Shown: piece by piece, positions 1 through 64,000 of the stretch
Position numbering within the stretch: position 1 is the first letter of the stretch
Layout: each line of letters starts with the position of its first letter
Assembly: GCF_900313025.1 (NCBI RefSeq)
Contig: NZ_OMPQ01000016.1
Location: forward strand, 31,843 to 95,842
Length of the DNA stretch: 64,000 nt
Direction of reading: 5' to 3'
Source of the DNA: Pseudophaeobacter sp. EL27
GTDB lineage: Bacteria; Pseudomonadota; Alphaproteobacteria; Rhodobacterales; Rhodobacteraceae
The notes under the pieces: model-generated
Database searches by the model: none
Told to the model about the DNA's origin: nothing
What the model saw: only the letters and a program-made list of their open reading frames with translations
Program-made: the position numbers and the translations under genes

Positions 1-62
1 AATACTTTAAATATACTAAAATACCTAAACCTATGTTGTGCCTAAGATTCTGATTTCATAGG

Positions 63-77
63 GTTTCGTCGCGAAAC
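63..77. promoter_or_regulatory. parS-like palindrome upstream of parA
   Basis: Perfect inverted repeat GTTTCG-TCG-CGAAAC. Its half-sites GTTTC/GAAAC are those of the chromosomal parS site (GTTTC-ACGT-GAAAC), but the spacer is five bases instead of four. A nearly identical copy lies inside parB at 1632-1648. A ParB-binding centromere site for this parAB pair is inferred from that pairing; binding has not been shown. Confidence 0.55.
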
Positions 78-84
78 TTGCCGA

Positions 85-175
85 ATTTGTTACGATTCAA
101 CAAATGCCAACTATCCATCCTGGAATGATTGCAAGATGTCCGCTAGTTTGCCAGACATACGCCAAACAGGCATAC
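85..175. promoter_or_regulatory. Repeats in the parAB control region
   Basis: Two repeat structures lie between the parS-like site and parA. The first is a perfect inverted repeat, ATTTGTT at 85-91 and AACAAAT at 99-105, with a 7-bp spacer. The second is a direct repeat, CAGACATAC at 152-160 and CAGGCATAC at 167-175, with 15-bp period. They are probably autoregulatory operators, as is usual for partition operons. Bases 1-60 are markedly AT-rich, which would suit an origin-unwinding region, but no replication initiator gene is visible in the window. Confidence 0.35.
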
Positions 176-193
176 ATGATATGAGGCAACGAT

Positions 194-1579
194 ATGAGCA
201 AACCCACCTCACCTCCCCTGCCCCCCTATCTCAATCTGGACCCCAAGGCCGCCGCTAAGAAGCTGCCCGATCCTATAGGGACTGCGCGTTTTGCCAAGGC
301 GGCAGCCTTTTGTGCAAAGGGACGGGAAGATCTTGCGCGGCGTGGCTATGCGCCGGATGGACAGAAACGGCTTCGCAAGTTTTCCACTTGGGAGATCACC
401 AAGTACCTGATCCCCGTTGCACCCGCCCATTTGCGACGTGTTCTAAAAGCCAACCCTGATCTGCCTCAAGGCGAAGGCGAAGGGGGTTCAAAGTGGTTTA
501 CTCTGGAAGAGGTCCTCGCTCTACGGCAACACTTTGACAGCGAGGGAGTCAGCACCAAGGAATATGTCCCCTACCGACCAAAGGGTCTACCAGCCAAAGT
601 GGTCTCGGTGGCCAATTTCAAAGGCGGCGTCGGCAAGACCTCGACGGCGGCACATCTGGCCATGTCGGCGGCGCTAGATGGTTACAAGGTACTGGTGATT
701 GATCTCGACAGCCAGGGCTCGATGACCTCGATCATGGGGGGGAAGGTTGCGGATGAATGGCAGACCGTTTTCCCATTGGTGGCGAAAGATTACGCCAAGG
801 CGGTGACGGCTGAGAACCAGGTTCGCGCAGCTGCTGGCCAGCCAGAGATCCCCCTTGATGAAACACTGCAAGAGGCGCTGAAGACAACACCAGAAGACGT
901 CATTCAGAAAACCCACTGGCCCAATATCGATATCATCGGGGCGCAGCTCAATCTCTACTGGGCAGAGTTTCAGATCCCGGTTTGGCGCATGGGGCTGCGT
1001 AGCTGGCCGTTGTGGGACGGGCTGACCAACTTTCTGGAGGATGAGAACATCCTCGATCAATATGATGTGGTCTTTCTCGATACCCCCCCGGCGCTTGGCT
1101 ATCTGACCATCAATGCGCTGGCTGCCGCCGATATTCTTTTGGTGCCTTTGGGGGCATCCTATTTGGAATTCGACTCTACAGGGCGCTTTTTTGACATGCT
1201 CTACACCACTTTCGCCTCCATTGAGGATGGTGAAAACGCTGCACAGCGCGCGGCGGGTTTACCGGAAATCAAGTTTGAATGGGATGTAGTGCGGGCCATC
1301 GTCACGCGGTTTGACGCCAGCCAGCAGACCGATATGGCCAATGTGATCCAGGCCTATTTTGGCGATTTCATGAACGCCTATCGGCAGGACTATACCGCCT
1401 TGGTTGGCCAGGCCGGCGAGCAGGTCAATGGCATCTATGAAGCCGATTACCGCGACTTCAACCGCGACACCTATGTGCGGGGGCGGGAGACCTTTGATCG
1501 CACCTATGCGGAATTCAAGGAACTACTGATCGGCTGCTGGTGGCGCGACGCAAATATGGGAGATGAAGACAATGGCTAA
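194..1579 (+). CDS. parA: ParA-family partition ATPase (plasmid/chromid type)
   Basis: Deviant Walker-A ATPase of the ParA/Soj family that segregates low-copy replicons together with ParB. The motif KGGVGKT is at residues 143-149 (preceded by VVSVANF). The Walker A' region VLVIDLDSQGS and the Walker B region YDVVFLDTPP follow. The 461-residue length, with a roughly 130-residue N-terminal domain that includes a DNA-binding-like segment (STWEITKYLIP), matches plasmid partition ATPases and is much longer than the chromosomal ParA of about 270 residues. The gene overlaps the start of parB, so the two are one operon. No RepC gene follows and no replicase is visible in the 193 bases upstream, so the replicon type cannot be decided here. 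Family call firm; replicon context inferred. Confidence 0.9.
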   Translation: MSKPTSPPLPPYLNLDPKAAAKKLPDPIGTARFAKAAAFCAKGREDLARRGYAPDGQKRLRKFSTWEITKYLIPVAPAHLRRVLKANPDLPQGEGEGGSKWFTLEEVLALRQHFDSEGVSTKEYVPYRPKGLPAKVVSVANFKGGVGKTSTAAHLAMSAALDGYKVLVIDLDSQGSMTSIMGGKVADEWQTVFPLVAKDYAKAVTAENQVRAAAGQPEIPLDETLQEALKTTPEDVIQKTHWPNIDIIGAQLNLYWAEFQIPVWRMGLRSWPLWDGLTNFLEDENILDQYDVVFLDTPPALGYLTINALAAADILLVPLGASYLEFDSTGRFFDMLYTTFASIEDGENAAQRAAGLPEIKFEWDVVRAIVTRFDASQQTDMANVIQAYFGDFMNAYRQDYTALVGQAGEQVNGIYEADYRDFNRDTYVRGRETFDRTYAEFKELLIGCWWRDANMGDEDNG

Positions 1580-2639
1580 ACGCAGAAGATTGATCGCCCC
1601 GGATGTCAGCGCGCTCGAGGAGCTGGAGGAAGGTTTCGCCGCGAAACCCTCGGCCAATCCGTTTGAGACCAAATCAGTGGTTCCGCCCATCGCTCAGGTC
1701 GCGGGTGAGACGGCCAGCCTGAACAGTATGACGGGGGTAACGGATCGCGTGGCTTTGGCCCGTGATCAGGGTGACGCTGCCCGCTGGCGTGAAGCCGAGC
1801 AGGACGGCCTGGTTGTTCAGATGCTGGCAATTGCTGATATCGATCAGGACTTCATCCGCCGCGACCGTCTGATTGAGGACGCCGAGGCCATGGCGGAGTT
1901 GCAGGCCTCGATCACGCAGAACGGGCTACGCGCGCCCATTGAGGTTGCCAGGACGGACGCGGGCTACGGGTTGATTTCGGGCTTTCGCCGCCTGCAAGCC
2001 TACCGCGCGTTGGTGGCTGAGTCAGAAAGCTTTGCTCAGATCCCTGCCTTTGTGCGCGAGGCTGGTGCGGGTCAGGCGGCCTATGTCTCGATGGTTGAAG
2101 AAAACGAGGTGCGCGCCAACCTGAGCCATTATGAGCGTGGCCGTATCGCAGTATTGGCCGCAGGGCAGGGGGTTTTTCCCACGGTTGAAGCTGCGGTTGA
2201 TGCGCTTTTTGGAGCGGCCTCCAAGGCCAAACGCTCCAAAGTACGCAGCTTTGCCAAGGTGCACGAAGCCCTGGGGGATTTGCTTCAGTTTCCGACCGGG
2301 CTGACCGAGAAAGCCGGGCTGGCGCTGGCAACGGCGCTCCGCGATGGTTATCAAGGTCAGCTGCGTGAGGCTCTCGCCGGGGCCACGCCGGAGGATGCCA
2401 AATCAGAATGGGGCCTGCTGCAAAAAGCAGTGATGGGGGCCAGCACCGTCACGCGTGACAAATCACGTGGGGGACGCCCGCAGGAGATCACCCGAATTGC
2501 GAGCCGGGATCTGCCCAAGGGTGGCGCATTGAGCGCCGAAGTGTCCTCAGATGGACTGCGGATCGAGCTGAAGGGCAGGGTGATCAATGCTGATACTGCT
2601 GAGCAGATCCTGAAGATGATCGCCCGCCAAATCGGTTAA
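1572..2639 (+). CDS. parB: ParB-family partition protein
   Basis: DNA-binding partner of the upstream ParA. The ParB/sulfiredoxin-like nuclease fold covers roughly residues 75-180 and includes the family motifs LQASITQNGLRAPIEV, SGFRRLQAYRAL and the ENEVRANLSHYERGR box; a helix-turn-helix region follows. An in-frame ATG lies at 1563, but the ATG at 1572 is preferred because GGGAG sits just upstream at a normal distance. Either start overlaps the end of parA. The N-terminus (about 70 residues) is low in conserved motifs and contains a DNA palindrome (1632-1648) that resembles the putative parS in front of parA. The last C-terminal residues (INADTAEQILKMIARQI) probably form the dimerisation helix. 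Confidence 0.88.
   Translation: MAKRRRLIAPDVSALEELEEGFAAKPSANPFETKSVVPPIAQVAGETASLNSMTGVTDRVALARDQGDAARWREAEQDGLVVQMLAIADIDQDFIRRDRLIEDAEAMAELQASITQNGLRAPIEVARTDAGYGLISGFRRLQAYRALVAESESFAQIPAFVREAGAGQAAYVSMVEENEVRANLSHYERGRIAVLAAGQGVFPTVEAAVDALFGAASKAKRSKVRSFAKVHEALGDLLQFPTGLTEKAGLALATALRDGYQGQLREALAGATPEDAKSEWGLLQKAVMGASTVTRDKSRGGRPQEITRIASRDLPKGGALSAEVSSDGLRIELKGRVINADTAEQILKMIARQIG
1632..1648. promoter_or_regulatory. Second parS-like palindrome, inside parB
   Basis: Perfect inverted repeat GGTTTCG-CCG-CGAAACC within the parB coding sequence. Its 15-bp core differs from the upstream copy at 63-77 in one spacer base only. Two such copies bracketing parA make a partition or spreading site likely; this is inference. 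Confidence 0.5.
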
Positions 2640-2657
2640 GCCCTTGGGCCGGGGCTG

Positions 2658-3671
2658 CTATTTCTGGTAGTAGTCCCGGAACCAGGTGACAAAACGGTCA
2701 ATTCCATCGCGGAAATTTGTCTGTGGCTGATAGCCGGTCAATTTCTTCAACAGTGTTGCATCGGCCCAGGTGGCGGGCACATCGCCGATCTGCATCTCCA
2801 TGTAGTTGCGGATCGCTTTCTTGCCGATGCTTGTTTCAATTGCGTCTATGAAATCCAGCAGGCGGACTTTCTCTGAATTGCCGATATTGACCACTCGGTA
2901 AGGCGCAACAGGGGAGAGGCTGTCGCCTTCCTCGATCTCATCCTTGCTCGCGGGGCGCTCAGGCACCACGCCGATCAGCAGGCGGATGCCGCGCACCAGA
3001 TCATCGACATAGGTGAAATCGCGATACATCTCACCATGGTTATAGATATCGATGGGGCGCTCTTCCAGGATGGCATCGGCAAATTTGTAAAAGGCCAGGT
3101 CCGGGCGGCCCCAGGGGCCATAAACGGTAAAGAACCGGAACATGGTTGTCGGCAGATCCCAGAGATGCGCGTAGGAATGGCCCATGCTCTCGTTTGCCTT
3201 TTTGCTGGCGGCATAGATGGTGAGTGGCGCATCGGTGCGGTCCAGCTCGGTAAAGGGCATCACATCATTGCCGCCATAGACAGAGGAGGAAGAGGCCATC
3301 AGCAGGTGTTCGACCTTCAAACGCTTAGCAGCCTCCATCACATTGAAGGTGCCCATCACATTTGTTTCCAGATATGATCTAGGATTTTCAAGGCTGTAGC
3401 GCACACCAGCCTGACCCGCGAGATGGATGATCACCTCGGGTGCAAATGCGTCGGCCATAGCGTCAAAGGCCTGCGTATCCTCCAGCATGGCTTCGGTGGC
3501 GGTGAAATTGCCATGCTGCAACAGCATGGCGTGGCGGCGCTGTTTCAGGGCGACATCGTAGTATTCGGTCATGCCGTCAAAGCCATGTACACGAAAACCC
3601 TCATCCAGCAGCAGTTTTGCGAGGTGAAAGCCGATGAATCCGGCACTGCCGGTAACCAGAACGCGTTTCAT
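2658..3671 (-). CDS. NAD-dependent epimerase, UDP-glucuronate 4-epimerase type
   Basis: Short-chain dehydrogenase/reductase of the extended sugar-nucleotide epimerase class, 337 residues. The Rossmann motif GSAGFIG is at residues 8-14, the family signature HLAGQAGVRYSLENP follows near 83, the catalytic serines are in MASSSSVYGG and the YxxxK pair is Y153/K157. The opening MKRVLVTGSAGFIGFHLAKLLLDEG and the QAGVRYS segment are typical of UDP-glucuronate/UDP-galacturonate 4-epimerases that supply galacturonate for surface polysaccharide. It stands alone on the minus strand, converging on parB with an 18-bp gap. Substrate is inferred from family resemblance; another UDP-sugar is possible. Confidence 0.8.
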   Translation of the reverse strand: MKRVLVTGSAGFIGFHLAKLLLDEGFRVHGFDGMTEYYDVALKQRRHAMLLQHGNFTATEAMLEDTQAFDAMADAFAPEVIIHLAGQAGVRYSLENPRSYLETNVMGTFNVMEAAKRLKVEHLLMASSSSVYGGNDVMPFTELDRTDAPLTIYAASKKANESMGHSYAHLWDLPTTMFRFFTVYGPWGRPDLAFYKFADAILEERPIDIYNHGEMYRDFTYVDDLVRGIRLLIGVVPERPASKDEIEEGDSLSPVAPYRVVNIGNSEKVRLLDFIDAIETSIGKKAIRNYMEMQIGDVPATWADATLLKKLTGYQPQTNFRDGIDRFVTWFRDYYQK

Positions 3672-3818
3672 GTGATGTCTTTGTCCTGCGTTCGTGATGC
3701 CAAAGGGGGTCTTTGGGGCATCAAGGCCTGACAGCCAGTCTGGGCTGCCCTATTGATATTTGCGTCCCTATAGCATGGCTTGAAACCCTGCGCGAGGGGG
3801 CAGGTATGGCTGATCACG

Positions 3819-5060
3819 CTACTTTGAAGTCAATGATTTTATTGAACTATCTGGAAAACAGAGAGCCTCTTTGCCATTGCTCTCCTGCCACCGACCGATC
3901 GAGCGGCGGGTTTTGAAGCCCACCAGCCCATCGGCGCCGCCAACATCATGACCAAGTGCTTCCAGCCCACGCTGCATGGCGGCCACGTCTGAACGGTAGA
4001 GCTTGTCCAATCCCTGCCAGGGCGCGGTGAAATCACCAACGCCATATTGGATACGGTCGCCGACATGGCCGACAAACAATGCGTAGAGATCGCTTTTGTT
4101 GTAATCTTTCAGCACGTAGAAATTGGGGGTGACGATAAAGGCGGGTCCATATCGCCCGGCGGGCATCATCAAAAACCCCTGCCCCCCACGTTCTGCTGCT
4201 GGAAAGGGACGCCCAGAGACGCGGGTAATGCCCAAGGCTTCCCAGTCTGCAATACTGCGGCCCTGATCCGGGCCTTCCAGGCTGCAGGAAACCGCGGCGG
4301 GCACCACAACCTCAAAGCCCCAGTCACGTCCTTTTTGCCAACCATGTTCGGCGAGGAAATGCCCGATGGACATCAATGTGTCGGCTTCTGATCCCCAGAT
4401 ATCCGCGCGATCGTCGCCATTGCCATCAACCGCATATTTCAGGAAATTGCTTGGCATGAATTGGGGTTGCCCCAGGGCACCGGCCCAGCTGCTTTTCATG
4501 GTTGCGGCTTTGACATGACCCGCCTGGGCAATTTGTAGCGCGGCAATCAACTCGTCACCGAAGTAATCCGCGCGGGTGCTCATAAATGCCTTGGTGCCCA
4601 GCACCCGGAACACATTATGCGGGATTTTGGCGCGACCATGGGCACTTTCCCGCCCCCAGATTGCAATTGCGATACGTCCCGGAACACCGGTTTTTGCTTC
4701 AACACGGGCCAGGGTGCTGGCATGGCGTTGCAGCATCTTGCGGCCCATGGTGGCCGCCCCGTCCAGCCCGCCACGATTGAAGTACTTAGCGGGCACACCA
4801 AACTCCGCCTGGCGTTGCTGTCTTGGTACCTGAGGTGCCGTGCCGGGGGGCACCAGATCGGGTAGGTCCCAGTTCAGTGTCACGCCGGAAAAGGCAGCTT
4901 TGAAGGTCTTGCGGGTCACTCCTGCAGATTTTGCATCGGGCCAGATCTCCTGTTGTAGCCAGTCCTGAAACTGGCGCTCGACCTTGACGCGGTTCAGGGC
5001 CGAAGCGGGCAGGGGCAGCAGCCATAGCGCAGCTAGCAGAACGAGAAAACGAGTGAACAT
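3819..5060 (-). CDS. Lytic murein transglycosylase (MltB family) with peptidoglycan-binding domain
   Basis: Periplasmic enzyme cleaving the MurNAc-GlcNAc bond to a 1,6-anhydro product. The start is placed at the ATG at 5060 because GGAG lies nine bases upstream; a TTG seven codons earlier lacks support. A signal peptide (FLVLLAALWLLPLPASA) opens the protein. The SLT/MltB core carries the catalytic-Glu segment AIAIWGRESAHGR, and SSWAGALGQPQFMPSNFLKYAVDGNGDGR-type motifs follow. The C-terminus (MQRGLEALGHDVGGADGLVGFKTRRSIGRWQ) is a PG_binding_1 repeat. It lies 84 bases downstream of the histidine kinase gene on the same strand, and a paralogue starts at 8598 on the other side of that operon. 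Confidence 0.85.
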   Translation of the reverse strand: MFTRFLVLLAALWLLPLPASALNRVKVERQFQDWLQQEIWPDAKSAGVTRKTFKAAFSGVTLNWDLPDLVPPGTAPQVPRQQRQAEFGVPAKYFNRGGLDGAATMGRKMLQRHASTLARVEAKTGVPGRIAIAIWGRESAHGRAKIPHNVFRVLGTKAFMSTRADYFGDELIAALQIAQAGHVKAATMKSSWAGALGQPQFMPSNFLKYAVDGNGDDRADIWGSEADTLMSIGHFLAEHGWQKGRDWGFEVVVPAAVSCSLEGPDQGRSIADWEALGITRVSGRPFPAAERGGQGFLMMPAGRYGPAFIVTPNFYVLKDYNKSDLYALFVGHVGDRIQYGVGDFTAPWQGLDKLYRSDVAAMQRGLEALGHDVGGADGLVGFKTRRSIGRWQESNGKEALCFPDSSIKSLTSK

Positions 5061-5144
5061 GAGGCGGGCTCCGGCGGGCAAAGGGATGCTGTGTGGTCAG
5101 CCTAGCGGGGTTTGTCGGAAATGCCAGTCAAGGCTCGGCGGGTT

Positions 5145-6140
5145 TCAGCGCGATGGGGCCGCAGCAAAGGAGATGACAAAGCAGGCGCCGCGCTTGCTGG
5201 GGTGCAATGAGATGTCGCCGCCATGGACGCTGAGCATATTTCGCAGGATGGTGAGGCCCATGCCCGTGCCACCCTTGGCGCGTTTGGTGGTGAAAAACGG
5301 ATCAAAAATCTGCGCAGCATTCCCGGGGGAGATGCCTGGGCCATCGTCTGAAACCCGTAGCTCTAGCCCAGTGGGCTGCAACCGCGCGGTAATGTCGACT
5401 CGTTGCGCGCCTTGATCACGGGCATTGTTCAATAGATGGGCCAGGATGATTTTCAGCCCGCTTTCCCCGATAGGGAACAGCAAATCGGTGCCGGAAAGAG
5501 ACAGACCCAAATCGGCAAACTCCTGGCGCAGCCAGTTGCTGAGGGCGTCAATCTTGCTGCTGCCCTGATGGCTCATCTCGCGGGCGCGGGCGACCTCGCG
5601 CAGGGCCGTGAGCTGTTCTTCGATCTGCCGTGCCGCCCCATCAATCTGGGTGAGCAGTTTCTGGTCGTCAGCGGACAGGGCGCCGCCATCCTCTATTAGT
5701 TCAGCTGCGGCACGAATGGCGGAGACCGGGGTCTTGATCTCGTGGCTGACATGGTCGGTAAAGCTGCGGATGGTCATTTCCCGGTTGCGCAGATGTTCGG
5801 CCATATCGACGACGTTCCGCGCCATATTGTGCAATTCGACCGTTCCGGATTGTTCAGGTGGGTCAATGGTTTGACCCGGATGACTGCGCGTTTGGGCCGC
5901 ATAGGCGTTGAGGGCGCGAATGGGCGAGAGCAGTAGCCGTACCAGCAGCCAGCCCAAAAAGGAGGTCGCCAGAAGGATCAATGTGCCCAGCAAAAGAGCG
6001 GCGTTGCGAAAACCAATTTCCGGACCCAGATAGCGCAGGGCCACCAGCCCGATCAGTGACAGGATCAGGGTGCCTGCCAAGCCCCCACCAAGCACCAGCG
6101 CCAGCGTTGGGCGCCATTTTTGAACCAGCTGCGCCCGCAT
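5145..6140 (-). CDS. Two-component sensor histidine kinase
   Basis: Membrane histidine kinase of 331 residues. Two transmembrane helices occupy about residues 12-36 and 46-72 with almost no periplasmic loop between them, so the signal is probably sensed in the membrane or through a partner. A HAMP-like linker precedes the H-box DHVSHEIKTPV with phospho-acceptor His133. N, D/G1 and G2 boxes follow (HLLNNARDQG, VSDDGPGIS, GGTGMGLTILRNML). Its ATG overlaps the stop codon of the response regulator by one base (TGATG), so the two are cotranslated. No PAS or large sensory domain is present. The upstream membrane protein in the same operon is a candidate sensing partner. Confidence 0.88.
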   Translation of the reverse strand: MRAQLVQKWRPTLALVLGGGLAGTLILSLIGLVALRYLGPEIGFRNAALLLGTLILLATSFLGWLLVRLLLSPIRALNAYAAQTRSHPGQTIDPPEQSGTVELHNMARNVVDMAEHLRNREMTIRSFTDHVSHEIKTPVSAIRAAAELIEDGGALSADDQKLLTQIDGAARQIEEQLTALREVARAREMSHQGSSKIDALSNWLRQEFADLGLSLSGTDLLFPIGESGLKIILAHLLNNARDQGAQRVDITARLQPTGLELRVSDDGPGISPGNAAQIFDPFFTTKRAKGGTGMGLTILRNMLSVHGGDISLHPSKRGACFVISFAAAPSR

Positions 6141-6814
6141 CAGGTCACCGCCCTGAGACGAATCCCAACGGCATGCACGGTTTCAATCAAATCATGGCCG
6201 CCAGCCCGCTCCAGCTTGGCGCGCAGATTGCGCAGATGGCTGTCCAGGGTTCGGTCCGAGACCTGACTGCCCGCCCCCCAGATCTGGGTGATCAGCTCGG
6301 CCCGGCTGCGAATGCGGGCGGGATCTTGCAGCAGCAGGGTCAGGATGCCCTGTTCACGGGCGGTCAGTGCGATTTCTTGGCCATTGATCTGGCAACGATG
6401 CGCCAGCGGATCGAGGCTAAGGGCGCCGTGGCGCAACGCGCTCGGGACATGTGTTTTTTGACTGCGTTTCAGGATGGTACGGATGCGGGCCACCAGCTCA
6501 CGCGGGCTAAAGGGCTTGGTGACATAGTCATCAGCGCCCAGCTCCAACCCCAGTATGCAGTCAACCTCATCGTCGCGGGCGGTGAGAAACAGGATCGGCA
6601 CCTCTGATCGTTGTCGGATGCGGCGGCAGACCTCAAACCCGTCCAGTTCCGGCAGGCCAATGTCCAGCACGATGAAATCCGGTGCCTCGCGGCTGGCGTG
6701 CAGCAGCGCCTCCTGGCCGTCGGCTGCGGTGACCACCTGCCAGTCTGCGCGCTCCAGGGCGATGCGCACTAGGTCGCGCAGGCGGGGATCGTCATCGACC
6801 AATAGGATCTTCAT
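6140..6814 (-). CDS. OmpR-family response regulator
   Basis: Transcription factor partner of the adjacent kinase. The receiver domain has the acidic triad DDD at residues 7-9, phospho-acceptor Asp51 in FIVLDIGLPELDG, the conserved Thr in LFLTARDDE and Lys in VTKPFSPREL. The C-terminal winged helix ends with DRTLDSHLRNLRAKLE and VHAVGIRLRAV. The ATG at 6814 (MKILLVDDD) is chosen over an upstream in-frame start because it matches the universal family start. The gene overlaps the end of the upstream DUF4173-type gene by 23 bases. Likely targets are its own operon and possibly the flanking transglycosylase genes (inference from position). Confidence 0.9.
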   Translation of the reverse strand: MKILLVDDDPRLRDLVRIALERADWQVVTAADGQEALLHASREAPDFIVLDIGLPELDGFEVCRRIRQRSEVPILFLTARDDEVDCILGLELGADDYVTKPFSPRELVARIRTILKRSQKTHVPSALRHGALSLDPLAHRCQINGQEIALTAREQGILTLLLQDPARIRSRAELITQIWGAGSQVSDRTLDSHLRNLRAKLERAGGHDLIETVHAVGIRLRAVT

Positions 6815-8396
6815 CGCTCTTTGCCTTACCTGTATCTGTGCCGTCAAAATCCAACCCAGCATAAGAACTTACCCGCCAGGAGCGAAAGCCCCATTCGCGC
6901 CAGTTTCTTTGATCTTCCGCGCGTTGCCAGCAGAAGGCATAATCGGGAGGGATTGCGAAATCGGCATCTGCACGCTGTGCCGCTTGGATACCGCTTGCTG
7001 CATTTGGCCCAAGGGTGCAGAGGTAATACCAATCGGGCGATTGGGCAGAGTTCATGCTGAGGTTCTGGGCTGCTATCACACTGGCAAAATTGACAAAGGC
7101 ACAGAGGTAGAGCACCCCAAGCCCCAAGCTGGTACAGCGCAGCAGCAGCCAGCGATTGGAGCGCGCCTTGAGGATCTGCCATGCGGTCTGCAGCAATCCT
7201 GCCACCACCAGGCCAATCCAGATCATTGCGTAAAGCCGGAGATAGGTGAGGCCAAAGCTGGCGACATAGAGATCAAGCCGCAGAACCGAGGTGAGGCCGA
7301 GCAGGGCGTTCTGACCGAGCCAGAGCATCATCAGGGGCTTGAGGCTGGCATGGCTGCTCAGATAGGGGCGCGCCGCAAGGGCAAATCCTCCGGCCAACAT
7401 GGCAGTCGCCAGCAATGGATAGGCTCCACGATGGGCATATCTCGCCAGCGTCATGCCTTCGGGCAGTTCAGCCCCGCCAATCAGGATGGAGAGGTCCATC
7501 AGGCTCTGCACCCCGAGGATCAGGTTGAACATCACCAGGGCCCGCAAAACCGACCCGGCATTGAGACCAAAGCTCAGTCTTTTTTGGTTCTGCGGTGTTG
7601 TTGTTTTGGCTTGGGGTGATTTTTGGATCCGAGTCGGCACAAGAAAGGGCCAGATCATCAGCGCGGTGCCGCCCCAGAACAGCACACGCTGCAGCAGGAC
7701 CATGAGATCCAGATCAAAACTCAGGATATCCACAAGGCTTTGCTCCAGTAGCGGATTGGCTTGCAGCAGCAGGGTGATCAGCACCAGCGCACCACCCAAG
7801 GGAAAGCTCCAATTGCGGAAATGTTTCGACAGGGAGGAGGGACGCTTATCGGTTTTCTGCGGGGTTTCAGACTTGGGCACGGACGGTTTTGGGAACAGAG
7901 TTTGCAGGAATTTACGCAGGCCAGTGAGGGGCAGGGCGCGCAACAGGTGCAAGGCTGCAGCGGGTAGGGCGGCGAAGTGATCTTTGACCGGCAGATGAAC
8001 CCAGGCAACCGCCACAATCAAGCCAAAGAGCTGAAATCCCAAGGATAGAGCCTGATACTGCTCGATCACCGGCAGGCTGGTCAGCAGCAAGAGCAGCAAA
8101 GCAGGTTTGATCTGGCGCTTGTCAGGGGTATTCAGCAGAGCCGCAGCTCCAAACAGTGCCCAGCTGAACAGGGCGACAGATAAACCCGGCACATAGCCCC
8201 AGAACAGCCAGTCCGCCAGGGCGACCAGAACCACCAGCGCCAGCAGCGCGCCACTTCCCTTGCGGCTCAGATCGGCCCAATTGCGCTGGGGCAAAGGTTT
8301 GTCTGCAGGCAGCTCATCTGCGCTGTCACAAGAGAGCCACCAGCCATCCTGCGCAAGAGAGGCGGGCACGCCGCGAACCGTATAGTCACCTGTCAT
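6792..8396 (-). CDS. Polytopic membrane protein, DUF4173/DUF4153-like
   Basis: A 534-residue inner-membrane protein with about ten or more hydrophobic helices and a basic cytoplasmic loop near residues 165-195 (SVPKSETPQKTDKRPSSLSK). The C-terminal hydrophilic part contains NFASVIAAQNL, DWYYLCTLGPNA and WREWGFRSWRVSSY, a pattern I associate with DUF4173 proteins of unknown function. It is the first gene of a minus-strand operon with the response regulator and kinase (23-bp overlap with the former). Because the kinase lacks a periplasmic sensor, this protein may act as sensor or transporter partner; that is inference. No enzymatic motif was recognised. Confidence 0.6.
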   Translation of the reverse strand: MTGDYTVRGVPASLAQDGWWLSCDSADELPADKPLPQRNWADLSRKGSGALLALVVLVALADWLFWGYVPGLSVALFSWALFGAAALLNTPDKRQIKPALLLLLLTSLPVIEQYQALSLGFQLFGLIVAVAWVHLPVKDHFAALPAAALHLLRALPLTGLRKFLQTLFPKPSVPKSETPQKTDKRPSSLSKHFRNWSFPLGGALVLITLLLQANPLLEQSLVDILSFDLDLMVLLQRVLFWGGTALMIWPFLVPTRIQKSPQAKTTTPQNQKRLSFGLNAGSVLRALVMFNLILGVQSLMDLSILIGGAELPEGMTLARYAHRGAYPLLATAMLAGGFALAARPYLSSHASLKPLMMLWLGQNALLGLTSVLRLDLYVASFGLTYLRLYAMIWIGLVVAGLLQTAWQILKARSNRWLLLRCTSLGLGVLYLCAFVNFASVIAAQNLSMNSAQSPDWYYLCTLGPNAASGIQAAQRADADFAIPPDYAFCWQRAEDQRNWREWGFRSWRVSSYAGLDFDGTDTGKAKSDEDPIGR

Positions 8397-8597
8397 CTTC
8401 TGTTCCTCGTTTTTCGTTTTCTTTGAAAGGACAAGGCGAGGAATGCCACAGAGGCCGCGCAGCGCTTGCGCAAGAGATGTGCAGGAATTGTGCAGAAAGC
8501 CCTGGCGTATTCGGCGGGGAGGCGCCCACAGGGATGTCGCATAGATTGCAAGCGGGGAGAGATGCGCTAGGGTAAAAGAAAACAGCGAGCAGAAATC

Positions 8598-9782
8598 ATG
8601 AGTTTTTCAAAGAGTAAGACGACCCAAGTTTCCAGACGGTGCTTTAGCCTGGGGTTTGCCGCCTTTGGGCTGGTGGCCTGCGGCAATGTCACCTCGGCCA
8701 ATCAGCGCGTCAGTTCGGGGGGGAGCCCTGTGGCCAAACCCGGGCTGCCAGCGGATCTGCGGCCCACCCCCAACGCGGGCTATGACAAATGGGTCGAAGG
8801 GTTTTACACCCGCGCTCAGGCCAAGGGCATATCAGAGGCCACTCTGCGGGTAGGGTTTCGCAATGCCGGCTACCTGCCCGGAGTGGTGAAACGCGATCGC
8901 AACCAGACCGAATTCAAGCGCACACTTGAGGACTATCTGTCGATTGCCGTCTCCGATGAGCGGGTCAGCAAGGGGCGCGCTGCTTATCAGCGACATCAGA
9001 AAACCCTGCTGGCATTAGAGGCAAAATACGGCGTGAATGCCTCGATCATTGCGGCGATCTGGGGGCTGGAGAGCTTTTACGGCGAACGCCGCGGTGATGT
9101 GCCGGTGGTCTCGGCCACCTCGACCCTGGCCTATGACGGGCGGCGCGGGGCGTTTTTTGAAAAACAGCTGATTGCAGCGCTGAAAATCCTGCAAAACGGC
9201 GATATCACGGCCAATAAGATGACCGGCAGCTGGGCTGGGGCCATGGGCCATACTCAGTTTATCCCGACGTCCTATCAGGCCTTTGCGGTGGATTTCACCG
9301 GTGACGGGCGGCGCGATATCTGGTCTGAGGATCCAACGGATGCACTGGCCTCTACCGCCGCCTATCTGGCGCGCAATGGCTGGACGCGCGGGCAAAGCTG
9401 GGGGCGTGAGGTGACTGGCGCTGCGGCTGCGGGTGCGTTGCAGCCCCAAGCCGGTGGGCCGAGCTTTGCTGTTACTGGGAACTTCAGGGCAATCAAACGC
9501 TACAATAATTCAGATGCCTATGCGATTGGAGTCGGCCATCTGGCCGATCGCATCGCGGGTGGTCCACCTCTGCGTGGGAAGTTCCCGCCAGATGCCAATG
9601 GGTTGACCAAGGATGACCGGGTCGCATTGCAAAAGCGCCTGACGGCCAAGGGTTTTGATACGGGTGGTGCCGATGGGGTCCTGGGACCAAAGAGCCAGGC
9701 GGCCATCAGTGCCTATCAGGCCAGTATTGGTCAGCCTGCAACCGGCACGCCTTCGATAGAGCTGTTGCGCGCCCTGAAATAG
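8598..9782 (+). CDS. Lytic murein transglycosylase (MltB family), predicted lipoprotein
   Basis: Second MltB-type lytic transglycosylase, 394 residues, divergently transcribed from the membrane protein/two-component operon. The N-terminus has a twin-Arg-containing signal sequence ending in a lipobox (GLVAC-G), so it should be anchored to the outer membrane. The catalytic-Glu segment is AAIWGLESFYGERRGD, followed by GSWAGAMGHTQFIPTSYQAFAVDFTGDGR and the family motif RYNNSDAYAIGVGHLADRI. A C-terminal peptidoglycan-binding repeat (LQKRLTAKGFDTGGADGVLGPKSQAAISAYQ) closes the protein. It shares domain order with the enzyme at 3819-5060. Confidence 0.88.
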   Translation: MSFSKSKTTQVSRRCFSLGFAAFGLVACGNVTSANQRVSSGGSPVAKPGLPADLRPTPNAGYDKWVEGFYTRAQAKGISEATLRVGFRNAGYLPGVVKRDRNQTEFKRTLEDYLSIAVSDERVSKGRAAYQRHQKTLLALEAKYGVNASIIAAIWGLESFYGERRGDVPVVSATSTLAYDGRRGAFFEKQLIAALKILQNGDITANKMTGSWAGAMGHTQFIPTSYQAFAVDFTGDGRRDIWSEDPTDALASTAAYLARNGWTRGQSWGREVTGAAAAGALQPQAGGPSFAVTGNFRAIKRYNNSDAYAIGVGHLADRIAGGPPLRGKFPPDANGLTKDDRVALQKRLTAKGFDTGGADGVLGPKSQAAISAYQASIGQPATGTPSIELLRALK

Positions 9783-9793
9783 CGGCAAATGCT

Positions 9794-9819
9794 TGAGGTG
9801 AGCGGGTCCGCTCACCTCA
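9794..9819. terminator. Strong hairpin after the transglycosylase gene
   Basis: Perfect 12-bp inverted repeat (TGAGGTGAGCGG / CCGCTCACCTCA) with only two bases between the arms, 11 bases after the stop codon. There is no T-run after it, so it is either a terminator of non-canonical type or an mRNA 3'-stabilising hairpin. The next 150 bases hold nothing else I can name before the promoter at 9991. Confidence 0.5.
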
Positions 9820-9978
9820 GATCCAACTTCCTAACATCCATGATCAACCTGCCCACTGTCAGGATACAGGGGGCGGTTTGGATCTGATTCTCCGATGGTT
9901 GCTCTGCCTTTGCAGGCTAGGGTTGTTTTGGGGTTGCCGGGCGGTAAAAATCGTCACGTAATTTCACTATAGCGGTAT

Positions 9979-10019
9979 AAATTCCACATATTGAAATTAC
10001 GATATCCTTACGTTATACC
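9979..10019 (+). promoter_or_regulatory. Promoter and operator-like site of the acyl-CoA synthetase gene
   Basis: A sigma-70 type promoter is readable: TTGAAA at 9991-9996, 17 bases, TATACC at 10014-10019. The -35 box overlaps an AAATTC...GAAATT motif (9979-9998) that resembles the perfect operator before the IclR gene (14788-14812) and a site before dctP (11658). A repressor binding here would block the -35 element. Confidence 0.5.
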
Positions 10020-10126
10020 CGACGAGACAGCGCCTCGGTGCCGTGCAGCGACGGCGGAGCAAATCTCTGAACCACAAAAGAGGCAAGGCGCTGAGTTTCA
10101 GTAGGATTCATAGGGAGGGGACCTGC

Positions 10127-11653
10127 GTGCAGACCCGAATTCACGACACCTTACGCGCGGCCGTTGCCGCAAAACCGAATGCTCTGGCGATGATCGACTA
10201 TGCGGATGGGAAATTCACCTGGTCCGATCTAGCTGATGCCACCGCCGAAGCAAAGGAGGTTTTGCTGGGGCAGGGGGTCAAACCCGGGGATCGGGTGGTC
10301 ATGGTGTTTGAAAACTGCCTGGCCGTCTGCGCATTTGTTCTTGCCATCAGTGAACTGGATGCGATCTCGGTGCCGCTGAATGCACGGCTGACCCATGCGG
10401 AGCTGGATCGGCTGATCACCCATAGCGACCCAAGTGTTGTGGTGTTTTGCAATGATGCCTCGGATACTGCTGTCATTCACGGCAAGGCCTTTTCGGCCAA
10501 ACCAGCCATGGGGCGTTATGGCACCGTTGGTCTGTTCCAGCGTAAGGGCAGCCAGCCCGAGCCCTGTTTTGAAGACGGCGCTGAACAGGTGGCACTGCTG
10601 CTCTATACCTCGGGGACAACCGGCGTGCCAAAGGCGGCGATGTTGACTCACCACAACCTGCTCTGTGCCGCTGCGGCCTCGGCCAAGGTGCGTGGCATGC
10701 AGGATGACGACATGACCTATCTGGCCCTGCCGCTGTCGCATATCTTTGGCTTTGTCACCTTCCTGTCGATCTGCGGTGCCCAAGGGTCGATGCGGCTGGA
10801 GGCGCGTTTTTCGGTTGAGCGGTTGTATAAGGCGCTGCAAACGGATGTGACCCTGCTGCCGGCCGTACCGCAGATGCATGCACTTTTGTTTCACTACGCG
10901 CGCGCGCAGAAAAAACCGCGGTATGATGCGGGGCTGTTGCGCTTTGTCTCCTCTGGCGGTGCTCCACTGGACCCCACCTGGAAGCGCGAGGCCGAGGCCT
11001 TTTACGGCATTCCGCTGCAAAACGGCTATGGGCTGACCGAAGGAACCGCCGGGGTCTGTGCCACTGCCAGCCCCTTGGGCGATCCGGATGTAAGCGTCGG
11101 CCATCCCATGCAGGACAGTACCTTCCGGCTGGATTTTGAGGCCGAAGGTGCCACGCCCACTGAGGGAATCGGTGAAATCCTGGTGGGGGGGCCGCAGATC
11201 ATGAAGGGCTATTTCCGTGATCCCGAGCAAAGCGCCAAGGTGCTGACCGAAGACGGATTTTTCCGTACCGGGGATCTGGGCTGTTTTGACGACGAAGGGC
11301 GCCTGCATATTGCCGGACGCTCAAAAGAGCTGATCATCCGCTCCGGGTTCAATGTCTACCCGGTCGAGGTCGAAGGCGCGCTGACCGACCACCCGGAGGT
11401 CATCATGGCAGGGGTTGTTGGTAGGCAGGTTGCTGGCAATGAAGAGGTCCTGGCCTTTGTCAAAGTTGCCGCTGACTGCACCCTGAGCGAGGCCGATCTC
11501 TCGGCCTTTGTGAAGGACAGACTGGCGCCCTACAAGCGGCCCACCCGGATCATTCTGGCGCAGGAGTTACCTGCGGCCCCAACGGGAAAAATCCTCAAGG
11601 CCAAACTGATCAGCAGCTTTGCGGAGGAGCTGAATGGAGAAACCGTTAGCTGA
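10127..11653 (+). CDS. AMP-dependent acyl-CoA synthetase (class I adenylate-forming)
   Basis: Activates a carboxylic acid to its CoA thioester through an acyl-AMP. The P-loop motif YTSGTTGVPKAAML, the A5 motif NGYGLTEGTAG, the hinge GRSKELIIRSGFNVYPVEVE and the C-terminal catalytic lysine motif PTGKILKAKL are all present. The GTG at 10127 is chosen because GGGAGGGG ends six bases before it and the family homology begins there (VQTRIHDTLRAAV); an ATG at 10043 would add 28 atypical residues. It is followed by TRAP transporter genes, so the substrate is probably the acid that the transporter imports. The acid itself cannot be read from the sequence. Confidence 0.85.
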   Translation: MQTRIHDTLRAAVAAKPNALAMIDYADGKFTWSDLADATAEAKEVLLGQGVKPGDRVVMVFENCLAVCAFVLAISELDAISVPLNARLTHAELDRLITHSDPSVVVFCNDASDTAVIHGKAFSAKPAMGRYGTVGLFQRKGSQPEPCFEDGAEQVALLLYTSGTTGVPKAAMLTHHNLLCAAAASAKVRGMQDDDMTYLALPLSHIFGFVTFLSICGAQGSMRLEARFSVERLYKALQTDVTLLPAVPQMHALLFHYARAQKKPRYDAGLLRFVSSGGAPLDPTWKREAEAFYGIPLQNGYGLTEGTAGVCATASPLGDPDVSVGHPMQDSTFRLDFEAEGATPTEGIGEILVGGPQIMKGYFRDPEQSAKVLTEDGFFRTGDLGCFDDEGRLHIAGRSKELIIRSGFNVYPVEVEGALTDHPEVIMAGVVGRQVAGNEEVLAFVKVAADCTLSEADLSAFVKDRLAPYKRPTRIILAQELPAAPTGKILKAKLISSFAEELNGETVS

Positions 11654-11657
11654 ACGT

Positions 11658-11678
11658 AAATTCTACTATACGGAATGA
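11658..11678. promoter_or_regulatory. Operator-like site before dctP
   Basis: AAATTC, nine bases, GAATGA, sharing the left half and spacing of the IclR-gene palindrome at 14788-14812. It overlaps a second small palindrome GAATG-A-CATTC (11673-11683). It lies 54 bases before the dctP start. Confidence 0.4.
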
Positions 11679-11731
11679 CATTCTGTATGCTAGCCATTTG
11701 GAAACGTAATCTCGGGGAGGAGATTTTGACT

Positions 11732-12796
11732 ATGAGTTTTGTGAAAACCACATTGGGTGCGGCGGCTGTTGCCCTGTCTTTTGGCACCGTTGCTGCGGCG
11801 CAGACCACCATCTTTTATGGCCATAGCGGCCCGGCGCGTGGCACGGTTCCGGCTGCACTGAAATGGTTTGACGGCCGCATCGGTGAACTGTCCGAAGGGG
11901 ATCTGAAGCTCGACGTGCAATGGGGCGGCGCCCTGTTCAAAGCTTCGGCCTCGGTGCAGTCGATCGGCGATGGCGTGGCCGATGCCGGGTCGATCATCTC
12001 GGCCTATTTCCAGAAAGAAATGGCGGCTTATTCCCTGGCGGATCTGCCGCTGGGCGGTCCCAACCCCTGGGTTGGTCTGCGTGCAACCGATCATCTGATG
12101 CGCACAATGCCCGAAATCACCGAAAATCTGGCTCGCCAGAATCTGGTCTATATCGGCACCTTCACCGCCTCTGATGTGAATGTGGCCTGCAAGGGCGCCG
12201 AGATCAATTCGATCAAGGACATTGCGGGCATGAAGGTGCGCGGTGCCGGCGTCTATGGCAAGGTCTTTGGTGAGCTGGGTGCGACCATGGTCAATCTGAG
12301 TGTCTATGAGGCCTATCAGGGTCTAGATACCGGGTTGATCGATTGTACCCAGGGCTATTCCTACATCATCCCGGCGCTGAAATGGCACGAGGTCATCGAC
12401 AGCTACACTGTGCTGAACTGGGGTCAGATCGGCGGCTATGGCATGTTCATGAACAAGCAAAGCTATGACGCGCTGAGTGAGGCGCAGAAAGAGGTTCTGA
12501 CTCAGGCCGGGACTGAGCTGGCGGATAAATTTGCCCAGATCGTGATCGGGGCCAATGCCAAGGCGCTGAACGCGATGCGCGAGGGTCAGTATGAGCGTCC
12601 GGTCAAGGTGATCGAAGTCTCCGCTGAAGAACAGGCTGAGCTGAATGCAGCCACTGAGCCCTTCCTGGCGGATTGGAAAGAAAACGCGGCCAGCGTTGGT
12701 CTGAACCCGGATGCGATGATCGAAGTCTATACCCAGGCGGTTGCGGATTACACCGCAGAGTTTGAGGCCGAGGGCTACCCCTGGGAGCGCAACTAA
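11732..12796 (+). CDS. dctP: TRAP transporter substrate-binding protein, DctP family
   Basis: Periplasmic binding protein of a tripartite ATP-independent periplasmic transporter. The ATG at 11732 is supported by GGGGAGGAG at 11714-11722; an upstream TTG-type start is not. The signal peptide is LGAAAVALSFGTVAAA with cleavage before QTTIFYG. The DctP fold is evident from GGALFKASASVQSIGDGVADAG and MKVRGAGVYGKVFGELGATMVNLSVYEAYQGLDTGLIDCTQG; the Arg in the KVRG segment normally binds the substrate carboxylate. The 354-residue length is normal. Linked to dctQ and dctM downstream and the CoA ligase upstream. Confidence 0.88.
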   Translation: MSFVKTTLGAAAVALSFGTVAAAQTTIFYGHSGPARGTVPAALKWFDGRIGELSEGDLKLDVQWGGALFKASASVQSIGDGVADAGSIISAYFQKEMAAYSLADLPLGGPNPWVGLRATDHLMRTMPEITENLARQNLVYIGTFTASDVNVACKGAEINSIKDIAGMKVRGAGVYGKVFGELGATMVNLSVYEAYQGLDTGLIDCTQGYSYIIPALKWHEVIDSYTVLNWGQIGGYGMFMNKQSYDALSEAQKEVLTQAGTELADKFAQIVIGANAKALNAMREGQYERPVKVIEVSAEEQAELNAATEPFLADWKENAASVGLNPDAMIEVYTQAVADYTAEFEAEGYPWERN

Positions 12797-12881
12797 GCGG
12801 CGCTACTGATCTGAGACACCGGGGCAGGGGAGAGATTGCCCCGGTGTCGCATTAATCCAATACTTGCAGGGAGGGGGCGAG

Positions 12882-13379
12882 ATGCTGGACCGGATCGAAA
12901 GACTTTGCATCGACGTGGCAACGGCCTCGATCATTTTGCTGGCGCTGATGATCTTTGCCGATGTGATTGCGCTTAATCTGTTCAATTCTTCAGTGCCCGA
13001 TGCGGTGATCATCGTGCGCGAGCTGATGGTGCTGGCGATCATCATGCCTTTGGCTGCGGCCACCACCCAGCGGGCGCATATTTCGGTGGAGTTTCTCACC
13101 AATATGCTGCCAACCCGAGTGGTCAATCACTTTGTCATCTTTGGCACCCTGTTTGGGATCTTTGCCCTCAGCCCGCTGATCTATTCGGGCGGCAAGGAGC
13201 TGATGCATCAGATCAATACGGGCAGTGCCTTTTACGGTGATCTCAACCTGCCGCAATGGCCGGGTAGGTTGGCCTTTGTCATTGGCATTTCGCTGTGCTG
13301 GCTGCGGTTGGTGGTCATGGCCCTTGGGGATATCGCCACTGTCCTGCGCGGTGGCACCATCGAGACCTCACCACATTAA
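12882..13379 (+). CDS. dctQ: TRAP transporter small permease, DctQ family
   Basis: Small membrane subunit of about 165 residues with four hydrophobic helices (for example TASIILLALMIFADVIALNLF and FVIGISLCWLRLVVMALG). The segment ELMVLAIIMPLAAATTQRAHISVEFL is the DctQ signature. The ATG at 12882 follows a GGGAGGGGG ribosome binding site; the TTG at 12864 lies within or before that site and is rejected. It bridges the binding protein and the large permease genes. Confidence 0.87.
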   Translation: MLDRIERLCIDVATASIILLALMIFADVIALNLFNSSVPDAVIIVRELMVLAIIMPLAAATTQRAHISVEFLTNMLPTRVVNHFVIFGTLFGIFALSPLIYSGGKELMHQINTGSAFYGDLNLPQWPGRLAFVIGISLCWLRLVVMALGDIATVLRGGTIETSPH

Positions 13380-13427
13380 GGGCATGCGCCCTTTCTCAAG
13401 AATACTTCAATTTCGGGAATAGACTTC

Positions 13428-14768
13428 ATGGATCCGGCAACGATTGGAATTCTGGCCTTTGGCCTGATGCTGGTACTCTTAGCGATGCGGGTGCCAATTG
13501 CCTTTGCGCTGATTGGCGTGGCAACTCTGGCGGCCTTTACCATCTTTGCCTTCAGAACCGGCACTTTCATGCCCGAACGGGCCATTCGGGCGACTTCGTC
13601 ACTGGTGTTTTCGAACTCCTTTGATCTGGTGCACAGCTTTGATCTGTCGATGATCCCGCTGTTTGTGGCGCTTGGCAATATCGCCTACCGGGCCGGGATC
13701 ACCACCGCTGTCTACAACTCGGCCAAGGTCTGGCTGGTGCGTCAGCGCGGTGGCTTGGCCGTGGCCTCGGTCATGGGATGTGGCGGGTTTTCCGCAATCA
13801 CCGGGTCAAGCCTTGCCTGTGCTTCGACCATGGGAAAGATCTGCACGCCGGAAATGCTGCGACTGGGTTATGATCCGCGTCTGGCGACGGCCAGCGTGGC
13901 CGCAGGTGGCACATTGGGGTCGCTGATCCCGCCCAGCATTCTGTTCATCATCTATGCCATTTTCACCGAAACCTCAGTCAGCAAGCTGTTTTTGGCCGGT
14001 GTTCTGCCGGGGCTTTTGACCCTGGCGGGCTTTGTGCTGGTGATCTGGGTTTGGATTAGGGTCAATCCCAAACTGGTCCCCGAACAGGGCACCGCCGCCA
14101 ACTGGGCCGAGAAGATGGCCGCCGTGCGTGAAGCCTGGCCGGCAGTTCTGATTTTTGTGATCATCGTGGTGGGCATCTATGGCGGCTTTTTCACCGCTAC
14201 GGCGGCGGCGGCGGTCAGCGTGGTTGTCACCACCCTGATCGGCTTTGCCCAGAAACGCCTGACCCTGCAGGGCCTCTGGGAGGCGGTGCGCGAAACCTGT
14301 GTGCAGACCTCGGCGATCTTTGTGGTGGCGGCTGGCGCCAAGATCTTCGTTGCGGCGATTGCCCTGACTGGCATGGCGCCGGCACTGGTGCAATCGGTGG
14401 CGGATGCGCAGCTCTCGCCCATGGTGCTTCTGATCTGTATCTGTGCCGTCTATCTGATGCTGGGCATGTTTCTGGACCCCATCGGGATCATGGTTCTGAC
14501 CCTGCCCCTGGTGGTGCCGCTGGTGGAATCCTATGGCATGAACCTGATCTGGTTTGGCGTTGTGGTGGTGAAGCTGCTGGAGATCGGGTTGATCACCCCG
14601 CCAGTTGGGTTGAACGTCTTTGTTCTGTCCAATGTGGTTGGCAAGGCGGCGCCAATTGGCACGGTTTTTGCCGGCATCTGGCGGTTCTTATGCGTTGATG
14701 TGGTGGTTTTGGCGCTGATTGTGGGCTTTCCGTCGATTTCCCTGCTGCTGTCGATGACGGCGAGATGA
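13428..14768 (+). CDS. dctM: TRAP transporter large permease, DctM family
   Basis: Large membrane subunit, 446 residues, a Na+-coupled transport protein with about 12 helices. Family motifs include VALGNIAYRAGI, SVMGCGGFSAITGSSLACASTMGKICTPEM, the LGSLIPPSILFIIYAIFTETSVSKLFLAGVLPG region and LEIGLITPPVGLNVFVL. It is 48 bases downstream of dctQ and completes a standard three-gene TRAP system. The substrate is likely an organic acid that the upstream acyl-CoA synthetase activates (inference). Confidence 0.9.
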   Translation: MDPATIGILAFGLMLVLLAMRVPIAFALIGVATLAAFTIFAFRTGTFMPERAIRATSSLVFSNSFDLVHSFDLSMIPLFVALGNIAYRAGITTAVYNSAKVWLVRQRGGLAVASVMGCGGFSAITGSSLACASTMGKICTPEMLRLGYDPRLATASVAAGGTLGSLIPPSILFIIYAIFTETSVSKLFLAGVLPGLLTLAGFVLVIWVWIRVNPKLVPEQGTAANWAEKMAAVREAWPAVLIFVIIVVGIYGGFFTATAAAAVSVVVTTLIGFAQKRLTLQGLWEAVRETCVQTSAIFVVAAGAKIFVAAIALTGMAPALVQSVADAQLSPMVLLICICAVYLMLGMFLDPIGIMVLTLPLVVPLVESYGMNLIWFGVVVVKLLEIGLITPPVGLNVFVLSNVVGKAAPIGTVFAGIWRFLCVDVVVLALIVGFPSISLLLSMTAR

Positions 14769-14787
14769 ACGGGCTTTTTCATCCGTG

Positions 14788-14812
14788 GGAAATTCTATAA
14801 GTTGGAATTTCC
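14788..14812. promoter_or_regulatory. Perfect operator palindrome before the IclR gene
   Basis: GGAAATTC, nine bases, GAATTTCC: a perfect 8-bp inverted repeat ending 22 bases before the IclR start codon. This is the usual place for an autoregulatory operator. Related sequences occur at 9979 and 11658. Confidence 0.65.
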
Positions 14813-14834
14813 TACCACAAAGGAACATGAGGCG

Positions 14835-15629
14835 ATGCCAGATCTGAAAGACGACAAGCGATTTGCCAATACTCTGGCCCGTGGTCTCAACGTGCTGCGT
14901 GCTTTTGGCCCTAATGACGATGGGCTTGGGAATCTGGAGATTTCAGAACGCACTGGCCTGCCACGTTCCACTGTGTCGCGGCTGACCTTTACCCTGTGTG
15001 CCCTGGGCTATCTGACCCATGGCCATCACCATGACAAATACAGGCTGGGACCTGCGGCGCTGGCGCTTGGTAATATTGCCGGGGCCTCCTTTGGCTTTGT
15101 GGAAACCGCCGGACCGATCATGCAGAAGCTGGCGGATGCCACCAAGACGCTGATTGGCGTGGCGATCCAGGACGATGGCAAGATGCTGATCGTCAAAACC
15201 TGGCGGCCACGCAATTCGACCACCACCTGGCTCAACGTTGGCTATCGCATGCCGATGTTGCAGTCTTCTTCGGGTGCGGCCTTTCTGGGGGCCTTGGGGC
15301 GCAGTGAACTCGAGAAACTGACACAGGCCATGTCACCAGAGGATCAGGCTGAACATGCCGAGTTTGGAGGCAAAGCGCAGTCCAGCCTGCTGAGTGATGG
15401 CTATGCCTTTGTGCGTGGAGAGCAGCGGTTCAACGCGACCATAAACGCCATTGCCACGCCCTATCGCCCGTCAGAATTTGGCGAGCCGGTGGCTTTCCTC
15501 AGCGGTGCGCGCAAAGCGGATCTGGCGGATGAGCAGATTACCGAGAGTGTTGGTCCGGCGCTGGTGACGGCGGTGCAGGAGCTGCTGCATATCACAGGGC
15601 GCCGGTTTCCCATCATGCTCGAGGACTGA
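14835..15629 (+). CDS. IclR-family transcriptional regulator
   Basis: Winged-helix regulator, 264 residues. The N-terminal HTH reads ANTLARGLNVLRAFGPNDDGLGNLEISERTGLPRSTVSRLTFTLCALGYL; the C-terminal effector domain contains the conserved GYAFVRGEQRFNATINAIATP segment. The ATG at 14835 (MPDLKDD) is chosen over a TTG at 14802, which sits inside the palindromic operator. It is the last gene of the plus-strand acyl-CoA synthetase/TRAP group and is the obvious regulator of it. The effector is probably the transported acid or its CoA ester. Confidence 0.88.
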   Translation: MPDLKDDKRFANTLARGLNVLRAFGPNDDGLGNLEISERTGLPRSTVSRLTFTLCALGYLTHGHHHDKYRLGPAALALGNIAGASFGFVETAGPIMQKLADATKTLIGVAIQDDGKMLIVKTWRPRNSTTTWLNVGYRMPMLQSSSGAAFLGALGRSELEKLTQAMSPEDQAEHAEFGGKAQSSLLSDGYAFVRGEQRFNATINAIATPYRPSEFGEPVAFLSGARKADLADEQITESVGPALVTAVQELLHITGRRFPIMLED

Positions 15630-15640
15630 TCAAGTTTTCT

Positions 15641-15675
15641 GCCCTCCCGCCCCTGAGGGCAAAAGGGCGGGGGCT
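15641..15675. terminator. Bidirectional terminator between IclR and CBS genes
   Basis: CCCGCCC (15646-15652) pairs with GGGCGGG (15665-15671); an alternative stem GCCCTC/GAGGGC (15641-15660) overlaps it. It lies between the convergent ends of the IclR and CBS-domain genes. There is no long T-run, so confidence is moderate. Confidence 0.45.
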
Positions 15676-15677
15676 CA

Positions 15678-16199
15678 CTAGCCGACAATCATCTGTTTCA
15701 GTTGCAGCGCTTCGTATTCCAGTGCGTTCAGGCGATAGTTCACCACATCACCAATGGTCAGCATGCCGCAAAGCTTACCGTCATCAACCACGGGCATGTG
15801 GCGAAAACGCCCCTCGTTCATGCGGCGCAGGACTGTGACTAGGGGATCGCTGGGGGCGCAGGTCTCAACTTTGCTGGTCATGTTCTCACCCACCGTCTGT
15901 GGCAGGGTTTGCCCCGGCGTTTCCGCCAGTTTCCGCACGATATCGCGCTCTGACAGAATGCCTTCCAATGCGCCACTTTCCCCGGTGACAAGCAGCGCCC
16001 CGATGCGGCGATCCCGCAGGACGGTGACAGCGGTGCTGAGCGTGTCACTGGAAGAAATCGTATAGGTGGTGCCGCCCTTTTTGCTGATCAGCTGTTCGAC
16101 CGTTGCCTGCTCCTGCGAGAGATTGCTCTGGGTGGATTGGCTCTGAGTGGTCTTTTTGGTCTGATCCCCTCGGCTGGGGGCCTGATAAGAACTTGGCAT
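15678..16199 (-). CDS. CBS-domain pair protein
   Basis: Two CBS domains cover roughly residues 45-170 (TISSSDTLSTAVTVLRDRRIGALLVTGESGALEGILSERDIVRKLAE and VETCAPSDPLVTVLRRMNEGRFRHMPVVDDGKLCGMLTIGDVVNYRL). Such stand-alone pairs bind adenine nucleotides and regulate partner proteins. The N-terminal 40 residues are a polar Gln/Ser/Thr-rich tail (TKKTTQSQSTQSNLSQEQATVEQL), unusual for the family and possibly disordered. The ATG at 16199 is preferred because GGGAG lies eight bases upstream; a start 20 codons earlier lacks such a site. The target protein is unknown. Confidence 0.85.
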   Translation of the reverse strand: MPSSYQAPSRGDQTKKTTQSQSTQSNLSQEQATVEQLISKKGGTTYTISSSDTLSTAVTVLRDRRIGALLVTGESGALEGILSERDIVRKLAETPGQTLPQTVGENMTSKVETCAPSDPLVTVLRRMNEGRFRHMPVVDDGKLCGMLTIGDVVNYRLNALEYEALQLKQMIVG

Positions 16200-16264
16200 G
16201 TTGAAATGCTCCCTGTTGTTGGAGGCCTGTGGTTGTCTAATGGTCCTGTGCTGTGTCATTCAGT

Positions 16265-16314
16265 TTAGACAACGAAGTGCCTTAGGGTAGCTTAGACGAC
16301 AAAATGCCTTAGGG
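16265..16314. repeat. Two 23-bp imperfect direct repeats
   Basis: Copies at 16265-16287 and 16292-16314 (27-bp period) match at 20 of 23 positions; both start TTAGAC and end TGCCTTAGGG. They lie in the divergent promoter region between the CBS gene and the small membrane-protein gene. A regulator binding site in tandem is one reading. Confidence 0.6.
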
Positions 16315-16322
16315 GGAATAGC

Positions 16323-16511
16323 TTGCTTGCCTCGCAGATCACACTGACGCCGCTAATTGCTACGATTTTGATTTTTCTGGCGGTTCTGGCGGGCAATCGC
16401 TATCGCCGGGTCTGGAAGGCCGAGGGGCCGCGTTGGCAGCTCTGGCTCTTTGGCCTGATTGCGGCGGCCTCCCTGCTGACTCTAGCCTTTGTACCGATGC
16501 AGGGGCTTTAG
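16323..16511 (+). CDS. Small two-helix membrane protein, hypothetical
   Basis: A 62-residue protein with two hydrophobic segments (ITLTPLIATILIFLAVLAG and WQLWLFGLIAAASLLTLAFVPM) separated by a basic loop (NRYRRVWKAEGPR). Translation would begin at TTG 16323, six bases after GGGGGA. I do not recognise the family. The directly preceding 23-bp direct repeats suggest a regulated promoter. It could be a chance reading frame, but the clean two-helix topology and the ribosome binding site argue for a gene. Confidence 0.5.
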   Translation: MLASQITLTPLIATILIFLAVLAGNRYRRVWKAEGPRWQLWLFGLIAAASLLTLAFVPMQGL

Positions 16512-16569
16512 GGAAACAGAGGCCCGCTTTTGTCCAAGGGGCCTTTGCTGGTTTTGGACGTGTTGACGC

Positions 16570-16929
16570 CTAGGCGTCTGCGCTGATTACAAATAGCTTG
16601 CGCATATGTTCGTGAATGGTCCATTCGCCGACCCAGCCCTGTGGTAAAACCAGCAGATCACCGGGACCGATTTCACGGGTGTTGGATCCGTCCACATTGC
16701 TGACTGATGCACGACCCGAGATGATATGGCAGTATTCACCCGCCGCGGTGCGGTCGGCGGTGAAACGTCCCGGGGTGCATTCCCATACCCCAATCGAGGT
16801 GCCGCCGCCCGGCGCTTGCCACAAAACTGTAGCTGCCTCGGTCTGGCCCTCGGTGAGGGTGGTGGGCTTTGGCTTGAATTCCCCAACGGGAGTGCCTGCC
16901 AGGTCTTTGAAACTGTCGAGTGAGATCAT
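16570..16929 (-). CDS. Cupin-domain protein (DUF861/EutQ-like)
   Basis: Single-domain cupin, 119 residues. The beta-barrel motifs are GVWECTPGRFTADRTAAGEYCHIISGRASVSN and EIGPGDLLVLPQGWVGEWTIHEHMRKLFVI. The metal-ligand His pattern of dioxygenase cupins is incomplete, as in the DUF861 group, whose function is mostly unknown. It lies 33 bases after the FAD oxidoreductase gene on the same strand, so the two probably act together in amine or amino acid breakdown (inference). Confidence 0.8.
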   Translation of the reverse strand: MISLDSFKDLAGTPVGEFKPKPTTLTEGQTEAATVLWQAPGGGTSIGVWECTPGRFTADRTAAGEYCHIISGRASVSNVDGSNTREIGPGDLLVLPQGWVGEWTIHEHMRKLFVISADA

Positions 16930-16962
16930 GGGGGTCTTTCTTTTGTCTTGTGAGTGGAGGAG

Positions 16963-18294
16963 TTAGCGGCTGCGCGCTGCCTGGCGCAGTTCAAACTGGT
17001 CTTGCCAGCGGTACCAAGTGACGGCGGCGGGCAGGAACCAGGGATTGCCGCGATAAAAGGGTCGGGTCGGGAACTTCAACCCGTCCAGCGCGGTTGCGCC
17101 TTCGCTGAGGCCGAGGATCTTTTGTCCGACCCGCATGCCAAAATAGCTTGCCAGGGACACGCCGGTACCGCAGTAACCGGTGGAGTAATACATGCCTTGG
17201 TGCATGCCCACATGGGGCAGCTCGTCAAAGGTATAACCGACCTGGCCCGTCCAGGAATGCGAGATGCCATAGTCGCGCAGCTGCGGGAAAATCCGGCACA
17301 TATCCTTATGCAGCTTGGGGCCGCTGACGGAAGGGTCGGTTTCCTTTGCAGACACCCGCCCCCCAAACAGCACGCGGCTGCGATCGGGGGAGGGGCGGAA
17401 GTAATAGACAACCTTGCAGGTGTCATTGACGATTCTGTCAGTTGGAAACAGCTCATCCATCAGGGTGGATGGAATGGGGTCAGTGGCGATTACATAGCTG
17501 CCGATGGGGATGATGCGCCGTTGCAGCCAGGGCGACAGCGGGCCGCTATAGCCACCAGTTGCAATCATCACATCGCGCGCCCGCACCAGACCTTTGGCGG
17601 TGCGCAGGACAAAACCGCTTGAATCTTTGCTGACCTCTTGAACGGGGCAGTTCCCGGTGACATGCACCCCTGCCTCAATCGCGCGCTGCAGCAGGGCGCG
17701 GTGGTATTTTGCCGGATCAAGCGAGGCATGATGCGGAAAGACCATGCCACCAAAATAGGTGTCCGAGCCCAGCTCGGTATGTTGCTGCTGGCGAGGAACA
17801 GCATAGGCTTCGGCGCCTTCGGTCTGGTTCAGAACATCGGCAGAGCGTTGCAGCGCGTCAAAATGTTTGGGGCTATGGGCCGCGTGATAGCGGCCGCAGC
17901 GGGCAAAATTGCAATCTAGACCTTCGGTCTGGATGAATTCATCAATCCAATTCAGCGCATCTATGCCTTCTTGGCGAATGGCGCGGGCCTTTGCGGCACC
18001 ATAGCGGGCGGTCAGCTTCTCCAGATTGGGCTTGATGCTGGTGCTGATCTGGCCGCCGTTTTTGGTGCTGCAGCCCCAGCCAGGATCGCCCGCATCCAAA
18101 ACCATCGTGCTTCGTCCTGCCCTTGCAGTGACCAGCGCGGCGTTCAATCCGGTGTAGCCCGACCCCACAATGGCCACATCCACCTGAGGCAAGGGGTCAG
18201 ACGGTGTATCAGGCGCCAAAGGCAGCCCCTCAAACCAATAGACCTCACGGCTGTCTTGTGGGCTGGGTGAGGCTGAGCGGTGGTTTGTCGTCAT
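16963..18294 (-). CDS. FAD-dependent amine oxidoreductase (DAO family, PuuB/OrdL-like)
   Basis: Flavoprotein of 443 residues. The dinucleotide motif GSGYTGL lies near residue 40 (VDVAIVGSGYTGLNAAL), followed by GDPGWGCSTKNGGQIS, a flavin-contact segment typical of gamma-glutamylputrescine oxidase-like enzymes, and C-terminal GMYYSTGYCGTGVSLASYFG. The ATG at 18294 is used because AGGA lies upstream and the extra 11 residues of the longer frame are not family-like. Substrates of this group are secondary or terminal amines; the precise one cannot be assigned. The downstream cupin gene forms a two-gene unit. Confidence 0.75.
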   Translation of the reverse strand: MTTNHRSASPSPQDSREVYWFEGLPLAPDTPSDPLPQVDVAIVGSGYTGLNAALVTARAGRSTMVLDAGDPGWGCSTKNGGQISTSIKPNLEKLTARYGAAKARAIRQEGIDALNWIDEFIQTEGLDCNFARCGRYHAAHSPKHFDALQRSADVLNQTEGAEAYAVPRQQQHTELGSDTYFGGMVFPHHASLDPAKYHRALLQRAIEAGVHVTGNCPVQEVSKDSSGFVLRTAKGLVRARDVMIATGGYSGPLSPWLQRRIIPIGSYVIATDPIPSTLMDELFPTDRIVNDTCKVVYYFRPSPDRSRVLFGGRVSAKETDPSVSGPKLHKDMCRIFPQLRDYGISHSWTGQVGYTFDELPHVGMHQGMYYSTGYCGTGVSLASYFGMRVGQKILGLSEGATALDGLKFPTRPFYRGNPWFLPAAVTWYRWQDQFELRQAARSR

Positions 18295-18451
18295 TTGGGC
18301 TGATCCTGGGGCTCGTCTGAATTCCATAAGACCCGGGCGATTTTGTGGCCGGGTCGCGAGGAAGAGACGAGAGAAGCTGGGGTGTTTCTAGCCCCGTTGC
18401 GACACCGAGCCAGAAAAATCCCGGGTCGGCCTAGTTTATTGACCCAGAATA

Positions 18452-18477
18452 GAAAAAGGCGACCCCTGGAGCCGCCT
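18452..18477 (-). terminator. Rho-independent terminator of apbE-nqrM
   Basis: Read on the minus strand, AGGCGGC, a seven-base loop and GTCGCCT form a 7-bp stem (one G-U pair) followed by five T. It lies 31 bases after the nqrM stop codon. Confidence 0.7.
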
Positions 18478-18508
18478 CAACAAAAACCGGATAGGGCAAA
18501 ACCTGTTG

Positions 18509-18757
18509 TCAGGTGTCGGCGCGCATGTCTGCTTCCATCTGTTCGACCATTTTGCGGGCCCGCTTGCACTGCAGCTTGTCGCGCAGGGGGCTGTCGGGGT
18601 CGATGTCCTTGCTGCAGACCACACATTTGTCAGCGCCGGAAATGGCATTCAGCCCACCGCAGCTGCCCTTGATGGTCTTGCCCATCAGCAAAACGCCCAG
18701 CGACATGCCCAGCATGACAAGTGCCAAAAGCCCAAAGGTAAGAAGGAAGGTGGCCAT
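18509..18757 (-). CDS. nqrM: NqrM, Na+-NQR maturation protein (DUF539)
   Basis: Small membrane protein of 82 residues with one N-terminal helix (FLLTFGLLALVMLGMSLGVLLMG) followed by the family signature KGSCGGLNAISGADKCVVC. The cysteine group is thought to help deliver iron to the Fe centre between NqrD and NqrE. It begins 11 bases after the apbE stop codon, so apbE-nqrM is an operon divergent from nqrABCDEF. Context makes the assignment strong. Confidence 0.88.
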   Translation of the reverse strand: MATFLLTFGLLALVMLGMSLGVLLMGKTIKGSCGGLNAISGADKCVVCSKDIDPDSPLRDKLQCKRARKMVEQMEADMRADT

Positions 18758-18768
18758 AGGGTCTGCCC

Positions 18769-19794
18769 TTATTGCTTTGCTTGCAGCGTGGAAAACTGCG
18801 AGCTGGTGGTGGTTACAAAGCCTGTTGCACCGGAATCGGGGCTGCGTGCAATGAACAAAACCGCGAGACCCTCGGATTCGGCGATCTTAAGCCCACGTTC
18901 TTGCCCCAGGGCGAGCAGCGCCGTGGCCCAGCCATCGGCCATCATGGCATTCTCTGCCAGTACCGTAACCGAAGCCGTACCATGGGTGATTGGGCGGCCA
19001 GTGACGCCGTCGATGATATGCGAATAGCGGATGCCATCCTGTTCAAAATAGTTGCGGTAATCCCCCGAGGTCGCCATGCCCAAACCAGAGACATCGACAA
19101 TTTCCTCAATCGTCTGACTGGCGGCATCGGGGCGTTCAATCCCAATGCGCCAGGCTTCGCCCTTGGGGTTCAAACCTGCGGTGACCAGATCGCCACCGAT
19201 TTCGACCATGTAATCACCCACCCCGGCCTGAGCTAGAACTGCAGCAACCTGATCGACTCCGTAGCCCTTGGCGATGGCGGCCAGATAGACTGAGGTCTCC
19301 GGTAGGCTCTTTGTCAGGCTGCGCGGCTCTGAGTTCAAAACCAGCACTTTACCCTGGCCCACAACCTTGAGCGCAGCGGCAATGGCTTCATCCGTGGGAA
19401 CCGGGCTGTCGGGGGTGCGGGCGCCAAAGCCCCAGATTTCGATGAGGGGGCCGAGGGTCACATCAAACAGGCCCTCGCTCTTTTGGTGGATCTCGTTTGC
19501 GGCTGCCACAACACTGGCCAATTCGGGTGAGATCGCGATCGGGTCGGTGGTGGGGGCAGAGTTGAACTGTGAGATCTCGGAGTTTGGATCCCAGTTCGAC
19601 ATCTGGCCGTTCACTTTTGCCAATGTGGCAGTGATTGCCGCTTGCAGCGCATCCGATGACAGATCCGCCGTTTTGTCGATAGCCACGATGTTATATGTCG
19701 TGCCCATGGTCTCGCCGCTGAACTTCAGCGTGACGGGATCTGATTTGCAGGCTGCCAAGAAAAACATCAAAGCGACAAGAAAGAGACGTGCCAT
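18769..19794 (-). CDS. apbE: FAD:protein FMN transferase ApbE
   Basis: Periplasmic lipoprotein that attaches FMN by phosphoester to Thr residues of NqrB and NqrC. The ATG at 19794 gives a signal sequence with lipobox LAAC-K; a longer frame adds 20 residues ahead of it. Family motifs are GETMGTTYNIV, NSEISQFN, AAIAKGYGVDQVAAVL, VEIGGDLVTAG and SHIIDGVTGRPITHGTASVTVLAENAMMADGWATALLALG. Its target motifs (SGAT) are seen in both NqrB (Thr226) and NqrC (Thr237) encoded nearby. Confidence 0.93.
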   Translation of the reverse strand: MARLFLVALMFFLAACKSDPVTLKFSGETMGTTYNIVAIDKTADLSSDALQAAITATLAKVNGQMSNWDPNSEISQFNSAPTTDPIAISPELASVVAAANEIHQKSEGLFDVTLGPLIEIWGFGARTPDSPVPTDEAIAAALKVVGQGKVLVLNSEPRSLTKSLPETSVYLAAIAKGYGVDQVAAVLAQAGVGDYMVEIGGDLVTAGLNPKGEAWRIGIERPDAASQTIEEIVDVSGLGMATSGDYRNYFEQDGIRYSHIIDGVTGRPITHGTASVTVLAENAMMADGWATALLALGQERGLKIAESEGLAVLFIARSPDSGATGFVTTTSSQFSTLQAKQ

Positions 19795-20003
19795 TTGTTC
19801 ACCTACCCTTGAAACGCCCTTGTATTGTACGCTATTCGCGGCCCTGTCAATCAAGGGCGGATTCAGTCGGAAATAGCACGGTCACGGGCTTTTTCGCATT
19901 TCCCTGTGGGAAAATGGCCCGGATCAGACTATTTGCAGGCCGAATCCGAACAACGGCCCAGACATGTTGGTTCTGACCAACAGCAGAAGAAGAAGAGATA
20001 GAG

Positions 20004-21341
20004 TTGCGGCATTACAAGCTACGAAAAGGACTCGAGCTTCCGGTTGCGGGCGCCCCCGCGCAGGAAATTCACGATGGTCCCGCAGTCAGGACCGTTGCCT
20101 TGCTGGGCAGCGACTACCTGGGTTTGAAACCCCGTCTTGCGGTGCAGGAAGGCGATGTCATCGCCGCCGGCGCCCCGGTCTTTGCCCATAAGGACACACC
20201 CGATGTCCAGGTGGTCTCGCCGGTGTCCGGTCGCGTCAAGGCGGTGAACCGTGGTGCCCGCCGGGTGCTGGTCAGTGTTGAGATCGAAGTGGACGCTGCT
20301 GCGGCAGAGCCGGTCGATTTCTCCTCGGTGGGTGATATCACCACCGCAGAAGGTCTGGCCGAGCGTCTTTGTGCGGCGGGTCTTTGGACCTCGTTCCGTA
20401 CCCGTCCCTATTCCAAGGTGCCCGCATCTGATACGCGCCCTGCCGCGATCTATGTGACGGCGATGGACTCTGAGCCCCTGTCGGCGGATGCCAGCGTCGT
20501 CATCAACGCGGCGGCGGATGATTTTGCGGCGGGCCTCAAGGCCATCGCGGGTCTGAGCGAGGGTAAGACCTATCTTTGCCAGTCTGGCGACGCCTCCATC
20601 CCCAGCGCTGAGGGTGTTGAGGTTGCGAGCTTTGACGGGCCGCATCCTGCTGGTCTTGCTGGCACCCATATGCATTTCATCGAGCCACCCACCGCGACAA
20701 AGACGGTCTGGAGCATTGGCTATCAGGATGTGATCGCCATTGGTCGCCTGCTGACAACTGGCGTGATCAATGCGGAACGCATTGTTGCTCTGTCGGGTCC
20801 GCTGGTTGGTCAACCGCGCTTGATCCGCACACTTGCAGGCGCTTCGATGGCTGAACTGACCGCAAATGAGACCGACACCTCGGTTCCGGCGCGGATGATT
20901 TCCGGTTCGATCCTGTCGGGTCGCGCAGGTGAGGGCGCCGATGGCTACCTGGGCCGCTACGCGCGTCAGATCACTGTGATCGAAGAAGACAAGAAACAGA
21001 TCCCACTGGGCTGGATCCGTCCCATGGGCAACAAATATGCAGTGCAGCCAGTGCTTGGCTCGCTGTTCTCCAAAAAGCTCCATGCGCTGACATCGAACCT
21101 CAACGGAGGCCGTCGTGCCATGGTGCCGACAGGCACTTTTGAGGAGCTGATGCCGCAGGACTTTCTGCCAACGCAGCTTTTGCGTGCCCTGTTGGTGATG
21201 GATACCGATCAGGCCCAGGCGCTGGGTGCGCTGGAACTGGACGAAGAAGATCTCGGGCTGGTCGGCTTTGCCTGCCCGGCAAAATACGAATACGGACTGG
21301 CACTGCGTGACAGTCTGACGAAGATCGAAAAGGAGGGATAG
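20004..21341 (+). CDS. nqrA: Na+-translocating NADH:quinone reductase subunit A
   Basis: Peripheral cytoplasmic subunit of Na+-NQR, linked to quinone reduction. Translation appears to start at TTG 20004 (MRHYKLRKGLELPVAGAP), which matches the family opening IxxGLDLPIAG. The 445-residue length is normal. The protein has RnfC-like regions (VVSPVSGRVKAVNRG, RIVALSGPLVGQPRLIRTLAGASM). It is the first gene of the nqrABCDEF operon, four bases before nqrB. A purple non-photosynthetic marine lifestyle with a Na+ gradient fits its presence. Confidence 0.93.
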   Translation: MRHYKLRKGLELPVAGAPAQEIHDGPAVRTVALLGSDYLGLKPRLAVQEGDVIAAGAPVFAHKDTPDVQVVSPVSGRVKAVNRGARRVLVSVEIEVDAAAAEPVDFSSVGDITTAEGLAERLCAAGLWTSFRTRPYSKVPASDTRPAAIYVTAMDSEPLSADASVVINAAADDFAAGLKAIAGLSEGKTYLCQSGDASIPSAEGVEVASFDGPHPAGLAGTHMHFIEPPTATKTVWSIGYQDVIAIGRLLTTGVINAERIVALSGPLVGQPRLIRTLAGASMAELTANETDTSVPARMISGSILSGRAGEGADGYLGRYARQITVIEEDKKQIPLGWIRPMGNKYAVQPVLGSLFSKKLHALTSNLNGGRRAMVPTGTFEELMPQDFLPTQLLRALLVMDTDQAQALGALELDEEDLGLVGFACPAKYEYGLALRDSLTKIEKEG

Positions 21342-21345
21342 TCTC

Positions 21346-22545
21346 TTGGGTCTCCGTAACTTTTTTGACCGCATCGAGCCGAACTTTACCAAGGGCGGCA
21401 AGTGGGAGAAACTCTTCCCCGTCTACGAGATGGTGGAAAGCTTCCTCTACACACCTAAGACGGTCACAACCGCTGCACCACATGCGCGCTCATATGTCGA
21501 TATGAAGCGGATCATGACCTATGTGGTCATCGCAACGATCCCCTGTATCCTGTTTGGCCTCTATAACACGGGCCTGCAGGTCAACACGGCCATTGGCACC
21601 TATGGGGCCTCGGGTTGGCGCGCTGCGCTGATCGAGTTCTTTGGCATTGGCTTCAACCCGGAAAATCCGCTGGGCAATATGCTGCACGGGCTTTTGTATT
21701 TTCTGCCGATCTATATCACCACACTGGTAGTGGGTGGTATTTTTGAGGTGATCTTTGCCACCGTGCGCGGCCACGAGGTCAACGAAGGCTTCCTGGTGAC
21801 TTCGATGCTTTATGCGCTGATCGTACCTGTGAGCATTCCGCTATGGCAGGTTGGCCTTGGCATCGCCTTTGGCGTGGTTATCGGCAAAGAAGTCTTTGGC
21901 GGAACAGGCAAGAACTTCCTGAACCCCGCGCTGACCGGTCGTGCTTTCCTCTATTTTGCCTATCCGGCCTATATGTCTGGTGACAGTATCTGGACGCCTG
22001 TTGACGGTTTCTCCGGCGCCACGGCTCTGTCCGTTTCCGCCTCGGCTGGTTTTGATCAGCTGGCGGCCAACGGGATCGAGTGGATGGATGCCTTTATCGG
22101 CACGATCCAGGGCTCCTTTGGCGAGACTTCGACGCTGGCCTGTCTGATTGGCCTGGCCTTCCTGTTGATCACCAAGATTGCTAACTGGCGTCTGATCGTA
22201 GGCTGCATGGCGGGCATGGTGGGTTTCTCGCTGTTGCTCAACACCATCGGTTCCGACAGCAACCCAATGTTTGCGATGCCCTGGTATTGGCATCTGGTCA
22301 CCGGCGGTTTTGCCTTTGGCATGGTCTTTATGGTCACCGAGCCGGTATCGGCCAGCCACACCAATCTGGGCCGCTACATCTATGGTGCGCTGATTGGCTT
22401 CATGGTGGTGATGATCCGGGTGATCAACCCGGCCTTCCCCGAAGGCATGATGCTGGCCATCCTGTTCGGTAACGTCTTTGCGCCGCTGATCGATTACTTT
22501 GTCGTGCAGGCCAATATCAAACGGAGAGCGAAGCGTCATGTCTGA
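21346..22545 (+). CDS. nqrB: Na+-translocating NADH:quinone reductase subunit B
   Basis: Integral membrane subunit, 399 residues, with about ten helices; carries riboflavin and a covalent FMN and takes part in Na+ translocation. The FMN attachment motif DGFSGAT places the modified residue at Thr226. Family blocks include GFLVTSMLYALIVPVSIPLWQVGLGIAFGVVIGKEVFGGTGKNFLNPALTGRAFLYFAYP. The start is TTG 21346 (MGLRNFFDRIEPNF), as for nqrA. The end overlaps nqrC by eight bases. Confidence 0.95.
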   Translation: MGLRNFFDRIEPNFTKGGKWEKLFPVYEMVESFLYTPKTVTTAAPHARSYVDMKRIMTYVVIATIPCILFGLYNTGLQVNTAIGTYGASGWRAALIEFFGIGFNPENPLGNMLHGLLYFLPIYITTLVVGGIFEVIFATVRGHEVNEGFLVTSMLYALIVPVSIPLWQVGLGIAFGVVIGKEVFGGTGKNFLNPALTGRAFLYFAYPAYMSGDSIWTPVDGFSGATALSVSASAGFDQLAANGIEWMDAFIGTIQGSFGETSTLACLIGLAFLLITKIANWRLIVGCMAGMVGFSLLLNTIGSDSNPMFAMPWYWHLVTGGFAFGMVFMVTEPVSASHTNLGRYIYGALIGFMVVMIRVINPAFPEGMMLAILFGNVFAPLIDYFVVQANIKRRAKRHV

Positions 22546-23344
22546 GCAAACCAACAAAGGCGCACTCCAGCGCTTCCTTGAGGCCTCGCCCGATTCCACC
22601 GGCAAAACTCTCTTTGTTGCCGTCGCCCTGTGCCTCTTTGCCTCGATGATCGTATCGGCGGCAGCGGTGGCGCTGCGCCCGACGCAAGAGATCAACAAGC
22701 TGAAAGACAAGCAGATCAACATTCTGCAGGTGGCGGGTCTCTATGAACCCGGCGTCGACGTCACCGAAGCCTTCAGTGCCTCGTTTGAACCTCGGGTTCT
22801 GGAGCTGGCCACTGGCCGTTTCACTGATGAGTTTGACATTGCCACCTTTGATGATCGCGCCTCGGCGGATGATCCGGCAACCTCGATCGCTTTGGAAGAT
22901 GACCCGGCCTCGATTGGCCGTCAGTCGAAATACATGACCGTTTATCTGCTCAAGGATGATGCGGGCGCGATCGACAAGGTGATCCTGCCGCTGCATGGCT
23001 ATGGTCTGTGGTCGACGCTTTACGGTTTTATCGCCGTGGAAGAAAACGCCAATGACATCTTTGGCCTGCAGTTCTACAGCCATGCCGAGACCCCCGGTCT
23101 GGGTGCCGAGGTGGACAACCCACGTTGGAAGGCCCTGTGGAATGGGAAACGCCTGACAGATGACGCGGGCGCGCTGCAAATCACCGTGGCCAAGACCGCG
23201 CCTGCCGCTGGCAAAGAGTTCCATGTGGATGCGCTCTCCGGTGCAACCCTGACCTCGGTGGGTGTCGACAACCTGGTACGATTCTGGATGGGCGAAACCG
23301 GCTATGCACCTTTCCTTGCCAATCTCAAAGCAGGAGATATCTGA
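22538..23344 (+). CDS. nqrC: Na+-translocating NADH:quinone reductase subunit C
   Basis: Membrane-anchored periplasmic flavoprotein subunit, 268 residues. One N-terminal helix ([22 protein letters not shown]) precedes the FMN-binding domain with attachment motif DALSGAT (Thr237). The start at ATG 22538 (MSEQTNKG) is inside the end of nqrB; a longer frame lacks support. The C-terminal stop overlaps the nqrD start by one base (TGATG). Confidence 0.95.
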
Positions 23345-23996
23345 TGTCCCAGACACGTAGGGAAATGCTGCTCGACCCATTGGTCGACAACAACCCAATC
23401 ACCCTGCAGGTGCTTGGTATCTGTTCCGCCCTGGCGGTGACCTCCTCGCTCAAGGTAGCGCTGGTAATGACCATTGCGGTGACGCTGGTGACCGCGTTTT
23501 CATCGATGTTCATCTCGGTGCTGCGCAACCAGATCCCCAGCTCGATCCGGATCATTGTGCAGATGGTGATCATCGCTTCGCTGGTGATCCTGGTGGATCA
23601 GGTGCTCAAGGCCTATGCCTTTGAGATCTCTAAAACCCTGTCGGTTTTTGTTGGCCTGATCATCACCAACTGTATCGTCATGGGCCGCGCCGAAGCCTTT
23701 GCCATGAAGAACCCGCCCATGGCCTCCTTCATCGACGGCATCGGCAACGGTTTGGGCTATGGTCTGATCCTGATGCTGGTGGGTTTCTTCCGCGAACTCT
23801 TTGGCTCTGGCTCGCTGTTTGGCGTCACCATTCTGGAAACCGTGAACAACGGTGGCTGGTATGTGCCAAACGGGATGCTGTTGCTGCCGCCTTCGGCTTT
23901 TTTCATCATCGGTCTTTTGATCTGGGCTTTCCGCACCTGGAAACCCGATCAGGTGGAAGAGCGTGAACATAAAATTCAAGTTGTAGAGGCCCACTG

Positions 23997-23997
<1 letters not shown>
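23344..23997 (+). CDS. nqrD: Na+-translocating NADH:quinone reductase subunit D
   Basis: Polytopic membrane subunit, 217 residues and about six helices, paired with NqrE around an iron centre. Recognised blocks are [29 protein letters not shown] and [23 protein letters not shown], the latter holding the conserved Cys of the NITNCI-type motif. It is translationally coupled to nqrC and nqrE by one-base overlaps. Confidence 0.95.
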
Positions 23998-24605
<608 letters not shown>

Positions 24606-24618
24606 GGGGGCTGACACA

Positions 24619-25842
24619 ATGGCTACTTTTGGACTTGGCATTGTCCTCTTCACCCTGATCGTTCTGGCGCTTGTCAGCATCATCATCGCGGCCCGTTCCA
24701 AGCTGGTGTCGACCGGCAATGTGAACATCACTATTAACGGCGAAAAAACCATCTCGGTTCCTGCCGGTGGTAAACTGCTGCAGACACTTGCGGCTGAAAA
24801 GCTGTTTGTGCCTTCGGCCTGTGGCGGCGGCGGCACCTGTGCCCAGTGCCGAGTCAAGGTGCACTCCGGTGGCGGCTCGATCCTGCCGACCGAGGAAGGC
24901 CATATCACCAAGCGTGAGGCCGGCTGCGGTGACCGCCTGTCCTGTCAGGTTGCGGTCAAGCAGGACATGGAAGTGGAAGTGCCCGAAGAGGTGTTTGGCG
25001 TGAAAAAGTGGGAATGCACCGTGCGTTCCAACGAAAACGTCGCCACCTTCATCAAGGCGCTGGTGCTGGACCTGCCCGAAGGCGAGGATGTGAACTTCCG
25101 CGCGGGTGGCTACATCCAGATCGAAGCCCCGGCCCATGCGCTGAAGTACACCGATTTTGATATCGAAGAAGAGTACCGCGAAGACTGGGACCGCTTTAAC
25201 CTGTGGCAATATGAATCCGTGGTCAATGAGCCCGTTGAACGGGCCTATTCCATGGCGAACTACCCGGATGAAAAGGGCATGATCATGCTCAACGTTCGGG
25301 TGGCCTCACCGCCTCCCGGCTCGGAAGGCATCCCGGCTGGTCAGATGTCGAGCTACATCTTCAACTTGAAGCCTGGTGACAAGGTGACGATCTCTGGTCC
25401 GTTTGGTGAATTCTTTGCCCGCGAGACCGGCAAAGAGATGGTCTTTATCGGTGGTGGTGCCGGTATGGCGCCGATGCGCAGCCATATCTTTGACCAGCTC
25501 AAACGTCTGGAAAACCGCGATCGCAAGATCTCCTTCTGGTATGGGGCGCGCTCCAAGAAAGAGATGTTCTTTGTCGAGGATTTCGACACGCTGGCGGCAG
25601 AGTTTGATAACTTTGACTGGCACGTTGCCCTGTCCGACGCGATGCCCGAGGATGAATGGACCGGCTACACCGGCTTTATTCATAATGTGTTGTTTGAGGA
25701 GTTCCTCAAGAACCACCCGGCGCCAGAAGACTGCGAATTCTACATGTGTGGCCCGCCCATCATGAACCAGTCGGTGATCAACATGCTGCTCGATCTCGGT
25801 GTCGACCGTGAAGACATCATGCTGGATGATTTTGGCGGCTAA
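24619..25842 (+). CDS. nqrF: Na+-translocating NADH:quinone reductase subunit F
   Basis: NADH-oxidising entry subunit, 407 residues. One N-terminal helix anchors a 2Fe-2S ferredoxin domain with Cys68, Cys74 and Cys77 ([10 protein letters not shown]) and a fourth Cys in RLSCQV. The ferredoxin-reductase part has the FAD motif RAYSMANYP, the NADH-binding region [14 protein letters not shown] and the terminal [19 protein letters not shown]. It is the last gene of the operon and is followed by a clear terminator. Confidence 0.95.
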
Positions 25843-25863
25843 GCTGCTACATTACTGCAATAA

Positions 25864-25896
25864 AAAAGGCGGCTCCTGTCTCAGGTGCCGCCTTTT
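25864..25896 (+). terminator. Rho-independent terminator of the nqr operon
   Basis: AAAAGGCGGC and GCCGCCTTTT form a perfect stem around a 13-base loop, ending in TTTT. It begins 22 bases after the nqrF stop codon. Confidence 0.85.
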
Positions 25897-25922
25897 GCTT
25901 GGCTGGGTACTGCCGTGATAAG

Positions 25923-25949
25923 ACCCGCCTTCATGTCCAGAAGGCGGGT
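25923..25949 (-). terminator. Hairpin after the MarR gene
   Basis: Perfect 10-bp inverted repeat ACCCGCCTTC / GAAGGCGGGT with a seven-base loop, immediately downstream (minus strand) of the MarR gene. The T-run is weak, so it is a probable rather than certain terminator. Confidence 0.6.
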
Positions 25950-25951
25950 GT

Positions 25952-26392
25952 TCAATCCGTTTCCTGCGGCGCGGATTTTCCCAGTGCTTTGCGGGTCAGC
26001 GCCAGGAAGACTTGGCGCTCTTCAGGCGTCAGCTCCTGCAGCATTTCATCCTGCATGCGTTCCACCTTTGGCAGGATCTCCTGAAACAGGGCTCGCCCAG
26101 TGTCGGTGAGCCGGACTTCGCGGGCGCGGCGGTCTTTTTCGCTGACGTTACGGGTGACATGCCCCTTTTGCACCAGGCGGTCGATTACGCCGCCAATGGT
26201 GGCGCGATCATAAGCGATCTTGGCGGCAACGCCGGCCTGATCAATTCCGGGGTTCGCGGCAATTGTATCCAAGGCGGCAAACTGAACAGGCGTGAGGTCA
26301 ACGCCATCTTCTTGCATCTGCTTGGCAAAGATATGGGTGGATGTCTGGTTCAGTCGCCTGATCAGGTGACCCGCCATTTCCTGAACTTTCAT
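25952..26392 (-). CDS. MarR-family transcriptional regulator
   Basis: Winged-helix regulator, 146 residues from the ATG at 26392 (MKVQEMAGHLIRRLNQ), chosen because AGGAGTAAGAGG lies upstream. The DNA-binding region reads TPVQFAALDTIAANPGIDQAGVAAKIAYDRATIGGVIDRLVQKGHVTRNVSEKDRRAREVRLTDTG, with the wing motif SEKDRRAR. It is divergent from the aromatic monooxygenase gene and is expected to repress it until an aromatic ligand binds (family knowledge plus position). Confidence 0.9.
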   Translation of the reverse strand: MKVQEMAGHLIRRLNQTSTHIFAKQMQEDGVDLTPVQFAALDTIAANPGIDQAGVAAKIAYDRATIGGVIDRLVQKGHVTRNVSEKDRRAREVRLTDTGRALFQEILPKVERMQDEMLQELTPEERQVFLALTRKALGKSAPQETD

Positions 26393-26476
26393 CGGCCTCT
26401 TACTCCTGCGTTTCGGCACCCTATGTGCTGTCTATTACAGGCAGGACGACGATGATAGCAGCGGCCACATTGTTTC

Positions 26477-26506
26477 TTGACTCAATATAGTAAGCATAGA
26501 TATTAA
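26477..26506 (+). promoter_or_regulatory. Promoter with palindrome before the monooxygenase gene
   Basis: TTGACT at 26477-26482 and TATTAA at 26501-26506 give a promoter with 18-bp spacing. Between them lies AATAT...ATATT (26484-26504), an imperfect palindrome where the divergent MarR protein could bind and block the promoter. Confidence 0.45.
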
Positions 26507-26544
26507 AATGAGATCGAGGAGATCCGCGAGGATCCGGTTGAAAA

Positions 26545-28476
26545 ATGGGGGATGCGGTGATGCAGTTTTACAAGGACGGCTTTCGAGGGGGAGATCCTGA
26601 CGTTAAGCCCGCCGAATCTGCATTTCGCAGCTATGGGGCGTTCGAGCCGCTGCCGGACCGGGTGGATGTGCTGATTGCGGGCTGTGGACCGGCGGGGCTT
26701 TGCCTTGCGGCGCAACTGGCGCAGTTTCCTGACATCAAAACCATGATCGTCGAGCCCAAACCGGGGCCAATCGAAAAAGGCCAGGCGGATGGGGTCAATA
26801 CCCGTACCATGGAGATGTTCCAGGCCTTTGGCTTTGCCGAGACGGTCAAAAGGGAGAGCTACTGGGTGAACCAGACAGCATTCTGGTCACCGGATCCCAA
26901 GAACCCCGCGCATATCAGCCGCATAGGCCGGGTGCAGGATGTGCCCGAAGGCTCGTCTGAGATGCCGCATACTCTGATCAACCAGGCACGGGTGCATGAA
27001 CTGTTTCTTGAGGTGATGAAAAACGCCCCGACCCGGCTGCAGCCGGATTATTCCTGGGGCGTTCGGGATCTGGTGATTGACCCCAGCACGGAGGATCACC
27101 CGGTTACTGTCACTCTGGAAAACACCGGCATCAACGCGGGCGAGACCAAAACTGTGCGAGCCAACTATGTGGTGGGGTGCGACGGGGCGCGTTCACGCGT
27201 GCGTGCCTCCATTGGTGGTGAGCTGCACGGTGATGCCGCCCATCAGGCCTGGGGGGTGATGGATATTCTGGCAAATACCGACTTTCCGGATGTGCGTCAG
27301 AAATGCCTGATCACCTCGGCCTCGGAGGGCAATATCCTGATCCTGCCGCGGGAGGGCGGCTATCTGTTCCGAATGCATGTCGAGCTGGACAAGTTGAACC
27401 CGCAAGAGCGGGTCTCCAGTCGCAATTTTACCGCAGATCACATGATCGAGGCGGCCAACCGGATCATGCGGCCCTACACAATCGACGTCAAAGAGGTTGT
27501 CTGGTGGTCCATTTACGAAATTGGCCACCGACTGACGGATCGGTTTGACAATGTGCCCGGGGATCGGGATCAAAACCCGCGGGTCTTTACTGCCGGGGAC
27601 GCTTGCCACACCCATAGCCCCAAGGCCGGGCAGGGGATGAATGTCTCGATGCAGGACAGTTTTAACCTTGGGTGGAAGCTGGCGCAGGTCTTGCAGGGCC
27701 GCTCAGATCCGCGCCTGTTGCGCAGCTACTCTGCTGAGCGTTGGGTCGAGGCAAAGCGCTTGATCGAGACGGATCACCAATGGGCACGGATCATGTCGGC
27801 CCCGCCCGGAGAGTCCAAACTCGACGGCAGTGACATGCCGCGCTTCCAGAAGCAATTCATCGATAACCTGGAATTCACCGGGGGGCTGGCCGTTAAATAT
27901 GATCGGTCTTTGCTGACAGGCCCGGATACATACCAGGCGCTGGCAAACGGGTTTGAGATTGGGCGGCGTTTTCATTCTGCCCCGGTTGTTCGGGCCGCAG
28001 ATGCGATGCAGATGCAGCTGGGTCATGTGGCCGAGGCCGATGGCCGCTGGCGGATCTATGCCTTTGCTGGCAAGGAAAGCGGCGAGGGTTCTGATATTTA
28101 TCAGCTTTGTGAGTGGTTGATGAATGATCTGGCCTCGGTCGTGCAAAGGTATCGCCGACCAGATGAGGATGTTGACGCGGTAATCGACCTGCGGGCAGTT
28201 TTTCAACAGAGTTTTGACGCGCTTTTGTATCAGGATTTTCCAGAGATCCTAAAACCATTCACCGGCCTGCTGGGGCTGCAGGATCATGAAAAGATTTTCT
28301 GTGTCGATCACAAAGGCGCCGGGGATATCTTTGAGATGCGAGGTGTGCACCGCGACCAGGGCTGCATGGTTGTGGTGCGGCCGGATCAGTATGTCGCCCA
28401 TGTGTTGCCGCTTGATGCCCACGACCCACTGAGCAGATTTCTTGACGTGATTTTTCTACCCGCAAGTGGCACCTGA
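26545..28476 (+). CDS. FAD-dependent aromatic hydroxylase (3-hydroxybenzoate 4-/phenol 2-monooxygenase type)
   Basis: Class A flavoprotein monooxygenase, 643 residues. The FAD motif IAGCGPAGLCLAAQLAQFP lies near residues 44-62; GADGVNTRTMEMFQAFG-like text (KGQADGVNTRTMEMF) and the DG motif VVGCDGARSRVR follow; the second FAD motif is TAGDACHTHSPKAGQGMNVSMQDSFNLGWKLA. The C-terminal thioredoxin-like domain (about residues 470-640) and overall length fit phenol hydroxylase and 3-hydroxybenzoate 4-monooxygenase. ATG 26545 and ATG 26560 are both possible starts. It is divergent from a MarR regulator. No ring-cleavage gene is adjacent, so the product's fate is not visible here. Confidence 0.82.
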   Translation: MGDAVMQFYKDGFRGGDPDVKPAESAFRSYGAFEPLPDRVDVLIAGCGPAGLCLAAQLAQFPDIKTMIVEPKPGPIEKGQADGVNTRTMEMFQAFGFAETVKRESYWVNQTAFWSPDPKNPAHISRIGRVQDVPEGSSEMPHTLINQARVHELFLEVMKNAPTRLQPDYSWGVRDLVIDPSTEDHPVTVTLENTGINAGETKTVRANYVVGCDGARSRVRASIGGELHGDAAHQAWGVMDILANTDFPDVRQKCLITSASEGNILILPREGGYLFRMHVELDKLNPQERVSSRNFTADHMIEAANRIMRPYTIDVKEVVWWSIYEIGHRLTDRFDNVPGDRDQNPRVFTAGDACHTHSPKAGQGMNVSMQDSFNLGWKLAQVLQGRSDPRLLRSYSAERWVEAKRLIETDHQWARIMSAPPGESKLDGSDMPRFQKQFIDNLEFTGGLAVKYDRSLLTGPDTYQALANGFEIGRRFHSAPVVRAADAMQMQLGHVAEADGRWRIYAFAGKESGEGSDIYQLCEWLMNDLASVVQRYRRPDEDVDAVIDLRAVFQQSFDALLYQDFPEILKPFTGLLGLQDHEKIFCVDHKGAGDIFEMRGVHRDQGCMVVVRPDQYVAHVLPLDAHDPLSRFLDVIFLPASGT

Positions 28477-28501
28477 CCCAACATATACTTGGTGAAGACG
28501 G

Positions 28502-29521
28502 CTACAATCCAAAGAAATCGGGTACTTCCAGGCTGTCGCCTTGATCTGTGGCCTTGGCATAGACAAAGCTGGCCAGCGCCACATCCAGGATCCCCATGCC
28601 AAAGGGGGAATAGATCACCGGTTTGCTATCCGTAAGGGTCACTGCGCCATCAATCACCTGGGTAAGAGAGCCGCTGACAAAGTCCCGCCCCCCTGACAGG
28701 ATCTCGGCAAGATGCGGCGAGGTCTGTGCTTTGAGGCAATGATTCACATCGTCAAAGACGTTCTGTGCGGCCAGGATTTGCTGCGGGGCAAGATCGCGCA
28801 GGGATACATTGAGTACAGTTTGCCCAGGTGAAAACTGAAATGTTTCAGGTAGATACGGTGTTACCGCACTTGTGGCAAAGACCACAATCTCTGCGTCCAG
28901 GGCCTGTTCCAAACTGCCGGGTTGGGCAGCCACACCGCAGCTGTTAACGGCATGATTGGCCAGCGCTGCAGCGGCTTCGGAGTTTAGGTCGTGGCAGCAG
29001 ACCTTGCCAATTTGCCACCCGCGCGCGCAGAACTGATTCAGGATATTGCGCGAGATCAGCCCGCCCCCGACAAAGGCGACAGATTTTGCCCGGCGCCCCA
29101 GACGCGCGCAGTGATCCGCCCCCAGGACTGCCGAGGCGGCCGTGCGCATGGCGCTGATTTGTGCGCCCTCCATTACCGCAAAGGGATAGCCGGTTTCGGC
29201 GTTATTGAGGATGATCACTGCCGAGGCTCGCTCCAAACCTTTGCTGAGGTTGGCGGGGTAGCTGGCGATCCATTTGATGCCAGAAACTTGTAGATCGTCG
29301 GTGGCAATAGCGGCGGGCAGGGCGATGATGCGATTGCGTTCACTATCGGGAAACCGCAGAAAGTAGCTGTCGGGGTTGACCGTCTGGTGCTGATGATGCG
29401 CCTGGTAGGCACGCGCGACCAGTTGCTCGATTTCCTCAGCGTTGCCCTTCAGGACCTTGCGGATCGCCTGGGCCGCAATCAGCCGTAAACCGGGCTGTTC
29501 TGTATCGGTGAGATGCCCCAT
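28502..29521 (-). CDS. sbnB: SbnB-like dehydrogenase (ornithine cyclodeaminase family)
   Basis: NAD-dependent enzyme that in siderophore and antibiotic pathways oxidatively splits N-(1-amino-1-carboxyl-2-ethyl)-glutamate into 2,3-diaminopropionate and 2-oxoglutarate. The protein (339 residues from ATG 29521) has the mu-crystallin/OCD layout: GIKWIASYPANLSKGLERASAVIILNNAETGYPFAVMEGAQISAMRTAAS, the Rossmann motif VAFVGGGLISRNIL and GRDFVSGSLTQVIDG. The tetrad TGYPFAVMEG and the Arg/Thr of RTAAS are substrate contacts in the family. Its start is one base after the sbnA stop (TGACATG), so both are one operon. It appears intact. Confidence 0.82.
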   Translation of the reverse strand: MGHLTDTEQPGLRLIAAQAIRKVLKGNAEEIEQLVARAYQAHHQHQTVNPDSYFLRFPDSERNRIIALPAAIATDDLQVSGIKWIASYPANLSKGLERASAVIILNNAETGYPFAVMEGAQISAMRTAASAVLGADHCARLGRRAKSVAFVGGGLISRNILNQFCARGWQIGKVCCHDLNSEAAAALANHAVNSCGVAAQPGSLEQALDAEIVVFATSAVTPYLPETFQFSPGQTVLNVSLRDLAPQQILAAQNVFDDVNHCLKAQTSPHLAEILSGGRDFVSGSLTQVIDGAVTLTDSKPVIYSPFGMGILDVALASFVYAKATDQGDSLEVPDFFGL

Positions 29522-29522
29522 G

Positions 29523-30520
29523 TCAGTTGACCTCATTCGCTGTGGTTTCCAATTCCCGGTGGGGCTCTGATATGTTGGCTTCAAGGCTGGGGAGTGCGCC
29601 ATAAACCTCCTGTACCCAATCATCGTTATAAATCGTGTCGAGGTATTTCTCGCCACCATCCGGGGAGAGGGCGACAACCTTGCTGCCCCTTGGGAACAGA
29701 TCCGCCCGTGCCTGAACCCCAGCCAGAATTGATCCGGTTGAGCCGCCCGAAAGATACCCGTGCGTGGTCGCGAGCCAACGGCACATGCGGACCGCATTGT
29801 GTTCCGACACCATGACAGTATTGCGGATTTATCTGCTTGATAGATCTCAGGGATCCGGCTGGTGCCCAGCCCGGGGAGAAAGCGTGGACCGGCTTTGCCA
29901 CCAAAGGTGATGGATCCAGTTGAATCCACAGTAAGCACCTGCGCCGGATGGCGGGTGCCCTGAAAATAATCGAGAAACCCCATCAGGGTGCCGGTGGTCC
30001 CGGCGCCGACCACAACCCAATCCGCATCGGGATGCGCAGTGGCGATTTCAACCGCGGTGAGCCGGGTGTGGGCTGCCGGGTTGGCAGGGTTGGCATATTG
30101 GTTGGTCCAGTAAAGCGAGGGATCGGCCTGCTGCATCTGCTTGATCAGTTCGATGCGGGTCCCCAGATAGCCCCCCTGGGCATCGCGCGCGGTGACCTGG
30201 ATCACCCTGCCGCCAAAGGCGCGGATCGTCGCCACACTCTGCGCCGAGACATTTGGGTCGACAATGCTGGTAAAGCCATATCCGCGTTTTGCACAAAGTG
30301 CTGCCAGGGAAATGCCCAAATTTCCGGAAGTAGATTCAATCACCATTGCGCCGGGTTGCAACCTACCGGAGAGCTCTGCTGCTTCAATCAGGCTCAGCGC
30401 CGTTTTATGTTTGATAGAGCCGGTGGGGTTTATGGATTCGATTTTTAAAAACAAGTGCCCGTCAATCAGCCCCTCAATTGGCATAAAGAAGGCTTCTGGA
30501 AATTCTCTCCTAATGTTCAT
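29523..30520 (-). pseudogene. sbnA: SbnA-like PLP synthase, frameshifted
   Basis: PLP enzyme of the cysteine synthase family that joins O-phosphoserine and glutamate in 2,3-diaminopropionate synthesis. Start is ATG 30520 with TTGGAG five bases upstream. The PLP lysine is in NPTGSIKHKTA, the pyridoxal phosphate loop in STSGNLG and the glycine loop in GAGTTGTLMG. After SRIPEIYQADK the frame breaks; the rest (IRNTVMVSEHNAVRMCRWL...GGSTGSILAG...) continues in another frame to the stop at 29523. Adding one A to the AAA at 29828-29830 (minus-strand sense) restores the whole protein, so a single-base deletion or a sequencing error explains the break. Without correction the frame runs on into sbnB. 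Confidence 0.8.
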
Positions 30521-30606
30521 CAGAACTCCAATCAGCTTTTGCGGGTTTAGAAATCTATCATAAAGTGTAATAATTAGAAATTGCTCAGTCAATAGGGGCG
30601 CTTATT

Positions 30607-30618
30607 TGAAATATTTCA
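30607..30618. promoter_or_regulatory. Palindrome in the sbnA/PPTase divergent region
   Basis: TGAAATATTTCA, a perfect 12-bp palindrome in an AT-rich stretch between sbnA and the divergent phosphopantetheinyl transferase gene. It is placed to act as an operator for both. No regulator can be assigned. Confidence 0.35.
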
Positions 30619-30633
30619 TGATCCGGGTTTAAA

Positions 30634-31197
30634 ATGATGAGGCAAAATGTATCGCTATTTCTGTGTCCAGTTGTCGATCTTGATGAGGGATTGCTTGCAG
30701 CGCTGCTTGCTGAATTGACCCTGCAAGAGCGCCAGCGGGCGCGTCGTTTTTCCTGCAATCAGGCGCATCACTTGTTTGTTGTTGCCCATGCGGCTTTGCA
30801 CTGGGCGTTGCGGGACGCAGGTGTGCATCGCTATGACCTTTGCTGTAACCCACAGGGGAAACCCTATCTGAAGGACCACCCGGATCTGCATTTTAATCTG
30901 TCCCACACTGAGGGCCTGATTGCGGTAGCGCTGTGTTCAGGCAGACCCATGGGCGTGGATGTTGAACGGTTGGCGGACCTGCAAACCTATCAAGAGCTCG
31001 CCGCGCGTGTGATGACTCCAGCAGAATGCAGCTACATGGCGGCACAATCGACGCCGCAGGATCGGTTCAGGGGCTACGGAAAGGGGTTGCATCAGCTGCA
31101 GATTGCCGCCGCAAGCACAGGTCAGACTGCGGGCAGTGATTTTTTGATGCAAGCCGCACTCCAAGCAGCCGCCAGTGATGCGGTGAAATTCAGATAG
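30634..31197 (+). pseudogene. Sfp-type phosphopantetheinyl transferase, internally deleted
   Basis: Would load phosphopantetheine onto the carrier domains of the adjacent synthetase. The N-terminal half is good: RARRFSCNQAHHLFVVAHAALHWALR, NPQGKPYLKDHPDLHFNLSHTEGLIAVAL and MGVDVERL with the metal-binding Asp and Glu. After TPQDRF the expected WxxKEAxxKA segment is missing and the text goes straight to GKGL, then to an unrelated-looking tail. The protein is 187 residues where 220-240 are usual. Loss of the KEA glutamate and lysine should abolish activity. An in-frame deletion of about 12-15 codons fits. A functional enzyme would have to come from elsewhere in the genome. Confidence 0.65.
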
Positions 31198-31394
31198 GTC
31201 AGATAGCTCCAATTCATCCCCCTTCTGAGGGGCAAAGCCAAGCTGGCCCGGTAGAACCTTGCTCCAAGCTTTGCGACTCCAAATTGTCTCTGGTGAAACG
31301 GTCCGGAAATTTTTGTGTTGTCCTGGTCTGTGGGGTGGAAAACGGAGGGCACCCAGCGACTGGTGCAAAGGTGCCCGACGTTTTGACGCAGGGG

Positions 31395-31613
31395 TCAGCC
31401 GGCCATGGCCTTTTCTTTTTCCTTTGCCTTGATCGATTTGGCAGAGGCTTTTGCGGTATCTTTACCCGCTTTTTCTTTGCCTTTCATCTCTTTGGCCTTT
31501 GCCTTTCTTTCATCTTTCTGGGCTTTGCCCTCGGCTTTTCCTTTTGCCTTATGCTTGGCTTTAAGTTCCGCTTTCATGGGGTCTTTTTGGGCTTTGGCTT
31601 CCGCTTTTTCCAC
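31395..31613 (-). CDS. Lys/Ala-rich low-complexity basic protein, hypothetical
   Basis: A 72-residue protein made almost only of Lys, Ala, Glu, Gly and Met with a loose KAxxKA pattern (for example KAKGKAEGKAQKDERKAKAKEMKGKEKAG). Start is GTG 31613, seven bases after a GAGGAG site; an upstream ATG frame adds residues without this composition. It resembles histone H1-like or AlgP-like tails and is likely helical or disordered and nucleic-acid binding, but composition alone does not prove this. It sits isolated inside the NRPS remnant and has no visible partner. Confidence 0.5.
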   Translation of the reverse strand: MEKAEAKAQKDPMKAELKAKHKAKGKAEGKAQKDERKAKAKEMKGKEKAGKDTAKASAKSIKAKEKEKAMAG

Positions 31614-32129
31614 GTGAGGTCTCCTCAAAAAAATGTCACTCCGGATATCGGCACAGGATGAAAGCAATCATAGGAAAGCTGAAAGCAACCTATGCAAGAA
31701 CAATTCAGTATCATGATTTTTCGAACATCCACATATTGTTTCAAATCCGCAAATACAAATTAAGGTTGTGTTGATAAATGGTTTGTGGTTTCAAGTATCT
31801 GGCGAAGTCTATGCCGGTGGTTTTTCTGTAGGTTTTTGATCTGGCTCGGCTTGGCTGCCAGTCACAGAGCAGCTTGTCTGCTTGACCCGCCAATCAGGTG
31901 GGAGATTCGAAGCTTTGAAATTGGTGCGAAAGCCGCAAGGCCAATCAAAGAGCTGGTTCGTTTGAGGGGCCAAGCAGGCGATTTTATCTCTGTATTCAGG
32001 CCTTTCACAGGTTTGAAATCGACCTTTGATGGCGGGAACTGGTCACTGACTGACTGACTGAGTGATGGGCGGATGAGCGCTGCTGGGCTTGCGAAATCGA
32101 CTTCAAAAAGTGAGGAAAGGATTCGAGGG
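31614..32129. other. Intergenic stretch with a CTGA tandem repeat
   Basis: About 515 bases without a recognisable gene, between the basic protein and the FAAL remnant. The only clear structure is CTGA repeated four times at 32046-32061, flanked by inverted TCACT/AGTGA. The FAAL start at 32130 is preceded by AGGAAAGGA. I see nothing else. Confidence 0.5.
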
Positions 32130-33091
32130 ATGGTTTTCGACAAAGGCTTGATCAGGACGCTGCAAGAACGCGCAGATTCTAACGACCAGAGCGCGTTTTC
32201 TTTCCTGTCGTCGCCCTCCCAGCCAGCTGAAACACTGTCCTATCGGGGGCTGGATGCGGCGGCCAGGGTGCAGGCGCTTACTTTGCAGGCTGAGGCCAAA
32301 GACCTGGGCTACAGCCTCAGGCAGGCGCCGGTGATCATCGCACTGCCCGCCGGTTTGGCGTTTTTGCAGTGTTACTTTGGTTGCCTATACGCGGGTGCCA
32401 TTGCCGTTCCGATCAAATATCCCCAGCTGAACCGGCCGATGGATCACACCCAAAACGTTGCCGCAGATAGTGGCGCCCGGCTGGTGATTTCGACCCGTGA
32501 GATGCAGGCGCGGCTCAGCGAGGCGCTGCCGGGGCTGAGGATTCTTGCCATCGAAGATCTGCCGACCACTGCACAGGAGATCTGGCAAGACCCGGATCTG
32601 AGCGGTGCGGATATTGCGCATCTGCAATATACCTCAGGATCGACATCGGCGCCCAAAGGCGTGGCGATCTGCAACAGCGTCGGGCACAATGGATGGGGCA
32701 ACAGCCTTCGCCGGTTTTGGAACGGCAGAGGCGCGAGGATGCCCCGGCAGATCTGGCCGCGGCACAGACCCCGACCCAGGAGATTCTGGTGGAGATCTGG
32801 CAAGACCTCTTTGCGCTGGAACCCATCGGCATTCACGAGAATTTCTTTGCGCTTGGTGGGCATTCACTGTTGGCAACCCAGCTCAATGCGAGAATTGCCA
32901 GCCGGATGGGCACGGATCTCTCTCTGGCTGCGGTGCTGAAGGCCCCCAGCATCGCTGAACTGGCCGACAAGATAGACAGCGTCGCCCTGCAAGAGGCAGA
33001 TCCGCAGATCCTGGGCGGGCTGTTGAGCGAGTTGGAAGGCTTGAGCGAAGAAGAGTTACAGGCCTTGCTTGCGCAGGAGGGATCCGCATGA
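32130..33091 (+). pseudogene. Fatty-acyl-AMP ligase fused out of frame to a carrier domain (NRPS loading remnant)
   Basis: From ATG 32130 the first 180 residues are the N-terminus of a fatty-acyl-AMP ligase: PVIIALPAGLAFLQCYFGCLYAGAIAVPIKYP and the A3 motif LQYTSGSTSAPKGVAI. Directly after A3 the frame becomes nonsense and ends at 32939. In another frame, from about 32720 to 33091, a peptidyl carrier domain is complete (PTQEILVEIWQDLFALEPIGIHENFFALGGHSLLATQLNARI, attachment Ser in GGHS) followed by a short linker. So the rest of the ligase and probably one or more modules have been deleted, with loss of frame. The carrier reading frame overlaps the next gene by four bases (ATGA), showing that both were one assembly line. 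Confidence 0.75.
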
Positions 33092-36000
33092 GCGATCTGA
33101 AACTGCGGCTGCAAGACCTGACACCAGCCCAGCGGGCGCTCTTGTTGCAACGCCTGGTCAAGCGCGAGGACGCCAAGGCCCCTCTGATCGCTGATCCTTA
33201 TGATCTGTCCCTGGCGCAGGAGCGTTGGTTGTTTCAGGACCAGCTGTCACCGAAAGATCCTGCACATATCATCGTTGGTGCATTGCGGTTGCGCGGCCGC
33301 CTGAACAAGGCAGCGTTGCAGCAGGCGTTGCAACGGATCTATGACCGCCATGCACCGCTGCGGCAGAACTTTTCCAATGCAACGGGCAAGGCGCGGGTCC
33401 TGCAGCGCCAGAACCCAGTTCTGCATCTGGTTGATCTGTTTTTGGCTGATCAGGGAGGAAGCTCTGGCGATCTCTCTTTGCACCCGGCCTATGTTGCCAG
33501 TGTCCAGACTGGATTTGACCTGTCACAGGATCAATTGATCCGGATTGAACTGGGGCAGTTGGCCACGGATGATCATCTGCTGATCTTTGCCATGCACCAC
33601 ATCATTGGTGATGGCTGGTCACTGGATATCTTCCTGCGGGAGCTGGCAGCCGGGTATCAATCACTCAGTCAGCATATCGAACCTGATCTGCCAGAGCTGG
33701 CGATCAGTTACAGCGACTACGTGGCCTGGCAAAAACAGCGCCTCTCTGGGACAGTGCTGGACAAAAGCCTGTCTTATTGGCGTGACCAGCTGGCTGATGC
33801 GCCGCGACCAACCAATCTGGTTTCAGACCTTCCAGGCAGTCAGGAGGGGGAACGGGATCTGACCGGGGCAACGGTGGAAGCCTGTCTGCCCACGAGCCTG
33901 GTGGAGCAGCTGACGGCGCTTGGCCAATCGGTAGGCTGCTCATTGTACACCACGCTTTTGACCGGGTATTTTGTGCTCTTGTCGCGGCTGTCGGGTCAGG
34001 ATGATTTGGTCATCGGCACCCCGGTCAGTGGGCGGCTACGGGAGGAAGATGAACCGCTGATTGGTCTCTTTCTCAATACGCTGGCGCTGCGGGTGCGGCT
34101 GGAACCAGAGATGGACGGTACGGCCACGCTGCGGGCGGTAAACCGCGTGGTTCTGGATGGGTTGGAGCACCATGAACTGCCCTTTGATCGCGTGGTCCAA
34201 GAGGTGGCCCCAGCCCGCAACGCGCAGGATCACCCGCTGTTTGAGATGATGTTCAACTTCACCCCCAGCCCGCCACGTGATTTTCAGATGGGGGGAGTGA
34301 ACTGCAAATTTCTACCGCCGCCAAATCATAGCAGCGCCTTTTCTTCGGCGCTTTACATCAGCCAGTGGCAGGGGAGGCTGGAGCTGCGGCTGGCCTATCA
34401 ATCCGCGCGGTATTCTGCGCAGCGCATGCGGGACGTCCTGCACCAATACCAAGCGGTTCTGGCTCAGATGGTTGCAGGCACGGATCTCGCCATAGCTGAT
34501 TTTGATCTGCGCGGTGACCAGACAGCCCGGCAAAAGGAGATCCAAAGCCCTGTTGGAAAGCTCCCAGATCAGGTTCCAGTGACCCGTCAAATTGCCATCT
34601 GGGCTGAGCAGACACCAAAGGCAGTGGCGCTAGACTGGGAGGGCGGTTCACTCAATTACCAGGAGTTTGTGGCGCGGATGCAGGCCATCGCAGCCGACCT
34701 GGCCCAGAGCGGTGCAGCGCCTGGTGAAACGATCGCGATTTTTGCCCCTCGTGGCCCGGCGCAGGTCCTGGCAATGGCGGCGGTTCTGGAGTTTGGTGGC
34801 GTGTTGATGACACTTGACCCCGACCTGCCAGGGGAACGCCGTTTGGTGATGCTGGAACAGGGGCGAGTTGGGCGTATTCTATTTGGCGGCGGGCTGACCG
34901 CAACGCAATTAGACTGGCTAGAGGGGGTCGCGCTGCCCCGTCTTGAAATCTCCGAAGTTGGTTCTGAAGAGGGCGCGGACCTCTTTGCCGCAGACCGGTT
35001 TACGCCCCCCTGTGGTGCGCGTGACCCAGCTTATTTGGTTTTTACCTCCGGCTCTACCGGAACGCCCAAGGCCATTTTGGGCACGGCTGGCGGGCTGGCC
35101 CATTTCCTCAGCTGGCAGCGTGACAGGTTTGCGATAGGTCCCGGCGATCGGGCGGCGCAGTTCACGGGCTTGTCTTTTGATGTTCTGTTGCGTGATGTCT
35201 TTGCGTCTCTGGTGTCAGGTGCAACACTGGTGATCCCGCCGGTGGGGATCGGACCGGCGCAAGTAGGAGCGCTTGACTGGGTGGAGTACGCGGAAATCAC
35301 CCTGCTACACAGCGTACCCTCGATTCTGCAAAGCTGGTTGCTGAATGATGCATCAGGGGTGCAATTGGCGCAGTTGCGCCTTGCCTTCATCGCTGGCGAG
35401 CCCTTTGACGCGACATTGCTGCACCGATGGCAGCAGCGCTTTGGTCAGGGCATAAGATTGATCAACCTCTATGGGCCAAGCGAAACAACATTGGCCAAAT
35501 TTGCCTTTGAACTTGGGCCCGAAGCTTATGAAGCGGGGCAACCGGTTGGTCATGCCCTTCCGCAGACCAGGGTGATGGTTCTGACCGCAGGTGGCAAACC
35601 AGCGGCACCAGGTGAGATGGGGGAGATTGCGATCTCCACACCTTTTAGATCCTTGGGGTACTTCAACGATCCTGCACTGACAGAGGTGCGGTTTGTCTCC
35701 TGTTCCGAATTGGGCAACCCGTCGGAGGGGGAGGATAACATCGCCTATCTGACCGGTGATTTGGGCTGGCTGGATCCGAAGGGCCTGTTGCATGTGGCGG
35801 GCAGGATGGATGATCAGGTCAAAATCCGCGGCGTTCGTGTGGAGCCGGGCGAGATCGCCGCGCTGCTGGAGCAGCACCCGGCTGTTGCGGCCAGCGCGGT
35901 TGTTGCGCGGCGCACTCCCACGGGGGAGCAGGAGCTGGACGCCTATTTTGTAGCACAAGCGGGGGAAATAGCCGCTGCGCAGGCCTCCACCACTCAGATG

Positions 36001-37224
36001 CAGGCACAACTGCGCAGTTATCTGCGGGCGCGCCTGCCCTCTGCGTTGGTGCCAAATGGGCCTATGCAGCTGCCTGAGCTGCCGCTGACACCCAATCACA
36101 AATTGGATCGCCGCCGTCTGCCAGCAATCTCAGCACCACAGGAAGCTGAGGCTGGGCAAGCACCTCGCACAGCTGTAGAGGCACAGATGTTGCAGATCTG
36201 GGAAGAGGTCCTGGGGAAATCTGGCTTTGGCGTCACGGATGATTTCTTTGACATCGGTGGCCACTCGCTGCTGGCTTTGCGGCTGGTGTTGTTGATTGAA
36301 CAGCGCACAGGCGTCAAAATCCCTCTCGCCGAATTGTTCAAATCCGCCACCGTGTCCCACTTGGCGCAGGTCGCGCAGAGCGGTAGTGCTGGTGACGGAT
36401 TGGTGCCCCTTTGGCTGCGCGGTGAGGGGCCACCACTGTGGCTGGTGCATACCGGCGGTGGGATGTTGTGGAACTATCAACCCCTGGTTCAGGCGCTGGC
36501 GCCAGATTTTCCGATCTACGGGTTTGAGGCCAGAGGCCTGTTTGATGGGGCGGAGCCACAGGAGCGTATCGCTGACATGGCCGCGCTGTTCATCTCAAAT
36601 ATGCGCCGTCGCCAGCCCCATGGCCCCTATCGGTTGGCTGGACACTCGTTTGGTGGCCTTGTTGCCTGGGAAATGGCCTGTCAACTGCAGGCGGTGGGTG
36701 CCGAAGTGGCGGGGCTCTGTCTCTTTGACAGCAGCCTGACCCGCCCGGATGACGCTTGGTATGCGGGTCAAACCGATGCCGGTATTGCGGCGCGGGACCT
36801 GTCGCGTGCGGTCCAGATCTTTGCGCGTTTTACAGGCCAGACCCTGGCGCTCGACGAAGGTGATTTGGCGGATCTGCCCATAGCGGAGCAATTAGAGAGC
36901 GCCACAGCACTGATGGCTGCCAGTATTGGTTCGAAACAAGCGGCGCGGCAGATGGTGGAGGGTTTGTTGCGGATCTCAACCTGCCACCGGGCAGCGCGGT
37001 TGGCCTATAGGCCAAGGCCGCTGAGTGTTCCGGTGGTGTTGTTTCAGGCCACCGAGTCTGATCAGGGTGAGGCGGACCAGGATCTGGCGGCGGCTTGGCA
37101 GCACCTCGCCACTGGCGCCTTTGAGGCGCTGGTAATGCCGGGAGATCACGTTACCATGATGGCGCCGCCTCATGTGCAGACATTGGCCCAGACTCTGCAT
37201 CAGGCTCTTAAGCAACAGACCTGA
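33088..37224 (+). CDS. Nonribosomal peptide synthetase, C-A-PCP-TE
   Basis: A 1378-residue terminal module that adds one amino acid and releases the product. Condensation domain: residues about 40-480, motif HHIIGDG at 170-176. Adenylation domain: about 500-1020, A3 FTSGSTGTPK from 652, A5 NLYGPSETT, A8 GRMDDQVKIRGVRVEPGEI, A10 NHKLDR. Carrier: Ser1060 in IGGHSLL. Thioesterase: Ser1187 in GHSFGG, final His in PGDHVTMM. All core motifs are intact. Hand alignment to GrsA gives specificity residues D, V, R, H, F, A, L, L, A, K, which I cannot match to a known substrate. Diaminopropionate is suggested only by the nearby sbnAB genes. It overlaps the preceding carrier remnant by four bases, so the upstream donor module is now lost. 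Confidence 0.92.
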   Translation: MSDLKLRLQDLTPAQRALLLQRLVKREDAKAPLIADPYDLSLAQERWLFQDQLSPKDPAHIIVGALRLRGRLNKAALQQALQRIYDRHAPLRQNFSNATGKARVLQRQNPVLHLVDLFLADQGGSSGDLSLHPAYVASVQTGFDLSQDQLIRIELGQLATDDHLLIFAMHHIIGDGWSLDIFLRELAAGYQSLSQHIEPDLPELAISYSDYVAWQKQRLSGTVLDKSLSYWRDQLADAPRPTNLVSDLPGSQEGERDLTGATVEACLPTSLVEQLTALGQSVGCSLYTTLLTGYFVLLSRLSGQDDLVIGTPVSGRLREEDEPLIGLFLNTLALRVRLEPEMDGTATLRAVNRVVLDGLEHHELPFDRVVQEVAPARNAQDHPLFEMMFNFTPSPPRDFQMGGVNCKFLPPPNHSSAFSSALYISQWQGRLELRLAYQSARYSAQRMRDVLHQYQAVLAQMVAGTDLAIADFDLRGDQTARQKEIQSPVGKLPDQVPVTRQIAIWAEQTPKAVALDWEGGSLNYQEFVARMQAIAADLAQSGAAPGETIAIFAPRGPAQVLAMAAVLEFGGVLMTLDPDLPGERRLVMLEQGRVGRILFGGGLTATQLDWLEGVALPRLEISEVGSEEGADLFAADRFTPPCGARDPAYLVFTSGSTGTPKAILGTAGGLAHFLSWQRDRFAIGPGDRAAQFTGLSFDVLLRDVFASLVSGATLVIPPVGIGPAQVGALDWVEYAEITLLHSVPSILQSWLLNDASGVQLAQLRLAFIAGEPFDATLLHRWQQRFGQGIRLINLYGPSETTLAKFAFELGPEAYEAGQPVGHALPQTRVMVLTAGGKPAAPGEMGEIAISTPFRSLGYFNDPALTEVRFVSCSELGNPSEGEDNIAYLTGDLGWLDPKGLLHVAGRMDDQVKIRGVRVEPGEIAALLEQHPAVAASAVVARRTPTGEQELDAYFVAQAGEIAAAQASTTQMQAQLRSYLRARLPSALVPNGPMQLPELPLTPNHKLDRRRLPAISAPQEAEAGQAPRTAVEAQMLQIWEEVLGKSGFGVTDDFFDIGGHSLLALRLVLLIEQRTGVKIPLAELFKSATVSHLAQVAQSGSAGDGLVPLWLRGEGPPLWLVHTGGGMLWNYQPLVQALAPDFPIYGFEARGLFDGAEPQERIADMAALFISNMRRRQPHGPYRLAGHSFGGLVAWEMACQLQAVGAEVAGLCLFDSSLTRPDDAWYAGQTDAGIAARDLSRAVQIFARFTGQTLALDEGDLADLPIAEQLESATALMAASIGSKQAARQMVEGLLRISTCHRAARLAYRPRPLSVPVVLFQATESDQGEADQDLAAAWQHLATGAFEALVMPGDHVTMMAPPHVQTLAQTLHQALKQQT

Positions 37225-37460
37225 GGCCGTAAGTTCCATCTAGGACCGTGCCTTGTTGTACCCCGGCGCCACTTGGGTATTCCTGAACTTGCTGGATGCG
37301 CGTTTAGGGTATAGATCCAAGACTTGGTCGTGCCACGATCCCCGAGCGCTCTGGTTGGTCGGATATTTCGAAGGTTGCACAGGTTTTTACCAATCCTATG
37401 CTTGGTTTTAGCAGCAGGATGACGATGATTTGTGTAGTAAGTGATTCAAAGGACGGATTG

Positions 37461-38897
37461 ATGATTACCCCCATTCTACTCTGCGGTGGTTCCGGCACCC
37501 GGCTTTGGCCTTTGTCGCGCAAAAGCTATCCAAAACAATTTGTGCCCCTGGTGGGAGATACGACGCTGTTTCAGGCCTCAGCGCAGCGGCTGTCTGGGGC
37601 GGAGTTTGCCGCGCCAATGGTGCTGACCAATTCTGATTTCCGCTTCATCGTTACCGAGCAGCTGACAGGTGTTGGTATTGATCCTGGCGCCATCCTGATC
37701 GAGCCTGCCGGGCGCAACACCGCACCGGCGGTGCTGGCGGCGGCGTTATATTTGGCTCAAAGCGATCCCGAAGCGCTGATGCTGGTGGCGCCTTCTGACC
37801 ATGTGGTGCCCGATGATGCGGCGTTTCGCGCGGCTGTTGCCGCTGGGGCCGAGGCGGCCAACAAAGGCCAGATTGTCACCTTTGGTATCAAACCCACCCA
37901 TGCTGAAACTGGCTATGGCTATCTGGAACTCACCGGGGATCCCGGCGATTTTTCTCCGCGGGCCATTGGTCTGAAACGGTTTGTCGAGAAACCTGATGCG
38001 GCGACGGCTGAGACCATGCTTGCCTCCGGCAATTTCTTGTGGAACGCCGGGATCTTTTTATTCTCGGTCAAAACCATCCTTGCGGCCTTTGCCGCCCATG
38101 CCACGGATCTGGTGGCCCCAGTAGAGGCGGCGATCGAAGCGGGTGAAATTGATCTGGGTTTCTTCCGGCTTGACCCCACAGCCTGGGAGGCGCTGGCTGA
38201 TATTTCGATCGACTATGCGGTTATGGAGAAAGCGGACAACCTGACGGTGGTTCCCTTTGCTGCGGGCTGGTCTGATCTGGGCGGCTGGGACGCGGTCTGG
38301 CGCGAAAGCGAGGCAGATGCCACAGGCGTGGTCACCAGCGGCAATGCCACGGCGATCGACTGTCAGGACAGTTTGCTCCGCTCAGAAGATGACAGCCTGG
38401 CGGTTGTCGGCATTGGCCTGCAGGATGTGATCGCGGTGGCGATGCCGGATGCCGTGTTGGTGGCGGATGCGTCGCGCGCGCAGGATGTGAAACTGGCTGT
38501 GGCCGCCCTCAAGGAAAAAGAGGCCAAGCAGGCCACTGAATTCCCCATGGATCACCGTCCCTGGGGCTGGTTTGAAAGCCTGGCGGTAGGAGAGCGTTTC
38601 CAGGTGAAACGCATTCATGTTCATCCCGGTGCGGCACTGTCTTTGCAAAGCCACCATCACCGATCTGAACATTGGATTGTGGTCGAAGGCACCGCCAAGG
38701 TGACGGTGGATGATGAGGTAAAACTGGTGACTGAGAACCAGTCGGTTTATATTCCGCTTGGCGCGGTGCACCGGATGGAAAACCCTGGAAAACTGCCGAT
38801 GGTTTTGATCGAAGTTCAAACCGGCAGCTACCTTGGTGAGGACGACATCATCCGCTATGAGGACGTCTATGCCCGTGGCCAGGGGGCCAAAGGCTAG
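37461..38897 (+). CDS. manC: Mannose-1-phosphate guanylyltransferase / mannose-6-phosphate isomerase
   Basis: Bifunctional enzyme making GDP-mannose for surface polysaccharide. The N-terminal nucleotidyltransferase starts with LLCGGSGTRLWPLSRKSYPKQF and has FVEKPDAATAETMLASGNFLWNAGIFLF; the C-terminal cupin-type isomerase domain holds HRPWGWFESL, VKRIHVHPGAALSLQSHHHRSEHWIVVEGTA and the PLGAVHRMENPG segment. The ATG at 37461 (MITPILLCGGSG) is used; a longer frame upstream is not family-like. Length 478 residues is normal. No polysaccharide genes are adjacent apart from the distant epimerase. Confidence 0.92.
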   Translation: MITPILLCGGSGTRLWPLSRKSYPKQFVPLVGDTTLFQASAQRLSGAEFAAPMVLTNSDFRFIVTEQLTGVGIDPGAILIEPAGRNTAPAVLAAALYLAQSDPEALMLVAPSDHVVPDDAAFRAAVAAGAEAANKGQIVTFGIKPTHAETGYGYLELTGDPGDFSPRAIGLKRFVEKPDAATAETMLASGNFLWNAGIFLFSVKTILAAFAAHATDLVAPVEAAIEAGEIDLGFFRLDPTAWEALADISIDYAVMEKADNLTVVPFAAGWSDLGGWDAVWRESEADATGVVTSGNATAIDCQDSLLRSEDDSLAVVGIGLQDVIAVAMPDAVLVADASRAQDVKLAVAALKEKEAKQATEFPMDHRPWGWFESLAVGERFQVKRIHVHPGAALSLQSHHHRSEHWIVVEGTAKVTVDDEVKLVTENQSVYIPLGAVHRMENPGKLPMVLIEVQTGSYLGEDDIIRYEDVYARGQGAKG

Positions 38898-39018
38898 CTC
38901 CGCCAAAGCAACCACATGTAGCGAATGAGGCGACTGCCCTGGCGTAGCTCTCCTTAATGTTGTTGTTTTGGCAGCTGCAACAGCTGCGGTTCCTTGGTAC
39001 GGCTTTGATGGGCGGATC

Positions 39019-40737
39019 TCACCAGTCGAGAATCTCTGGCAACATGCGCCCGGTTGTCCCCGATGGCAGCCGGGTGCGGGCATAGGCAGCAATTGTGGGC
39101 GCCACATCAACGGTTTGGACCTTGCGTTGGATTGTCTGAGTGCGGATGCCCGGCCCCATAAAGAAGAGTGGAACATGCCGATCATAGGCATAGGGAGAGC
39201 CATGCTGTGAAGCCCCCGCCAATGGATTCGGGTCTTTCATGAACCAACCGGGAGAGAGAATTGGGTAGAGATCCCCGGATCGCGATGGCAGGAAATTGGC
39301 CGTAACGGCCCGTCCCAGATGGGTATCGGGCAGGTTGCCCAGTGCGATGCGCTGCTTTTCAAAAACCCAGGCCACCCCCAGCATGCCGCGCAGGGTGGTG
39401 GCAATCAGTGCCTCAGCCTCTGCCGGGTCCGCACCTGCAGCCTGCAAAAGGTTATGATTCAGATAAATCCAAGGTGAGGTATAGCTGCTGATGGGGGCAC
39501 TGATACCATGGGCCATCTTAAAACCCTGAATGGCAGGTGTTTGTTCTACCTGGTCATAATCAAACAGCTGCAACTGGGTGCGCACCCGTGCATTCATATA
39601 GGCCGGCACCTCGGTGGCGCCGTGATCAGCAGAGAGAACCACCAGGGTGTTGTCCAATCCCACCACCTGGTCCAGATGGTGGAAAAAATCAGCCAATTGC
39701 GCATCCAGCCGCTTGAGGTTGTCTTCGGCCTCCAGCGATGAAGGGCCAAAGGTATGGCCAATATAGTCGACGGAGTTCAGGCTGATTGCCAGGTAATCGG
39801 TCACCTCATCCTGGCCAAGCTGCTCCCCGGCAATCAGCGCCTTGGTAAAACTGAGGGTCAGCTCATCCGCCGCAGGTGAGGTCTCCAGAAAGGCCTGGTA
39901 ATACCCATTTGATGGATCCGGGTAGAGATGTTCGGAAAATACAATGCCCCATCCGGGATAGTCTTTTTCCCAGGCCTGGTCATCAAAATCAGCAAAACTA
40001 TAGGTGGCCTCAGGGTACAAGAGCTCCCATCCTGACCCGGCATAGCTTTCGGGCAATTGTCTGGCCGTCCAATCCTGATGCCACTGCGGATAGGTCTGGA
40101 GGTAGAAGACAGAGCTGAGAAATGTGGATTTGTCGGTGTTGTACCAATAGGCCGTGCCGGCATGACCAGTCGCGCCAATGGCGGCGCGGTCTTTCATGGA
40201 GACCCCAAAGACCTTGGCCTGCGCGCCGCGGGACAGGCGAATTTCATCACCAATCGTGGTCACCAGCAGATCCCGGGGAGAGCGACCATCCTCTGGCGGT
40301 GACTGGCTGCCATCTGGGTAAAGCAGCGGCGAATTATCGTCCTGGGTGGCAAAGTGCAGCGCATCTGAGACATCCAGCACGATGCCCTCGCTCTTTGGGT
40401 TGTCCGGGTTATGTTCAGTTCTTGGAAGCTGGGCGTCGAGAAAATTGTTGCCGATCAACCCATGTACCGCCGGGTCTGCGCCTGTTGACAGCGTTGTATG
40501 CCCGACAACTGTTTCCGTATTGGCGTGGCGATGTTCTGCGTCCCTAAACCAGGTGCCATTACTCATGAGACGCTGAAATCCGCCTTCGGTGAAACCTGTG
40601 GAGAACCGCTCCAACAGGTCAGCTCTGAGTTGGTCGACAGTAATCTGGACGATCAGTTTTGGCGGTAGTTCTCGCCCCTGGGCAGACAGTTGAGTTGATG
40701 CAAACAGCAGGCCAGAGACCAAAAGTATGAGGCGCAT
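39019..40737 (-). CDS. Secreted alkaline phosphatase-superfamily enzyme (PafA-like)
   Basis: A 572-residue exported hydrolase with signal peptide (ILLVSGLLFASTQLSA). Metal and nucleophile residues of the nucleotide pyrophosphatase/phosphodiesterase superfamily are present: QITVDQLRAD (metal Asp), NTETVVGHTTLSTGADPAVHGLIGN (nucleophile Thr), DYIGHTFGPSS (Asp/His), LSADHGATEVP (Asp-His) and a late His in YDRHVPLFF. The order matches the PafA-type broad phosphomonoesterases that release phosphate from organic phosphate. It stands alone, 153 bases after arsJ on the same strand. A Pho box was not found. Confidence 0.78.
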   Translation of the reverse strand: MRLILLVSGLLFASTQLSAQGRELPPKLIVQITVDQLRADLLERFSTGFTEGGFQRLMSNGTWFRDAEHRHANTETVVGHTTLSTGADPAVHGLIGNNFLDAQLPRTEHNPDNPKSEGIVLDVSDALHFATQDDNSPLLYPDGSQSPPEDGRSPRDLLVTTIGDEIRLSRGAQAKVFGVSMKDRAAIGATGHAGTAYWYNTDKSTFLSSVFYLQTYPQWHQDWTARQLPESYAGSGWELLYPEATYSFADFDDQAWEKDYPGWGIVFSEHLYPDPSNGYYQAFLETSPAADELTLSFTKALIAGEQLGQDEVTDYLAISLNSVDYIGHTFGPSSLEAEDNLKRLDAQLADFFHHLDQVVGLDNTLVVLSADHGATEVPAYMNARVRTQLQLFDYDQVEQTPAIQGFKMAHGISAPISSYTSPWIYLNHNLLQAAGADPAEAEALIATTLRGMLGVAWVFEKQRIALGNLPDTHLGRAVTANFLPSRSGDLYPILSPGWFMKDPNPLAGASQHGSPYAYDRHVPLFFMGPGIRTQTIQRKVQTVDVAPTIAAYARTRLPSGTTGRMLPEILDW

Positions 40738-40890
40738 AGTTTTTCCAATCTATAGGAATCCCAAGCAGGTATGGCCTACAATACCATTGCGCGTTTCAAA
40801 TTTGCAAATACTCGTTTAGGTATAGTTGATTTTGCACGGTTTTGCCGCGCGCAAAGGGGTAAGTCGACAGATGGAAGCCTGGTCACTTTG

Positions 40891-42168
40891 CTAAATGACC
40901 GGGCCTTTAGGTGTTTTATCCTGCAACTGACCAGCGGCGAGGGCGCTTAGGGCGACCATGGTGGCTGCTGTGCCAAGACAGGCGGTCAAACCCCCCAGTT
41001 GATAGGTCAATCCGGACAAGACAGTGCCCATCAAACGCCCTGCCGCGTTGGCCATGTAGTAGAATCCGACGTCCATGGTCACCCGTTCGGCCTTGGTGAA
41101 GGCCAGGATCAGGTAGGAATGCAACGAGGAATTCACCGCAAAGATGGCGCCAAAAACCAGCAATCCAGCGATCAGCGTCATGGTGAGCCAAGGGGCAGGC
41201 CCATCGGAGACCAGCAATGCCAGTGCAAGGGCCGCGGGCACGGCCATCAACAACAAGGCCCATGTGCGGGCGCTGCCTATCAGCTGGACCTCGGAGCGGG
41301 AGGCGGCCTTTAGGATGCGTGGCGCGCTGGCCTGCACGATCCCGTAGAGGATCGTCCAGATGGCCATGAAGCTGCCGATCAGGAAAAATGCCGCGCGGTT
41401 GCCCTCTTCGGTGCCGTCAGAGAACACCGCGTAAAAATAGATCGGGATGCCAACCACAAACCAGATGTCGCGGGCGCCAAACAGAAAGACCCGCGCTGCC
41501 GACAGCCAGTTCACATTGCGCGACTCGGAGAACACCTCGGAGAACTTTGCGCCTTTGCGACCTCTTGGCAGGCCCGGCGGCATGGCGATGATCAGGCTGA
41601 ACAGGATCAGGCCGAGGATCAGGGCCATGCCCAAGACGGCCGTCATGAAGCCAAAGCTCGCCAAGAGGCCGGCACCAAGCAGAAAGCCCATGCCCTTGAT
41701 CGCGTTCTTTGACCCGGTCAGAACCGCCACCCAGCGAAACAGCCCATCACCCGTTGAAGGCGCCAGCAGTTTGACCGCCGATTTTGACGACATCTTGGCC
41801 AGATCCTTGGCCACACCGGACAGGCCCTGCACCAGCATGACAAAGACAACCGTGGTGGCGATTTGCCAGTTCGGGTCCAGTTGTGTCAGCGCCAGCAGCG
41901 CAACAATCTGTAGTGACAATCCGGCATAAAGCGTTGAGGTCAGGCCAAACCTGGCGGCAATCCAGCCTGCAGAGAGATTGGTCGCCATGCCAGCGATCTC
42001 ATACAGAACAAAAAGATAGGCCAGCTGCACCGGCGAGAACCCCATGGCGTGGAAATCCAGCAGGATCAGCATCCGGAGGGCGCCATCCGTCAACATGAAG
42101 GCCCAGTAGGCGGAGGTCACAGCAAAATAGGCGGGAAGGCCCTGTGCCGGTGCTGGGGCCTGTGTCAC
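40891..42168 (-). CDS. arsJ: Organoarsenical efflux MFS transporter ArsJ
   Basis: Major facilitator protein of 425 residues with 12 helices. ArsJ exports 1-arseno-3-phosphoglycerate, the product of arsenate use by the GAPDH encoded just upstream. Family text includes [44 protein letters not shown] and [18 protein letters not shown]. The start is GTG 42168, overlapping the GAPDH stop by four bases (GTGA). This GAPDH-ArsJ pairing is diagnostic. Confidence 0.93.
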
Positions 42169-43166
42169 AGCTGATTCCCAACCATGCGGGCCACATCCAC
42201 TAGACGATAGGCATAGCCCATCTCATTGTCATACCAGGCGTAGATTTTCACCTGGGTGCCGTTCACAACCATGGTGGAGGGCGCATCAATGATACTGGAG
42301 CGCTGATCATTGGTGTAATCAGTTGAGACCAGCGGCCGGGTTTCATAGCCGAGGATGCCTTTGAGCGAGCCTTGCTCAGAGGCGGCTTTGAACAGGGCGT
42401 TGACCTCCTCTGCGCTGGTTTCACGCTCGACCTCAAAGACGCAATCGGTGATCGATGCATTGAGCAGGGGCACTCGTACAGCGTGGCCGTTCAGCTTGCC
42501 GGTGAGCTCGGGGTAGATCAGCGTGATCGCGGTGGCGCTGCCTGTGGTGGTGGGGATCAGATTGGTCAGGGCTGAGCGCGCCCGGCGCAGATCCTTGGCG
42601 GGGCGGTCCACGATGGTCTGGGTATTGGTCACGTCATGGATGGTGGTGATGGAGCCATGTTTGATGCCGAGGTTTTCATGGATCACCTTGACCACAGGCG
42701 CCAGGCAATTGGTGGTACAGCTGGCGGCGGTCACGATCCGATGGCGGTCAGGTTCATAGATGTCGTCATTGACGCCAACAACGATATTAGCCGCATCACC
42801 ATCCTTGACCGGGGCTGAAACCACCACCTTTTTGACACCTGCTTCAAAATAGGGCGCCAGCTTGGCTTCGGTTTTGAACACACCAGTGCAGTCGATCACC
42901 ACATCAACGCCCGCCAGTGGCAGATCCTCAAGGCGGCCTTCGCAATAGGTGGGTAGGCGGGTGCCATTGATGGTGATGGAGTCGTCGTCATGGCTGAATT
43001 CTGCGTCCCAGCGGCCATGCACCGAGTCAAACTCCAGCAAATGCGCGTGCATCTCAGGGGAGCCAACCGCGTCGTTGATCCAGGCGATATCTGCGCCGCT
43101 GTCGACCAGAGGTTTCAGCGCGAGCTTGCCCATTCGGCCCAGGCCGTTCAATGCATAGGTGGTCAT
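42165..43166 (-). CDS. ArsJ-associated glyceraldehyde-3-phosphate dehydrogenase
   Basis: Converts glyceraldehyde-3-phosphate with arsenate into 1-arseno-3-phosphoglycerate, which ArsJ expels. The protein (333 residues from ATG 43166, [17 protein letters not shown]) has the NAD motif NGLGRMG, the catalytic Cys in [10 protein letters not shown], and [14 protein letters not shown] near the end. The opening differs from glycolytic GAPDH (INGFGRIGR), as in the ArsJ-linked group. It begins eight bases after the ArsR-ArsC gene, and the longer open frame upstream is only overlap with that gene. Confidence 0.93.
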
Positions 43167-43174
43167 GACTAATC

Positions 43175-44008
43175 CTACTCGGAAATGCGCGCGATCTCGT
43201 CGACGGCGCTTTGAAGGGAAATTTGGTCGAGCTGTTCGATCGGCAGGGCGGCAAACCCTTGCAAACGGTGGTTCAGCACGCCGTAGGCTTGATGAAAAGC
43301 GAGGCTTTTTTCGGCATCGGTGCCCGTGGCCTTGACCGGATCGGGCATCCCCCAATGGGCACTGATGGGCTGGCCATCCCAGGTCGGACATTCCTCATTC
43401 GCCGCCTGATCACAAACGGTGAAGACAAAGTCGAACTCCGGGGCGCCCTCGCCGATGAACTCCTCGACATTCTTGGACCGTAAGGCGCTGGTATCATGAC
43501 CCTTGGCCTTGAGCATCTCAACCGCGATGGGGTTGAGGCTCGATTGCTGCTGCGTCCCGGCAGAAAAGACCTGAAACCGGTCTTGGCCTTTGGAACTCAG
43601 AATGGCCTCGGCAAAAATGGAGCGGGCGGAATTGCCCGTACAGATGAAGAGAACGTTGTACTTACGGTCTGCCATTTGGTGTTCCTTTGGTGCCGCAAAG
43701 GGCTGGTAGGATGTGCACAAATCCGGGCGGCCCCGACAGCAATCCAGAAACAGGGAGTCCAGCGTTTCGCGGGTGGTCGCCATGTTGATCTGGTACCGCA
43801 GCCAGGTGCCTTCCCGGGTTTTGGTCACCAGATCTGCCTGCATTAAAGCAGAAAGATATGACGATAATGTGCTGGCCTTGATGTCCAAGGCAGCGCTGAT
43901 CTCCCCGGCAGGAACCTGATCGGGGTAGCGGCGCATCAGCAACCGAAACACCGCGAGGCGCTGGGGATGTCCTAGAATGGACAGGCGGAGGGGAATCATT
44001 TCTTCCAT
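43175..44008 (-). CDS. ArsR repressor fused to ArsC arsenate reductase
   Basis: One 277-residue protein with two domains. Residues 1-100 are an ArsR/SmtB winged helix ([41 protein letters not shown]) with a C-terminal cysteine group Cys90, Cys91, Cys98, like the As(III) site of the Acidithiobacillus-type ArsR. Residues 113-277 are a low-molecular-weight-phosphatase-type ArsC: P-loop CTGNSAR at 123-129 and redox-pair cysteines in [15 protein letters not shown]. Sensor and detoxifying enzyme are thus produced together. First gene of the gapdh-arsJ operon; a palindrome at 44009-44028 touches its start codon. ATG 43999 is an alternative start. Confidence 0.92.
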
Positions 44009-44028
44009 ATTTCACGTATTATCGAAAT
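44009..44028. promoter_or_regulatory. Putative ArsR operator
   Basis: ATTTC, ten bases, GAAAT with partial inner symmetry (ATTTCACG / CGAAAT), directly adjacent to the ATG of the arsR-arsC gene. ArsR sites are commonly such AT-rich inverted repeats. Its contact with the start codon suggests a very short or absent 5' leader. Confidence 0.55.
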
Positions 44029-44103
44029 AAAGAATTTCTGGCAACAGTGGTGATGGCAAAACTGTAGGGATTTTGCCCTTTGGCAGTTTTGCGGGGAGGT
44101 TAT

Positions 44104-45153
44104 TTAGCGGGGCTCGGGGAACCTGCTGCGTGTGCGATTGGCAAAGGCCACCAGCGACAACATCACCGGGACCTCGACCAAAACACCGACAACCGTGGCC
44201 AGAGCAGCGCCGGAATGCAGGCCAAACAGGCTGATTGCCACGGCAACGGCCAGCTCAAAGAAGTTTGAGGTGGCAATCATCGCGCAGGGGGCGGCAATGC
44301 GGTGGGGCACCTTCAGTACATGGGCGGCGCCATAGGCAAGGGCAAACATGCCGTAGCTCTGGATCAGGATCGGCACCGCAATCAGGGCGATGACCATGGG
44401 CTTGGCCAGCAGAACCTCGCCCTGCAATCCAAACAGGATGACCACGGTGGCGATTAGGCCGATGACGGAGAGCGGTTTGACGCGGGCCATAAAGGCATCA
44501 ATCGCCACTTGCGAGCCCAGAATGCGCCGGGTGATCAGACCCGCAATCAAGGGCAGCACCACATAGAGCAGGGTGGCCAGAACCAGGGTGGACCAAGGCA
44601 CTGCGATCTCTGTCACGCCCAGCAGAAAGGCCACGATCGGGGCAAAGGCTACCACCATGATCAGGTCATTGACCGAGACCTGCACCAGCGTATAGGTGGC
44701 ATCCCCACGGGTGAGCTGTGACCAGACAAACACCATGGCAGTACAGGGCGCGGCGCCCAGCAGGATCAGCCCGGCGGTGTATTGCGCCGCATCTTCCGGT
44801 GCAATCCAGGGCGCAAACACAGTGTCAAAGAACAGCACGGCGAGGAAGGCCATGGTGAACGGTTTGATCAGCCAATTGACCACCAGTGTCACCACCAGCC
44901 CTTTGGGCTGACGGGCAACGCCGGACACCGTGCCAAAATCAACACCCACCATCATCGGGTAGACCATGGCCCAGATCAGCACCGCCACAACCAGATTGAT
45001 CGAATAGATCTCTGCGGCGGCGATGGCATTGACCAGACCCGGGGCAAATGACCCAAAGGCAATGCCTGCCACCATCGCCAATGCGATCCAGACGGTTAGG
45101 TACCGTTCAAAAAAGCCCATTGCACTGTCGGTGGGGGCTGGGGTGCTGGTCAT
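44104..45153 (-). CDS. acr3: Arsenite efflux permease Acr3
   Basis: Ten-helix arsenite/H+ exporter of the BART superfamily, 349 residues from ATG 45153, which has AAAGGA upstream. Motifs: [52 protein letters not shown] with the essential Cys of the APCTAMV motif, and [18 protein letters not shown]. It lies 95 bases upstream of the arsR-arsC gene on the same strand; the operator between them suggests separate promoters within one locus. It handles the arsenite that ArsC makes. Confidence 0.94.
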
Positions 45154-45378
45154 GAGCGGCATCCTTTGGGGCCTTGGCCAGCTGAGGGCTGCCCGTTTCA
45201 TTGCGCAGTCCGAATACAGGCATGAGAGGTCTAAACCAAGTTTGTTGTAGGCTCTGGTGCAAATTTCCTCAGCGAGGGTGTCAAATTAGTGTTCGGCCTT
45301 AAAGGGCTATATGGCTGGGGGGAGGAATGGCCTAGGGGCGGGTGCCTCTTGTATCAGTGGAGGCACCCGCGATTGTTT

Positions 45379-46482
45379 TCAGGCTTCAACAGGTTCAAGC
45401 AGCAGGTTCTGTAGGGTACTTTCAACGCGCGTGGCCGCAGAGCCGGCGGCGAGCGTGATCAGCCGTGTGACCTCTGTTTCCCCAAGTTCGCGCATCATCT
45501 GCGCTGGCCCTTTTGCAAAGGTAAAGGCCATCTGCGCGCCCATATCGATATCAGCGGCGGCGGCCACGCCTTCACTGATTTCGTCCAGAACCGCAAAGAA
45601 AATGGCGCCGCGCAGACGGTCTGCGATGGCGGCAGATTGGTTCGCATCCAAGGCCGGGCTTTCCTCAATCTCCCAGAGCATCTGCGCCTCGCCCACCCGG
45701 ATGAATTCTGCCGCCGGGGCATAGAATTCGCCAAGCGGCGACAGATTGCGCACAGCCGCCAGATTGATACTGGGCTTGACGATATTCATCACCGCAAAGG
45801 GACCAATGGCCAGGCCAAGCGTCGCCATAGCCACCGCGTCGATCTGGGATTGGGTGCCAAGCCCCTCTTCCAAGCAGCGCACGGCTTCGTTGGTATAGGG
45901 GCAAAAGAACCGGTTCAGGGCAAAGCCGCTTTGGTCCTTGCAGGGGATGGCGCGTTTGCGACAGGCAGCCAGCATTGGCAAAATGGTGGCAACCGTTGCC
46001 TCGGAGGTCTCGGCGCCGCGAATGACCTCGATCACCGGGTTGATCTCGGCGGGGCTAAAGTAATGCAGACCACAAAAGCGAGCGCGGTTTGACAGTGCCT
46101 CGGCGATATCGCCAACCTTCAGTGCGCTGGTATTGGTGACCAGAATACAGTCAGCCGAGACCAGTCCTTCCAGCTGGGCAAAGACCTGGCGTTTGACGCT
46201 GAGGTCTTCGAACACCGCCTCGATGACCAGATCAGCGGGGGCCAGACCTTTGATGTCCTGCGACAGGTTGAAACGGGCCTGGGCTGCTTGGGCGCTGGTC
46301 TCGTCCATACGACCCTTGTCGACCTGACGGGACAGGTATTTACCCAGCTTTGCCTCTGCACGGGACAGGGCTTCAGCGGAGCTGTCAGAGAGCACCACCT
46401 TGTAGCCGCCCAACACGCCGGTGATGGCAATGCCCGCACCCATGGTGCCGGCGCCAAGCACGCCGATGGTTTGGATCGTCAT
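45379..46482 (-). CDS. 3-hydroxyacyl-CoA dehydrogenase
   Basis: NAD-dependent beta-oxidation enzyme, 367 residues from ATG 46482 (MTIQTIGVLGAGTMGAGIA). The NAD motif GAGTMG is at residues 10-15, the catalytic His in GLHYFSPAEINPVIEVI, and DQSGFALNRFFCPYTNEAVRCLEEG marks the C-terminal domain. It overlaps the thiolase stop by four bases (ATGA), so the two are cotranslated. It is the last gene of the minus-strand operon that begins with the ThDP enzyme. Confidence 0.9.
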   Translation of the reverse strand: MTIQTIGVLGAGTMGAGIAITGVLGGYKVVLSDSSAEALSRAEAKLGKYLSRQVDKGRMDETSAQAAQARFNLSQDIKGLAPADLVIEAVFEDLSVKRQVFAQLEGLVSADCILVTNTSALKVGDIAEALSNRARFCGLHYFSPAEINPVIEVIRGAETSEATVATILPMLAACRKRAIPCKDQSGFALNRFFCPYTNEAVRCLEEGLGTQSQIDAVAMATLGLAIGPFAVMNIVKPSINLAAVRNLSPLGEFYAPAAEFIRVGEAQMLWEIEESPALDANQSAAIADRLRGAIFFAVLDEISEGVAAAADIDMGAQMAFTFAKGPAQMMRELGETEVTRLITLAAGSAATRVESTLQNLLLEPVEA

Positions 46483-47678
46483 GCTGCCACCTCGGGGTTT
46501 TCGATGATCACGGCAATGCCCTGACCACCGCCGATGCACATGGTCACCAGACCATAGCGGCCACCGGTGCGGCGCAGCTCGTAGATAGCCTTGATCAGGA
46601 TAACAGCACCAGAGGCGCCAATTGGGTGACCAAGCGCAATCGCACCACCATTGGGGTTGGTGATCTCTGCCGGGAAACCCAGTTCCTGCGCCACGCCACA
46701 AGCCTGGGCAGCAAAGGCTTCGTTGCTTTCAATAACCGAGAGATCTTCAACGGTAAGCCCTGCGATTTCCAGCGCTTTCTGAGTGGCCGGGATCGGGCCA
46801 AAGCCCATGACTTCGGGGGCAACACCACCAACCGAAGCGGCGCGGATCACCGCCAGCGGCTTCGCATCGTTGGCATCGGCCGCTGCAAGCACCAGCGCCG
46901 CAGCACCGTCATTGATGCCAGAGGCATTGCCCGCAGTCACGCTGCCGTCCTTTTTGAAGGCCGGGCGCAGTTTGGTCATATCTTCTGGCTTCACATCCAT
47001 GCGCACGTGTTCATCGGTGTCGAACACAGTCACGCCTTTGCGCGATTTCAGTTCAATCGGCAGGATCTGCTCCTTGAAGTGGCCAGCCTCGATGGCGGAT
47101 GCGGCGCGACGGTGGCTTTCGACGGCCAGCGCATCCTGGGTCTCGCGGCTGATCTCCATGCGTGTGGCGATGTTTTCTGCTGTTACCCCCATATGACCAT
47201 TGCCAAAGGGGTCGGTCAGCGCACCGGTCATCATGTCGACCGCAGTGACGTCGCCCATCTTGGCACCAAACCGCGCCGCGCTCATCATGTGGCCGACACG
47301 GCTCATGTTTTCGGCACCGCCTGCTAACGCGATGCTGGCATTTCCAAGGGTGATCTGCTCTGCTGCGGTGACAACCGCCTGCAAACCACTGCCGCAGAGG
47401 CGGTTCAGGGTCAGGGCGGGGGAGGTTTCGGGCACGCCCGCGCCAAATGCGGCAACCCGGCTGATGTACATATCACGCGGTTCGGTGTGGATCACATTGC
47501 CGAACACAGAGGTTTCAATCTGGTCGGGCGCAACACCCGCGCGCGCGATTGCCTCGGCGGCGACCTTGGTGGCCAGCTCGCAGGGCGCGGTGCCCGCCAG
47601 CGCGCCACCAAAGCCACCGATTGCAGTGCGCACACCTGACAGGATGGCGATATTCATGGGGGAAGGTTTCTGTGTCAT
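46479..47678 (-). CDS. Thiolase (acetyl-CoA acyltransferase)
   Basis: Cleaves 3-ketoacyl-CoA with CoA, or condenses two acetyl-CoA. Catalytic Cys95 in NRLCGSG, His in GGAIALGHPIGASGA and the second Cys in TMCIGGGQG. Length 399 residues from ATG 47678 (MTQKPSPMNIAILSGVRTAIGGFGGALAG), with AGGAC eight bases upstream. It starts one base from the end of the transthyretin-like gene and overlaps the dehydrogenase gene. Confidence 0.92.
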   Translation of the reverse strand: MTQKPSPMNIAILSGVRTAIGGFGGALAGTAPCELATKVAAEAIARAGVAPDQIETSVFGNVIHTEPRDMYISRVAAFGAGVPETSPALTLNRLCGSGLQAVVTAAEQITLGNASIALAGGAENMSRVGHMMSAARFGAKMGDVTAVDMMTGALTDPFGNGHMGVTAENIATRMEISRETQDALAVESHRRAASAIEAGHFKEQILPIELKSRKGVTVFDTDEHVRMDVKPEDMTKLRPAFKKDGSVTAGNASGINDGAAALVLAAADANDAKPLAVIRAASVGGVAPEVMGFGPIPATQKALEIAGLTVEDLSVIESNEAFAAQACGVAQELGFPAEITNPNGGAIALGHPIGASGAVILIKAIYELRRTGGRYGLVTMCIGGGQGIAVIIENPEVAA

Positions 47679-47679
47679 G

Positions 47680-48066
47680 TCAATTGTCCTGAGACTGATC
47701 TGGTGTTGCGCCATAGCGCGACAACCAGGTCGAATAGCTGTTGGGGCCAAGAATGACCGGCATGTGATAGGCGCCATCGGCATCCGGCATTTCAAAGCGC
47801 AGCACGATCTGGCGGATATGGCCTGCGGTTGGAGCAATACCGGGCTGCGCCGCCCAATAGGCGGCGGTCTGCATCACCAGCTCCTAACTGGCGCTGGTGT
47901 CGACCTGATCCGCAGGGATCTCGTGGCGCAACCGGCCTCCGGCGTCGGTTTCACCGGCAAAGACCAGCTCTGGCCCGCTGTCCGTCAACCTGTGCAGGGT
48001 AACGCCGATGCCACCCGCGTGGGTGCCATCGGTGCTGTTCAGGGTATGGGAGCTGAGAACCGCCAT
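47680..48066 (-). pseudogene. Transthyretin-like/5-hydroxyisourate hydrolase, split by an in-frame stop
   Basis: Start ATG 48066 overlaps the ThDP gene stop by one base (TAATG). The first part (VLSSHTLNSTDGTHAGGIGVTLHRL, with the conserved His) ends at TAG 47886-47884; the frame then continues unbroken (ELVMQTAAYWAAQ...MPVILGPNSYSTW) to 47680. The family usually has Tyr before ELV, so one base change TAC or TAT to TAG explains the stop. The restored length of 128 residues fits the family. The C-terminal YRGS of true hydroxyisourate hydrolases is absent (the text is YSTWLSRYGA), so the original substrate may not have been hydroxyisourate. Confidence 0.75.
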
Positions 48067-49802
48067 TATTCGATCGAGGCCTTGTCGCGTTTGTCAGCGG
48101 TGGCGGCGACGATGGGGCTGATCACGCCGCGGCATTTGACGTTGACGCAGGCCGTCTTGCCGCTGGCAATCGCCCGCTGGATGGCGCCAGAGAGATCTTC
48201 GCGCTTGGTCACCAGCTCGCCAAAGCCGCCCATGCCTTCGAACAATGTGTGGAAGGGGATGTCGCGGAAATCGGTGGCATAATGCTGACCGTTTTTGAAC
48301 AGTTTTTCCTGCTGCTGGCTGATGCAATCAAGGCCACCGTTGTTGTCGATGATGACCACGATGGGCGGGTTCTCCTGGAAACAGGCCTCAACCAAAAGAC
48401 CACCGGACAGGAAGGCGCCATCCCCCGAAACCACAACCACGTTCTTATCGGGATGCACATTCTTGGCCGAGAGGCCAAAGGAGACACCGACACCCAGCAG
48501 GCTGTAGTTGCCCGGATGCATGATGCCGCCCAGTTTCAACCCGCGTTTGGCAGCGATATTGGTGGCAATCTCGTTCCAGAAATGCGTGTTGCCGCCGTCA
48601 AAGACCAGCCAGTCGCCGTCATTCATCTCGGCCTGAACATCGACGCCCAGCTGCAGCGGGTGCATTTTGCAGTCGCCGGCCTGGTGCTTGGCATCTTCTT
48701 CTTCCAGATGTGCGCTCCACTCCATGACCCACTCGCTGCGGCGCTGGACCTGCAGATCGAACCAGCTGTCCCAGCTCTTGTCCAGGGCGCCCATGGCATC
48801 AAGGAAGGCGCCGGGATCCGACAGCAGCGGCATATCGGCGCCGTGGTTGTAGTCCAGTTCTTCGTGGCTGCCGTTCACGCAGATCGGCTTGGTGCCTTCC
48901 AGAATGAAAGGCGGGTTGCCAAAGTTCATCTGGTTATCCAGGCGACAGCCGACCATGACCACAACGTCCGCCTCGTGGATGGCCGGTTTTGAGGGGTGGA
49001 ACTGGTGGAAATCCGCAAGGCCAATGTAGCACTCGCTTTCTTCGCCCAGGTTTTTGGTGTGATAGGGCACGTTATAGACCGGCACTCGCAGCTTGTTGCA
49101 GGCCTCGGCCAGCTTGTTTTCGGTCTTGGACCACCAGACACCATGGCCGGCGATCACCACCGGGCGTTCGGCGTTTTTGATGGTTTCTAGAACCGGACCC
49201 AGTGCTGAGGGATCGGGCCAGGCGCGGGGTACTGGCGTGTCGGTGCGGTCAAACGGGCGTTCATCCAGACCGGCGTCTTCGGGGAAGGAGGAGAACATGA
49301 TGTCCACCGGCAGCGCCAGATGCACCGGGCCGGGATAACCGGTGGTGGCCGCTTTCCAGGCGCGGTCGACAAATTCACTGATCCGGCTGCCGTCGACGAT
49401 CTGCTCGGAATACTTGGTCAGGGGCGCGGCGATGGCGACATCGTCGATTTCTTTGAAGCCGCCAGAGCCCTGGCGTTTCAGGGTGGAGGAGCCGGTGACA
49501 AAGATCACCGGGCTGCGCTCGCCCCAGGCTTCCAGCATGGCAGGCACGGCATTGGCAAAGCCCTCGGGCCCGACCAGGCAAAGCGTTGGCTTGCGGGTGA
49601 TGCGGGCATGACCGTCGGCCAGGTGACCGGCGACTTGTTCATGCGGGGTGTTGATCACCGGCATCTGGCATTCCATGAAGCCTTCCAGCGCCGGGTTGCA
49701 GAAACCACCGGCCAGTGTGAAGGCATGGTCAATGCCCTTTTCTTTGAAGGCGCGGGCCAGCAGGGCTCCGCCACGGATCATTTTCTTGGTTTCGGTTGTC
49801 AT
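48066..49802 (-). CDS. Thiamine diphosphate-dependent enzyme (acetolactate synthase superfamily)
   Basis: A 578-residue ThDP enzyme. The catalytic Glu is in NTPHEQVAGHLADGHARIT, the central domain has PVVIAGHGVWWSKTENKL, and the ThDP/Mg motif is VVVVSGDGAFLSGGLLVEACFQENPPIVVIIDNNGG. It is related to acetolactate synthase, oxalyl-CoA decarboxylase and benzoylformate decarboxylase but I cannot place it in one. Unusual features are AGGFCNPALEGF in place of the usual PGG segment. First gene of a minus-strand operon with thiolase and hydroxyacyl-CoA dehydrogenase, and divergent from a LysR regulator, so it likely acts on an acyl-CoA or 2-oxo acid. Confidence 0.82.
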   Translation of the reverse strand: MTTETKKMIRGGALLARAFKEKGIDHAFTLAGGFCNPALEGFMECQMPVINTPHEQVAGHLADGHARITRKPTLCLVGPEGFANAVPAMLEAWGERSPVIFVTGSSTLKRQGSGGFKEIDDVAIAAPLTKYSEQIVDGSRISEFVDRAWKAATTGYPGPVHLALPVDIMFSSFPEDAGLDERPFDRTDTPVPRAWPDPSALGPVLETIKNAERPVVIAGHGVWWSKTENKLAEACNKLRVPVYNVPYHTKNLGEESECYIGLADFHQFHPSKPAIHEADVVVMVGCRLDNQMNFGNPPFILEGTKPICVNGSHEELDYNHGADMPLLSDPGAFLDAMGALDKSWDSWFDLQVQRRSEWVMEWSAHLEEEDAKHQAGDCKMHPLQLGVDVQAEMNDGDWLVFDGGNTHFWNEIATNIAAKRGLKLGGIMHPGNYSLLGVGVSFGLSAKNVHPDKNVVVVSGDGAFLSGGLLVEACFQENPPIVVIIDNNGGLDCISQQQEKLFKNGQHYATDFRDIPFHTLFEGMGGFGELVTKREDLSGAIQRAIASGKTACVNVKCRGVISPIVAATADKRDKASIE

Positions 49803-49918
49803 TCAAATTCTCCGCGATGCGTTGCAAGATATGCCAAGGCCGCTGACGGCTGGGGCGTTGACTGCAAGAGTGGTGGAAAGATGCCGCCTGGCACAAATCC
49901 TATTGAGCGATTGCACCG

Positions 49919-49933
49919 ATACCGCTTTGGTAT
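49919..49933. promoter_or_regulatory. LysR-type binding box
   Basis: ATACC-GCTTT-GGTAT, a perfect inverted repeat containing the canonical T-N11-A pattern (T49920, A49932). It lies in the divergent region between the ThDP operon and the LysR gene, which is where a LysR activator would bind. Confidence 0.6.
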
Positions 49934-50085
49934 TGCCCGGTCTCTTCGGGGGGCAAAATGCTGTAAACCAGCCGTTTGACAGCTTGTTCTTAGTGAAATT
50001 GGTCCCGACCTCTTTTGCAGCCCGTAAGGCTCTGATAGCACATGAGCATGGCGGACAGTGTTTTGTTGACCTTGGAGACCCGTGA

Positions 50086-51018
50086 ATGAAACTGATCCAA
50101 CTGCGCTATTTCTGTTCGATTGTCGAAAACGGCGGCTTCATTTCCGCCTCGCGCGAACTCTATGTGGCGCAGCCAGCGCTGAGCCGTCAGATGGTGGAAT
50201 TGGAAGCCGAAGTCGGGGTCGAGCTGTTGGCACGTGGCCCCAGCGGCACCCAGGTGACCGAGGCCGGACGGCGGTTTTATGGTCATGCCAAATCCATTCT
50301 TGAACAGATCCAGTTTGCCAAACAAGACACCAATAACGCGGCCGGAAAACTGGTGGGGGATATCACCGTTGCCCTGCCGGTGGGGATTTCCGGCATGCTA
50401 GCGGCCAGTATCATTCTGGAGGTCGAGCGCCGTTATCCGGAGATCAAAGTGACCATCCTCGACAGTCTCGGCTACGAGGCGGGACAGATGATCGAAACTG
50501 GCAAGGTGGATTTTGGTATCCTGCCCAACGTCGGTCGGCTGCAGGACGTGAACCTTGATCCGGTTCTGCGCGAGGATCTGTTTTTGTTTTCGCGCTGTCA
50601 GGGGGGTGAGCCGGATTACTCCGATATCAGGCTGGTAGAACTGGCCGGCCGGGCGCTGGTGATGCCCAATCGGCAGGTGCATGTGCGCCGGGCACTGGAA
50701 GAGGCGATGATCGAAAAGGGCCACGCACCCACTATCCGCTATGAACAGCAATCATTGCTGACCATTCGCAGCATGGTGCTGGCTGGGATTGGTGCCACGG
50801 TGCTCAACTGGCCCTCAATGGCGGATCTGTTGCCCGGTGGCGACATCGACGCCCGTCGCATCATTGATCCCAATCTGTCGCGCAATATCTCACTGGCGAC
50901 CTCGCGGCTGCGGCCACAAACGCCGGTCGCAGCTGCCGTCTATGAGGTGGTGCGCAATGTATTGGTGAGTGAGGTGCAGAACGGCAATTGGAAGGGCGAG
51001 ATTATCACCCCCGAGTAA
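50086..51018 (+). CDS. LysR-family transcriptional regulator
   Basis: 310 residues. The HTH is IQLRYFCSIVENGGFISASRELYVAQPALSRQMVELEAEVGVELLARG; the co-inducer domain follows (DITVALPVGISGMLAASIILEVERRYPEIKVTI). GGAG lies upstream of ATG 50086. It is divergent from the ThDP-thiolase operon and upstream of the acyl-CoA dehydrogenase/hydratase genes, so it probably controls both arms through the box at 49919-49933. Confidence 0.92.
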   Translation: MKLIQLRYFCSIVENGGFISASRELYVAQPALSRQMVELEAEVGVELLARGPSGTQVTEAGRRFYGHAKSILEQIQFAKQDTNNAAGKLVGDITVALPVGISGMLAASIILEVERRYPEIKVTILDSLGYEAGQMIETGKVDFGILPNVGRLQDVNLDPVLREDLFLFSRCQGGEPDYSDIRLVELAGRALVMPNRQVHVRRALEEAMIEKGHAPTIRYEQQSLLTIRSMVLAGIGATVLNWPSMADLLPGGDIDARRIIDPNLSRNISLATSRLRPQTPVAAAVYEVVRNVLVSEVQNGNWKGEIITPE

Positions 51019-51163
51019 ACCAGACAGGTCATGCGGAGGGGGTCATAACAAATGTGTATCACCTCAATCGCGACAAAAAATTAGTCTGCCAAAATCCTTC
51101 TGCCTACCATCGCCGCAACACCAATGGCGGCACTTTCCGCCCTTAGACAATGGCGGCGCCCCT

Positions 51164-52330
51164 ATGACCAACCTGCAAGTCCCAGCTTCTCCCTGGATGG
51201 ATGATGAGCTTCAGATGCTCGCGGATGCCTGCACGCAGTTCTATGAAAAGGAATGCGCGCCAGACTACGATGAGTGGGAAAAGCAAGGTGCCTTTCCACG
51301 GTCACTGTGGGAAAAGGCGGGTGAAATGGGGCTTTTGGGTGCTGAGGTGCCGGAAGATTACGACGGCCCCGGTGGCAGTTTTGCCCATGATGCGGTGATC
51401 GCCTATCAGGGCAATCTGGCCGGAATCGATGGCTGGGGCGGCGGGCTGCACAACTCCATCGTGATCCCCTATATCATTCACTACGGTTCCGAGGATCAAA
51501 AACGCAGCCTGTTGCCGCGCATGGTCTCTGGTGAGCTGATCGGCGCCATCGCCATGACCGAGCCCGGGGCCGGATCTGATCTGCAAAACATCAAGACCGT
51601 GGCGCGCAAGGATGGCAATCACTATTCCATCTCCGGCTCCAAGACCTTCATTACCAATGGCCAGCTGGCCAACCTGATCGTGATTGCCGCCAAGACCGAT
51701 CCCACAGCGGGTGGACGCGGAATTTCGCTCTTTGCTGTTGAAACCGATGGGTTGGAGGGCTTCCGCCGCGGTCGTAATCTCGACAAGGTGGGGATGAAGT
51801 CCAACGACACCTCCGAGCTGTTCTTTGACGAGATGCGGGTGCCCGCCTCGGCGCTGATTGGTCCGGAAGAGGGCAAGGGTTTTGCCCAGATGATGGAGCA
51901 GTTGCCACAGGAGCGCCTGTTGATCGGCGTCTATGCCGTGGCCCGGATGGAACGTGCGCTGCGCCTGACATTGGATTATGTCAAGGAGCGCCAGGCCTTT
52001 GGCAAAAAGATCGCTGATTTCCAGAATACCCAGTTTGTGCTGGCGGAATGTGCTTCGGAATTCACCATCGCCAAGGTCTTTCTGGACCATTGCATCAGCG
52101 AACATCTTGAAGGGCGACTGACCACCGAGAAGGTCTCGATGGCGAAATACTGGCTGACCGAGCTGCAGGCCAAAATCATTGATCGCTGCCTGCAGCTGTT
52201 TGGCGGCTATGGGCTGATGACTGAATACCCGCTGGAGCGGATGTATCGCGACAACCGGATTGAGCGCATCTACGCCGGCACCACCGAGATAATGAAGCTG
52301 GTGGTGGCCCGCGGATTGTTGAAGGACTAA
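51164..52330 (+). CDS. Acyl-CoA dehydrogenase
   Basis: FAD enzyme of 388 residues, start ATG 51164 (MTNLQVPASPWMDDELQM). Motifs: MTEPGAGSDLQNIKTVARKDGNHYSISGSKTFITNG (flavin/substrate contacts), QAFGKKIADFQNTQF, QLFGGYGLMTEYPLERMYRDNRIERIYAGTTEI. The catalytic base is the Glu of MTEYP or ERIYAGTTEI region by family position. It is followed after four bases by an enoyl-CoA hydratase. A longer open frame upstream overlaps the LysR gene and is not used. Confidence 0.9.
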   Translation: MTNLQVPASPWMDDELQMLADACTQFYEKECAPDYDEWEKQGAFPRSLWEKAGEMGLLGAEVPEDYDGPGGSFAHDAVIAYQGNLAGIDGWGGGLHNSIVIPYIIHYGSEDQKRSLLPRMVSGELIGAIAMTEPGAGSDLQNIKTVARKDGNHYSISGSKTFITNGQLANLIVIAAKTDPTAGGRGISLFAVETDGLEGFRRGRNLDKVGMKSNDTSELFFDEMRVPASALIGPEEGKGFAQMMEQLPQERLLIGVYAVARMERALRLTLDYVKERQAFGKKIADFQNTQFVLAECASEFTIAKVFLDHCISEHLEGRLTTEKVSMAKYWLTELQAKIIDRCLQLFGGYGLMTEYPLERMYRDNRIERIYAGTTEIMKLVVARGLLKD

Positions 52331-52334
52331 GGCG

Positions 52335-53129
52335 ATGACAGATGAAATTCTCCAGGTCTCGGTGACCGGCGCTGTTGCCACCCTCACCCTGAACCGCCCC
52401 AAAGCGCGCAATAGCCTGTCGCTGGCAATGCTGGCCGCCCTGCACGAAGCGCTTCAGGATTGGGGCGCGCGCAAAGATGTTAAGGTCCTCATTCTGGCGG
52501 CCAATGGCCCGGTGTTCTGTGCGGGTCATGATCTGAAAGAAATGACCGCAGCGCGGGCGCAGGAAGATGGCGGCAAGGCTTTCTTTCAGGAAACCATGCG
52601 GGCCTGTTCCGCTGTGATGCAGGCGATTGTGAATTGCCCAAAGCCCGTGATTGCAGCGGTGCAGGGTACGGCCACTGCGGCCGGCTGTCAGCTGGTGGCC
52701 AGCTGTGATCTTGCGGTTGCTGTTGAGGGCGCGCAGTTTGCGACCCCAGGTGTGAACATCGGGCTGTTTTGCTCGACGCCGATGGTGGCGCTTTCGCGCA
52801 ATCTGGGGCGCAAGCAGGCGATGAAGATGCTGCTGACCGGGCAGATGACAGATGCCAGAACGGCATTGGAATGGGGCCTGATCAGCGACATCACCACGGC
52901 TGAAGACCTGATGCGTGAGACCCAGGCCATGGCAGCGCAGATCGCCAGTAAATCCGGGCGCACCCTGAAGATCGGCAAGCAGGCCTTTTATGCGCAGGTC
53001 GAAATGCCCCTGGATCAGGCCTACGCCTATGCCACCGAGGTGATGGTGGACAACATGATGATCGCGGACGCCAAGGAGGGCATCACCGCCTTCTTGGAAA
53101 AACGCGCACCGCAATGGGACGCCTCCTAG
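52335..53129 (+). CDS. Enoyl-CoA hydratase/isomerase family protein
   Basis: Crotonase-fold enzyme of 264 residues. Oxyanion-hole segments are CAGHDLKEM and GTATAAGCQLVASCDLAVA; the second catalytic Glu of classical hydratases (normally in the GCEL segment) is replaced by Gln in AGCQL, so it may not be a standard hydratase. Four bases follow the dehydrogenase stop, so both are one operon. Confidence 0.88.
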   Translation: MTDEILQVSVTGAVATLTLNRPKARNSLSLAMLAALHEALQDWGARKDVKVLILAANGPVFCAGHDLKEMTAARAQEDGGKAFFQETMRACSAVMQAIVNCPKPVIAAVQGTATAAGCQLVASCDLAVAVEGAQFATPGVNIGLFCSTPMVALSRNLGRKQAMKMLLTGQMTDARTALEWGLISDITTAEDLMRETQAMAAQIASKSGRTLKIGKQAFYAQVEMPLDQAYAYATEVMVDNMMIADAKEGITAFLEKRAPQWDAS

Positions 53130-53174
53130 GGGCTTCTCTCACTGAATTTGCAATGCTGAAGAAAGGTTCGTGCG

Positions 53175-53627
53175 ATGTCCGAGCTCTCAATAGACCTGTC
53201 CTGGTTCCGTTCCACCCCGACGCTTGCTGAGGGCAAGATCGATAACGGTCATGACATTACTTATAACGCGCAGTTTACCCTGCCGGGCGATGCGGCACCT
53301 GATTGGGGCGGCGATGCCGATGCCACCAATCCCGAGCAGGCGCTGGCGGCCTCTCTTTCAAGCTGCCACATGATGACCTTTCTGGCATTGGCGGCCAAGG
53401 CGGGCTGGCCGGTCTCGACCTATGCCGATCACGCCGAGGCTTCATTGGGCAAGACCGACAAGGGCCTGATGGCTGTGACCGAGCTGAAGCTGATGCCGCG
53501 CGTCTCCTTTGACACCGGGTTCCAGATGGGAGCAGAAAAGATCGAAGAAATGCACGAGCGCGCCCATCGCTATTGCTTTGTGGCCAATTCCATCTCGGCC
53601 AAGATGACCATTGCCCCAGTTGTTTAA
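53175..53627 (+). CDS. OsmC-family protein
   Basis: Small 150-residue protein with the OsmC/Ohr fold. The conserved Cys is in NPEQALAASLSSCHMMTFLALAAKAG; a second Cys is in HRYCFVAN. Members reduce organic hydroperoxides using thiols. It lies 45 bases after the enoyl-CoA hydratase gene and may protect against peroxides made by the acyl-CoA dehydrogenase pathway (inference). Confidence 0.88.
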   Translation: MSELSIDLSWFRSTPTLAEGKIDNGHDITYNAQFTLPGDAAPDWGGDADATNPEQALAASLSSCHMMTFLALAAKAGWPVSTYADHAEASLGKTDKGLMAVTELKLMPRVSFDTGFQMGAEKIEEMHERAHRYCFVANSISAKMTIAPVV

Positions 53628-53845
53628 GCACTGATTATCAGAACCTCCCCTGGGGGCTTTGGCCCCTACTTGGCGTCTCAACCCGACAGCCCGTCGTCGG
53701 CTTGAGGCACATTTTTGACGGCCCTATCTGCGCTTTGACCCAAGTTAGGGTCTTTTTACTCACATGCCTCGTTTCAGGACCAACTGCGCTCTCCCAATTC
53801 TGGAAGGGCTTAGGTTTGTGACCTATACTCCTGAGTTATACGCAG

Positions 53846-54019
53846 TTGACGGAAGCTGATGTGGGCCGGGTAGAGGTAAACCTGGCATTGGATGCTGATG
53901 TTGCAGAAACGGCCCGTTCGCTTGGGCTGAACAAGTCGCGTCTTGCCGAAGCGTGCCTTGGATATTCTGATCGAGGGTATTTGAGCAGCCTTTTGAGATC
54001 TGCCTCTTCCGGACCATAG
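53846..54019 (+). pseudogene. CcdA-like antitoxin fragment
   Basis: A 57-codon frame (TTG 53846 or GTG 53861 start) reads VEVNLALDADVAETARSLGLNKSRLAEACL, a pattern like the ribbon-helix-helix N-terminus of CcdA-type antitoxins. After this the text (GYSDRGYLSSLLRS) no longer fits and a stop follows at 54017. No CcdB toxin is seen nearby. It appears to be an antitoxin remnant; homology is judged by eye only. Confidence 0.4.
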
Positions 54020-54060
54020 ACTGCCTGATGCCTGTCCTGCCTTTCATTGTAAAAACGCAG

Positions 54061-54098
54061 ACAACAGATGGCCGCTTCTGCGCGGCCATCCTTGTTGT
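54061..54098. terminator. Strong hairpin, likely terminator
   Basis: GATGGCCGC and GCGGCCATC form a perfect 9-bp stem, extended by flanking ACAACA and TTGTTGT. It lies just downstream of the minus-strand GcvT-like remnant and the plus-strand antitoxin fragment and could end either. Confidence 0.65.
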
Positions 54099-54112
54099 CT
54101 TGACGTGCCGCT

Positions 54113-54450
54113 TTAAGCGGTTTCTGGGATCTTGATACCCGGCCAGGGCTCTGGGGTGGCGGGAGCAGTGGTATTGATCCCGCGCACGATCTCTCCCTTG
54201 GGATCGTACATTGGCAGGCTACACAACTGACCCTGGCGCTTTTCGCCATCATCGCAGTCGACCTCGACAATGTCGCCGGGCTGCAATTTAGTGCCGTCGA
54301 GATGAGCGATACCAATGCCGCAGACCTGATAGGGTGACCAGGTGCTTGAGGTTACGCGCCCAACCGATTGGCCATCTTGGCGCAGCGTGCGACCGCGTAG
54401 TGCGGTACCACCTTCGACGCGAATGCCCCAGCTGCGACTGGTCCGATCCG
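54113..54450 (-). pseudogene. C-terminal piece of a GcvT-like aminomethyltransferase
   Basis: The frame ending at 54113 gives WGIRVEGGTALRGRTLRQDGQSVGRVTSSTWSPYQVCGIGIAHLD and a tail ending WPGIKIPE, which is the C-terminal barrel of GcvT-type folate-dependent enzymes. The N-terminal 250-plus residues are missing. On the upstream side it abuts a fragment of a different gene on the opposite strand, so the break is a rearrangement rather than a point mutation. The exact boundary near 54450 is uncertain. Confidence 0.6.
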
Positions 54451-54459
54451 CAGCCAAAA

Positions 54460-54648
54460 GCGCTCACGCCAGCTGGTCTTGACTGGTTCGAACGCGATAT
54501 CGCCGAATACCTGAAATCCGGCTTCACGCCCAAGTTTGATACCGCAGGCGGCGAAATGGCCGATGTGATCGAGAACACCAGCAAGCTGGCCGATGGAGAT
54601 CGCGCGGCCATCGCGGCCTATCTGAAAATCATCCCTTCGAGGAACTAG
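54460..54648 (+). pseudogene. C-terminal piece of a cytochrome c
   Basis: The text LDWFERDIAEYLKSGFTPKFDTAGGEMADVIENTSKLADGDRAAIAAYLKIIP matches the end of diheme or triheme cytochrome c subunits of alcohol/aldehyde dehydrogenases, including the methionine-ligand region (GGEMADV). No CxxCH haem motif is present because the N-terminus is lost. It precedes the molybdenum hydroxylase remnant, with which such cytochromes normally work. Confidence 0.65.
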
Positions 54649-54715
54649 TTTCCTCGAAGCGCACAAGCTCGATCTAACTCAAAATCAGATTCAGATAAAC
54701 GTCACGGAGAATTCG

Positions 54716-56108
54716 ATGACTTCCAATCCGACGAGTCAACGTCGCTATCAATCCAGGCGGCAATTCATTCAGTCGACAGCAGGCCTCACCTTTACACTTT
54801 CTTTGGGCGTAAAGGGGGGGGCAGGTCGCGGCGAGTGAGACTGTTGCTGCTGGCAGCCGTACCATCAATGCCTATATCAATATTGGCTCCGAGGGCTTGA
54901 TAACCATCTTTTCCTCCTCTGCCGAGATGGGTCAGGGCACATGGACATCCCTGCCATTGGTGGTTGCCGAAGAGATGGACGCCGAGTGGGCTGACGTCAG
55001 AATTGCCCCCTCGCCGGCGTTTGGAGATGAATATGGCGACCCCATGTTTGGCAACATGGTTTTCACCAGCGCCAGCCGTGCGGCGGCGGCTTATTTTGAT
55101 CGTCTGCGGCGCTATGGGGCGCAGGCTCGTCAAGTTCTGATGAGAAACGCGGCCATTCAGCTAGATGTGCCAGTGACAGAGTTGACCACACGTCCAAGTC
55201 AGGTTTGTCATGAAGCAAGCGGCCGCTGTCTGAGCTACGCTGAGATTGCACAGTCGAGCGAGATGCCCGCTGATTTGCCGTCACTTGAATCCGTAGCGCT
55301 GAAAGACCCCAAAGACTTTAGGCTTATAGGGAAGACGGTCCCAAGGTACGATCCGCCATGCAAAATGAATGGGAGTACCAAATTCAGTATCGATGTGTCA
55401 CTTCCCGGAATGCTCTACGCTGCGGTAACCCGTGCGCCGATCGATGGAACCACTGTTGAATCTGTTGATCATTTAGAAGCGCGCAAGTCCCCTGGTGTCG
55501 TAGAGGTTTTGACTGGAGACGGCGTTGTTGCGGTTGTCGCCCGCCAATACCATCAAGCGCTGGCGGCTCGTAAAAAGCTAAGTATTCAGTGGTCGGATGC
55601 TGGCGCTGCGCACAACCACGCGAGTGCAACAGCAATTCAAAGAAACGTAGACACAGCACGGGATCTGGAAAGACAGGGAATTCCCTGGGACACTCATGGC
55701 GACGCGCTCGCCGGCATCGCCTCTGCTGGCGAAGTCATTGAGCGTGAATACAGCTCTGATTTCATGTATCATGCTCAAATTGAGCCGCTCAACGCTGTTG
55801 TGTCAGTCTAAGACGATGGCCAGCATGCTGAAGTCTGGGCTGGTACTCAGGTGCCGGGCGCAACGATCTATGCTGTGGCCGGGACGCTTGGCATCTCTCC
55901 GGAAAAAGTCAAACTGCAGACGCCACAATGCGGGTATTGCCAGTCGGGTCAGATCATGTCGGCCGCAGCCCTGCTGGAGGCTAATCCCAAACCAACCGAC
56001 AAAGATATCGATGCTGCGATGTCGGGCAACCTATGCCGGTGTGGAACCTATCCGCGCATTCGCAAGGCCATTCACCGCAGCGCTGAGTTAATGTCAAAGG
56101 AGCAGTAG
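54716..56108 (+). pseudogene. Scrambled aldehyde/isoquinoline oxidoreductase (IorB-IorA remnant)
   Basis: ATG 54716 begins a Tat signal (SRRQFIQSTAGLTFTLSLG). A run of eight G at 54814-54821 shifts the frame; seven would keep it, giving GGQVAASETVAAGSRTI joined to the frame that continues with SEGLITIFSSSAEMGQGTWTSLPLVVAEEM. That is the N-terminal third of the molybdopterin subunit. An in-frame TAA follows at 55809-55811 after LNAVVSV. Beyond it the frame resumes ([13 protein letters not shown]...[10 protein letters not shown]) and then jumps to [13 protein letters not shown] and [13 protein letters not shown], the C-terminal 2Fe-2S domain of the small subunit. So large-subunit text is fused to small-subunit text in the reverse of the usual order. 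Not functional. Confidence 0.75.
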
Positions 56109-56329
56109 TCTCGGAAAGGGATTGCGGTCTGAGCTTCGTTTCTTGGCCTTCAATATGATCCAGCTGCTCTGACAAGTTGGATTAATGGGTACCCTGTTTG
56201 TGGGCCAAGAATTTCATGCCTTTTGGTGCGTTGTAACTGTTCAGACTTCCTGCATTCCAGGTGTTGATAGCTGTGCTGCGCTTGGTAGATCATGAGGTTC
56301 TGTTCAGCTGGGCGCAGGTGTGTCTGGCC

Positions 56330-57433
56330 CTAATCGTCTACCCAGAACGCCACCACAGATCTGTCTTCGACGTCTTTGCTATTTTGGTGCGGCAAATGCC
56401 GATGACCAGCCTCGCCGGGAAGACCTTGGCGATAGGCGCCTGGGGTGGCGTTGGTCCAGCGCCGAAATGCCCGATGGAAATTGGCCGCTGAGGCAAAGCC
56501 GATATCCTGAGAGATTTCTTCGATGCTTTTGAGACCGCGCGACAGGTCCCGAATTGCAATATCACGGCGGAGCCCATCCTTGATCCCTTGAAACGAGGTG
56601 CCTTCGGCATCTAGCCGCCGGATCAGAGTGCGGGGGGTTAGATTAAGGTCCTTGGCAGCATCCTTGAGGTGGTAGTCCAGCCGGTCAGACAGCAACAGCA
56701 ATTCACGCAGGCGCAGGGGCAGGGCATGGGTGCGATAGCTGGTGAAGATCCAGTCGCGTGGCGCGCGCAGCAAAAACTCCTGCATCTCAACCTCACTGCG
56801 GGCAACAGGCAGGTCATCAGGCTGCGCGGCAAAGACAATGCGCGACTGCGCCTGGCCAAAGAGGATAGGGGCCGGAAACAAGATGGGGTAATCCTCGGCA
56901 AAATCGGGGCGTTCAAAAGCAAAGCCAACCTGCGCCAGCGGTAATTCACGCCCCGTCAGCCAGGAGGAAACCCCATGGGCCAGTTTCAGCAGCAGCATAT
57001 GACCAAACCGCTGTGGTTGATAAGCCCCGCGTGGTTTCAGTAGGACGCACATTTGCCCGGCCTCGGTCTCGAGCACCAGTTGAAAGTCATCCAGCAAGAG
57101 ATTCCAAAAGGAGGTGAAGCGAAACAGCGCCGCCGAGAGCGAAGAGGCCCCCCGCATTGACGCACAGAGATGTTTCAGCGTGCCGGAGCGAATGGGGCGA
57201 CTCCAGAGGCCCAACATCTCATCCCCGGTTTCTGCTGCGATCAGCTGGTATAGCCGCACGATCTGATCATGGGTGACGCGCCCCCCGGGCTGGATGGTCT
57301 CAGTCAGGCGGATCTGGTTCAGAAACCCTGCCAATTGTTGTGGCGGGCACTGTTGGCGCAACAGGCGCAGCCAGTCCTCGAGAAAGGCGCGCGATACGGT
57401 GGGTAGAATGCCGGGGGTTGGATCTGAACTCAT
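56330..57433 (-). CDS. AraC-family transcriptional regulator
   Basis: 367 residues. The N-terminal arabinose-binding-like domain (about residues 20-220) precedes a C-terminal HTH_18 region: LKDAAKDLNLTPRTLIRRLDAEGTSFQGIKDGLRRDIAIRDL and IEEISQDIGFASAANFHRAFRRWTNATPGAYRQ. This layout matches OruR/ArgR-type AraC regulators. It is divergent from the acyl-CoA dehydrogenase gene at 57582 and is the likely regulator of that pair. Confidence 0.9.
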   Translation of the reverse strand: MSSDPTPGILPTVSRAFLEDWLRLLRQQCPPQQLAGFLNQIRLTETIQPGGRVTHDQIVRLYQLIAAETGDEMLGLWSRPIRSGTLKHLCASMRGASSLSAALFRFTSFWNLLLDDFQLVLETEAGQMCVLLKPRGAYQPQRFGHMLLLKLAHGVSSWLTGRELPLAQVGFAFERPDFAEDYPILFPAPILFGQAQSRIVFAAQPDDLPVARSEVEMQEFLLRAPRDWIFTSYRTHALPLRLRELLLLSDRLDYHLKDAAKDLNLTPRTLIRRLDAEGTSFQGIKDGLRRDIAIRDLSRGLKSIEEISQDIGFASAANFHRAFRRWTNATPGAYRQGLPGEAGHRHLPHQNSKDVEDRSVVAFWVDD

Positions 57434-57581
57434 TGGGGTGTTTTGCTCTGCTTTGTCACTTTTTGCAATGTTTTCGTCCGTTGGGGAGATTGTTCCGGTA
57501 ATTCAGCCTCTTTATCTGGCATATTAAGCAAGCCAGTATTGGCCATAGACCAGATAGACACCCCAGTGGAGGGAACAGCCC

Positions 57582-59351
57582 GTGAGTTTTGATGCACCCG
57601 TAAAAGACATGCTTTTCAATATTGAACATCTCTCTCGCTGGTCCGAAGTCTCAGGGCTGGAGAAATACGACGGGCTGGAGCTGTCAGATGCAGCTGCCGT
57701 ATTGGAAGAGCTGGGGCGCTTTTGTACGGAAGAAATTGCGCCGTTGAATGCTTCGGGGGATGAGGCCGGCTCACATGTGAAAGACGGTAAAGTGGTGCTG
57801 GCTGATGGCTTTGCCGCAGCCTATGCCAAGTTTGTAGAGATGGGTTGGCAGAGCCTGCCGCATCCCGGTGAGTTTGGCGGTCAGGATCTGCCCCGCGCCG
57901 TAGGCGCCGCGGCCACCGAGGTGCTGAATGCCGCCAACCTCAGCTTCGCGCTTTGCCCGCTGCTGACAGATGGCGCCATCGAGGCACTGCTCACGGCTGG
58001 GTCTGACGAAACCAAAGCAACCTATCTGGAGAACCTGGTCAGCGGCAAATGGACTGGCACAATGAACCTGACCGAGCCTCAGGCCGGCAGCGATCTGGCG
58101 CTGGTGCGCAGCCGTGCCGAAGCCCAGGCCGATGGCACCTATAAGGTCAGCGGCACCAAGATCTTCATCACCTATGGTGAGCATGACATGTCGGAAAACA
58201 CCGTCCATCTGGTGTTGGCGCGCACGCCCGATGCGCCTGCCGGTGTCAAAGGCATCAGCCTGTTTCTGGTGCCCAAGTATATGGTCAATTCCGATGGTTC
58301 CCTCGGTGCGCGCAATTCGGTTCACTGCCAGAGCGTCGAACACAAGCTGGGGATCAAGGCCAGCCCCACCGCCGTGTTGCAGTTCGAGGAGGCCACTGGC
58401 TTTCTGATTGGCGAAGAAAACGCTGGTCTCACCTATATGTTCGAGATGATGAACTCGGCCCGCTATGCGGTGGGATTGCAGGGCATCGCCGTGGGTGAGC
58501 GCGCCTATCAGCAGGCGCTGGCCTATGCCAAGGAGCGGGTGCAGAGCGCCCCGGTTGATGGCTCCACCCGCGAGGCCGTCACCATTATTCACCACCCAGA
58601 TGTACGCCGCATGTTGATGCGGATGCGGGTCCTGACCGAAGGCGCCCGTGGTATGGCAGCATTTGCGGCCGGCTGTCAGGACATGGCGCGCAACGCGTCC
58701 ACGTCAGAGGCCCGGGTCGAGGCCAAGGCGCTGTCGGAATTCCTCACCCCGCTGGTCAAAGGCTTTAGCACGGAAAACGGTGTCGAGGTGGCGTCTTTGG
58801 GTGTGCAGGTGCATGGTGGCATGGGCTTTATCGAGGAAACCGGCGCCGCACAGCATTACCGCGATGCCCGCATCCTGCCGATCTATGAGGGCACCACCGC
58901 CATTCAGGCCAATGATCTGGTGGGCCGCAAAACCCTGCGCGATGGTGGCACCACGGCCCGTGCCCTGGCGGCATTGATTGCCGAAACCGAAACCGCGCTG
59001 GCCGCCGGCTCTCCCGCTGCACAGGCCATAGCGCCACGGCTGACCGCAGCACGGGCTGCCTTTGAGGAGGTGGTCGCGCATCTGCTGAGCCTGGACAAAA
59101 GCGAAATGCCCGCCGCCTTTGGCGCTGGCGTGCCCTATCTGATGCTGGCCGGCAATCTGGTCTCTGGCTGGCAGATGGCGCGTGGGCTGCTGGCTTCTGA
59201 GGCTGCCCTGGCGCGTGGTGAAGACCCTGAGTTCATGGCGGCCAAAGTGGCTTCGGCCCGGTTCTATGCGGATCACGTTCTCTGTGAAGTAGAGGTGCAG
59301 CGCAGCCGCTGCGTGTCCGGTGCCGAGAGCCTGTCAGCAGCACTGCTGTAA
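57582..59351 (+). CDS. dmdC: Acyl-CoA dehydrogenase, probable methylmercaptopropionyl-CoA dehydrogenase
   Basis: Long-form FadE-type dehydrogenase of 589 residues; GTG 57582 start, eight bases after GGAGGG. Motifs: LTEPQAGSDLALVRSRAEAQADGTYKVSGTKIFITYGEHDM, GLQGIAVGERAYQQALAYAKERVQ, GVQVHGGMGFIEETGAAQHYRDARILPIYEGTTAIQANDLVGRK, and a C-terminal helical extension (about residues 460-589) typical of DmdC. The next gene is a DmdD-like crotonase, the order known in roseobacters. No DmdA or DmdB gene is in the window, so the substrate could also be another short acyl-CoA. Confidence 0.7.
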   Translation: MSFDAPVKDMLFNIEHLSRWSEVSGLEKYDGLELSDAAAVLEELGRFCTEEIAPLNASGDEAGSHVKDGKVVLADGFAAAYAKFVEMGWQSLPHPGEFGGQDLPRAVGAAATEVLNAANLSFALCPLLTDGAIEALLTAGSDETKATYLENLVSGKWTGTMNLTEPQAGSDLALVRSRAEAQADGTYKVSGTKIFITYGEHDMSENTVHLVLARTPDAPAGVKGISLFLVPKYMVNSDGSLGARNSVHCQSVEHKLGIKASPTAVLQFEEATGFLIGEENAGLTYMFEMMNSARYAVGLQGIAVGERAYQQALAYAKERVQSAPVDGSTREAVTIIHHPDVRRMLMRMRVLTEGARGMAAFAAGCQDMARNASTSEARVEAKALSEFLTPLVKGFSTENGVEVASLGVQVHGGMGFIEETGAAQHYRDARILPIYEGTTAIQANDLVGRKTLRDGGTTARALAALIAETETALAAGSPAAQAIAPRLTAARAAFEEVVAHLLSLDKSEMPAAFGAGVPYLMLAGNLVSGWQMARGLLASEAALARGEDPEFMAAKVASARFYADHVLCEVEVQRSRCVSGAESLSAALL

Positions 59352-59429
59352 TCGCCTAGTGATTTTCCCTTTAGGGCGAGGCCTCTGTGTCAGAGGCCCG
59401 CACCTCCCTTTGCTAACAAGGACTGTATC

Positions 59430-60236
59430 ATGACCGTCAAAATCGACATTTCCCGCTTCAAGAACCTCGACCTTCAGCCCCATGATGATGGCGTTTGGGT
59501 TGTCACCCTGAACCGCCCAACCAAGCGCAACGCGCTGGACATTGACACCATCGAAGAGCTGGTGGATTTCTTCTCCACCGCACCGCGTGCTGGTGTGAAA
59601 GCCGTGGTTCTGGCTGGGTCTGGCGATCATTTCTGCGCTGGCCTGGATCTGATCGAACATCACGACGAAGACCGCAGCCCGGCTGACTTTATGCATGTCT
59701 GCCTGCGCTGGCACGAGGCCTTCAACAAGATGGAATATGGTGGGGTTCCCGTTATCGCCGCCCTGCAGGGCGCGGTTGTCGGCGGCGGGCTCGAGCTCGC
59801 GAGCTCGGCCCATATCCGGGTGATGGATCAGAGCACCTATTTTGCCCTGCCCGAAGGTCAGCGTGGGCTGTTCACTGGCGGCGGCGCAACCATCCGTGTG
59901 ACCGATCTGGTGGGTAAGTCCCGCATGATTGACATGATGCTGACCGGCCGGGTCTACCAGGGCCAGGAAGCCTGCGATCTGGGCCTGGCACAGTATATTG
60001 TTGAGGGTTCCAGCTTTGACAAGGCGCTGGAGCTGGCGCGCCGCACGGCAGAAAACCTGCCGCTGTCCAACTTTGCCATCTGCTCCGCCGTGAGCCACAT
60101 GCAGAACATGTCGGCCATGGATGCGGCCTATGCCGAGGCCGTGGTGGCCGGCGTGGTCAACACCCAGCCCGACGCCCGGGCCCGGCTTGCGGCCTTTGCC
60201 GACAAAAGCGCCGCCCGCGTGCGCCGCAACGACTAG
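59430..60236 (+). CDS. dmdD: Crotonase, probable methylthioacryloyl-CoA hydratase
   Basis: 268 residues, start ATG 59430. The oxyanion-hole segments are [11 protein letters not shown] and [18 protein letters not shown], with the catalytic Glu in GGGLEL and a second Glu in [19 protein letters not shown]. This GLELAxxAHIRV...YxALPEGxRGxFxGGG pattern is what I recall for DmdD, which hydrates methylthioacryloyl-CoA to release methanethiol and acetaldehyde. It follows the dmdC-like gene by 78 bases. Identity with DmdD is by pattern recall and synteny, not alignment. Confidence 0.65.
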
Positions 60237-60261
60237 GAACATCTCCTTTGCAAAACGTTGC

Positions 60262-60290
60262 CCCGCCCTTTGTGTGAAGGGCGGGTTTTT
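60262..60290 (+). terminator. Rho-independent terminator after the dmdD-like gene
   Basis: CCCGCCCTT and AAGGGCGGG form a perfect 9-bp stem around TGTGTG, followed by five T. It begins 26 bases after the stop codon. Confidence 0.88.
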
Positions 60291-60440
60291 CTTTGTGGGA
60301 CCACTTCTGGACCGGGTGCAAGCTGGTGAAGGGCAGGGGAATCAGATAGAGAAAAAGGGTGGCAGATCAATTGGTCTGTCACTGCCGGATCTGTATCGCT
60401 TTTGTTGCCCGCTTACGGGATGAAGGAAAGAATTGACCGC

Positions 60441-60623
60441 ATGAAACATGTTCCCAAAGAAAACACCGATGACGCGCTTATTCAGGAGTTCCTGAATAAG
60501 GGAGGCAAAGTCAGCGTTGGCAAAACCAAACCGATGCCCGCCGAGCTGGGGCTGAGCAACAATGTTTGGAACAACAAGATGACCAAAGAAGAAAAAGCAG
60601 CCCGCGACAAGCCAAAGAAATAG
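60441..60623 (+). CDS. Small basic hypothetical protein
   Basis: A 60-residue protein (MKHVPKENTDDALIQEFLNKGGKVSVGKTKPMPAELG...) rich in Lys and Asn, without helices in membrane or a signal peptide. ATG 60441 is taken as start because AAGGAAAGAA lies just upstream; in-frame ATG 60420 is an alternative. The segment GGKVSVGKTKPMPAELGLSNNVWNNKMTKEEKAARDK looks like a conserved short protein of Rhodobacterales, but I cannot name a function. It stands between the terminator and the molybdopterin oxidoreductase gene. Confidence 0.55.
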   Translation: MKHVPKENTDDALIQEFLNKGGKVSVGKTKPMPAELGLSNNVWNNKMTKEEKAARDKPKK

Positions 60624-60883
60624 GGCGGCACCCTAGGGGGCTGGCTTTCCTTCCCCTCGGGAGGGTGAGCAGGCTTTGTGCGTGATCTGGCCGGAGTGAG
60701 CCTGTGTAAAACTACCAAGGTGCAGGGCAGATTGCCTCCGATGGACTTGGTTTTTGGGCCAAGAGGACAAAGTTACGTTTGGTCCAAGCGCGGTGACGCC
60801 GGGATAAACCTCTGCAAAACGCTGGATTGCTCGTCTAGGCTCGAAGCCCTGACGGATACACGCGAACCCAGCCGGAGGCAGCC

Positions 60884-63007
60884 ATGAGCGACCTGAAAAC
60901 CCAGTTTCGAACCTGCAATATCTGCGAGGCCATGTGCGGGCTGATTGTCACCTATGACGAGGATCAGGTACATTCCATCAAGCCAAACCCAGAGGATCCG
61001 CTGTCACGCGGTCATATCTGCCCCAAGGCCATCGCCTTGCAGGATTTCCGCACCGATCCAGACCGGGTGACGACGCCGTTGAAAAAGGTTGATGGGGAGT
61101 TTGTGCCGATCAGCTGGGAGGAGGCCTATGATTTTGCTGTTGAGCGTCTGGCCGCAGTGCAACAGGCGCATGGCAAGGATGGGGTTGGCGTCTATCTCGG
61201 CAATCCCAATGCGCATAAGTTTGGCAACCTTCTGACTCTGCCAGGCCTGATCAAGGCGCTTGGGACCAGCAACCGCTATTCCTCAGCCACGGCGGACCAG
61301 ATCCCGCATCACGTGGCTTCGATCCACATGCTGGGCCATCCGATGCTCATCCCGGTGCCGGATGTGGCACGTACTGATCTGATGCTGATCCTTGGTGGCA
61401 ACCCGGTTGTCTCGAACGGGTCGATGATGACAGCGCCGGGTTTTGGCAAGCGCATGGATGAGATCAAGGCGCGCGGTGGCCGTGTGGTGGTGATTGACCC
61501 GCGTCGCACGGAAACCGCAACCCGCGCGGGCGAGCATCTGTTTATCCAGCCCGAAAGTGATGCCTTCCTGTTGCTGGCTTTGATACATGAGGTTTTTGCC
61601 CAGGGTCTGGAAGATCTCGGCGCACTGGCCGCGATCACTGATGGGGTTGAGATCCTGAAAGAGGCGGTTCAGCCCTTTACAGCTGACAAGGCCGCCGAGA
61701 TGACCGGCATCGAGGCGTCGACCATCCGCGCGCTGGCCTTTGATTTTGCCACTGCCAAATCGGCTGTGTGTTATGCGCGTATGGGGGCATCGACCCAGAG
61801 CTTTGGTTCCCTGTGCCAATGGGCCAATAATGCGCTCAACATCATTACCGGCAATTTTGACAGCGCTGGCGGCGCGATGTTCACCACCCCGGCGCTGGAT
61901 TATGTCGGCATGACCAGCCGCAAGGGCAAGACACGCAGCTACCCCGAGAAACGCTCGCGGGTGTCACAGCAGCCGCTCTATAATGGCGAGTTCCCGGTTT
62001 CGGTCATGGCTGAAGAGATGGAGATGCCGGGCGAGGGCCAGATCAAAGCGATGATTACCGTGGCCGGAAACCCGGTGTTGACGGCCCCTAATGGTCAGCG
62101 GATTGGCCGTGCGTTTGAAAACCTCGACTTCATGATGTCGATTGACCTCCATATCAACGACACCACCCGCCATGCCGATCTGATCCTGCCGGCCAGCGTG
62201 GCGCTGGAGGAAGAGGTCTATGACATGGTCTTCCACAGTTTTGCGGTTCATAATACCGCCGCCTTTGCCGCGCCTATTTTTGAGACCCCCAACGGCAACC
62301 CGCAGGAATGGGAGCTGATCTCCCGTCTGACGGCAAGGATCTCCGGCTCCAACAGCATAGGTCCGTCGCCGACCGAGGTTTTGGCAATGTTATTGCCACA
62401 GGGCTATCACAGCAATTCAGTCACCGTCGAAGCGCTGCTGACGGCGCCAACCGGCTCCATCGACCTTGGTCCCCTGGTGCCCAACTTGGCCGACCGGCTG
62501 GAAACCCCTGATGCACGGATAAATCTGGCGCCCGAGGTGTTCCTCGCGGATCTGCCACGGCTTCAGGCCTTTCAGTCGCCCGTTAGCGAAGAGTTCCCGT
62601 TGTTGATGATTGGCCGTCGTCAGGTACGTAGCCACAATAGCTGGACCCAAAACAGCCCCCGACTGGTAAAGGGACGCGATCGCTGCACCATCCAGCTCAA
62701 CCCGGCAGACTCTGTGCGGTTTGGTCTGGGTGAAGTTGGTGAGGTGCAGATCGACAGTGCGGTTGGAACTGCGACCTTGCCCATTGAGATCACCGATGAG
62801 ATTGCCCCAGGCGTCGTGTCGATCCCACAGGGCTGGGGGCAGCGGCAGGGGGAGCTTTCTGCGGCGACCAAGGTGCAGACTGTCTCTATCAATGATTTGA
62901 CAGATGATCGCCGTATTGACCCTGTCAGTGGCAACGCGGCCTTTAACGGGGTGCCTGTGCGACTGGCTGCTGTAAATCAGGAGCCTTTGGCCCGCGCCGC
63001 CAAATAA
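60884..63007 (+). CDS. Molybdopterin oxidoreductase (formate dehydrogenase/DMSO reductase superfamily)
   Basis: Catalytic subunit of 707 residues with N-terminal 4Fe-4S motif: Cys in CNICEAMCG and a fourth Cys in GHICPKA. Molybdopterin-binding motifs include LILGGNPVVSNGSMM and VVVIDPRRTETATRAGEHLFIQPESDAFLLLALIHEV; the C-terminal dinucleotide domain has RRQVRSHNSWTQNSPRLVKGRDRCTIQLNPADSVRFGL. The metal-ligand position appears to be Ser or Thr (YSSATADQIPHH), so Cys/Sec formate dehydrogenase is unlikely. It has a clear GGAGG site before ATG 60884. No partner subunits or Mo-cofactor genes adjoin it. Substrate not assignable. Confidence 0.85.
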   Translation: MSDLKTQFRTCNICEAMCGLIVTYDEDQVHSIKPNPEDPLSRGHICPKAIALQDFRTDPDRVTTPLKKVDGEFVPISWEEAYDFAVERLAAVQQAHGKDGVGVYLGNPNAHKFGNLLTLPGLIKALGTSNRYSSATADQIPHHVASIHMLGHPMLIPVPDVARTDLMLILGGNPVVSNGSMMTAPGFGKRMDEIKARGGRVVVIDPRRTETATRAGEHLFIQPESDAFLLLALIHEVFAQGLEDLGALAAITDGVEILKEAVQPFTADKAAEMTGIEASTIRALAFDFATAKSAVCYARMGASTQSFGSLCQWANNALNIITGNFDSAGGAMFTTPALDYVGMTSRKGKTRSYPEKRSRVSQQPLYNGEFPVSVMAEEMEMPGEGQIKAMITVAGNPVLTAPNGQRIGRAFENLDFMMSIDLHINDTTRHADLILPASVALEEEVYDMVFHSFAVHNTAAFAAPIFETPNGNPQEWELISRLTARISGSNSIGPSPTEVLAMLLPQGYHSNSVTVEALLTAPTGSIDLGPLVPNLADRLETPDARINLAPEVFLADLPRLQAFQSPVSEEFPLLMIGRRQVRSHNSWTQNSPRLVKGRDRCTIQLNPADSVRFGLGEVGEVQIDSAVGTATLPIEITDEIAPGVVSIPQGWGQRQGELSAATKVQTVSINDLTDDRRIDPVSGNAAFNGVPVRLAAVNQEPLARAAK

Positions 63008-63313
63008 CATTCTGGATCGTTTGAAGAAGGGGCGTTTGCCTCCGGTGGGAGTATGCATGGAAAGGTGACTGGGTGCTGTCTGTGGTCCGGTGATGGAATC
63101 GGGGTCGAGTCAGCTGTGTGTACTTTTCCGGGATGAGGTTGAGATGTATTTGCGCGGAGAGATTTTGGGTAACACTATGTTTTTATAGCAATTTCCTTCC
63201 TTATCCAAAAAAGATGTGATTTTTGTAATTTAGGGCTTGCGGGTTCCCGGGGTTATACTTAGAACCCCCTCTACCGGCAGCGGAGACGCGGCACGGTGGG
63301 CGGCGGAGGTGCT
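63008..63313. other. Upstream part of the rRNA operon region
   Basis: About 300 bases with no gene I can support. It probably contains the rRNA promoter: a TATACT at 63254-63259 is present but no -35 box stands at a standard distance, so no promoter is assigned. AT-rich text at 63170-63235 is typical of rRNA upstream elements. Confidence 0.4.
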
Positions 63314-63401
63314 GCTGACACACTGGAAAGACGGTGCTGACGGACTGGAAAGACAGTGCTGACGGACTGGAAAGACAGTGCTGACGGATCGGAAAGACGG
63401 T
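63314..63401. repeat. Four tandem copies of a 22-bp unit
   Basis: Units at 63314-63335, 63336-63357, 63358-63379 and 63380-63401. Copies two and three are identical; one and four differ at a few positions. Each starts GCTGAC and contains GGAAAGAC. The 22-bp period is two DNA turns, and it lies in the rRNA operon's 5' region, 400 bases before the 16S gene. There are no spacers, so it is not a CRISPR. Confidence 0.9.
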
Positions 63402-63498
63402 TGAGACGCTCAGGAGAGACTGGGGCATCTGATGGTATGATGTGAGGCGGTTGCGCTAAGGAATTGGCGTAGTGGTCTTGTTTTTGGCCTTTTGGTGT

Positions 63499-63510
63499 TG
63501 CTCTTTGACA
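63499..63510 (+). promoter_or_regulatory. rRNA leader boxA
   Basis: TGCTCTTTGACA matches the boxA antitermination element (TGCTCTTTAACA) in 11 of 12 positions and lies about 300 bases before the 16S gene, as expected for an rRNA leader bound by Nus factors. Confidence 0.75.
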
Positions 63511-63803
63511 TTGATGATAACTGAAGAGATATGTGGGCGGTTTGGTTCGTTTCGATGGATCAACGTCTGTATATCAACGCTAGTAGGGTGGGCCATTTGG
63601 TCTGTTCGATAATCTAGTGTCAGCTTCACTGTTTGAACGGACTTTTGTTTACTTTGGTAAACTGAAGCACAATCAAACAGATGACTTCCGATACGTGTCC
63701 AATCCTTAGCCGGGTGGACATAGGGATCTGCCCCCAAAAGCGGTCCTGAGTATTGGAGATGTGCAGAGGTTCGAACGTCAAGGATAGCGTCGCGAGACGC
63801 TTT

Positions 63804-64000
63804 CAACTTGAGAGTTTGATCCTGGCTCAGAACGAACGCTGGCGGCAGGCTTAACACATGCAAGTCGAGCGCACTCTTCGGAGTGAGCGGCGGACGGGTT
63901 AGTAACGCGTGGGAACGTGCCCTTCTCTAAGGAATAGCCTCTGGAAACGGAGAGTAATACCTTATACGCCCTTCGGGGGAAAGATTTATCGGAGAAGGAT
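63804..64000 (+). rRNA. rrs: 16S ribosomal RNA, 5' part (continues beyond window)
   Basis: Begins near CAACTTGAGAGTTTGATCC, the universal 16S start, followed by the CTGGCTCAG primer site and the AACACATGCAAGTCGAGCG region. The V1 loop text ACTCTTCGGAGTGAGCGGC and AATACCTTATACGCCCTTCGG fit the Roseobacter group. Only the first 197 bases are in the window. Confidence 0.97.

What the first reader, a model, noticed from the sequence alone, without database searches (positions are those of the whole stretch)
28502..37224. Decaying cluster for a diaminopropionate-containing lipopeptide
sbnAB make 2,3-diaminopropionate, a fatty-acyl-AMP ligase would load a fatty acid, and a C-A-PCP-TE module would finish the chain. 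The combination is not one I can match to a known product. Three of five genes are damaged, so an intact version may exist in a related strain and encode an undescribed compound.
Basis: inference. Interest (0 to 1): 0.7.

Follow-up and report, generated by a model that had tools for sequence, protein, structure and literature searches.

The report
Deletion remnant of lipopeptide-polyketide gene cluster
A marine Roseobacter-group bacterium carries the two ends of a 31-33 kb gene cluster for an apparently undescribed lipid-peptide-polyketide compound, most of which was recently deleted here but survives complete in two sister genomes.

Summary
sbnB, a frameshifted sbnA, a 3'-truncated Sfp-type PPTase, a truncated FAAL and an open C-A-PCP-TE protein lie at 28502-37224. 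The decay reading is right and intact relatives exist, but the cluster is far larger than the window shows. In 2 of 12 genomes of the genus (one is Phaeobacter sp. 11ANDIMAR09) the same ends enclose 15 open genes over 31-33 kb: sbnB, sbnA, PPTase, amino acid:carrier-protein ligase, acyl-CoA dehydrogenase, ACP, 3-hydroxyacyl-CoA dehydrogenase, kinase, asparagine synthetase-like, threonine synthase-like, FAAL-ACAD-ACP, C-A-PCP, C-A-MT-PCP, KS-AT-KR-ACP and C-A-PCP-TE. The window lost about 7.4 kb and 15.4 kb. Its 'FAAL plus PCP' is a scar: the carrier domain is the tail of the lost polyketide synthase, out of frame with FAAL. The remnants are about as conserved as intact copies are to each other, so the losses look recent. 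Predicted product (inference): an unsaturated fatty acyl chain, amino acid 1, O-methyl-tyrosine, an aminomalonate-derived ketide and amino acid 3, with 2,3-diaminopropionate at 1 or 3. All parts are of known kinds. I found no description of the combination in a limited open-access search.

The parts
28502..29521 (-). sbnB, 2,3-diaminopropionate biosynthesis dehydrogenase (339 aa), intact
   Evidence: TIGR03944 383 bits, above cut-off; 85% identical to the G401 sbnB
29523..30520 (-). sbnA, PLP-dependent Dap synthase, frame change near 29828; both pieces still readable in their own frames
   Evidence: pieces 196/231 and 68/101 identical to G401; G397 vs G401 199/231 and 67/101
30634..31068 (+). 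Sfp-type 4'-phosphopantetheinyl transferase, 5' part only; the end with the WSAKEA motif is deleted
   Evidence: Pfam ACPS score 22.8 is just under its cut-off of 25 in the window and 66.5 in intact G401
31066..31212 (-). Remnant (first 49 of 412 codons) of a threonine synthase-like PLP gene; right edge of deletion 1 (about 7.3-7.4 kb missing)
31395..31613 (-). Short Lys/Ala-rich open frame (about 72 aa); the DNA around it is 82% and 77% conserved in G397 and G401
32085..32690 (+). FAAL (fatty acyl-AMP ligase) N-terminal remnant, residues 3-205 of the 1334-aa FAAL-ACAD-ACP protein
32663..32675 (.). Junction of deletion 2 (about 15.3-15.5 kb missing); both flanks align over these bases, i.e. 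short homology at the breakpoint
32663..33091 (+). C-terminal 142 residues of the polyketide synthase, with its ACP, in another frame than the FAAL remnant
33088..37224 (+). Open C-A-PCP-TE NRPS (1378 aa); motifs HHIIGDG, IGGHSL and GHSFG present
   Evidence: 77%, 71%, 65% identical to G397, G401, G399
39019..40737 (-). PafA-like alkaline phosphatase/phosphodiesterase; a close orthologue (74-83%) directly follows the NRPS-TE gene in the 4 other genomes that have that gene; the 7 genomes without it have none (G406 has a 48% relative)

Best explanation
The locus is the two ends of a hybrid NRPS-PKS cluster, probably on a plasmid-like replicon, recently broken by two internal deletions (about 7.4 and 15.4 kb) and one frame change in sbnA. 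In the intact form, SbnA and SbnB make 2,3-diaminopropionate, and the PPTase arms the carrier domains. FAAL loads a fatty acid that a fused acyl-CoA-dehydrogenase domain desaturates. Three NRPS modules and one PKS module then add amino acid 1, an O-methylated tyrosine, a reduced ketide and amino acid 3, and TE releases the chain. The amino acid:carrier-protein ligase, ACP, acyl-CoA dehydrogenase and 3-hydroxyacyl-CoA dehydrogenase probably turn a carrier-bound amino acid (serine expected) into aminomalonyl-ACP for the PKS module. Shown by comparison: gene order, breakpoints, domain order and conservation. Inferred: all chemistry and substrates. In the window the product cannot be made, because nearly all of the starter protein, two NRPS modules, nearly all of the PKS and the extender cassette are gone.
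For: DNA alignment to G397 and G401 is collinear except for two clean jumps: window 31069|31079 = G397 3256|10662 (31067|31082 = G401 4946|12242); window about 32670 = G397 13540|29000 and G401 13846|29168. Of 15 cluster proteins, 7 have a remnant above 50% identity in the window and 8 have none; the 17 matches of 50% or less that one search dropped are 23-36% hits to unrelated or paralogous genes. The ligase gives no match at E <= 0.001 and the MT domain none at E <= 1e-20 in the genome, and the FAAL-ACAD-ACP query finds only the short remnant at high identity. All 15 proteins are open frames in the same order in G397 and G401, 68-85% identical between the two; domains by Pfam and NCBIfam. 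MT domain: PRMT-like and 45% identical to the domain in the cryptophycin-type NRPS of Nostoc ATCC 53789 and to one on Tistrella plasmid pTM3. LynB3-OMT, a presumed Tyr O-MT, was assigned on the same arginine-MT resemblance (passages of PMC10127204). The code of that A domain is DASTVAAVC in 3 of 3 genomes read, a Tyr code by recall. The zwittermicin aminomalonyl set uses the same logic (passages of PMC6395733).
Against: The assembly is a 16-contig draft and no reads were available; the sbnA frame change could be a base error. No substrate was resolved for A domains 1 and 3, so the place of Dap is unknown. The role of the kinase, AsnB-like and ThrS-like genes is unknown. Aminomalonyl formation is by analogy: here the loader is aaRS-like, whereas zwittermicin uses ZmaJ, and the ligase scores well below its NCBIfam cut-off (147 vs 357 bits). 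The empty answer came with a warning that it has no positive control.
Confidence: 0.87

Rival explanations
1. The window holds a small, complete cluster in which sbnAB, PPTase, FAAL-PCP and NRPS-TE make a simple Dap lipopeptide, decayed by point damage only.
For: Gene content as seen in the window.
Against: The intact copies have 22-23 kb more between the same ends; the PCP is the tail of the PKS and is out of frame with FAAL.
Confidence: 0.03
2. The deletions left a reduced but working unit: sbnB, the PKS-derived ACP and the stand-alone C-A-PCP-TE still make or release something and are kept by selection.
For: The NRPS-TE is lesion-free over 4.1 kb with its motifs present. By a crude three-sequence count the window branch shows fewer amino-acid changes per synonymous change (79/159) than the G397 branch (103/106).
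Against: Equally explained by recent loss: the frameshifted sbnA tail and the other remnants are about as conserved as between intact copies. Hardly any starter protein is left, and no intact PPTase in the cluster.
Confidence: 0.07
3. The missing stretches are assembly artefacts and the genome really has the full cluster.
For: Draft genome, no reads.
Against: Only short homology is seen at junction 2 and none obvious at junction 1; the MT and the ligase were not found in the 4.55 Mb assembly rated 100% complete.
Confidence: 0.04

Closest known systems
Intact orthologous cluster in Phaeobacter sp. 11ANDIMAR09 (NZ_LIKT01000016.1) and in the unnamed same-genus genome G397
   Same: Same gene order, same ends; NRPS-TE 71-77% identical
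   Different: The window lacks 22-23 kb of it and has a manC gene between the NRPS-TE and the phosphatase
Zwittermicin A aminomalonyl-ACP genes (zmaH, zmaI, zmaJ and a shared dehydrogenase)
   Same: Carrier protein, acyl-CoA dehydrogenase and second dehydrogenase logic (passages of PMC6395733)
   Different: Here an aaRS-like amino acid:carrier-protein ligase stands in for the seryl-AMP synthetase ZmaJ; a FAAL start and an O-MT tyrosine module are present
Tyr O-methyltransferase domains inside A domains (cryptophycin NRPS CrpC, LynB3, didemnin plasmid of Tistrella)
   Same: PRMT-like domain inside the A domain; 45% identity to the Nostoc and Tistrella domains
   Different: Different pathway context. 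The gene name CrpC for the L067 protein and the didemnin role of the Tistrella module are from recall and gene order; LynB3 was not compared by sequence
FAAL-ACAD-ACP loading proteins (Gloeocapsa PCC 7428 and Burkholderia stagnalis plasmids)
   Same: The homologue covers 94-98% of the protein at 36-37% identity
   Different: Other gene neighbourhoods: type I PKS in Gloeocapsa; KAS III genes in Burkholderia
Amino acid--[carrier-protein] ligase operon (Azospirillum brasilense Sp 7 plasmid)
   Same: ACP, acyl-CoA dehydrogenase and ligase side by side; ligase 28% identical
   Different: No hydroxyacyl dehydrogenase and no NRPS/PKS annotated in the 13 kb viewed

Membership tests
2,3-diaminopropionate (SbnA/SbnB) pathway | SbnA and SbnB both present and full-length | tested here: not met
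   In the window SbnB exceeds its cut-off but SbnA is frameshifted (262.8 bits vs cut-off 349.95). In the intact G401 cluster both exceed their cut-offs
FAAL-initiated lipopeptide/hybrid cluster | FAAL with a carrier domain feeding a condensation domain | tested here: met
   Met by domain order in the intact G401 copy, G397 being collinear. In the window FAAL stops at residue 205 of 1334
Hybrid NRPS-PKS assembly line | C-A-PCP modules plus KS-AT-ACP, ending in TE | tested here: met
   Met in intact G401; the window keeps only the last NRPS module and the PKS tail
Aminomalonyl-ACP extender cassette | Amino-acid loader, dedicated ACP, acyl-CoA dehydrogenase, 3-hydroxyacyl dehydrogenase in one block | tested here: met
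   Gene set met in G401 and G397, the loader by a sub-threshold family match; no remnant in the window
Aminomalonyl-ACP extender cassette | Serine is loaded and oxidised to aminomalonyl-ACP | not testable with these tools
   Needs enzyme assays
Tyrosine O-methyltransferase A domain | PRMT-like MT inside an A domain with a Tyr code | tested here: met
   the reading of the code as Tyr is recalled
Cryptophycin or didemnin pathway | Same gene set and order | tested here: not met
   Only domain-level similarity in the stretches fetched: 23-48% for C, A, carrier, TE and PKS parts (the higher values over short carrier stretches), 45% for the MT

The most novel reading that the evidence does not exclude
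The intact cluster makes an undescribed family of plasmid-encoded lipopeptide-polyketides. They would combine 2,3-diaminopropionate, O-methyl-tyrosine and a ketide unit from aminomalonyl-ACP loaded by a tRNA-synthetase-like ligase. A PafA-like phosphatase (its N-terminus looks like a signal peptide, so probably periplasmic) and a small kinase may form a phosphorylation-based protection or activation pair.
Probability: 0.35. Interest if true: 0.55.

Novelty: new member of a known kind. Interest (0 to 1): 0.36.

Why it matters
It gives a concrete lead in a named strain (Phaeobacter sp. 11ANDIMAR09) to a lipopeptide-polyketide for which I found no description in the open-access papers searched. 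It also shows a large cluster caught soon after loss, and warns that gene neighbours in a decaying cluster can be scars. Orphan hybrid clusters are common, so the general interest is moderate.

Tried and rejected
Searching viral contigs for the FAAL remnant gave nothing. The family search with the NRPS-TE protein at E <= 1e-150 (394 genomes, 393 genera, 2 candidates scored in each of the genomes listed) found only the window genome (1 of 394). MT-domain searches at E <= 1e-20 in order (390 genomes) and phylum (398 genomes, partly the same ones) found 3 matches each, at 29-45% and 32-40%; I looked at 3 of these 6 loci (G067, G710, G789), and their gene order differs. Plasmid searches found no close copy of the NRPS-TE: 256 of 256 matched records were below 60% identity. 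Near-DNA matches of the locus in plasmids were all the neighbouring manC gene in the 20 of 70 records listed. The kinase had no match in the plasmid collection. The P. leonis copy (G399) has many frame changes, but its replication gene is split and its FAD-monooxygenase has a stop too, so poor sequence is as likely as decay and I did not count it as decayed. MED193 (G400) keeps only a truncated NRPS-TE (matching from query residue 539 on) within about 3 kb of a replication initiator gene. PDB sequence searches with A domains 1 and 3 did not settle their substrates. The G399_N3 code printed is a pattern-matching artefact (it hit an earlier FD) and is disregarded.
Full report
Observation. sbnB (28502-29521, minus) is open and full length. 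sbnA (29523-30520, minus) changes frame near 29828. The Sfp-type PPTase (from 30634) loses its 3' third. The FAAL (from about 32085) stops after about 200 residues. The C-A-PCP-TE protein (33088-37224, 1378 aa) is open with condensation, carrier and thioesterase motifs present.

Relatives. The window lies in G000, a 4.55 Mb draft of a Roseobacter-group genus with 12 genomes searched. At E <= 1e-60 the NRPS-TE protein matched 7 of 12 genomes, but only 5 (the window's own included) at 65% identity or more. G398 and G406 match at 28-30%, taken as other NRPSs. So 7 of 12 lack it. Three named loci correspond to G401 (Phaeobacter sp. 11ANDIMAR09), G399 (Pseudophaeobacter leonis 306) and G400 (Roseobacter sp. 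MED193), by equal contig lengths.

The intact cluster. In G401 and G397 the same ends enclose 31.4 and 32.9 kb. Order: sbnB-, sbnA-, PPTase+, amino acid:carrier-protein ligase-, acyl-CoA dehydrogenase-, ACP-, 3-hydroxyacyl-CoA dehydrogenase-, kinase-, asparagine synthetase-like-, threonine synthase-like-, FAAL-ACAD-ACP+ (1334/1339 aa), C-A-PCP+ (1145/1155), C-A-MT-PCP+ (1430/1450), KS-AT-KR-ACP+ (1539/1552), C-A-PCP-TE+ (1380/1386). All 15 are open frames in both genomes and 68-85% identical between them. Domains of the G401 proteins are from Pfam and NCBIfam. The aaRS-like protein has no Pfam match and matches NF005479 'amino acid--[acyl-carrier-protein] ligase' below its cut-off (147 vs 357 bits), so that name is a family-level one.

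What happened in the window. DNA alignment is collinear with two jumps. Deletion 1 runs from inside the PPTase to inside the threonine synthase-like gene: 7.3-7.4 kb. Deletion 2 runs from inside FAAL to the last 142 codons of the PKS: 15.3-15.5 kb, with a few shared bases at the junction. FAAL and PKS tail are in different frames, so the junction does not encode a working fusion. Of 15 proteins, 7 have a remnant above 50% identity and 8 have none; 17 weaker matches (23-36%) that one search left out are other genes or other parts of the same NRPS fold. The ligase and the MT domain were not found in the rest of the genome, and the FAAL-ACAD-ACP query finds only the remnant at high identity. One search warns that an empty answer without a positive control shows little.

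Age. Each remnant is about as similar to the intact copies as these are to each other. In the order window-G401, window-G397, then G397-G401: sbnA 3' piece 68/101 and 75/101 vs 67/101; sbnA 5' piece 196/231 and 196/231 vs 199/231; PPTase piece 95/145 and 105/144 vs 106/145; FAAL piece 144/199 and 156/202 vs 149/207; PKS tail 113/142 and 118/142 vs 117/142. The PPTase piece is a little lower against G401 than the intact pair. For the NRPS-TE, dN/dS between window and G397 is 0.18, and window-specific amino-acid changes (79 with 159 synonymous codons) do not exceed G397-specific ones (103 with 106) (a crude count, since dS is about 0.9-1.4). This fits recent loss; it would also fit continued use of the NRPS-TE, which cannot be excluded.

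Likely chemistry (inference). FAAL loads a fatty acid and the fused ACAD domain probably desaturates it. Module 2's A domain reads DASTVAAVC in G401, G397 and G399, recalled as a tyrosine code. Its inserted methyltransferase resembles protein arginine methyltransferases. It is 44-45% identical to domains in the NRPS on Nostoc ATCC 53789 pNsp_c (gene order PKS, NRPS, SDR-annotated synthetase, P450, as expected of cryptophycin crpB-E, recalled), on Tistrella pTM3, and in genome G067. Cryptophycin-1 contains 3-chloro-O-methyl-D-tyrosine (passage of PMC6835634). LynB3-OMT was presumed a tyrosine O-methyltransferase for the same resemblance (passage of PMC10127204). Passages of PMC9964501 did not mention the didemnin methyltransferase domains. 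Module 1 reads DVWQVTTDD (3 of 3 copies read) and module 3 DVRHFALLA (4 of 5 copies read; the fifth, G399, is a pattern-matching artefact); I could not assign either, so Dap is placed at 1 or 3. The block ligase-ACP-ACAD-hydroxyacyl dehydrogenase parallels the zwittermicin aminomalonyl-ACP set (passages of PMC6395733). The AT has GYSIG in both intact copies in place of the usual GHSxG (the usual form is recalled). Roles of kinase, AsnB-like and ThrS-like genes are open.

Setting. The replicon carries ParA-like (window 194-1579) and ParB-like (1563-2639) genes. A Rep3-type initiator (Pfam on the G400 protein) has a 94% identical homologue, with one TGA reported inside the match, just outside the window at G000:C1:30181-31488. 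Of the 5 genomes with the NRPS-TE, the only ones searched for it, all 5 have the initiator, in G399 split over two frames. It shares a contig with the NRPS-TE gene in 4 of 5 (G000, G397, G400, G401); in G399 the two are on different contigs. The G397, G400 and G401 contigs are 280, 263 and 103 kb long. A plasmid or chromid location is therefore likely. A close orthologue (74-83%) of the PafA-like phosphatase follows the NRPS-TE gene in the other 4 genomes that have it; in the window manC lies between. The 7 genomes without the NRPS-TE have no such orthologue (G406 has a 48% relative, as does G000 as a second copy). It may therefore belong to the cluster.

Novelty. Paper searches gave no description of this cluster that I could see: Pseudophaeobacter with 'biosynthetic gene cluster' (8 papers) or 'nonribosomal peptide synthetase' (2); Roseobacter/MED193/NRPS/PKS terms (58 papers, 20 listed); aminomalonyl with Dap/FAAL (1); strain name 11ANDIMAR09 (0); carrier-protein ligase terms (3); Roseobacter/FAAL/lipopeptide terms (1). 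For most I saw only the listing and the start of the abstract. [quoted passage not shown] no aminomalonyl or Dap in the main text) and PMC4359443 (12 of 27 places shown; none on this cluster). Subscription journals are mostly not held, and supplements were not searched. Every enzyme is of a known kind, so I rate it a new member of a known kind, with moderate interest.

Noticed in passing
window 37398-38897: A manC-type mannose-1-phosphate guanylyltransferase lies between the NRPS-TE and the phosphatase in the window but not in G397, G399, G400 or G401; its best plasmid match is 86% in Phaeobacter sp. G2, suggesting insertion from another plasmid.
   Followed up: partly
window 194-2639 and G000:C1:30181-31488: ParA/ParB-like genes and, just outside the window, a homologue of a Rep3-type initiator: the window, which includes Nqr-type genes (about 21346-25842), is probably on a plasmid or chromid-like replicon.
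   Followed up: partly
L007 / L039 (Roseobacter sp. MED193): The NRPS-TE gene is cut in its A domain and lies within about 3 kb of a replication initiator gene: apparently a different way of losing the same cluster.
   Followed up: partly
window 31395-31613: Short Lys/Ala-rich open frame on the minus strand (histone H1-like composition), its DNA conserved in both intact clusters; role unknown.
   Followed up: no
L037/L038 (P. leonis 306): Many frame changes across the cluster, and a split or stop also in its replication and FAD-monooxygenase genes, so either sequence errors or wide decay.
   Followed up: partly
L069 11950-13806 (G067): An asparagine synthetase-like gene 44% identical to the cluster's sits between NRPS genes, one carrying the same PRMT-like MT, in another genus.
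   Followed up: no
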